A stretch of DNA of 31,457 bases from a bacterium (lineage in GTDB: Bacteria; ARS69): NCBI GenBank assembly GCA_025774805.1, contig JALGZR010000099.1:1-31457 (forward strand), written 5' to 3'. The position numbers were made by a program, and so were the translations under genes. Below, piece by piece: positions 1-31,457 of the stretch (position 1 is the first letter of the stretch; each line of letters starts with the position of its first letter). The notes beneath the pieces were generated by a model. That model made no database searches. It worked only from the letters and a program-made list of their open reading frames with translations, and was not told where the DNA came from.

Positions 1-1
1 C

Positions 2-544
2 GGCACTCTTCTCGGTCTCGTGAACGGCGTACGAACGATCGACGCCGTGATCGAGCAGAGCGAGCTGGATCGCTACACCGCGACCCGACTGCTCTTCGAC
101 TGCGCGCGAAACGGCTGGGTGCGGCGCCTGAGGTCCTCCGCCTCCACGCGGAGGGCCGACGTCATCGTCCCGGGCGAGTTCCGCCTCCGATGGGCCCTCG
201 GTTGGCTCGTGCCCGTGGCCGCGATCCTTCTCGTGAGCGTTCTCTTCAGCAATGTCCTCCGCGATCGCCGTCGCGACGATCTGCTGATCGGGGAATGGCG
301 CAACCGCATCGAAAGGCTCGAAGCCGCGCGAGAGAGAGAGCGGATCCGCCTGGCCGTCGAGGTCTACCGCGTCAATACCGGGCGATACCCTGAGGATCTG
401 CTCGACCTGGTCGAGACCGATCTGGTTCCTCAGGATGCCCTCAGGAGAGACGCGGGCCTTCAGTGGGAGTACACGCTCGGCCCGGAGGGCGAGTCGTTCG
501 CACTGCTCCCCGCCCCCCCGCCGGCGGCCGCCGCCGCAGACTGA
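2..544 (+). CDS. C-terminal part of a DUF4388/PATAN-like membrane protein (partial)
   Basis: The reading frame is open to the left edge, so this is the 3' end of a longer gene; the GTG at 20 is probably internal. The visible N-terminal portion (GTLLGLVNGVRTIDAVIE, followed by a short helical segment ending NGWVRR) resembles the tail of DUF4388/PATAN-type regulatory domains, where a 'G.RTI..I...S' segment precedes a small winged-helix-like unit. Next come a hydrophobic span (WALGWLVPVAAILLVSVLF), a charged helix rich in Arg and Glu, and a segment (AVEVYRVNTGRYPEDLLDLV) resembling the periplasmic part of GspG-like pseudopilins. It ends in a Pro/Ala-rich tail. Function is unknown; a membrane-anchored sensor or scaffold is a guess. 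It converges on pnp. The coding call is firm and the family assignment tentative. Confidence 0.7.
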   Translation, partial: GTLLGLVNGVRTIDAVIEQSELDRYTATRLLFDCARNGWVRRLRSSASTRRADVIVPGEFRLRWALGWLVPVAAILLVSVLFSNVLRDRRRDDLLIGEWRNRIERLEAARERERIRLAVEVYRVNTGRYPEDLLDLVETDLVPQDALRRDAGLQWEYTLGPEGESFALLPAPPPAAAAAD

Positions 545-607
545 TCGGGCCCCACGGCCGGACGGGGCGGCGACCGCGCCGCCGCGAGGTGATTCCACCC
601 GAACAAG

Positions 608-635
608 GCCCCGGCCGTCGGATGACGACCGGGGC
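608..635. terminator. Strong hairpin between convergent genes, possible bidirectional terminator
   Basis: GCCCCGG (608-614) pairs with CCGGGGC (629-635) and CGTC (616-619) pairs with GACG (624-627), with one C/A mismatch and a GGAT loop. It lies between the stop of the plus-strand gene (544) and the stop of pnp (666). On the pnp strand it is followed by CTTGTTC, only a weak U-rich tract, so intrinsic termination is plausible rather than certain. It could also protect 3' ends. Confidence 0.45.
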
Positions 636-665
636 TCTCGATTCCCGCGCGAGCGAAGCCGGAGC

Positions 666-2849
666 TCACCGCCGGGCGCCGGCGTGACGGCGTCCGCGAT
701 CGCGGTCCCGTCCGCCCCGTCCCCCGCTCGGTCGAGAGCTGGGAACGTACTCCTCCCCCGCCTCCTCGGCGAGGACGGCGCGACGGGAGAGCCGGATCTT
801 TCCCTGGGGGTCGATGTCGATCACCTTGACGGTGAGCGTGTCGCCCTCCTGCACGACATCCTGCACGCTCTCGACCCGCTTGCGATCGAGCTCGGAGATG
901 TGCACGAGGCCGTCCTTCCCCGGCAGGATCTCGACGAATGCCCCGAAGGGCTCGATGCGCCGCACCCTCCCGGTGTAGGTCTGGCCGATCTCCGCGTCGG
1001 CCACGATCTCCTCGACCATGCGAAGCGCGGCCTCACCGGCCTCTCCGTCGACGGAGGCGATCCTCACCTCGCCGTCGTCCTCCACGTCGACGTTTGCACC
1101 CGTGTCCGCGCAGATCTTCCGGATCGTCTTTCCGCCCGGTCCGATCACGTCTCGGATCTTTTCGGGGTCGATCATGATCCGGATGATGCGCGGTGCGTAC
1201 TTGCTGAGCTCCTCCCGCGGAGCCGAGATCGCCTCGGCCATTTTGCCCAGAATGTGCATCCGACCCTCGCGCGCCTGCTCGAGCGCCTGCGAGAGGACGG
1301 AGAAGGGAATCCCGCCCAGCTTATTGTCCATCTGGAGGGCCGTGATCCCCTCGGTGGTTCCGGTCACCTTGAAGTCCATGTCACCGAGGTGGTCCTCCAG
1401 ACCCAGGATGTCGGAGAGAACGGCGTAGCGGCCTTCCTCTCCGATCAATCCCATCGCGATCCCCGCAACCGCCGCCTTCGTCCCGACGCCCGCCTCCATG
1501 AGAGAGAGCGATCCGCCGCAGACCGTCGCCATCGAAGACGAGCCGTTCGATTCGGTGATCTCGGACACGACGCGAATCGTGTAGGGGAAGGCGTCTTCGG
1601 CGGGAATGACCGGCTCGAGCGCGCGCTCGGCGAGGTTCCCGTGCCCGACCTCGCGACGGCTCGTACCCATGAGCCGCCGGACCTCTCCCACCGAGTAGGG
1701 CGGGAAGTTGTAGTGGAGCATGAAGCTCTTCCAGGAAGCCCCTTCCAGAGCGTCGATCTTCTGCTCGTCCTGGCTCGTGCCGAGCGTGGTGATCACGAGG
1801 GCCTGGGTCTCGCCGCGAGTGAAGAGGGCGGATCCGTGGGCGCGCGGCAACACCCCGATCTCGCAGGTGATCGGGCGGATGTCCTTCAGACTCCGACCGT
1901 CGGCGCGGCGCTCTTCCTTGAGGACCATGTCCCGGAGATCCTTTTTCTCCAGCTCGCCGAAGATCGCCTTGAGGAAACGCTCGTCCTCCTCCTCGCCCCA
2001 CCGCTCGGACAGGCTCTCGATCATGGCGTCGCGCACCGCCTTGACCGCCTCGGCCCGATCGTGCTTGCCCTGAACGCGGTTGGCCTCGGAGAGCTTTCCG
2101 GCGACGGCGGCGGCCACGGCCTCCCGCATGCCCTCGGGGGCCTCCGGAGGCTCGAACTCCACCTTTTCCCGTCGATCACTCTCGGCGAGAACCTGCTCCT
2201 GGAGATCGATCACGCCCTGGATCTCGTGGAACGCCTTCTCGAGCGCCTCCACCACGACCGCCTCGGCGACCTCATGAGCGCTTCCCTCGACCATCACGAT
2301 CGCGTTTCGGGTTCCCGCCACGGTGAGCACCAGATCGGCGTCTTCCCGTTGGTCGAAGGTCGGATTCACGACGAACTCGCCGTCGAGCCGACCGATCCGG
2401 ATCGCCCCCACCGGCTCGGGAAAGGGAATGTCCGACAGGCAGAGAGCCGTGGACGCGCCGATGAGCGCCAGCGCGTCGGAGTCGTTCTGCTGGTCGGACG
2501 AGAGAACGGTCGCGATGACCTGGGTCTCCCGCGTCCATCCGTTGGGGAAGAGCGGACGGAGCGGACGATCGACCTGACGGGCGCTCAGGATCTCCTTCTC
2601 CGAGGGTCGGGCCTCGCGTTTGAAAAATCCACCGGGGATCTTCCCGGCCGCGTAGAACTTCTCGCGGTATTCCACGGTCAGGGGCAGGAAATCCTTCGCC
2701 GGATCGGCCTTCGAGGACGCCTGCGCGGTGACGAGGACGACGGTGTCCCCGAAGTGGACGAGGGCGCTGCCCGCCGCCTGCTTGGCGATTCTTCCCGTCT
2801 CGATCGTCAGGGTTCGCCCCCCGATCGTGGTGCTCTTGATGACCTTCAT
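666..2849 (-). CDS. pnp: Polyribonucleotide nucleotidyltransferase (PNPase)
   Basis: PNPase is a phosphorolytic 3'-5' exoribonuclease, normally a trimer in the RNA degradosome. The 727-residue product has two RNase PH-like halves. The first carries FKREARPSEKEILSARQVDRPLRPLF near residues 76-101 and the second carries the GSALFTRGETQAL core. A KH domain follows at about 555-615 (IGPGGKTIRK at 569-578), then an S1 domain at about 620-690 (GAFVEILPGKDGLVHISEL), and finally an Arg/Gly-rich tail (about 695-727). Length is close to the usual 700-720 plus that tail. The ATG at 2849 has an AAGGA-type ribosome-binding site 6 nt upstream. It follows rpsO, the order known from many bacteria, across a 148-bp spacer holding two identical hairpins, so post-transcriptional control is likely. 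Confidence 0.97.
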   Translation of the reverse strand: MKVIKSTTIGGRTLTIETGRIAKQAAGSALVHFGDTVVLVTAQASSKADPAKDFLPLTVEYREKFYAAGKIPGGFFKREARPSEKEILSARQVDRPLRPLFPNGWTRETQVIATVLSSDQQNDSDALALIGASTALCLSDIPFPEPVGAIRIGRLDGEFVVNPTFDQREDADLVLTVAGTRNAIVMVEGSAHEVAEAVVVEALEKAFHEIQGVIDLQEQVLAESDRREKVEFEPPEAPEGMREAVAAAVAGKLSEANRVQGKHDRAEAVKAVRDAMIESLSERWGEEEDERFLKAIFGELEKKDLRDMVLKEERRADGRSLKDIRPITCEIGVLPRAHGSALFTRGETQALVITTLGTSQDEQKIDALEGASWKSFMLHYNFPPYSVGEVRRLMGTSRREVGHGNLAERALEPVIPAEDAFPYTIRVVSEITESNGSSSMATVCGGSLSLMEAGVGTKAAVAGIAMGLIGEEGRYAVLSDILGLEDHLGDMDFKVTGTTEGITALQMDNKLGGIPFSVLSQALEQAREGRMHILGKMAEAISAPREELSKYAPRIIRIMIDPEKIRDVIGPGGKTIRKICADTGANVDVEDDGEVRIASVDGEAGEAALRMVEEIVADAEIGQTYTGRVRRIEPFGAFVEILPGKDGLVHISELDRKRVESVQDVVQEGDTLTVKVIDIDPQGKIRLSRRAVLAEEAGEEYVPSSRPSGGRGGRDRDRGRRHAGARR

Positions 2850-2865
2850 GGAGATCCTTTCTCGT

Positions 2866-2883
2866 GCCGCCCCCTCGGGCGGC
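2866..2883 (-). other. rpsO-pnp spacer hairpin, copy proximal to pnp
   Basis: On the plus strand this reads GCCGCCCCCTCGGGCGGC. In the mRNA it forms a 7-bp GCCGCCC/GGGCGGC stem with a GAGG loop. It ends about 16 nt before the pnp ATG, just upstream of the ribosome-binding site. An identical element lies at 2905-2922. Seen directly; its role as a processing or autoregulatory site is inferred. Confidence 0.6.
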
Positions 2884-2904
2884 TCGGCTTTCCGCCTTGC
2901 GTCC

Positions 2905-2922
2905 GCCGCCCCCTCGGGCGGC
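2905..2922 (-). other. rpsO-pnp spacer hairpin, distal copy
   Basis: This is base-for-base identical to the element at 2866-2883, offset by 39 nt, with the same 7-bp stem and GAGG loop in the transcript. The 5' leader of E. coli pnp contains an RNase III hairpin that PNPase uses for autoregulation. This pair occupies the equivalent place but is not homologous in sequence. Confidence 0.6.
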
Positions 2923-2997
2923 GAGTGGGTGCCGCGATCCGCCGGGTCGGGCGGGGCGGCGGGTTGAACCCGGCTCGGGAGGGATGGTCCGTGGAAG

Positions 2998-3267
2998 CTA
3001 CCTGCGGAGACCCAGCTCCTTGATGATCGCCCGATAGCGATCCACCTTGTTCGCCTTGAGATAGTCCAGCAGACGACGGCGACGCCCGACCAGCTTGAGC
3101 AGGCCGCGGCGGGAGTGGTGATCCTTCTTGTGGGTCTTGAAGTGCTCCGTGAGGTAGTTGATCCGTTCCGTCAGGAGCGCAATCTGGACCTCAGGCGATC
3201 CGGAATCCGACTCGTGGATTCGATACTTCGCGATAATCCCCGACTTCTCGGTCTTCGACATCGTCAT
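2998..3267 (-). CDS. rpsO: 30S ribosomal protein S15
   Basis: S15 binds 16S rRNA early in assembly of the 30S platform. The 89-residue length is the family norm. Hallmarks are [20 protein letters not shown], the [20 protein letters not shown] segment that contacts rRNA, and the terminal LDYLK...RY..II..LGLRR. The ATG at 3267 has GAGGAGA 10 nt upstream; an in-frame ATG two codons later is the alternative. It has its own predicted promoter (3370-3398) and is followed by pnp. Confidence 0.98.
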
Positions 3268-3369
3268 GGAAATGGGCTCTCCTCTGGGGTCCCGACAGCC
3301 GGGCGGGCCCTCAACTCTCCCCCGCGCTCTCTCCTTCTCGCATTTCGTCTCTGGCCGTATCAGCCGGGG

Positions 3370-3398
3370 AATCTAACAGAGGGCTCGGACCCTGTCCA
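3370..3398 (-). promoter_or_regulatory. Predicted sigma-70-type promoter for rpsO-pnp
   Basis: On the minus strand TGGACA (3398-3393; 5 of 6 to TTGACA) is separated by exactly 17 nt from TAGATT (3375-3370; 4 of 6 to TATAAT). A start near 3363 would give a leader of about 96 nt before rpsO. The same TAGATT -10 hexamer occurs in the lpxL promoter. It lies just downstream of the ribF stop. Confidence 0.5.
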
Positions 3399-3420
3399 GC
3401 GTCCTTCCGCCCCCCCCTTC

Positions 3421-4428
3421 TCATCGGGCCTCCCCGCTTCGTCCCCGATCCCGACCGGCCGACAGCCCCTCCCGGTCCCGGAGGATCTCCCGGGCCCTCT
3501 CCACGTCCGCCGAGATCCGCTTCGCGAGCGCCCGCGGGTTCGGGAAGGTCTCCTCGTCCCGAATGCGCTCGACGAATTCCACGCCGAGGACGAGGCCGGT
3601 GAGCTCTCCGGTGAAGTCCGGCAGATGAACCTCCACGACCGGATCCGACTTTCCGAAGGTCGGGCGGACTCCGATGTTGCTCACGCCGGGCCACGGATCT
3701 CCCGTCGCCTCCTCACTCAGAGTGCGGACGCGAACCGCATAGACCCCGAAGCGAGGCAGCAGCTTCCGATCATCCCCGACATCGACGTTGGCCGTGGGGA
3801 AACTGAGCGTTCTCCCCACCCCGCGCCCCGGGACGACCCGCCCCTGTAGTCCGTAGGGGTGTCCCAGAAGCTCCTCCGCCTCAGTCAACCGACCCCCCTC
3901 GACGAGCCTACGGATCCGGGAAGAGGAGATCGGCCCTCCGTTCTCCCGCACCGGGTCCACCCGGACGACTCGAAACCCCCGCTGCCGCCCCGCCTTCCGC
4001 AGCTTCTCGTAGCCGGCCGCCCGGTCCTTGCCCATCCGGAAGTCGTGCCCGACCACCAGAGCGGCCAGGCGACCGCCGTTCGGGACGAGCCTCTCCAGAA
4101 ACGAGAGGGGAGCGAGATCGGCGGTCTCCCGGTCGAACGGGCAGACCACGACGGCGTCGGGGGCGTGGGTCTCGAGCAGACGCACGCGTTCCTCCGGTGT
4201 CGTGAGGAGACGGGGCGCGATCTCGGGCCGCACGACCTCCAGCGGATGGGGATTCAGCGTGACGATCACCCCGGCGGCCCTGAGCGCATCGGCCTCCCTC
4301 CGGAGAGCCGCGAAGACCGCCGCATGTCCACGATGCACCCCATCGAAGACGCCGAGACTGATGGCGAGGGGCCTCCGGATCCGGTCCAGCGCCTCGATCC
4401 CGCGGGTGACGTTCACTCGGACGCTCAC
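3421..4428 (-). CDS. ribF: Bifunctional riboflavin kinase / FAD synthetase
   Basis: RibF converts riboflavin to FMN and then FAD. The N-terminal FMN adenylyltransferase (nucleotidyltransferase) domain shows GVFDGVHRGH at residues 26-35, with the HxGH nucleotide-binding signature, and ISSSRIR further on. The C-terminal flavokinase domain shows GRTLSFPTANV, with the PTAN motif, then GVYAVRV and SNIGVRPTF. I place the start at GTG 4428, giving 335 aa: it overlaps the truB stop in a GTGA and sits at the usual distance from the first motif. An upstream start at 4491 would add 21 residues unlike the family. The last 15 residues or so are a charged tail. Confidence 0.95.
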   Translation of the reverse strand: MSVRVNVTRGIEALDRIRRPLAISLGVFDGVHRGHAAVFAALRREADALRAAGVIVTLNPHPLEVVRPEIAPRLLTTPEERVRLLETHAPDAVVVCPFDRETADLAPLSFLERLVPNGGRLAALVVGHDFRMGKDRAAGYEKLRKAGRQRGFRVVRVDPVRENGGPISSSRIRRLVEGGRLTEAEELLGHPYGLQGRVVPGRGVGRTLSFPTANVDVGDDRKLLPRFGVYAVRVRTLSEEATGDPWPGVSNIGVRPTFGKSDPVVEVHLPDFTGELTGLVLGVEFVERIRDEETFPNPRALAKRISADVERAREILRDREGLSAGRDRGRSGEAR

Positions 4429-5321
4429 TCCGACCTCTTGCGTCGGCCGAACCCCGTGCGCGTCGGGGCGAGGTACATGATTCGCAGGCATTCCCGGTCG
4501 GCCCGAGCGATTCCCAGGAACTCGCCGGAGGGCAGAACCACCCGACTCAGACCGATCTCTGCGGGCGACTCCGCGACCGGCACCCGCCCTCCGACCCGAG
4601 GGAGGGGGCCCGCGGGGGACAGGGTGACGGCCGGCAGGAACTCGAGCGCACGCTCCGGGCCCACGGACTCTTCGTGAATGGTGTGCGCAGCCCGGGAGGA
4701 CTTCAGATCCGCCCAGGGAACGGCCCGCTCGACCGCGAAGATGCCCTGGCGGGATCTCCTCAACCGCGTCAGGTGGGCTCCGCAGCCGACCGTCTCCCCC
4801 AGGTCGTTCACGAGAGTCCGGACGTACGTCCCCTTCGAGCAGCGGATCGTGAAGCGGAAGTCGGGAAGGTCGACCGACCGGATCTCGAACGCGTGCACGG
4901 TGACCGGGCGCGCCGGCCGCTCGACCTCGACTCCGCGGCGGGCGAGCCGGTAGAGCTTGCGACCTTCGATCTTCACGGCGGAGAACATGGGCGGCGTCTG
5001 CTCGATGCGTCCCACGAAGCGTCGCGCCGCCTCCCGAATCGCGTCTCCGGACGTCTCCACCGGCCGTTCCCGAAGCACGTGGCCCGAGGCGTCCTGGGTG
5101 TCGGTCGTCGCGCCCAATCGGCCTTCGCCCTCGTACGTCTTCTCCGCCTCCATGAGGAAGGAGGAGATCTTCGTCGCCTTGCCGATGCAGAGCACGAGCA
5201 CGCCGGTGGCGTCCGGGTCGAGCGTGCCCGCATGGCCGACCTTTACCCCGCCCAGAATCCGCCTCACCGTCGCGACGACGTCGTGGGAGGTCAATCCCCC
5301 CGGCTTGTCGACGGCGACCAC
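4425..5321 (-). CDS. truB: tRNA pseudouridine(55) synthase TruB
   Basis: TruB isomerises U55 in the T-loop of tRNAs and helps tRNA folding. The product opens VVAVDKPGGLTSHDVV, then GHAGTLDPDATGVL with catalytic Asp at residue 35. KTYEGEGRLGATTDTQDASG, SKGTYVRTLVNDLG and a PUA-like C terminus follow. GTG 5321 gives 298 aa, the family norm, and has GAGG 8 nt upstream, just after the nrnA stop at 5332. The frame stays open to 5465, but the extra 48 residues are Arg/Pro-rich and overlap the coding end of the DHH gene, so they are probably not translated. It is translationally coupled to ribF through GTGA. Confidence 0.95.
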   Translation of the reverse strand: MVAVDKPGGLTSHDVVATVRRILGGVKVGHAGTLDPDATGVLVLCIGKATKISSFLMEAEKTYEGEGRLGATTDTQDASGHVLRERPVETSGDAIREAARRFVGRIEQTPPMFSAVKIEGRKLYRLARRGVEVERPARPVTVHAFEIRSVDLPDFRFTIRCSKGTYVRTLVNDLGETVGCGAHLTRLRRSRQGIFAVERAVPWADLKSSRAAHTIHEESVGPERALEFLPAVTLSPAGPLPRVGGRVPVAESPAEIGLSRVVLPSGEFLGIARADRECLRIMYLAPTRTGFGRRKRSE

Positions 5322-5331
5322 GCGAGGGGCC

Positions 5332-6391
5332 TCAGGCGGCGGTACTTCGGAGATGCTCCGCGACGGCGCGGAGGACCTCCTCTTTCGCTTTCTCGATCGG
5401 GCCCGAAACCCGGGCTCCGGAGGCGCGGGGATGCCCGCCCCCTCCGAATCGGCCGGCCACGCCATCGATCTCGACTCCTTCGTTCGATCGAAAACTCACC
5501 TTCACCGAGCCCTCGTCGGTCTCGCGGAAGAAGAGACCCACCTGAACCCCGTCGAGCGTCGACTCCTTCGTTCGATCGAAAACTCACCTTCACCGAGCCC
5601 TCGTCGGTCTCGCGGAAGAAGAGACCCACCTGAACCCCGTCGAGCGTCCGGGCCCAGGTCGAGAATCCGTCCGTGTCCTCGGGAAGGGCGCCCGTCTCCC
5701 GCAGCATGTCGACGGTGACGTGCAAGCAGGCCACGCGGCCGCCCTCCCGCACGTCGAGGGTCTCGAGCGCACGCCCCAGCAGCCGGGCCCCCGGAATGGA
5801 GCGCCCTTCGTAGAGGTGCACGGCCACCTCCCGGGGGTTCGCGCCCCGGTTCGCCAGGTCCGCCGCCGCTCCGAGCGCGCGGGCGTCCGCGTTGGAAAAC
5901 GTGAACCGTCCGGTGTCCGTGAGGATGCCCACGTACAGGTTCGTCGCCGCTTCCCGCGGAATCGCCAGACCCTCCGCGGACGCCATCTCCTGGATCATCA
6001 ACGACGCGGCCGCGGCCGACGGATCGACCCAATCGACGTCCCCGTATCGGGCGTTGTCCGCGTGGTGATCCACGTTGATCACCGCGACCCCTCGGTCGAG
6101 GAGACCGGAGAACGCCCCCAGCCGGGAAGGCGATGTCGTGTCGACGACGACGATCGCATCCGCGCCTCTCCGGACGTTCCCGGGCTCGAGCACCAGATCC
6201 TCCACCCCGGGAAGGAAGCGGTAGATCCGGGGAACCGGTCCCGAGATCCCGACCTCGGTGTCCTTTCCCGCCTCTCGAAGGATCCACGCGAGTCCGAGCG
6301 CGGTTCCGAGCGCGTCGCCGTCGGGATCGACGTGGGACAGGATGACGAAGCGCTCGCCGGTACGGAGACGCTCAGCGATTCGCGTTCTCAT
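5332..6391 (-). pseudogene. nrnA: DHH/DHHA1 phosphoesterase (NrnA-type oligoribonuclease/pAp phosphatase), frameshifted by an 88-bp tandem duplication
   Basis: NrnA-type enzymes degrade nano-RNAs and hydrolyse pAp. The N-terminal DHH domain is intact: HVDPDGDALGT, VVVDTTSPSRLG, VINVDHHADN and GILTDTGRF carry the metal-binding Asp and His residues. The DHHA1 half is interrupted because 5471-5558 is repeated exactly at 5559-5646, and 88 is not a multiple of 3. As written, the frame runs to a stop at 5291 with a nonsense tail and loses the substrate-binding GGGGHPRASG, which is present in another frame near 5420-5450. Deleting one copy restores a 323-residue protein from ATG 6391 to the stop at 5332, the normal family length. 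It is therefore either a true frameshift or an assembly artefact. The ATG overlaps the rbfA 3' end by 20 nt; ATG 6436 is an alternative start. Confidence 0.85.
5471..5646. repeat. Perfect 88-bp tandem direct duplication inside nrnA
   Basis: Copy A is 5471-5558 and copy B is 5559-5646. All 88 positions match, and the match runs 2 further bases before diverging, so the shared string is 90 nt. There is no spacer. The unit encodes the start of the DHHA1 domain. Confidence 0.97.
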
Positions 6392-6782
6392 CGCTCTCGT
6401 TCGTCGGGGTCGGAGGTTCGTCTTCTTTGCCGCCACCTTCCCGGCTCTTCAACTCCCGAAGAGCCGCGTCGATGCGGAAGCCCCGCTCCACCGAATCGTC
6501 GTAGACGAATCGGAGACGGGGAACCCGGCGCAGCCGGATCTCTCGCGATATCTCGGACTGCAGAAAGGGGGCGGCGCTCCGGAGCCCGGCCATCGACTCG
6601 TCCCGGGTCCGTTCGTCCCCGTAGATCGTGACGTAGACCTTCGCGGTGTCGAACTCGCGGGAGACCTTCACGCCCGTCACCGTCACCAGACCGATGCGGG
6701 GATCGCGCACCTTCGTGAGGAGGGCCTCACTGATGATACGCCGCAACCGGTCGTCCGTTCGTTTCAGTTGGTGGGATCGCAA
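6372..6782 (-). CDS. rbfA: 30S ribosome-binding factor A
   Basis: RbfA is a KH-type factor for late 30S maturation and 16S rRNA 5'-end processing. The product begins LRSHQLKRTDDRLRRIISEAL and continues DPRIGLVTVTGVKVSREFDTAKVYVTI, then LQSEISREIRLRRVPRLRF and DDSVERGFRID, all typical of the family. TTG 6782 gives 136 aa, close to the normal 120-135. A longer in-frame start at 6881 would run back into the DUF503 gene. The last 20 residues or so are acidic (EDEPPTPTNESDENANR). It lies 31 bp after the DUF503 gene. Confidence 0.93.
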   Translation of the reverse strand: MRSHQLKRTDDRLRRIISEALLTKVRDPRIGLVTVTGVKVSREFDTAKVYVTIYGDERTRDESMAGLRSAAPFLQSEISREIRLRRVPRLRFVYDDSVERGFRIDAALRELKSREGGGKEDEPPTPTNESDENANR

Positions 6783-6813
6783 GAGCTCTCTCTTCCCCGA
6801 CCGGCCTTCCCGG

Positions 6814-7095
6814 CTAGATGGAGTCGCGCACGACGTCGATGACCAGAACCCGCGTCTCGGATTCGATGATCCGGAGGACATCGTCGAGTACCCGCTCGAC
6901 GATTCCGCCCTCTCCTCCGACGGCGGCCACGCCGATCATGCCCCGAGCGCGCAGCTCCTGATGGCCGACCTCCGCCACCGCGACCGGAAAGCGCGCCCGG
7001 ATGCGGTCCTTGAGGCTCGCCATCACCTTTCGCTTCGCCTTCAGGGAGTCGCTTCCGGGGATCCGGAAGTCGACCTCGAGAGTTCCGACGCGCAA
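6814..7095 (-). CDS. DUF503 family protein (YlxP-like)
   Basis: The product is 93 residues beginning LRVGTLEVDFRIPGSDSLKAKR, with VAEVGHQELRARGMIGVAAVGG and a C-terminal helix. This is the DUF503/YlxP family, which lies between infB and rbfA in many bacteria and is thought to act in ribosome assembly or translation; no reaction is established. The start is TTG 7095, chosen because GGGAGG lies 6 nt upstream and the protein then has exactly the family length. Upstream extension to 7272 would be low-complexity and overlap infB. Confidence 0.9.
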   Translation of the reverse strand: MRVGTLEVDFRIPGSDSLKAKRKVMASLKDRIRARFPVAVAEVGHQELRARGMIGVAAVGGEGGIVERVLDDVLRIIESETRVLVIDVVRDSI

Positions 7096-7138
7096 CGATG
7101 GCCTCCCGCCGCGGCGGGGGGATGAGGTGCGCCCGACT

Positions 7139-7163
7139 CCGGGCCGGGTCCGGGCCGGGTCCG
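7139..7163. repeat. Short 11-bp tandem repeat in the infB-DUF503 spacer
   Basis: CCGGGCCGGGT is repeated twice, followed by CCG, inside an 86-bp spacer that is unusually long for this operon. No hairpin with a U-tract is seen. Probably a simple-sequence expansion in GC-rich DNA. Confidence 0.6.
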
Positions 7164-7181
7164 CGCCGACTCGGCGTCGAC

Positions 7182-9560
7182 TCAGAGTCGCCGCGCGACC
7201 TCCACCTCCTCGAAGATCTCCAGGATGTCGCCCTCTTCCAGAGTGCTGAAGCCCTCGACACCGATGCCGCACTCGAAGCCGTTCTTGACCTCGTTCACGT
7301 CTTCCTTGAATCGCTTCAGAGAGGACACCCGGGACTCGTGGACGATCTCGTCACCGCGCTTCACCACGACTCCCGCGTTGCGCTTCACCGATCCGGTGAG
7401 AACCATGCTCCCACCGATGGCACCCAGGCGGGGCACGCGGAAGATCTGTCGGACCTCGGCGGTCCCGATCACTCGGCGTTCGATGTCGGGCTTGAGGAGA
7501 CCCTCCATCGCGGCTCGAATGTCCTCGATGGCCTCGTAGATCACCTCGTAGAGTCGGACGTCCACCTTCTCCCGCTTGACGACCTCGCGGGCAGGACTGT
7601 CCACGTCGACGTGGAAGCCGAGGATGATCGCGTCCGAGGCCGCGGCGAGGAGGACGTCCGACTCGCTCACGTTGCCGACTCCGCGGTGGATGATCCTCAT
7701 CTGGACCTCGTTCGTCGCGATCCTCTCCAAGGAGTCGGAGATCGCTTCCACCGAGCCCTCGACGTCGCCCTTGATGATGGTCCGCAGCTCGACCGACTCT
7801 CCCTCGCGGATCTGGTCGAACAGGGTCTCCAACGTGATGTGCCGCTGGTAGCGGTGCTCCTGCTCACGAAGGAGCTGGGACCGGCGGTTCGCGATCTCGC
7901 GCGCCTCGCGCTCGGTCTTCACCACCAGGAACGACTCTCCGGCATGCGGCACCCCCGAGAACCCGAGCACGCCACAGGGAGTCGAGGGTCCGGCGGACTC
8001 CAGCCGTCGACCCCGCTCGTCGGTCAGCGCCCGGACCCGCCCCGCCTCGGCACCGGCCACCACGGCGTCACCGACCCGAAGCGTGCCCTCCTGAATCAGA
8101 GCCGTCACGACCGTTCCCCGTCCGCGCTCCTTCCGGGCCTCGACGATCGTCCCCCGGGCCCGGCGATTCGGATCCGCCTTGAGTTCGAGGACCTCCGACT
8201 GGAGCAGGATCATCTCCAGGAGCCGATCCATGTTGTCGCCGCGCTTGGCCGACACGTCCACGACGATGTGGTCGCCGCCCCACTCCTCCGGCGTGATCCC
8301 GTGGGCGGTCAGCTCCTGGCGAACCTGATCGGGCTTGGCGTTCGGAACGTCGATCTTGTTCACGGCGACCAGGATCGGGACGCCGGCGGCCCGGGCGTGG
8401 TCGATGGCCTCGATCGTCTGCGGCATCACCGAGTCGTCGGCCGCCACGACGAGGACGACGAGGTCGGTGATCTGGGCCCCGCGGGCCCGCATGGCGGTGA
8501 ACGCCTCGTGACCGGGCGTGTCCAGGAACGTGATCGTGCCGCCGGGGGCCTCCACGTGGTAGGCGCCGATGTGCTGCGTGATGCCGCCCGACTCTCCGGC
8601 GATCACGTTCGTCTCACGGATGTGGTCGAGAAGACTCGTCTTGCCGTGGTCCACGTGCCCCATGATGGTCACCACGGGCGAGCGGTGCTGGAGGTCCTCC
8701 TCCCGGGGCTCCTCCTCCTCGACGATGTAGGGTTCGGCCTCCAAGGCCGACTGGAACTGGACGGTGAATCCGAACTCGTCGGCGAGCATCTCGATCATGT
8801 CCCGATCGAGCCGCTGATTGATCGTGACCATGGATCCGAGCTCCATCGCCTTGGCGATGACCTGGGACGGGGTCACGTCCATGTAGCTCGCGAGCTCGGA
8901 CGTGGAGACGTACTCGGTCACCCGCAGGACGGTCGTGTCCTCGGAGATCTGCTCGACCTCCGCTTTGGCGCGGCGCCGGTGGCGCCGGCGCCGTCCGTCC
9001 ATGTCGGCGAACGTCTTTCGGATGTTCGCCCGCACGACCTTCTGATCCACCGGCCGGCGACCGGCGCCGCGACGACGTCCGGGAGCGGGGGCCGGCTTGC
9101 CCGGGATCGGCCGGGGAGCGGTCACGGCCTCGGTTCCCGCCGGGGCGGCGTCCGGGCTCGCGGCGGCCTCTGCCTGGGCCTTGCGGCGCCGGCTGGCGCG
9201 CTCCACCTCGCGCTTGCGGGCCTCGTCCTTCTTGATCGCCTCCTTTTCTTTGTCGAACTGCTCACGAACGAGCTCGACGGTCTCCTCGTCGATGGAGCTC
9301 ATGTGGCTCTTCACCTCGAGACCGAGCCCGCGCACGATCTTCAGCATCGCCTCGCTCGAGACGGAGAACTCCTTGGCGATCTGGTAGATCCGGACCTTGT
9401 CCGACTTCTTCTTGGTCTTCTTCTCGGCCTTCTTCTCGGCCTTCCCTCCGGACCTCTTGGCCGCGGCCTTTTTGGCCCCCGTCTTCTTGGCTCCCGCCTT
9501 CCCCGAGCCCGGGTCGGGGGCCAGGGCAGGACTGGATCCCGTCTCGTCCAGTGTCCTCAT
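7182..9560 (-). CDS. infB: Translation initiation factor IF-2
   Basis: IF-2 is the GTPase that brings fMet-tRNA to the 30S subunit and promotes subunit joining. It has 792 residues. A Lys/Ala-rich head (about 20-55) is followed by an IF2-N domain ([18 protein letters not shown], about 56-105), a charged linker, and a second IF2-N region (about 205-270). The G domain follows: G1 GHVDHGKT 301-308, GGIT near 326, G3 DTPGH 347-351, G4 NKID 401-404 and G5 SAK 437-439. Beta-barrel and C-terminal domains complete it, with [11 protein letters not shown] near 598 and the fMet-binding C2 domain up to 792. The start is ATG 9560, overlapping the ylxQ stop in an ATGA; upstream extension is Arg-rich and lies inside ylxQ. 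Confidence 0.97.
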
Positions 9561-9937
9561 GTCTCTCGACCCCCCGCGTTCTCGCGCCCGGGCACGTCCC
9601 TCGCGCCTCCGGTCGAACGATCGAAGCGCCGGCTCACGGCCGTCGCCAGGTTCGGGTCCCGGATGCCCAGAACGGCGACCGGACCCCGGCCGATCCACTC
9701 TCCGAGCTCGGCTCGGCTTGCCGTGACCCGGACCGGGACACTCTGCTCGGCGGAGATCCTCTCCAGCCGCTCCCGATCCCGGGGCGAGCCGTCCGCGGCC
9801 AGCAGCACGAGTCGGACGTCACCGCGATGCAGCGCGGCGCGGGTCTCGCGGGATCCGATCGACAGACCCCGTCCTTTCCGCGCCAGTCCGAGCAGACCCC
9901 GGATTCCTTCACTTTGGACCCGATTCGCCCCGGACAT
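9557..9937 (-). CDS. ylxQ: L7Ae/L30e-type RNA-binding protein (YlxQ-like)
   Basis: A 126-residue protein with the L7Ae-like layout: GLLGLARKGRGLSIGSRETRAAL, VRLVLLAADGS, then EQSVPVRVTASRAELGEWIGRGPVAVLGIRDPNLA. L7Ae-fold proteins bind kink-turn RNA, and this paralogue lies between ylxR and infB in many genomes. ATG 9937 gives the usual size and overlaps the end of ylxR by 29 nt. The stop overlaps infB (ATGA), so translation is coupled. The last 20 residues or so ([17 protein letters not shown]) are not conserved-looking. Confidence 0.88.
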   Translation of the reverse strand: MSGANRVQSEGIRGLLGLARKGRGLSIGSRETRAALHRGDVRLVLLAADGSPRDRERLERISAEQSVPVRVTASRAELGEWIGRGPVAVLGIRDPNLATAVSRRFDRSTGGARDVPGRENAGGRET

Positions 9938-10184
9938 TCTGGAGGACGTCCTCCATGACCGCAAGTCGGAACGCCTCGGAGGACACCTCGAAGTCGGGTC
10001 CCCGACGGCGGTACCGCTTCCGCATCGCGCGGTAGCACTCCGGTGACCGGCACACGTAGGCTCCGCGGCCGGGAAGCCGGGCCTCCGGATCGGGACGGGC
10101 GATCCCGTCCCGGTCGACGACCCACCGGAGCAGCTCCACCTTCTCTCGGCGACGCCGGCAGCCGACGCAGGTACGGATCGGCAC
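9909..10184 (-). CDS. ylxR: YlxR family protein (DUF448)
   Basis: 91 residues with the YlxR signature: PIRTCVGCRRRREK near the N terminus, LPGRGAYVCRSPECYRAM in the middle, and an Arg-rich RKRYRRR segment. The family is a small nucleic-acid-binding fold encoded between nusA and infB; regulatory and RNase P-related roles have been proposed elsewhere. The GTG start at 10184 has a near-ideal GGGGAGGT Shine-Dalgarno 8 nt upstream. It follows nusA by 22 nt. Confidence 0.92.
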   Translation of the reverse strand: MPIRTCVGCRRRREKVELLRWVVDRDGIARPDPEARLPGRGAYVCRSPECYRAMRKRYRRRGPDFEVSSEAFRLAVMEDVLQNVRGESGPK

Positions 10185-10206
10185 GGGGCGACCTCCCCCC
10201 GTCGGT

Positions 10207-12021
10207 CTATCCCGGGGTCTTTCCGGACGACGAGGCGTCGGCGCTCTTCTCCGGACTCTCCGGAGCGTCGCCCTCGTCCCCTCCCCATCCCGCGGAGAGC
10301 TCGGACTCCATGGCCTCGATGTCGTCGAGATAGCTGTCGGACTCCTTGTCGGCTCCGGACGCGGCCCCGGTCGCGCCCCCGCGGTCCCCGGCGTCCTCCG
10401 CTCCGGACGGCTCGGCCGGCTTCGCGGTCGTCTCGGCTCCGCTCTCCGGCTCGCTCGCCTCCGCGGCCGTCTCGGCTCCGCTCTCCGGCTCGCTCGGCTC
10501 CGCGGCCGTTTCGGCTCCGCTCTCCGGCTCGGCCGGTGCTTCCGCCTCGACCTCGGCCGTCCGCTCCGTTTCGGTCTCCGTCTCGGCCTCCGATGTCGTT
10601 TCGACCGCCGTCTCGGCCTCGGGGGCCGTTTCCGTCCCGGCCGCCTTCACCGCGTCCCCGGCGTCCTCGGTCGCCTCCGGCGTCTCCCCCTCGGCTCCGG
10701 CCTCCGTCTCGACCTCGGCCGCCGGTTCGGCCTCCGCAGCCGCCTCGGCCTCCGCGCGGATCCGCTCCTCCTCGACCATCTCGAGGTGTCGGACGGCAGC
10801 GAGGTAGATCTTCTGGGCCGTCACGTCCCCCACCCCGGGGACGTTGATGAGGTCCTCGATCGTCGCCTTGACGATGTCCTGAACCGACTCGAACCCGCCC
10901 TGGATCAGGCTCTCGATGGTCTTGGGTCCGAGGCCCTCGATCTCGCCGGCCGGGATCTCGCTGGAGCGCGGGGTCTCTCCGCGCGAGACGGCGAACTCCT
11001 CCTCCGACACGAGATCGATCTCCCAGCCGGTGAGCTTGGCCGCGAGACGCGCGTTCTGGCCGCTCTTCCCGATGGCCAGCGAGAGCTGGTCCTCCGAGAC
11101 GACGACCTGCATCTTCCGGTTCTCCTCGTCGGGGATCGTCTGGAGGATCTTCGCCGGAGAGAGAGCCTTCGTGACGAAGGCGATCGGGTCCTCGGAGTAG
11201 GGGACGATGTCGATCCGCTCTCCGGAGAGCTCCCGGACGATTCCCTGGACACGCGAGCCCTTCATGCCGACGCAGGCCCCGACCGGGTCGACGCGGAACT
11301 CGTTCGAGGCGACCGCGATCTTGGAGCGTCCTCCCGCCTCGCGGGCGACCGCCTTGACCACAACGATCCCCTCCAGGATTTCGGGAACCTCCTGTTCGAA
11401 GAGCTTGAGGAGGAACTCGCCCGAGGCGCGGGAGAGAATGATCTGCGGACCCTTCGCATTGCGCTGGACGTCGATGATCATCGCGCGGATCGTGTCGCCC
11501 TGACGGTACTGCTCCCGCCGGATCTGCTCGCGCCAGGGCAGCAGCGCTTCCGCCCGCCCCAGATTGACGATGATGTTGCCGCGGTTCACCTGCTGCACGG
11601 TCCCGGTGAGAATCTCGCCCACCCGGTCGTGGAACTGCTGGTACACGTTCTCGCGCTCGGCTTCGCGCACGCGCTGGACGACGACCTGCTTCGCGGCCTG
11701 GATCGCGTTGCGCCCGAACTCCTCGATGGACAGCGGAATCCGGAGCTCCTGTCCCACCTTGATGTCCGGTTCTTCGAGACGCGCGTCGTCGATCTCGACC
11801 TCCAGCTCTTCGTCGGTGAGATCCTCGACGACGGTGCGGACGTACTCGACGCCCATCTGCCCGGTCGTCTCGTCGAAGCGGACCTGGATGTCGGCGTTCG
11901 GCCCGTACCTGCGGCGGGCGGCCGACACGATTCCCGCCTCGAGTGTCTCGATCACGAGTTCCCGGTCGACGTTCTTCTCCCGAGCGATCTGACCCAGGGC
12001 TTCGAGAATCTCGTAGTTCAT
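10207..12021 (-). CDS. nusA: Transcription termination/antitermination factor NusA with acidic repeat tail
   Basis: NusA binds RNA polymerase and modulates pausing, termination and antitermination. The order is: N-terminal polymerase-binding domain (1 to about 127), S1 (about 133-200), KH1 (about 202-278, DPVGACVGMKGSRVQGI), KH2 (about 280-345, LAIGKSGQNARLAAKLTGW) and one helix-hairpin-helix unit (about 358-410, IEGLGPKTIESL and LINVPGVGDVTAQKI). From about 415 to 604 there is an acidic Ala/Glu/Thr-rich tail of some 190 residues, including a 13-residue repeat SEPESGAETAAEP (about residues 497-530). Such a tail is much longer than in E. coli NusA (495 aa in total). The ATG at 12021 overlaps the rimP stop (ATGA). 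Confidence 0.96.
   Translation of the reverse strand: MNYEILEALGQIAREKNVDRELVIETLEAGIVSAARRRYGPNADIQVRFDETTGQMGVEYVRTVVEDLTDEELEVEIDDARLEEPDIKVGQELRIPLSIEEFGRNAIQAAKQVVVQRVREAERENVYQQFHDRVGEILTGTVQQVNRGNIIVNLGRAEALLPWREQIRREQYRQGDTIRAMIIDVQRNAKGPQIILSRASGEFLLKLFEQEVPEILEGIVVVKAVAREAGGRSKIAVASNEFRVDPVGACVGMKGSRVQGIVRELSGERIDIVPYSEDPIAFVTKALSPAKILQTIPDEENRKMQVVVSEDQLSLAIGKSGQNARLAAKLTGWEIDLVSEEEFAVSRGETPRSSEIPAGEIEGLGPKTIESLIQGGFESVQDIVKATIEDLINVPGVGDVTAQKIYLAAVRHLEMVEEERIRAEAEAAAEAEPAAEVETEAGAEGETPEATEDAGDAVKAAGTETAPEAETAVETTSEAETETETERTAEVEAEAPAEPESGAETAAEPSEPESGAETAAEASEPESGAETTAKPAEPSGAEDAGDRGGATGAASGADKESDSYLDDIEAMESELSAGWGGDEGDAPESPEKSADASSSGKTPG
10431..10532. repeat. 39-bp in-frame tandem repeat encoding the NusA tail
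   Basis: Units at 10431-10469 and 10470-10508 and a partial third unit from 10509 differ at only a few positions. Each encodes 13 residues of the SEPESGAETAAEP type. The 39-bp period keeps the frame, so copy-number change alters tail length without breaking nusA. Confidence 0.85.
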
Positions 12022-12509
12022 CGCTCCCTACCTCCGGTACCGCCGATCCCGGCCTGCTCCGGGACGAGGCGGGCCTTCTTCACCGACGTCCAGGGAATCA
12101 CGGTTTCCTCTCCATCGTCCCCTACCAAAACGACCTCTTCCTCGCCGCGGGTGCCTCCGCTGAGACCCGTGTGCTCCGAGACCTGCCCGTCCTCGTCGCG
12201 CCAGAGGCGCACGCGCCGTCCCCGGAAGACTTCGAACTCCCGCCCCTCTCTGAGGTGGCGATCCGTGCCCGGGGAGGACACCTCGAGAGTGTAGCTGCCG
12301 GGAACGGCCTCGTGATCCTCGAGGATGTCCCCCGCGAGGCGCGTGACCCGGCTGCAGTCGCCGTGAGTGACCCCCGAAGCGCCGTGGATCACCAGCCGGA
12401 TCACCGGCCGGCGACCGGTCGGAACGAGGACCACCTCGACCAGGTCCACCCCCGCCGACGCGACGCCGGCGCTCAACAGGTCGAAAAGCTCCCGCTCCCG
12501 AGGATTCAT
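12018..12509 (-). CDS. rimP: Ribosome maturation factor RimP
   Basis: RimP assists early 30S assembly. 163 residues from ATG 12509: MNPRERELFDLLSAGVAS, VDLVEVVLVPTGRRPVIRLVI, HGDCSRVTRLAGDIL, and the family signature LEVSSPGTDRHLREGREFEVFRGRRVRL (usually LEVSSPGLDRPL). The C-terminal SH3-like part contains a loop that looks longer than usual (EHTGLSGGTRGEEEV). It heads the nusA-infB operon and overlaps nusA through ATGA. An upstream in-frame start at 12620 would add a segment unlike the family. Confidence 0.94.
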   Translation of the reverse strand: MNPRERELFDLLSAGVASAGVDLVEVVLVPTGRRPVIRLVIHGASGVTHGDCSRVTRLAGDILEDHEAVPGSYTLEVSSPGTDRHLREGREFEVFRGRRVRLWRDEDGQVSEHTGLSGGTRGEEEVVLVGDDGEETVIPWTSVKKARLVPEQAGIGGTGGRER

Positions 12510-12566
12510 TACTTCATTTCCCCCGAGCCGGCCCGTCGTGGGCCCGATCCGGTCGAGGGACGGGAT

Positions 12567-12594
12567 GCAGAGGTCCCGGAATCCGGGCCTCTGC
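12567..12594. other. Stable hairpin in the rimP-nusA leader
   Basis: GCAGAGG (12567-12573) pairs with CCTCTGC (12588-12594) and CCCGG pairs with CCGGG around an AAT loop, with one bulged T. It lies 58 nt upstream of the rimP start. Neither strand has a U-run after it, so it is not a classical intrinsic terminator. It may be a leader regulatory structure or the 3' end of the upstream gene. Confidence 0.5.
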
Positions 12595-12655
12595 CGGGCA
12601 AGAAAGAAAAGGCCGGGCAAAAGGAAAGCCTCCGGTCTCCCGCAGGCTGATTGTC

Positions 12656-12684
12656 AATTTCGACCCATCTCGGGCGATTGTCAA
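12656..12684 (-). promoter_or_regulatory. Possible sigma-70 promoter for the rimP-nusA-infB operon
   Basis: On the minus strand a perfect TTGACA (12684-12679), overlapping the stop of the M28 gene, is 17 nt from GAAATT (12661-12656), a weak -10 (3 of 6). A second TTGACAAT begins at 12657, so the octamer TTGACAAT occurs twice, 27 nt apart. Which -35 is used is unclear. Confidence 0.35.
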
Positions 12685-13631
12685 GAAGAAAGGGTCTCCT
12701 CCGCCCGTTCGATCAGGGCGAGGACGAGCCGGCCGATCTCCTCGAGCGTCTCCGGGGAGCAGTTGTCCGGGAGGTCCCGCGTCGTGTGCCAATCGGGATC
12801 GGCGAAGTCGATGACGTCGATGGCCGGGATCCCCGCCCGAAGGAACGGCACGTGATCGTCGTAGACGGGGGCGCCGAGGGAGTCCACCAGGACGCCGATC
12901 CCTCGCTCGCGACCCAGCCGCCAGACCGTTTCGACAAGGGGGGCGGCCCCCAGGACCGAATGCGCCTCCCGGGGGAAGCGCGCTCCCTTCCGGCCCACCA
13001 TGTCGAGAATGACCACGAAGGTGGGACGGTAGTCGGGGTGATCCCGGACGAAGGCGGCCGATCCGAGAGCGTAGGTCTCCGGCTGTCCCTCGACGCCCTG
13101 GTCCTCTCCGTCGAAGAGGACCAGGTCCACGCCGACCCGGGGGGGGCGCTCGGCCAGGATCGCCGCGATCTCGAGCAGCACCGCGACCCCGGAGGCGCCG
13201 TCGTTCGCGCCCGGCACGGGAAGGCTCCGCCGGGACTCCTCCTCCTCCCGCTCCGCGATCGGTCGCGTGTCCCAGTGCGCCCCGAAGAGAATCCGGGACG
13301 AGCTCTCCTCGGTGAAGACGGCCACGAAGTTCGTGAGCGTGAGCGAGGTGGAGTCGAGAGGAGAGATCTCCCGGAAGCGGTGCAACGACAGCCGGTCGGC
13401 GGTGCTCTCCAAGTGACGGCGGACATAGGCGGCGGTCCGCTCGTAACCCTCCGTCCCCGGGATCCGGGGGCCCGCCGCCACCTGGGCCTCGAGGTGCCGA
13501 AACGCCCTCTCCCCGTCGAACGTGCGCTCGCGGTCCGCACAGGCGCTCTCCCCCGCGATGACTCCGACGGCCGCGGCCAGTCCGGCGGCCCGGGCGGCGA
13601 CCGAAACGCGGAGAGGGAAGGGAGCCGGCAT
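12681..13631 (-). CDS. Secreted glutaminyl-peptide cyclotransferase-like M28 metalloenzyme
   Basis: 316 residues. An N-terminal hydrophobic segment ends GVIAGESAC (Cys31), so the protein is exported, perhaps as a lipoprotein with an imperfect lipobox. The catalytic domain matches the glutaminyl cyclase branch of the M28 fold: GAHWDTRP (His119, Asp121), GANDGASGVAVLLEIA (Asp144), VDLVLFDGEDQG (Glu176, Asp177), ILDMVG (Asp210), DDHVPFLRAGIPAIDVIDF (His260) and WHTTRD (His282). Such enzymes cyclise N-terminal Gln to pyroglutamate using one zinc; an aminopeptidase activity is the alternative. ATG 13631 has GGAGG 5 nt upstream and lies only 14 bp after the sprA stop, so the two genes are probably co-transcribed. 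Confidence 0.85.
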   Translation of the reverse strand: MPAPFPLRVSVAARAAGLAAAVGVIAGESACADRERTFDGERAFRHLEAQVAAGPRIPGTEGYERTAAYVRRHLESTADRLSLHRFREISPLDSTSLTLTNFVAVFTEESSSRILFGAHWDTRPIAEREEEESRRSLPVPGANDGASGVAVLLEIAAILAERPPRVGVDLVLFDGEDQGVEGQPETYALGSAAFVRDHPDYRPTFVVILDMVGRKGARFPREAHSVLGAAPLVETVWRLGRERGIGVLVDSLGAPVYDDHVPFLRAGIPAIDVIDFADPDWHTTRDLPDNCSPETLEEIGRLVLALIERAEETLSS

Positions 13632-13645
13632 CACGTCCTCCGAGA

Positions 13646-16600
13646 TCAGAACTTCAGGATCGCCTCGAACGCGAGACTGATGGTCTTGTCGGTCCGATCG
13701 CGCTGGAGGTCCTGGTTCCGGCGGTAGGAGAAGTTGACGCTCCCCTGGATCTTTCGGGAGAAGTTGTACGTCGCGCGGGGCTCGATACCGAGCGACTTCT
13801 GGTGGCTGCGAACCGTCGTCGTCACGGACCCGGTCTCGGGAATGCTCGACTCCACCGACTTCGCCTCGCTCCCGTTGACGTCGAAGTTGAGGGTCAGATC
13901 GCTCTTGAAGCGCAACCGGCGCCCCAGGATCGTGATTCCCTTCGGGGCCGAGAAGCTGTAGCGCCCGTTGACGCGCCATCCCGTCGAGGTCGTCTCCGTG
14001 CTGGACAGAACGGAGCGGAAGTCCGACTCGTCCACGGTCGTGCTCCGGTTCAGGGACACCGTCGTGTTGAGCCCGGACTTCCAGTTGGTGCTCCACGACA
14101 GGAGCGGCGAGAACTCCTTGCGGACGTTCTCGGTGTCATACCAGTTCGCCGTCGAGTCCACGGCCGCGCCCGGAACGGGCAGTTTCCCCGACCGGCGCCG
14201 CTGGCGCCGGTACGCCGAGTTCAGCGAAGAGGACTTCGTCCATCGCCGCAGGAAGAGGCGATCCTCCAGACCTTCGATGGTGACGGAGATGTCCGGAAAC
14301 GTCAGGTCCTCGGTCTTGTTACGCGTCCCGCGCAGGGTCTTCTTGGAGATGTTCCGGGAGTAGCTGCCGTCCAGGTAGATCGTCGAGGTCGGCTCGAAGC
14401 TCGTGTCCAGCTTCGTGGAGTACGCGTCCTCGGTGTTGTCCTCGATCAGGTTGGAGGCCCCGGCGCCCGCGAAGGGGACGATCACATCGAGATCGAATCC
14501 GGTCAGACCGAACTGGTAGGCGAGGTCGGGGCGATCGGAGACCCGGCTGTACCGTGAGGAGCGACGGTCGGAGTACGAGTAGCGGATGTCTCCGATCGTG
14601 TGGACGAGGCTCGTGAGCCCGTCGTAGATCCGGCCGAAGTCAGGGCCCTTCGGCTCTTCTCCCTCCTCCCCACCTTCCTCCTCCGACTCCGGCTTCTCGG
14701 CCTCGGGTTCCTCGTCCTCGTCTCTCTCCGGTTCCGGCGGCAAGTCGTCCCGCCAGGATCGACCCTGCCGGGAGGATCGGGCCCGCGACGCAGGGGCCGT
14801 GCCCCGCGCACCGGTTTCGCGCCGCTTCGGCAGGAGCTGCCGTAGGCTCAGGGTGGTCGTGAAGTCCCGGGAGTTGGAGTTCTGAACGCGGAACACCCGA
14901 ATGGGACCCCCCTGCGCCTCCGGCCGGGACTGGAGATCGGGCGGCTGCACCGAGGGGCCCTGGTCCTCCTGGTAGTTCGTGTCGTAGGAGACGACGGGAC
15001 GCAACCACCGGAAGAACCCCGGACGGTAGCTCAAGCGCGTGACGTGATCGCGCTGGAGCTCGCGCCCGCCCCGCTTGAAGCTCTCCCACAGCGCCTCTTC
15101 GGGATGGCGATCGAAGTCCTGTCGCTTGTTGAAGGAGAAAGAACTGTCGAACGTGTTGGACCGTACCGGATCCCACTGGACACCCATCGTACCCAGGAGC
15201 GAGCGCGTCCGCACGGGGGCGCGGGGCTGCTCGACCCGCTCTCCCGTGTCGTTCTCGCGGATGTCGGCCGACTCGGTCGTGGCCAGACTGCCGTTCACGC
15301 CCAGCTTCACCGTGGGCAGATAGGAGATGTCGAACCGCTTGAGCAGTCGCCAGGTCTTTCCCTGGCCCGGATTCAGGTTGTAGGACGCCTGACCCGACGT
15401 GTTCTCGGTCCGGGAGGTCTGGAACGGAGTCCGATTGCGCCCCCGCGTGTTCGAGCCGCCGAAGCTGAGGTTGTCGATGCTGTATCGAAGGAGGGCATTC
15501 CGAGAGGGTCGGGTCTTGGCGAAGCGGGATGAGACCGATTGCCTTCGACTCGTCGACCGGGCTTCGGCCTTGTCCTCCTCGTCCTCGAGCTCGATGTCTG
15601 AATTGGGTGCCAAGAGCGGGGTGGTCTCCGAGTACGAGTAGTCGCCGGACAGGGGCAGAGAGATGCCGCGCCCATCGAAGAACTTGTTGAGCTTGATGTC
15701 CCCTCTCACGTTCCAGGATCTTTCGTCGTTGCCGTGTCGGTTCCCCTCGATCCGGCGGAATTCCGAGTCGACCAGTTTTCCCCCTCCGGAGACGTTGAGG
15801 AGGTCGGCGAAGCGTGCGGAGCCGCTGATCCGGGAGGCGTACCCGATGTCCTTCTTCACCCGGCGGAGTCGAATCTCGTCCACCCAGATCTCCCCTCGGA
15901 TCGTGGGGGTCGAGGGATCGTCCCCCCGGATGCCGAGAGTCATTCTCCGCACCCGGGTCAGTGACGGGAGACCGTACACCGCGAGAGTGTCCGCCCCGTC
16001 GACCGTGTACCGGTAGTCGACGGGAACACCCTCTACGGTCCGGGTGGTCTCCGCCGGATCGAGCTTGAGCTCCGCCAGATCGTTCAGGCGAATCGAGATC
16101 TCGCGCCACCCCCCCGCGGCCTCCGACAGCTCCCGGGTCGTGAACTCGTAGAAATTCGTCGTGTCGGGGCCGAAGCGGAGGAAGAAGCTCCCCTGGGAGG
16201 ACCGATCGGGGGACCCGTCGCGGAGGTAGAAGTCCATCGTCTCGTACTGCGTATAGTCCTGGCTGCGCCCCTGACCGGTATCGAGAATCTCCTTGTACGC
16301 GGAGTTCTGCCGCCCTCCCATCGTGTCTCCCGGTGCCCCTGCCGACGGGATGTCCCAGTACTCGAGGACGAGGGCCTGCTCCCGCTTCTGCTCGTTGTTC
16401 TGATCTTCGCCCGGGTCGAACGGGGGAAAGTAGTCGACGTCCTCCTTGTTGTTCTTGACGTCGACCCCGAGGAATCCCACCTCGTCGTCCACCTCGAAGG
16501 GCACCACCGTGTCGTTCCTGGACTGCCGCTCCTCGACCCAGGCCGAGCCCACGATCTTCACCTGCGCGATCTGGGCCTTGCGACCGGGACCCGGCTCGAG

Positions 16601-19600
16601 GTCGTCGAACCAGATGCGCGCGTACTTGATCGACCGCAGGCGAGGAGGCAAGCCCCCGACGGACGCGCCGGCGTCGAGACGGATCCGGTAGAGGCGCCAG
16701 CCGTTGCCGTTGTCCTGGGCGAGCGTGCTGTCGCCGGCCGAGGCCGACAGGTCGAAGACGTACGACAGGTAGGCGTTGTCCGTGTCGAGCAGCCGGTCCT
16801 CGTCGAGGTCCTCGGTGTCGAGCAGACTGTTCCCCTCGTAGCTGTTGATCTTCGTGTACTCCTGGTATCGCGTGGGGTCCTCGGGACGGCTGAATTGGAA
16901 GTCGTCGTCTCCGTCGTCCCCGGGCACGGAATCGCCGTCTCGGCCCTTCACGTTGTCGAGGCCGAAGTCCTCCCGGCTGACCGTGAGCTGTCCGTCCCCC
17001 CCGATCGGCTCGATGTCCTCCGTGTCGAGAAAACCCCTTCCCTTCAGCGGCTGATCGGGATTCTCGCGAACGTAGAAGTCCTCGCTGATCTCCCCCAGAT
17101 CGAAGATGAGACGACCCCGTCTCCGGCCGAAGTCGTTGACCCAGACCTCCAGGAACTTCTTCTCGGAGAAGTCCTCTCCGGTCTGGGAGAGATTCCGCAT
17201 CACGCCCATCCAGCCGGTCGTGTCGCTCGGCACTCCCTCCCGGACCGAGAACTCGAGCACCTGGAGGAAGTCCTGCCCCTCGCGCTCGTCCGCGAGCTCC
17301 GGAAACACCTCCTTGCGGCGGACGACGTTCTCGGGGTTGTACCAGTTCGAGGGCAGTGGTCTCACCCGGTCCGTCGCCTTGTCGAGGTCCAGATCCGACG
17401 GTCCCGCCGGCTCCGACGCCGGCACCCAGAGACCCCGGGTGATCGAGAGCTCCCGGCTGTCCTCGACGCCCTCCATGTCGTCGACGTAGATCTGGTCCTT
17501 CGTATTGGGGTTCGGGATCGACAGGGCCACCTCCCCCTGGACCTGAAGCTCCGACTGGTCCTCGCTCCGGACGAGAGGAAGAGCGTTCACGAGACCGGTC
17601 ATGAAGGACGGGTTGCCGAGCCACTGCCCGTAGAGGTTTCCCACGAGAATGCGCGACGGTTCCTGGCCGAGCCGCGGCCGCTCCTCCGGAGTGGCCCGGG
17701 TGAAGAAGAGCCACGAGGAGCTGAGGCGCGTCTGGGGACTGAAGTTGTAGGTGCCCGACACCCCCACGAGGGACTCCTTCGCCTGTCCGAACAGGGGCAC
17801 GTACTCGAAGTCGACCTCGATCTCGGCGTCCGCCTGGCTCGCGTCCGCCGTGCGGAACGTGACGATGCCGAACTCGTAGTCGATGTCGTAGTCCGTGCCC
17901 CGAGTGAGCTGGCGTCCGTTGAGGCGCACCCTCTCGGAGCCCTCCAGGATGTTGAAACGGTTCAGGGAGTACGTAGGGGTCGGCGTCGTGTACTGCACCT
18001 CGAGGTAGTACTTGTCCTGCCCGAAGAGGTCGTTGGGCTCCAGCGTGTAGATCGCCGAGTTGTAGTCGCCGAGTCTCACCCCCGTCTCTCCGGTCCGCCC
18101 CGTCGAGACCTCCGACGGACTCACGATGACGTTGACCTGCGAAGAGTCAGGCGCGAACGGCGTGAGGTTCGGGAACGTGATGGTGCCGTCCTCGAAGTCG
18201 ATGAACTCCGGCTCGACGATGAGATCGGGGTCCGACGTCGTGATGCCCTTGTAGTCGAGCCCGAGGATCTTCACGAACTCCGTCTCGGGGGCGGAGGGTT
18301 CGTCCGGATCCGCCTGAGTGTCCTTGTCCTGCTGCCCGGCGGAGGACCCCTTCCGGAGGATCACCATCTCGAAGCTCTCGGGAACGATGTTTCTCGCTCC
18401 GATGAAGTAGACGTTCTTCTGCTCCAGGACCCGCAAGGAAGCGAAACCCTTCGTGTCGTCCCAGAGCTCCTGTTCCGGGGGGCCGAGGAGCTGCAAGCGC
18501 AGCGTGTCGACCTCGACGCCGACGCTGTCGGGGACCGTGATGTCGCCGACCTCCCGCCCGTCCGCCCGGACGTAGAACATGGCGAGCGCCTGGTTCCGGG
18601 GCACGGCGCGTTCCAGGGTGAGGGCCCCCGTCTGCCGGTCGATCTGGTAGTCCTCGTTCTCGGTGAGACGGTGGTAGAACCCGCGGTGCACCGCGGTGGA
18701 GTCCCCCGCGACGCCCGCCACGGCGTCGGCGTAACCGAGTCCGATGGGGAGCCCCAAATCGTTGCTGCCGTCCTTGTCGTCGAGGAAGAGCTCGAAGTCC
18801 CCGATGGGCAGGATCGTCGAGTCCGGCGCGAGCGCCAGCGACTCGGGAGGAGTGATCCAGTAGTACTTCCGCTTCACGTAGTCGATGTCCCGGATGCGGA
18901 GGGAGTCCTGCCGCGCCCGCCCGACGAAGTTCTGGGTCGCGGTCTCCCCCTCCTGCTTGGACGCGATGACCGTGAGGTCCAGTGCGCCCAGCTTGGCGAG
19001 CGCCTTCGCCCCGAACAACCCCTGCTGGGACTTGCGGAAGCTGAGGAACTCCGCCCCGGGAAGCGAGAGGTCGGTGTTCCCCATCTCGATCTTCTGGACG
19101 ACCTCGTCTTCGTCCCCGTCGTAGCGAAGCTGGATCTTGTTCTCGAAGTCGGTGTCGACCTCGCTGTCGTGGTTCACGAGCACGTGGATCTTCTCGCCGA
19201 TGGTCCCGTCGAGATTGACCCGCAGGTGCTGGTTCATGTCGAGATCGGGGAACGCCGACGGGTTTCCCGACTCGAAAGTCGGACCTCCCTCGATGATCGT
19301 CGACGTGCCCGAGAACGTGACCCGCTCCGACCCGCTGAGATTGAGGCGGGCCCCCTGACCGATGATATCCGCAACCTGGTCGGGGAATTTGACGGGGAGA
19401 TCGATGGAGACGAGTCCCGCGTCCACCGCGGCGGGAGGCGTGAGGCCGCGCTTCCGCACCTCCTTCGCCCACGCCTCGCGCGCCTCCTTCGCCGCCGCCG
19501 CCAAGGTCGCGGTCCGGACGTCTTGAACGTACTCGGGAATGACGAGGGGCGAGGAGGGGTCCGCCGGGCCGTACTGACGGCGGACGGTCACGCGCCCCCC

Positions 19601-19858
19601 CTCCAGGTCGATCTCCATCGTGTCGCGAACGTTCTTGTTGATCCCTTTGAGGAGCCCCCGGGGCGGGGCGCCGAACAGGCTCACGAAGGAGCGCCGTTCC
19701 TGGAGGTAGCGGGGCAGCCAGAAGGAATCACCCTGGATCTGGTTCGTCCGGTAGTCGGCACGGGCGGTGGACGGCAGAGTGACCGAGAGGGCGAAGAGAA
19801 GGAGGAAGAGCTGTCCGGCGAGGCCCGCCGTTCGGGGGAAGGGAGCTTCCGTGCCCAT
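13646..19858 (-). CDS. sprA: SprA-like outer-membrane translocon protein of the type IX secretion system
   Basis: 2,070 residues from ATG 19858. A signal peptide (FLLLFALSVTLPSTARA, cleavage expected after residue 34) is followed by SprA_N-type sequence. Residues of about 220-275 include the hallmark pattern NHDSEVDTDFENKIQLRY, DEDEVVQKIEMGNTDLSLPG and SQQGLFGAK. IWFDDLEPG (about 1085) and GEIWVDEIRLRR (about 1322) resemble the repeated 'WVNELRL' elements of SprA. Beta-strand-rich sequence continues to a C-terminal Phe (LAFEAILKF), as in outer-membrane barrels. SprA of Bacteroidota is a roughly 2,400-residue, 36-strand pore. An acidic stretch (about 1690-1735) is unusual. ATG 19900 and TTG 19915 are in frame but leave little or no leader after the predicted promoter. 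No other T9SS gene is visible. Confidence 0.88.
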   Translation of the reverse strand: MGTEAPFPRTAGLAGQLFLLLFALSVTLPSTARADYRTNQIQGDSFWLPRYLQERRSFVSLFGAPPRGLLKGINKNVRDTMEIDLEGGRVTVRRQYGPADPSSPLVIPEYVQDVRTATLAAAAKEAREAWAKEVRKRGLTPPAAVDAGLVSIDLPVKFPDQVADIIGQGARLNLSGSERVTFSGTSTIIEGGPTFESGNPSAFPDLDMNQHLRVNLDGTIGEKIHVLVNHDSEVDTDFENKIQLRYDGDEDEVVQKIEMGNTDLSLPGAEFLSFRKSQQGLFGAKALAKLGALDLTVIASKQEGETATQNFVGRARQDSLRIRDIDYVKRKYYWITPPESLALAPDSTILPIGDFELFLDDKDGSNDLGLPIGLGYADAVAGVAGDSTAVHRGFYHRLTENEDYQIDRQTGALTLERAVPRNQALAMFYVRADGREVGDITVPDSVGVEVDTLRLQLLGPPEQELWDDTKGFASLRVLEQKNVYFIGARNIVPESFEMVILRKGSSAGQQDKDTQADPDEPSAPETEFVKILGLDYKGITTSDPDLIVEPEFIDFEDGTITFPNLTPFAPDSSQVNVIVSPSEVSTGRTGETGVRLGDYNSAIYTLEPNDLFGQDKYYLEVQYTTPTPTYSLNRFNILEGSERVRLNGRQLTRGTDYDIDYEFGIVTFRTADASQADAEIEVDFEYVPLFGQAKESLVGVSGTYNFSPQTRLSSSWLFFTRATPEERPRLGQEPSRILVGNLYGQWLGNPSFMTGLVNALPLVRSEDQSELQVQGEVALSIPNPNTKDQIYVDDMEGVEDSRELSITRGLWVPASEPAGPSDLDLDKATDRVRPLPSNWYNPENVVRRKEVFPELADEREGQDFLQVLEFSVREGVPSDTTGWMGVMRNLSQTGEDFSEKKFLEVWVNDFGRRRGRLIFDLGEISEDFYVRENPDQPLKGRGFLDTEDIEPIGGDGQLTVSREDFGLDNVKGRDGDSVPGDDGDDDFQFSRPEDPTRYQEYTKINSYEGNSLLDTEDLDEDRLLDTDNAYLSYVFDLSASAGDSTLAQDNGNGWRLYRIRLDAGASVGGLPPRLRSIKYARIWFDDLEPGPGRKAQIAQVKIVGSAWVEERQSRNDTVVPFEVDDEVGFLGVDVKNNKEDVDYFPPFDPGEDQNNEQKREQALVLEYWDIPSAGAPGDTMGGRQNSAYKEILDTGQGRSQDYTQYETMDFYLRDGSPDRSSQGSFFLRFGPDTTNFYEFTTRELSEAAGGWREISIRLNDLAELKLDPAETTRTVEGVPVDYRYTVDGADTLAVYGLPSLTRVRRMTLGIRGDDPSTPTIRGEIWVDEIRLRRVKKDIGYASRISGSARFADLLNVSGGGKLVDSEFRRIEGNRHGNDERSWNVRGDIKLNKFFDGRGISLPLSGDYSYSETTPLLAPNSDIELEDEEDKAEARSTSRRQSVSSRFAKTRPSRNALLRYSIDNLSFGGSNTRGRNRTPFQTSRTENTSGQASYNLNPGQGKTWRLLKRFDISYLPTVKLGVNGSLATTESADIRENDTGERVEQPRAPVRTRSLLGTMGVQWDPVRSNTFDSSFSFNKRQDFDRHPEEALWESFKRGGRELQRDHVTRLSYRPGFFRWLRPVVSYDTNYQEDQGPSVQPPDLQSRPEAQGGPIRVFRVQNSNSRDFTTTLSLRQLLPKRRETGARGTAPASRARSSRQGRSWRDDLPPEPERDEDEEPEAEKPESEEEGGEEGEEPKGPDFGRIYDGLTSLVHTIGDIRYSYSDRRSSRYSRVSDRPDLAYQFGLTGFDLDVIVPFAGAGASNLIEDNTEDAYSTKLDTSFEPTSTIYLDGSYSRNISKKTLRGTRNKTEDLTFPDISVTIEGLEDRLFLRRWTKSSSLNSAYRRQRRRSGKLPVPGAAVDSTANWYDTENVRKEFSPLLSWSTNWKSGLNTTVSLNRSTTVDESDFRSVLSSTETTSTGWRVNGRYSFSAPKGITILGRRLRFKSDLTLNFDVNGSEAKSVESSIPETGSVTTTVRSHQKSLGIEPRATYNFSRKIQGSVNFSYRRNQDLQRDRTDKTISLAFEAILKF

Positions 19859-19914
19859 CACTTCTCGGTCGAGGGGCCTGCCGGGGCAGATCCGAAACAT
19901 CAAGAGTCGGAACA

Positions 19915-19943
19915 ACTTAAGCTGCCAAACGCGCGCCTGTCAA
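19915..19943 (-). promoter_or_regulatory. Predicted sigma-70 promoter for sprA
   Basis: On the minus strand a perfect TTGACA (19943-19938) is 17 nt from TTAAGT (19920-19915; 3 of 6 to TATAAT). A start near 19908 would give a 50-nt leader to ATG 19858, which favours that start codon. It lies between divergent sprA and lptF. No clear promoter was found on the lptF strand. Confidence 0.4.
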
Positions 19944-19998
19944 GGCGACCTCGGCCGATATGATCCGGGACCGTACGGGCGAGCCCGAGGATGAGCCG

Positions 19999-21318
19999 GT
20001 GAGAATACTCGATCGCTACATTCTCCGGAAGCACGTCGGCCCCTTCGCCTTCGCCACCACGACCATCGCCTTCCTGTTCGCGATGCGGGTCCTCATCGAC
20101 CTCCTCCACCTCTTCGCCTCCCGGAATCTCGGATTCCTCACCATCCTCGAGACGTTCGCCCTCTCCCTCGGCTGGATCCTGGCCATGACCTTTCCCATGG
20201 CGGTGCTCGTGGCCGTGGTCATGACGTTCGGCCGTCTCGCCCAGGACTTCGAGCTGGACGCGATTCACGCCGGCGGCGTGTCGTTTCTCCGGGTCCTCGT
20301 CCCCGTTCTGCTCGCGGCGGCCGTTCTCACCGTCCTGCTCGTGTTCTTCTACAACCGCGTCCTCCCCGACGCGAACCACCGCCTCAAGAACCTCACCGCC
20401 GACATCCACAAGATGCGCCCCACGATCGCCATCCGGGAGCGGGTCTTCATGGACGATTTCGAGGGCTACCGGGTGCTCGTCCGCGAGGTCGAGGAGGAAG
20501 AGGACATCATTCGCGACGTGACGATCTACACCCTCGACCCCCGCGAGCCGACGCGGACGATCCACGCTCCGTGGGGCGAGCTGGTCTACGAAGACGACGG
20601 CAACCGGCTGGTCATCCGCCTTCACGACGGGGAGATCCACGAGGTAGACCGGGAGGACGCCAGCCTCTACTTCCTCATGGAATTCGAGACCCACGAGCTC
20701 ATCTTTGACGACCTGGGAACGAAGCTGGAGCGCCGCGAGGGAGGGAGCAGCCGCGGGGATCGGGAGCTGTCCGCGGGCGCGATGCGGGAGAGGATCGCGA
20801 CCCTGGCCGTCGAGAAGGCGACCCAGGCCGACTCGCTCGAGGCGATCACCTCCCGCAGCCTCGCCGGGATGCGCCGGGGGATCCGGAGCCTCGTGGCGTC
20901 CGAGGACTCGGTCACTCTCTCTCCCGCGGAGTTCACGACCCGGGCCCGGGTCCTGATGCGAAAGATCCAGAACGCCGAGCGACGCCTCGCCGGCAAGCAG
21001 CGCGACATCAATCGCTACTCGGTGGAGATCCACAAGAAGTACTCCTTCCCGGTCGCGTGCATCGTCTTCGTCCTGCTGGGAGCGCCGTTGGGGGTGAGAA
21101 TGCGACGGGGGGGGATCGGGGTCGGCGCCGCGATGTCGTTCCTGTTCTTCATCGTCTACTATCTGGCCACCTTGGGCGGGGAGAAGCTGGGGGATCGCGG
21201 CATCATTCCCGCCTCCCTCGGGATGTGGTCCATCAACGTGATCCTCGGACTCATCGGAATTCTCCTGGTGCTCCGCCGGGACTCCCGCCTCCACCTCGGC
21301 TCGAGGAACGATCGGTGA
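19999..21318 (+). CDS. lptF: LPS export permease LptF
   Basis: LptF pairs with LptG as the membrane half of the LptB2FG ABC transporter that extracts LPS from the inner membrane. From GTG 19999 (439 aa): RILDRYILRKHVGPF, three N-terminal membrane spans (about 15-40, 52-78 and 98-120), a periplasmic beta-jellyroll plus an Arg/Glu-rich helical stretch (about 125-345), and three C-terminal spans (FPVACIVFVLLGAPLGVRMRRGG onward). The periplasmic region contains a helical insertion (about 240-330) that makes it longer than E. coli LptF (366 aa). GAGG lies 8 nt before the GTG; ATG 19960 is an alternative. The stop overlaps lptG (GTGA). Confidence 0.93.
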   Translation: MRILDRYILRKHVGPFAFATTTIAFLFAMRVLIDLLHLFASRNLGFLTILETFALSLGWILAMTFPMAVLVAVVMTFGRLAQDFELDAIHAGGVSFLRVLVPVLLAAAVLTVLLVFFYNRVLPDANHRLKNLTADIHKMRPTIAIRERVFMDDFEGYRVLVREVEEEEDIIRDVTIYTLDPREPTRTIHAPWGELVYEDDGNRLVIRLHDGEIHEVDREDASLYFLMEFETHELIFDDLGTKLERREGGSSRGDRELSAGAMRERIATLAVEKATQADSLEAITSRSLAGMRRGIRSLVASEDSVTLSPAEFTTRARVLMRKIQNAERRLAGKQRDINRYSVEIHKKYSFPVACIVFVLLGAPLGVRMRRGGIGVGAAMSFLFFIVYYLATLGGEKLGDRGIIPASLGMWSINVILGLIGILLVLRRDSRLHLGSRNDR

Positions 21319-22394
21319 AAGTGCTCGATCGGTACGTGATCCGCTCACTCCTCTCACCTCTGGCGGGATCGATCATCGTCTTCCTCACCCTCGCCGTGGT
21401 GGTCGATCTCTTCGAGCGGCTCGACACGTTCATCGACCACGAGGTCCCGGTGCGGACCATCGTTCAGTACTACGTGGCGACCCTGCCCTTCCTGATCGTT
21501 CTCATGCTTCCGGTCGCCACCCTGATCGGGGTGCTGTTCTCCCTCGGGGGAATGGCCCGCCGGAACGAGCTGATCGCGATGACCGCGAACGGGATCAGTC
21601 TCTATCGCATTCTCGCGCCGACGCTCGTGGTCGGCTTCGTCGTCTCCGCGGTCGGGTTCCTCCTCACCGCCGAGATCGTTCCGCGCGGGAACGGGATCTC
21701 CGAGGAGATCTACGACCACGAGATCAAGGGTCGGCCCCGCCTCTCCGGCACGTCCCGGAGAGACCTGAACTACCTCGGATCCGGCGGGCGCTTCTTCCTC
21801 ATTCGTCGCTTCGACGGCGAGGCGGGAGTCATGGACGACGTCGTGGTTCAGCAGTTCGCGGAGGGGACCCTGGTACACCGGATCGACGCGGTCCGCGCCA
21901 CCTGGCAGGAAGACCGCTGGATCTTCGAGAGCGGTTTCCTGCGACGGTTCGGCGAGGACGGCCTGACGGCGATCGAGGCCTTCGAGCAGCGCGCGTTCCC
22001 CGACATCGAGGAGACGCCCCGGGACTTCCTGAGGGAGATCAAGGAGCCGAAGGAGATGACCCTCTCCGAGCTCCGGGAGCACCGCCGGCGAACGCGTCTC
22101 TCGGGGGGAGACGTGACGAAGATCGAAGTCGACGAGCGGATGCGCGCCTCGTTCCCCGCGGCGAGCTTCATCGTGGTCCTGCTGGGCGCCCCCCTCGCGG
22201 GAGCGATCCGCCGGGGAGGACACGCCCTGGGATTCGGCCTCGCGCTTCTGGTCAGCTTCGTCTACTACGTGCTTCTTCAGGTCGGCGAGACCTACGGCCA
22301 CAACGGGACGCTCACCCCGACGCTCGCGGCCTGGCTCCCCAATCTGGTCTTTCTCGCGATCGGGATCTTCGGTCTCTGGAAGTCCCGCAAATGA
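21315..22394 (+). CDS. lptG: LPS export permease LptG
   Basis: Partner of LptF. 359 residues from GTG 21315: VKVLDRYVIRSLLSPLAGSI, membrane spans at about 16-34, 57-77 and 99-119, and a GMARRNELIAMTANGISLYRI cytoplasmic coupling loop typical of the family. A periplasmic domain with GSGGRFFLIRRFD and C-terminal spans starting FPAASFIVVLLGAPLAGAIRRGG follow. AGGAA lies 6 nt upstream of the GTG. The length equals the family norm, unlike the enlarged LptF. It converges on metK. Confidence 0.94.
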   Translation: MKVLDRYVIRSLLSPLAGSIIVFLTLAVVVDLFERLDTFIDHEVPVRTIVQYYVATLPFLIVLMLPVATLIGVLFSLGGMARRNELIAMTANGISLYRILAPTLVVGFVVSAVGFLLTAEIVPRGNGISEEIYDHEIKGRPRLSGTSRRDLNYLGSGGRFFLIRRFDGEAGVMDDVVVQQFAEGTLVHRIDAVRATWQEDRWIFESGFLRRFGEDGLTAIEAFEQRAFPDIEETPRDFLREIKEPKEMTLSELREHRRRTRLSGGDVTKIEVDERMRASFPAASFIVVLLGAPLAGAIRRGGHALGFGLALLVSFVYYVLLQVGETYGHNGTLTPTLAAWLPNLVFLAIGIFGLWKSRK

Positions 22395-22589
22395 TCCGGC
22401 CCTACTCGCCGGCCATCATGAGCCACCCTCCGGGAGGCGCGGTCGGGTGTGGGGTCCCTCCCAGGCCGAGTGGCGAGCTGCGTGAAGTGCGAATCGAGCC
22501 GTGATCGCCGATCCCATCCGCGAGCTTCGAGGCTCGGGAGGGATCCCCGCCCGGGCCGCCCTCCCCCTTCGGTGCTGAAAAGCACGAGG
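22395..22589. other. lptG-metK convergent intergenic region with hairpins
   Basis: This 195-bp gap has no coding signal. It contains a nested inverted repeat at 22510-22545 (GATCCC/GGGATC enclosing CGAGC/GCTCG) and a 5-bp GTGCT/AGCAC stem capped by a GAAA tetraloop at 22572-22585, 4 nt after the metK stop on the minus strand. Neither is followed by a U-run. Most likely these act in 3'-end stabilisation or factor-dependent termination. Confidence 0.5.
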
Positions 22590-23852
22590 CTAGCCCGGAC
22601 TATTCATGAACGACCTGCTGCGATCGCGGATCCGCACCACCGGACGGACGTCCTCGCGTCTCGCACCCTGCGACGTATCGTTCAGATACGCCTCGGGTTC
22701 GAGCGCCTCGACGCGATTCTTCTCCTCCCACGGGAAGCCCTCCTCCTCGCGGCCGAAGTGGCCGTAGGCGGCCGTCCGCTGGTAGATCGGGCGCCTCAGA
22801 TCGAGGGCGGAGATGATGCCCGCGGGCGTCAGATCGAACGTGTTTCGAACGAGGGCCACGATCTCCGCCTCGGAGGCGCTTCCCGTGCCGAACGTCTCGA
22901 CGCGGACCGAAACCGGCTCCGCGACGCCGATGGCGTAGGCGATCTGGATCTCGCATCGGCGCGCGAGCCCCGCGGCGACCACGTTCTTCGCCACCCAGCG
23001 CGCCGCGTAGCTCGCGGACCGGTCGACCTTCGAGGGGTCCTTCCCGGAGAACGCCCCGCCGCCGTGCCGCCCCATGCCTCCGTACGTGTCCACGATGATC
23101 TTGCGGCCCGTCAGCCCGCAGTCCCCGTGGGGTCCGCCGATGACGAAGCGTCCGGTCGGGTTGATGTGGTAGCGCACCGGACGGGAGGCGTCGACGAGAC
23201 CCTGGGGAAGGACCGGCTTCACGACCTGCTCGATGATCGCCTCTTCGATCTGGTCGTGGGTGACTTGATCGTCGTGCTGAGCCGACACCACCACCGTGTC
23301 GACCCGGACGGGACGATCTCCCTCGTATTCGACGGTTACCTGCGCCTTTCCATCGGGGCGGAGGAAGTCGACGCTGCCGTCCGTCCGGACCTCGGCCAGA
23401 CGACGACAGACGCGGTGGGCGAGGGAGATGGGCATCGGCATCAGGTGGGGGGACTCGGAGGTCGCGTACCCGAACATCATTCCCTGGTCGCCCGCCCCCT
23501 GCTCCCGGTGCAGCCCTTCGCCCTCGTTCACGCCGATGGCGATGTCGGCGCTCTGGCGATCGATCGAGGTCATGACGGCGCACGTCTCCCAATCGATCCC
23601 ATAGGAAGCGTTGTCGTAGCCGATCCGCTTCAGCGTCTCGCGTACGACATCGGGGATCTCCACATACGCCTCGGTGGTGACCTCCCCCGAGACGATGGCG
23701 ATGCCCGTGGTAACCATCGTCTCGCACGCGACCCGGCTCTTGGGATCCTGGGCGAGCATCGCGTCGAGGATCCCGTCCGAGATCTGGTCCGCGACCTTGT
23801 CGGGGTGTCCCTCGGTCACCGACTCGGATGTGAAGAGATTGCGTTCGACCAT
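22590..23852 (-). CDS. metK: S-adenosylmethionine synthetase
   Basis: MetK makes SAM from methionine and ATP. 420 residues with [20 protein letters not shown] at the N terminus, the ATP-site hexapeptide GAGDQG, the phosphate-binding [17 protein letters not shown], and [18 protein letters not shown]. It has about 30 residues after the usual end ([16 protein letters not shown]), an Arg-rich tail of unknown role. ATG 23852 has AAGGAGA upstream. It is last in the lpxL-metK gene string, 85 bp after the isomerase gene; that spacer holds a GGCCCGCGGGCC palindrome (23871-23882) but no recognisable SAM riboswitch. Confidence 0.97.
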
Positions 23853-23937
23853 GTTTGGGTCTCCTTCATCGGCCCGCGGGCCAGATACCGGCGTGCGACC
23901 GTCCCCCGCACCGTGCGGCTCCGGCCCGGCCGAGAGC

Positions 23938-25014
23938 TTATTCTCTCGTCGTTTCCGCCGCCAACCGCGATTTCAGACGATCGATGCTGGCCACGGGCGT
24001 GGGATCCACTCCTCTCGCGGCGGCGAGGTAGAGGCTGGCGAGATCCCCGAGGACGGCGAGCGAATACAGGCGGGCGAGAAGCCCCTCTCCCTTCGGACGG
24101 AACCAGGTGGCCCGTCCTCCCGACCGCTCCACCATCTCCGCGACGATCTCCATGCGACGGTGGACGCGGGGGTGAACTCGATCGTCCGTCAGGAACGCCA
24201 CGCACGCGCTCCGGTGCAGGGCGGACGTGACCTCCCAGCCCACGATCTCGTTGTGGTTGTGCTCCGGGAAGAGGGCCACGTGGGCCAGCGACTTCCCGTT
24301 CTCGTTGATCTGGCAGGCCCACCGGGTCGCGACGGCGCCGAGTCGGGCCGCCGGCGCATGGATCAGGATCAGCGCCTCCTTGGCCGCTTCGGCCCAGCGC
24401 CGCACCGCCGGATCCGACCCTCCCGGACCGGCCTCGGACAGCATCGCCTCGCAGGCCCGGGCCGCCTCCTCGACCTCGCTCACCTCGAAGGGCAGCCGCC
24501 CCTCTCGCGCCAGCGCCTGGAACAGGGGAACGGAGGTCCAGCCCAGCGCGGATCGCGGCGGCATTCCCCCGGGAATGCGAAGCACGGGGACGCCGGCGGC
24601 CTCCGCCCGAGCGGCGAGCTCTCCCCCGCTCGTGATGCAGGCGCGCCGGACCTCGCGACGTCCCGCCTCCTCCCACGCGGTCAGCGTCTCCTCGGTTCCG
24701 CCCGAGTAGCTCACGAAAAGCGCCGCCGTCGTGTCGTCCGCCGCCCGGGGGAGCTCGTAACCCCGAACGACCTCCACGGGAAGCGTGGAGAGGACCTCCG
24801 CGTAGGTGCGCAAGAAGTCCCCGCCGATCGCGCTCCCCCCCATGCCGACGACGTACACGCGCGTCGGGTGGAAGTTCCCGAGGAGGTCGGGCCCGCGGAC
24901 GGCGGCGTCCCGGGCCGCGCGCAACTGATCGGGGAACCCGAGGACCCGACCCTTCATGTCGGCCGGATCGTTCTCGGGACGGAGGATCGCCCCGGTCGGC
25001 GAGTCACCGGTCAC
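23938..25014 (-). CDS. Bifunctional phosphoglucose/phosphomannose isomerase
   Basis: Interconverts Fru-6-P with Glc-6-P and Man-6-P, feeding glycolysis and GDP-mannose/envelope sugars. 358 residues, two SIS domains: [17 protein letters not shown] (57-66 core), SYSGGTEET (102-110), then [27 protein letters not shown] (catalytic Glu and His region, 236-261) and [16 protein letters not shown] at the C terminus. The latter two are hallmarks of the PGI/PMI family known from archaea and several bacterial phyla. The GTG at 25014 overlaps the HPr stop (GTGA), so its synthesis is coupled to HPr. Confidence 0.93.
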
Positions 25015-25304
25015 CGCGAGCCCTCCTTGCCCTCCGCGAGCTCTTCGCCGAACCCCTTCCGGACGAGATTGGTGAGATCCTCGAGAACCTCCTCCTCGTG
25101 ATTCCCCTCGACTTCGATCATGATCTCCGTGCCGCAGGGTGCGGCAAGCATCATGAGACCCATGATGCTCTTCCCGTTGACTCGCATCTCGTCCCGGTGG
25201 ATGTGGATCGAGCAGTCGTAGCGGCCGGCCGCCTCCGCGAAGATGTTCGCGGCCCTCATGTGCAGCCCGCGCTTGTTGACGATCCGCACGCTGGCCCGGG
25301 TCAC
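25011..25304 (-). CDS. ptsH: HPr-family phosphocarrier protein
   Basis: 97 residues. RGLHMRAA places the phosphorylatable His exactly at residue 15, with Arg17 kept; the usual Pro18 is Ala. NGKSIMGLMMLAA places Ser exactly at 46, the residue that HPr kinase modifies. Both switches of the HPr family are therefore intact. The GTG at 25304 lies 16 bp after hprK. No EI or EII component is encoded in the window, so the protein may work in a regulatory rather than sugar-transport phosphorelay. The tail after about residue 85 is charged. Confidence 0.94.
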   Translation of the reverse strand: MTRASVRIVNKRGLHMRAANIFAEAAGRYDCSIHIHRDEMRVNGKSIMGLMMLAAPCGTEIMIEVEGNHEEEVLEDLTNLVRKGFGEELAEGKEGSR

Positions 25305-25320
25305 GCGGAGAGCTCCCGGG

Positions 25321-26223
25321 TCATTCGGTGTCTCCCACGTCGCCGATCGGGGATGCCGCGCGATCCTGCTCGATCAGTGTCCGCAGGCGCTCGTCGAGGT
25401 CGGCGGCGGGGCTCCGGCCGGACGTCTTGATCAGGTGGTTCATCGCTACGACCTCGGCGAGAACCGTGACGTTCTTGCCGGGAACCAGGGGGATCGTGAC
25501 GTAGGGGATCCGCACCCCCAGCACCGACGTCGTCCGATCGTCGAGCCCCAGTCGCTCGTAAGGCGCGTCGGGATCCCAGGGCTCCAGTCGAACCTCCACC
25601 TCGATCCGCTTGCGGAGTCGCGTGGCTCGGACCCCGAACATCTCGCGGACGTCGACGATGCCGACCCCCCGGATCTCCATGCGGTGCCCGAGCAGCTCGT
25701 TCGAGCTGCCCACCAGGATCGACGGCCCGCGGCGGCTCACGATCACGATGTCGTCGGCCACGAGACGGTGGCCCCGCTCCACGAGATCGAGCGCCGTCTC
25801 GCTCTTGCCGATGCCGCTCTCGCCCGTGAACAGCAGGCCGACGCCGTACACGTCCACGAGAGAGCCGTGGAGGGTCGTCCGGGGAGCGAAGACGTCGGTG
25901 AGATGGGCCCCGAGCCGGCGGATGAATGGCGTGGTCGACATGCGGGTCCGGAGGAGAGGAACCGACTTCTCCCCGAAGAGGCGATCGATCGAGGCGTGTC
26001 GCTCCTCCGCGGAGAGCGTGTCGAGATAGAGCGTCTCGGTCTCTCCGAGGACCTGGATCCTCTCGTAGAGAAAGTTCTGGGTGAATCCCGCCAGGGCGAG
26101 ACCGGGTCGATTCACCTCGCTCACCGTGATCGGGAGCTTGGCCCCTTTCCCCGGAACGATCACCTCGAGATCCAGCTCGGGAGGCCCTTCTTCGACCAGT
26201 TGGGATACGGAGATCCCCTTCAT
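25321..26223 (-). CDS. hprK: HPr kinase/phosphorylase
   Basis: Phosphorylates and dephosphorylates Ser46 of HPr. 300 residues: an N-terminal Mur-ligase-like domain (about 1-110), His119 in LHGSLVDVYGVG, P-loop GESGIGKSE (134-142), VADDIV (155-160) and the family signature EIRGVGIVDVREMFG (183-197). It ends with an acidic tail. ATG 26223 follows hpf by 22 bp, and HPr, its substrate, is encoded immediately downstream. The arrangement lptB-rpoN-hpf-hprK-HPr resembles that of Proteobacteria but lacks ptsN and rapZ. Confidence 0.96.
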   Translation of the reverse strand: MKGISVSQLVEEGPPELDLEVIVPGKGAKLPITVSEVNRPGLALAGFTQNFLYERIQVLGETETLYLDTLSAEERHASIDRLFGEKSVPLLRTRMSTTPFIRRLGAHLTDVFAPRTTLHGSLVDVYGVGLLFTGESGIGKSETALDLVERGHRLVADDIVIVSRRGPSILVGSSNELLGHRMEIRGVGIVDVREMFGVRATRLRKRIEVEVRLEPWDPDAPYERLGLDDRTTSVLGVRIPYVTIPLVPGKNVTVLAEVVAMNHLIKTSGRSPAADLDERLRTLIEQDRAASPIGDVGDTE

Positions 26224-26245
26224 TCGCCTTGCCCTTCCCCGGAGA

Positions 26246-26740
26246 TCAGCCGGCGACTTCGATGAGCTTCATCGAGCCGTCCGGACGGCGGTAGACGATG
26301 CGCGTGGCCCCGGTATCCGTGTCGGCGAATACCACGACTTCCTCTCCCCCCTCGACGCGGGAGGTGGCCTCGTCGAGGGTCATCATTTCGCGGTTCAGAC
26401 GCTGGCTTTCGATTCGCGTCTCCCCCATCGTCGGGACCTCCTTCGTATTGGCCCTGTGGACACGCAGTCGATCCTCGGTCTTCCGGATCTGCCGCTCGAT
26501 CTTGTCGCACGCGCTGTCGATCGAGACCTTCATGTCGTCCGATTCCGCCTTGCCGGCGAAGTCCCCTCGTCGACCGTGGACGGAGACCTCGGCGGTGTGC
26601 CGGTGCTTCTCGACCTCGAGCACGACGTTCGCCCGCAGGAGACCATCAGAGAACTTCGAGAACCGGTTCAGCCTCTCCTCGGCGTGCTCCCTCAGGTCTT
26701 CGGTGAGATCGAAGCGGCGAGCGGTGACGGAGACCTTCAT
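26246..26740 (-). CDS. hpf: Long-form ribosome hibernation-promoting factor
   Basis: Binds the 30S decoding centre and drives 100S dimer formation in stationary phase. 164 residues: an N-terminal S30AE domain (about 1-95; VSVTARRFDLTEDLREHAEERLNRF, KHRHTAEVSVHGRRGDF, DMKVSIDSACDKIERQIRK), a short linker, and the C-terminal dimerisation domain (about 117-164; MTLDEATSRVEGGEEVVVFADTDTG, IVYRRPDGSMKLIEV) that defines the long form. ATG 26740 has GGAGGT 8 nt upstream. It follows rpoN by 40 bp, as in many Gram-negative genomes. Confidence 0.96.
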   Translation of the reverse strand: MKVSVTARRFDLTEDLREHAEERLNRFSKFSDGLLRANVVLEVEKHRHTAEVSVHGRRGDFAGKAESDDMKVSIDSACDKIERQIRKTEDRLRVHRANTKEVPTMGETRIESQRLNREMMTLDEATSRVEGGEEVVVFADTDTGATRIVYRRPDGSMKLIEVAG

Positions 26741-26780
26741 GGACTACACCTCCGATAGCGGCACGGGCGTGAAGCCCGGG

Positions 26781-28328
26781 TCAGAATTCCTTCCGATAGC
26801 GGGCCGAGAGGATGTTCATCTTCTCCCGGTACTTCGCCACGGTTCGGCGAGCGACGATGAGACCTTCCTCGCGGAGCAACTCCGCGATCTTCTGGTCGGA
26901 GAGAGGCTTCTTCTTGTCCTCCTTGTCGATCAGCTCCCGGATCCGGGCCATCGCCATCTTCGACGAGACGGACTGCCCGGACTCCGTCTCGAGGCCGCTC
27001 GAGAAGAAGTACTTGAGCGGAAACACCCCGCGCGGGATCTGCACGTACTTGTTCGTCGTCACGCGGCTCACCGTCGACTCGTGCATCCCGATTCTCTCGG
27101 CGACGTCCTGCAGGGTCAGCGGTCGCAGGTGGGCCGGCCCCTTCTCGAAGAAGTCGATCTGGGCCTCGACGATGCTCTCCATGACCTTGATCATGGTTCG
27201 ACGGCGCTGCTCGATCGTCTGGATGAGCCAGTTGGCCGACTTGATCTTGTCCTGAACGAACTTGACCTCTTCGTCCCGGGAGCGGGCCCGCTCGTCCCGG
27301 GCCTGGCCGTCTCCCGCGGCAGGGTCGGAAGCCGCGGGCGATCCGGCGCCGTCGGCGCCCGGCTCCGGCTCCCGCCGCTTGGTTGGAGGAGGCGAGGCCC
27401 GCAGGATCTCCCGGTACTTCCGGTTGACGCGAAGTCGCGGGACCGTCCCCTCGGCGAGGGAGACCACGTAGGCGTCGTCGATCTTCTCCACGACGAGGTC
27501 GGGAACGATGTAGCGGGCGTCCTCCAGGGCGAGCTGTGCGCCGGGCCGGGGATTGAGACTGGCGATCTCCCGGGCCGCCTCCTGAACGTCGGACGGCGTG
27601 ACCCCGAGCGCCCGGGCGATCTCTTGGTACTGCTTCTGCTTGAACGCCCCGAAGTGGTCCGCCACGATCCGGCCGGCGAGCGAGTCCTGCCGGCCGCGCT
27701 GACGGAGCTGGATCCGGAGGCTCTCGGTGAGATCCCGGGCCCCGACCCCCACCGGCTCCAGCTCCTGGATCTTCTCCAGTGCGGTGAGAACCATCTCCTC
27801 GGGCACGGCGAGCTGCGCGGCCACCTCCTCGACCGTCACGGAGAGAAAGCCGTGGTCGTCCAGGCAGCCGAGGAGGTACTCGGCCACGCGCTCGGTCTCC
27901 TCGTCGAGATCGAGGAGACGGAGCTGCCCGTGCAAGCTGTCCAGGAGTGTCGTGCGGCCGACCGGCGTCCGCTCGAAGAACTCCTGATCCTCGCGCTCCG
28001 CCCTCCCCCCCTCCGCGTACTCGAACCCGTCGTCGAAGTACTCGCTCCAGTCGATGTTCTCCTCGGACTTGAACTCCGCGTCGTCGGGAGACGTCGCGCT
28101 CTCCTCGCCCGGGATGGTCTCCGCGAGGGCCGCCTCGGCGACCTCGCTCGCCGGGCTCTCGACCTCATCCTCCTCGACCTCGAGCAGCGGATTCGTCAGG
28201 AGCTCCTGATCGATGTGCTGGGAGAGCTCGAGCGACGGCATCTGCAGCAGCTTGAGCGCCTGCTGGAGCCGGGGCGTCATGACGAGCTTGAGGGTCTGCT
28301 TTTGGGTCAGTCGGAGTCCGAGTTCCAT
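26781..28328 (-). CDS. rpoN: RNA polymerase sigma-54 factor
   Basis: Sigma-54 recognises -24/-12 promoters and needs AAA+ activators. 515 residues: Gln/Leu-rich region I (1-50, LRLTQKQTLKLVMTPRLQQALKLLQM), an acidic region II (about 51-120), a core-binding domain, an HTH region (LTLQDVAERIGMHESTVSRVTTNKYVQIPRG, 404-433) and the RpoN box ARRTVAKYR (493-501) that reads the -24 element. Residues of about 312-353 form a Pro/Gly/Ala/Arg-rich low-complexity insertion just before the VKFVQDKIKSANWLIQ helix. ATG 28328 has AGGAGG close upstream. An exact sigma-54 site lies at the head of this gene string. Confidence 0.97.
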   Translation of the reverse strand: MELGLRLTQKQTLKLVMTPRLQQALKLLQMPSLELSQHIDQELLTNPLLEVEEDEVESPASEVAEAALAETIPGEESATSPDDAEFKSEENIDWSEYFDDGFEYAEGGRAEREDQEFFERTPVGRTTLLDSLHGQLRLLDLDEETERVAEYLLGCLDDHGFLSVTVEEVAAQLAVPEEMVLTALEKIQELEPVGVGARDLTESLRIQLRQRGRQDSLAGRIVADHFGAFKQKQYQEIARALGVTPSDVQEAAREIASLNPRPGAQLALEDARYIVPDLVVEKIDDAYVVSLAEGTVPRLRVNRKYREILRASPPPTKRREPEPGADGAGSPAASDPAAGDGQARDERARSRDEEVKFVQDKIKSANWLIQTIEQRRRTMIKVMESIVEAQIDFFEKGPAHLRPLTLQDVAERIGMHESTVSRVTTNKYVQIPRGVFPLKYFFSSGLETESGQSVSSKMAMARIRELIDKEDKKKPLSDQKIAELLREEGLIVARRTVAKYREKMNILSARYRKEF

Positions 28329-28370
28329 GTTCCTCCTCGGGGGGAGAGCCCTACGCGGCGTCGTGATGCC

Positions 28371-29114
28371 TCACAGCCGGAATCTCTCCCCGAGATAGAT
28401 GGCCCGCGCTTCCGGGTTCTCCGCAAGCTCCTTCGCCGTCCCCGAGATCAGCACCTTCCCCTTGAACAGGACGTACGCGCGATCCGTGATGTGGAGCGTC
28501 TCCCGAACGTTGTGGTCCGTGATCAGGATGCCCAGGCCCTTCTCCCGCAGGCGGGAGATGATCTCCTGGATGTCACCCACTGCGATCGGATCGATTCCCG
28601 CGAACGGCTCGTCGAGAAGAAGGAACGAGGGGCTCGTGACCAGAGCGCGGGCGATCTCCACCCGGCGCCGCTCGCCCCCTGAGAGCGTGAAGGCCTTCTG
28701 GCGGGCCACCGACGTGATCTGGAGCTCTGCCAGAAGCTCCTCCAACCGGTTCTCCTGCGCCTTCGCATCGAGGGAGGTCGTCTCCAGGATGGCGCGAATG
28801 TTGTCCCGCACCGTGAGCCCCCGGAAGATGGACGCCTCCTGGGGCAGATAGCCGATCCCGCGGCGCGAGTGGACGTACATGGGGAGTCGGGTGACCGTCT
28901 CGCCGTCGATGGAGACCGAACCGGCGTCGACGCTCACGAGACCCGTCATCATGTAAAACGTCGTCGTCTTGCCCGCGCCGTTCGGACCGAGCAGCCCCAC
29001 GACCTCGCCCCGGTGGACCTCGATGTCGACCTCGTCCACGACGCGGTGTCCGCGGTAGGCCTTCACGAGCCCCCGGCCGAAGAGCCCCATCCGGTCGGTC
29101 GCGGTCTCGATCAC
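28371..29114 (-). CDS. lptB: LPS export ABC transporter ATP-binding protein
   Basis: ATPase that powers LptB2FGC. 247 residues from GTG 29114: Walker A GPNGAGKT (43-50), Q-loop PQE (91-93), signature LSGGE (144-148), Walker B LLLDEP (165-170) and switch His201. GIGYLPQEASIFRGLTVRDNI and FAGIDPIAVGDIQ are typical of LptB rather than other ABC ATPases. The start overlaps the lptC stop in a GTGA. It lies directly before rpoN, a conserved adjacency. Confidence 0.97.
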   Translation of the reverse strand: MIETATDRMGLFGRGLVKAYRGHRVVDEVDIEVHRGEVVGLLGPNGAGKTTTFYMMTGLVSVDAGSVSIDGETVTRLPMYVHSRRGIGYLPQEASIFRGLTVRDNIRAILETTSLDAKAQENRLEELLAELQITSVARQKAFTLSGGERRRVEIARALVTSPSFLLLDEPFAGIDPIAVGDIQEIISRLREKGLGILITDHNVRETLHITDRAYVLFKGKVLISGTAKELAENPEARAIYLGERFRL

Positions 29115-29698
29115 CCCTCCCCTCCCTCCGATTCCTCCGCGAGCCAGTCGGGCGCGCTGGGGGCAGTTGTCTCGACCTCGCGGAGGATCTCCACCCGATC
29201 CAGTCCGGGATCGGCCTCGAGGCCGATGCCGGTCAGGACGGTGTTCCCCTTCGTCACCTCCACGAAGACGTCGGTGTGGATCCGCGCCTTCTGGTGATCC
29301 CAGAAGAGGATCTCGGTCTCGAGCAACGATCCCTCGTCCGTCTCGACCCGGACGTTTCCTCGGGCCTCCAGGTCGTCCGAGACCTGATTGAGAATCCCGA
29401 TGTCCGCGGTCAGTCGGGAGACGTGTCGGTCCTCGTCGAAGAAGTCGACCCGGACCTGCTCGGCCTCGGTCCTCTTCTTCTCGCGGAACACCGAGGCGGT
29501 GTCGGCCTGGAGGACCCAGCGGGTCGTCCCGACCCGGTAGCTCTGCACGGAGATGCCCCGGATCCCCTCGCTCGGGGACCTCGAGGGTCGATCCATGGAC
29601 GCCAGGTTCTCTTCCCCGCTCTGGCACGCGACCCATCCTCCGAACGCCAGTATCAGCAGCCCGAGCGCCGCTCGAGCGCCACTCCCTGTCCTCGTCAT
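29111..29698 (-). CDS. lptC: LPS export protein LptC
   Basis: LptC is the bitopic inner-membrane protein that receives LPS from LptB2FG and hands it to LptA. 195 residues: an N-terminal hydrophobic segment (ALGLLILAFGGWVAC, Cys25, so possibly a lipoprotein), then a periplasmic beta-jellyroll with WVLQADTASVF, DLEARGNVRVETDEGSLLETEILFWD, ARIHTDVFVEVTKGNTVLTGIGLEAD and LDRVEI, the usual LptC/YrbK pattern. ATG 29698 overlaps the lpxL stop (ATGA). The gene is followed directly by lptB; no lptA lies between them. Confidence 0.92.
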   Translation of the reverse strand: MTRTGSGARAALGLLILAFGGWVACQSGEENLASMDRPSRSPSEGIRGISVQSYRVGTTRWVLQADTASVFREKKRTEAEQVRVDFFDEDRHVSRLTADIGILNQVSDDLEARGNVRVETDEGSLLETEILFWDHQKARIHTDVFVEVTKGNTVLTGIGLEADPGLDRVEILREVETTAPSAPDWLAEESEGGEG

Positions 29699-30690
29699 CG
29701 GGCACTCACCGTTCTTCTTGAGGATTGAAAAGTAATGAGTTGGCGCGATCTCCTCGGGAAAGTTCTAAAGTCCGAAGGGGCGCTGGACGGGGCCGCCGGA
29801 GGGGTCTTCCAGCGCCGGTGGTGCCACACCCACTCCTCGGGATGCCGCCGAATCACCCCTTCCAGAAGCCGGTTCCAGGCGGCGGCATCCGCCCGGATTG
29901 CCGCCCCCGGATCGGAGAGCGTCGAGGGCGGAAGCTCCGGTCGGATCCGGACGCGGTGACCGCCTCGGGCGTCCCGGTGGATCCACATCGGGACCATCGG
30001 CGCCCCCGTCCGACGGGCCAGCAGAAAGGGCAGCGAGGACGTCCGCGCGGGGCGCCCGAAGAACTCGGCGAAGACCGCCGGGCCTCTCGTGTCCTGATCG
30101 ACGAGCGCTCCCAGCAGTGCCCCTTCCCGCAGGGCCCGGATCACCGGGATCACCCCGCCCCGTCCGTCGTGGAGCGTCAGACCGCAACGCCCTCGCCAGG
30201 CGTTGAGGAGAGCGTCCGAGCGAGAGTCGAACAGCCTGCGCACCAGGACGTGAACGGGGTATCCGCGGGCCGCCAGCGCGGCGCCCATGATCTCCCAGCA
30301 TCCGAGGTGCGCGGAGAGCGCCACGACGCCCCGTCCCCGCGCCCGGGCGGCCTCGAGGTGCTCGATCCCCTCGAACTCCACGTTCTGCAGCACGTCGGCC
30401 GGCTCCCGGTGAAACGAGCGCAGCAGGTCGAGCACGTTGCGCCCGGTGGCGCGGTAGGTCGCCCGCATGAGAGACACCCGCTCCCGTCGGGAGAGCTCGG
30501 TTCCGAACGCGATTTCGAGGTGATCCGTCGTCCGGCGGACCGAGGGGCGATCCACCCAACGGACGACATCTCCGATGCCGGCAAAGACCGGCAGGCCGAC
30601 CCGCCGGGGAAGAGCTCGACTGAGTGCCTCGAGACCCCGAACCGCGCTGTAGAAGAGAATCCGTTTCTCTCGACGAAACCTGCCGTGCAA
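29695..30690 (-). CDS. LpxL/HtrB-type lipid A late acyltransferase
   Basis: Adds a secondary acyl chain to Kdo-lipid A or a related precursor. 331 residues with ARGRGVVALSAHLGCWEIMG, containing the HX4E catalytic pair His128/Glu133, then DQDTRGPAVFAEFFGRPARTSSLPFLLARRTGAPMVP and WVWHHRRWK near the C terminus, all features of the LpxL/LpxM fold. TTG 30690 is chosen because GGGAGG lies 7 nt upstream and a predicted transcription start falls 46 nt upstream; the frame stays open to 30795, but that stretch carries the promoter. The exact acyl chain and position cannot be told. It overlaps lptC by ATGA. Confidence 0.9.
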   Translation of the reverse strand: MHGRFRREKRILFYSAVRGLEALSRALPRRVGLPVFAGIGDVVRWVDRPSVRRTTDHLEIAFGTELSRRERVSLMRATYRATGRNVLDLLRSFHREPADVLQNVEFEGIEHLEAARARGRGVVALSAHLGCWEIMGAALAARGYPVHVLVRRLFDSRSDALLNAWRGRCGLTLHDGRGGVIPVIRALREGALLGALVDQDTRGPAVFAEFFGRPARTSSLPFLLARRTGAPMVPMWIHRDARGGHRVRIRPELPPSTLSDPGAAIRADAAAWNRLLEGVIRRHPEEWVWHHRRWKTPPAAPSSAPSDFRTFPRRSRQLITFQSSRRTVSAR

Positions 30691-30718
30691 GCGCGGCCCT
30701 CCCTTCCCGTCCTCCCGA

Positions 30719-30747
30719 AATCTAGGGGAGGCGAGCCGCCGAGTCAA
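30719..30747 (-). promoter_or_regulatory. Sigma-70-type promoter upstream of lpxL, overlapping the sigma-54 element
   Basis: On the minus strand TTGACT (30747-30742; 5 of 6) is exactly 17 nt from TAGATT (30724-30719; 4 of 6). The expected start is near 30712, leaving a short leader that still contains the GGGAGG ribosome-binding site of lpxL. Its -35 shares a base with the -12 element of the sigma-54 site. Confidence 0.5.
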
Positions 30748-30762
30748 GCAAGAGGAGTGCCA
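30747..30762 (-). promoter_or_regulatory. Exact sigma-54 (-24/-12) promoter element upstream of lpxL-lptC-lptB-rpoN
   Basis: On the minus strand it reads TGGCAC-TCCTC-TTGCT (30762 to 30747), preceded by T. This matches the sigma-54 consensus YTGGCAC-N5-TTGCW with GG and GC at the correct -24 and -12 spacing. Transcription would start near 30736, 46 nt before the lpxL TTG. No convincing activator-binding repeat was identified in the 170 bp upstream. Confidence 0.7.
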
Positions 30763-30902
30763 ACTCAGAAACCCTCTGGGGCAAAAGCCTTTCACGCGAT
30801 CACCCGAGGCCGGCCGGCCCCTCTCGCCCGCCTCCGCGGCGGCCGTGGCTCGCCGCGCTCGGCGATCTCGCCGGCCGGTCCCGCCCGCCTCTGCTGCGGC
30901 AG

Positions 30903-30919
30903 CGGCTCGCGACGAGCCG
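30903..30919. terminator. Perfect hairpin after kdsD, possible terminator
   Basis: CGGCTCG (30903-30909) and CGAGCCG (30913-30919) form a perfect 7-bp stem with a 3-nt loop, 15 nt past the kdsD stop on the minus strand. No U-tract follows, so intrinsic termination is doubtful. It would separate kdsD transcription from the lpxL promoter. Confidence 0.35.
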
Positions 30920-30934
30920 GGTGAGAAGTGCCCG

Positions 30935-31457
30935 CTAGCGGAGCCCGGCTTCGAGGCAGTCGTGGAGGTGGAGGACCCCGACCGGCCGCCGGTCCGGATC
31001 CACGACCACGAGGGACGTGATCCTCCGGGCCGGCTGCTCCATCCGCTGGATGGCGCGCGCCACGAGCTCCCCCGGACAGATCGTGCGTGGATCGCGCGTC
31101 ATGAGGCCGGAGACGGGAAGCGAGAGGCTCTGCGGGTCCCGGAGGAGCGCGCGCCGAACGTCGCCGTCCGTGAAGACCCCGGCCAGCGTCCCGTCCTCGT
31201 TCACGATCACGGCCGTGCCGAGCCGCTTGTCGGAGATGACGTGGAGAACGTCGAGGAGGGTCGCCTCACCGCGGACGAGCGGCAGCTCGGGCCCCGAGTG
31301 CATCAGATCCCTCACCCGCAGGGAGAGGCGCCGGCCCAGGCTGCCGGCGGGGTGGAGGAGGGCGAAGTCCCGCGAGTCGAGGCCGCGTCGGCGGTAGAGT
31401 GCGATCGCGACGGCGTCTCCCAGGGCGAGCGTCGCCGTCGACGAGACGGACGGGATG
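30935..31457 (-). CDS. kdsD: Arabinose-5-phosphate isomerase KdsD/KpsF, C-terminal part (partial)
   Basis: Converts ribulose-5-P to arabinose-5-P, the first step of Kdo synthesis. The frame is open at the right edge, so only about 173 codons are seen. The end of the SIS domain reads STATLALGDAVAIALYRRRGL and FALLHPAGSLGRRL (usually HPGGSLG). Two CBS domains follow: VRGEATLLDVLHVISDKRLGTAVIVNEDGTLAGVFTDGDVRRAL and the second with TICPGELVARAIQRM and SLVVVDPDRRPVGVLHLHDCL. It is separated from lpxL by 244 bp, and no kdsC is found next to it. Confidence 0.94.
   Translation of the reverse strand, partial: IPSVSSTATLALGDAVAIALYRRRGLDSRDFALLHPAGSLGRRLSLRVRDLMHSGPELPLVRGEATLLDVLHVISDKRLGTAVIVNEDGTLAGVFTDGDVRRALLRDPQSLSLPVSGLMTRDPRTICPGELVARAIQRMEQPARRITSLVVVDPDRRPVGVLHLHDCLEAGLR

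Follow-up and report, generated by a model that had tools for sequence, protein, structure and literature searches.

In the diderm bacteria, the gene for sigma-54 sits in a conserved and ancient neighbourhood, kdsCD-lptABC-rpoN-hpf-PTS-Ntr (Francke et al. 2011, PMC3162934), and in Geobacter sulfurreducens the gene order YhbG(LptB)-rpoN-hpf-hprK has been described (PMC2725144). Expression of rpoN that itself depends on sigma-54 has been reported for G. sulfurreducens and for Dokdonia, and is enriched in several bacterial classes (PMC12316311). Overlap between promoters of two holoenzymes is likewise on record. As summarised in PMC4064962, Bradyrhizobium japonicum fixR-nifA carries the overlapping promoters P1/P2, which serve two holoenzymes (Barrios et al. 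1995), while in Escherichia coli sigma-54 represses sigma-70 promoters at class I/II sites, and competition of such geometry occurs in vitro (PMC4551910).

The locus described here lies in the window, a stretch of 31,457 nt from a GC-rich, poorly known lineage with very few genomes. A sequence-only reading had proposed that overlapping sigma-54 and sigma-70 promoters head an rpoN-containing LPS operon, and genome-wide position statistics support this, with the sigma-54 promoter very probable and the sigma-70 promoter plausible. As in the neighbourhood of Francke et al., kdsD, lptC, lptB, rpoN, hpf and a PTS-type switch all run in one direction; unlike it, the run is without lptA, rapZ and ptsN and includes lpxL, hprK, pgi/pmi and metK. 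With Geobacter sulfurreducens and Dokdonia the locus shares a sigma-54 promoter, here a putative one, ahead of a transcription unit, here a predicted one, containing rpoN, and with the former also the order lptB-rpoN-hpf-hprK, but here the site heads an operon that begins with lpxL, not rpoN itself, and overlaps a sigma-70-type promoter. The features are as follows, with G002 denoting a relative from a different genus (LpxL 56% identical).

30935-31457, minus strand: 3' part of kdsD, with CBS domains, at the end of a kdsB-pyrG-kdsA-kdsD run that continues on contig C283
30805-30931, minus strand: two tandem degenerate repeat copies, between kdsD and the promoter
30747-30763, minus strand: putative sigma-54 promoter, -24/-12 element TTGGCACTCCTCTTGCT; sole match in the window, of an intergenic, gene-upstream score class
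30742-30747, minus strand: sigma-70-type -35, TTGACT; class enriched upstream of genes, not kept in G002
30719-30724, minus strand: sigma-70-type -10, TAGATT; CTAGATT at the same place in G002
30698-30705, minus strand: ribosome-binding site AAGGGAGG, read from the sequence, 7 nt before the TTG start
29695-30690, minus strand: lpxL-type lipid A acyltransferase (Pfam PF03279), TTG start supported by G002
29111-29698, minus strand: lptC, with a lipobox-like N terminus (Pfam PF06835)
28371-29114, minus strand: lptB (TIGR04406, above cut-off)
26781-28328, minus strand: rpoN, with all three sigma-54 domains and the RpoN box ARRTVAKYRE
26246-26740, minus strand: hpf, long-form hibernation factor (PF02482 and PF16321)
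25321-26223, minus strand: hprK
25011-25304, minus strand: HPr
23938-25014, minus strand: bifunctional phosphoglucose/phosphomannose isomerase (pgi/pmi)
22590-23852, minus strand: metK, last gene of the run, with an 85-nt gap ahead of it

The gene list given in the sequence-only reading, lpxL-lptC-lptB-rpoN-hpf-hprK-HPr-pgi/pmi-metK, is correct by Pfam and TIGR domains. From lpxL to pgi the gene junctions range from overlaps to gaps of up to 42 nt, and the spacing widens to 85 nt only before metK. The TTG start of lpxL at 30690 aligns with the TTG of G002; beyond it, a longer open frame reaches a GTG at 30795. Between the promoter and metK, scanning found neither a second sigma-70-like site nor a credible terminator, and Rfam had no match in 19000-31457. 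A further promoter inside lptB, of a kind beyond the reach of consensus scans, may drive rpoN alone. Contig C283 has a 114-nt overlap with the end of the window and carries, in the same orientation, kdsB-pyrG-kdsA (Pfam) and the first part of kdsD.

Several observations concern the surroundings of the run. Two LptF/LptG permease genes (window 19960-22394, plus strand) converge on its end; two minus-strand frames in this region, 21354-22301 and 19900-21357, were rejected as genes, having no Pfam match where the real genes are of the LptF/LptG type on the plus strand. Further on, a 2084-aa protein (13646-19900, minus strand) matches SprA_N (motility/secretion, type IX). The window lpxL and lptC are two genes with a 4-nt overlap, whereas in G002 a single open frame of 515 aa (L087:12230-13777) carries both Pfam domains across a lipobox-like join.

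On re-reading of the window sequence, the coordinates and letters reported earlier for both promoter elements proved correct. Specifically, TGGCACTCCTCTTGCT occupies 30762-30747 on the minus strand and presents GG and GC dinucleotides 10 nt apart in the context TGGCAC-N5-TTGCW; the only departure from the wider consensus is a T for G after TGGCAC. The predicted sigma-54 transcription start lies at ~30736. A distance to the start codon of 46 nt, as given before, holds when measured from this predicted start, but the motif itself stands 56 nt upstream of the lpxL TTG. The pattern TGGCAC-N5-TTGCW matches once in the whole window, as had been claimed, and not at all in 100 dinucleotide-preserving shuffles; the earlier expectation of ~0.03 chance matches is right for uniform base composition.

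Across the 5.1 Mb genome the exact pattern occurs 3 times and the reversed pattern 4 times. The raw count is therefore no evidence by itself, and it is position that carries weight: each of the 3 exact matches lies between genes, 36-56 nt ahead of a start codon. Position was assessed in 765 kb of stretches from the same genome, which were in part picked for motif matches or enhancer-binding proteins, the motif matches being taken irrespective of coding status. Genes were called there with our own simple codon-usage caller (617 genes, 87% coding), and every GG-N10-GC was scored against an intergenic background of 12.6% of bases. Sites scoring at least 7 were intergenic in 7 of 7 cases, each no more than 250 nt ahead of a start, and those scoring 6.5 in 10 of 11, together 17 of 18; among sites scoring 5 or less, the intergenic share was about that of the background. 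Matches with up to one mismatch and GG/GC kept, collected genome-wide and located in the sampled DNA, were intergenic in 25 of 33 cases.

The genes behind other high-scoring sites encode, among others, type IV pilin-like proteins, a flagellar rod protein, three Hsp20 proteins, GroES and efflux proteins, and several of the sites have an enhancer-binding-protein gene at most a few hundred nt away. Both a sigma-54 with its RpoN box and some 30 enhancer-binding proteins (PF00158) are encoded in the genome. Given the intergenic, gene-upstream score class, these classical targets, the enhancer-binding proteins and the complete RpoN, the site upstream of lpxL is very probably a genuine sigma-54 promoter. 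As an observation in its own right, the strong sigma-54-type sites upstream of the three Hsp20 genes and one GroES gene (L142:14116-14586, L167:9349-9786, L159:4043-4495 and L149:2741-3031) suggest chaperone control by sigma-54 in this genome.

The same statistics bear on the idea that only the sigma-70 promoter matters and that the -24/-12 match is fortuitous or a decayed remnant. Such a reading would fit a comparison in which TAGATT alone is common to G002, as well as a genome-wide count of exact matches no higher than that of the reversed pattern. Against it stand the location of every exact match just upstream of a gene and the lack of any site scoring 7 or more in coding DNA within the 765 kb, and we consider it very unlikely.

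The sigma-70-type element, TTGACT-N17-TAGATT, spans 30747-30719 on the minus strand, with a predicted start at ~30712. It is the only sigma-70-type site matching 9 of 12 positions in 22300-31457, where shuffles gave 0.4 (sd 0.7). Sites with a -35 of at least 5/6, TAnnnT and a spacer of 17 fell upstream of genes 18 times, in other non-coding DNA 5 times and in coding DNA once, even though the coding DNA is ~20 times the size of the upstream class. Sites identical in class to this element (-35 5/6, -10 4/6, spacer 17) occurred 5 times, always upstream of a gene and never in coding DNA. Sequence statistics show the sigma-54 element, the gene order and, less strongly, the sigma-70 element, which we regard as credible but less sure than its sigma-54 counterpart. 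Among 30 strong sigma-54 sites, only the one at lpxL has a sigma-70-like element alongside, as would suit essential genes that must be expressed at a basal level.

The two elements are of good quality, lie on the same strand inside one polymerase footprint and have base 30747 in common, which belongs to both the -12 element and the -35 hexamer. The geometry resembles that of the E. coli class I/II sites, where the -24/-12 element also falls inside the sigma-70 footprint with the -12 C intact; the E. coli promoters tested were argT, chaC, mdfA and patA, none of them that of the rpoN operon (PMC4551910). In an alternative reading, the sigma-54 site is real but acts mainly as a brake, the unactivated holoenzyme occluding the sigma-70 promoter in negative autoregulation of rpoN, with little sigma-54 transcription. 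The -12 GC, which holds the closed complex silent, is intact at lpxL and is present at all the repressive E. coli sites (PMC4551910), and neither an activator site nor an adjoining enhancer-binding-protein gene was found. Conversely, the site is near consensus and at the usual distance from a start codon, like others in the genome, and the gene for an enhancer-binding protein often lies at a distance from the promoters it serves, a situation reported for several promoters of Geobacter. On balance, a site that works chiefly as a brake seems unlikely.

The sequence-only reading had found no activator site, and the result here is the same: none was recognised upstream, the palindromes there being copies of a dispersed repeat. 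A 41-nt direct repeat in the spacer (30813-30853 and 30870-30910, 83%) sits where an enhancer would and was rejected as an activator site, being a copy of this dispersed intergenic palindrome. Shared 12-mers between the lpxL upstream region and other sigma-54 promoters were at about chance level, and none of the ~30 enhancer-binding proteins is encoded near the promoter.

The 244-nt kdsD-lpxL spacer consists largely of the two degenerate repeat copies. The repeat family occupies ~54 places per Mb sampled, nearly always intergenic, and its consensus, GCATTTCTCACCAGGCTCGTCGCGAGCCGCTGCCGCGGCAGAGCCTGGTGAGAAATGCAGGCTAG, forms a near-perfect 58-nt hairpin (-47 kcal/mol, z -9.5); the degenerate window copy folds no better than shuffles. 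Copies are over-represented in the gaps of convergent gene pairs; in 10 of 18 tandem pairs, the repeat begins within ~4 nt of the stop codon of the upstream gene, where the CTAG flanking the repeat may supply that stop. The family is absent from the other four genomes of the family, and no Y1/RAYT transposase that might have moved it was found in the genome.

The phylum sample comprised five genomes, and G002 is the only relative in which the kdsD-lpxL junction is assembled; in G001, G003 and G004, either the contigs stop short of the spacer or a kdsD orthologue was not found. The spacer of G002 measures ~60 nt against 244 here, contains no -24/-12 element and no good -35, and shares only TAGATT (as CTAGATT, at the same place). 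Retention of GG/GC in close relatives, on which the sequence-only reading had staked its proposal, thus fails in the sole relative available for comparison, although G002 holds many sigma-54-type sites elsewhere in its genome. Since G002 belongs to a different genus and has so short a spacer, the loss limits the age and generality of the arrangement and is no disproof in the window genome; the arrangement may be specific to this genus. The difference in spacer length between this genome and G002 is probably due to insertion of the repeats. In other lineages, the fetched flanks of LpxL homologues contained no sigma-54 site scoring 6 or more. Among rpoN-proximal sigma-54 sites in 23 other genomes, one was of note: in Brevifollis gellanilyticus, a near-consensus site (L055:5912-5927) lies ~75 nt before rpoN itself.

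The comparison with G002 also bears on whether lpxL-metK might be transcribed mainly by read-through from kdsB-pyrG-kdsA-kdsD, with the local promoters secondary. This seems likely in G002, where the gap is ~60 nt without a good -35, and here, too, the kds run lies directly upstream. Yet the gap in the window is 244 nt, with repeat copies between the operons and two promoter elements, and we judge read-through as the main source of transcription to be quite unlikely.

The data are most compatible with a model, which we hold to be probable, in which a dual sigma-54/sigma-70 promoter serves the LPS/rpoN operon and sigma-54 helps to set its own level. In this model, the housekeeping sigma-70 promoter would provide basal transcription from ~30712, and the overlapping sigma-54 promoter would add activator-dependent transcription from ~30736 when an enhancer-binding protein is active. 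Transcription would pass through lpxL, lptC, lptB and rpoN, and probably on to metK, such that the level of sigma-54 would be set jointly with lipid A acylation, LPS export, ribosome hibernation and the HPr switch. Mutual exclusion of the two holoenzymes is expected from the base common to the -12 element and the -35, and the unactivated sigma-54 complex would damp sigma-70 output. We infer from the geometry of the site and from other bacteria that transcription reaches rpoN, that the two polymerases exclude each other and that feedback results; its sign may be positive through activated sigma-54, negative through occlusion, or both depending on conditions.

A bolder version, which appears unlikely as a whole, would be a self-limiting switch: the unactivated sigma-54 holoenzyme would occlude the housekeeping promoter of its own essential LPS operon until a stress-responsive activator flips the site to high output, one overlapping promoter thereby linking the amount of sigma-54 to the supply of lipid A, to ribosome hibernation and to SAM synthesis, in an arrangement that would have arisen after repeat insertion parted lpxL from the kds operon.

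The novelty implied by the sequence-only reading was set too high, given that sigma-54-dependent rpoN (PMC12316311) and sigma-54/sigma-70 overlap with occlusion (PMC4551910; fixR-nifA) are known. Both halves of the design thus exist elsewhere, and what is new is that they come together, in this lineage, at an operon headed by lpxL. From the account of fixR-nifA in PMC4064962, that system regulates the activator gene nifA, whereas the predicted operon in the window includes the gene for the sigma factor.

Sigma-54 has long been tied to LPS export by gene neighbourhood, and direct control needs concrete promoter candidates. The site upstream of lpxL presents a clean candidate for sigma-54 control of the LPS neighbourhood, rpoN included. 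If functional, a single promoter would tie the level of sigma-54 to the building of the outer membrane.
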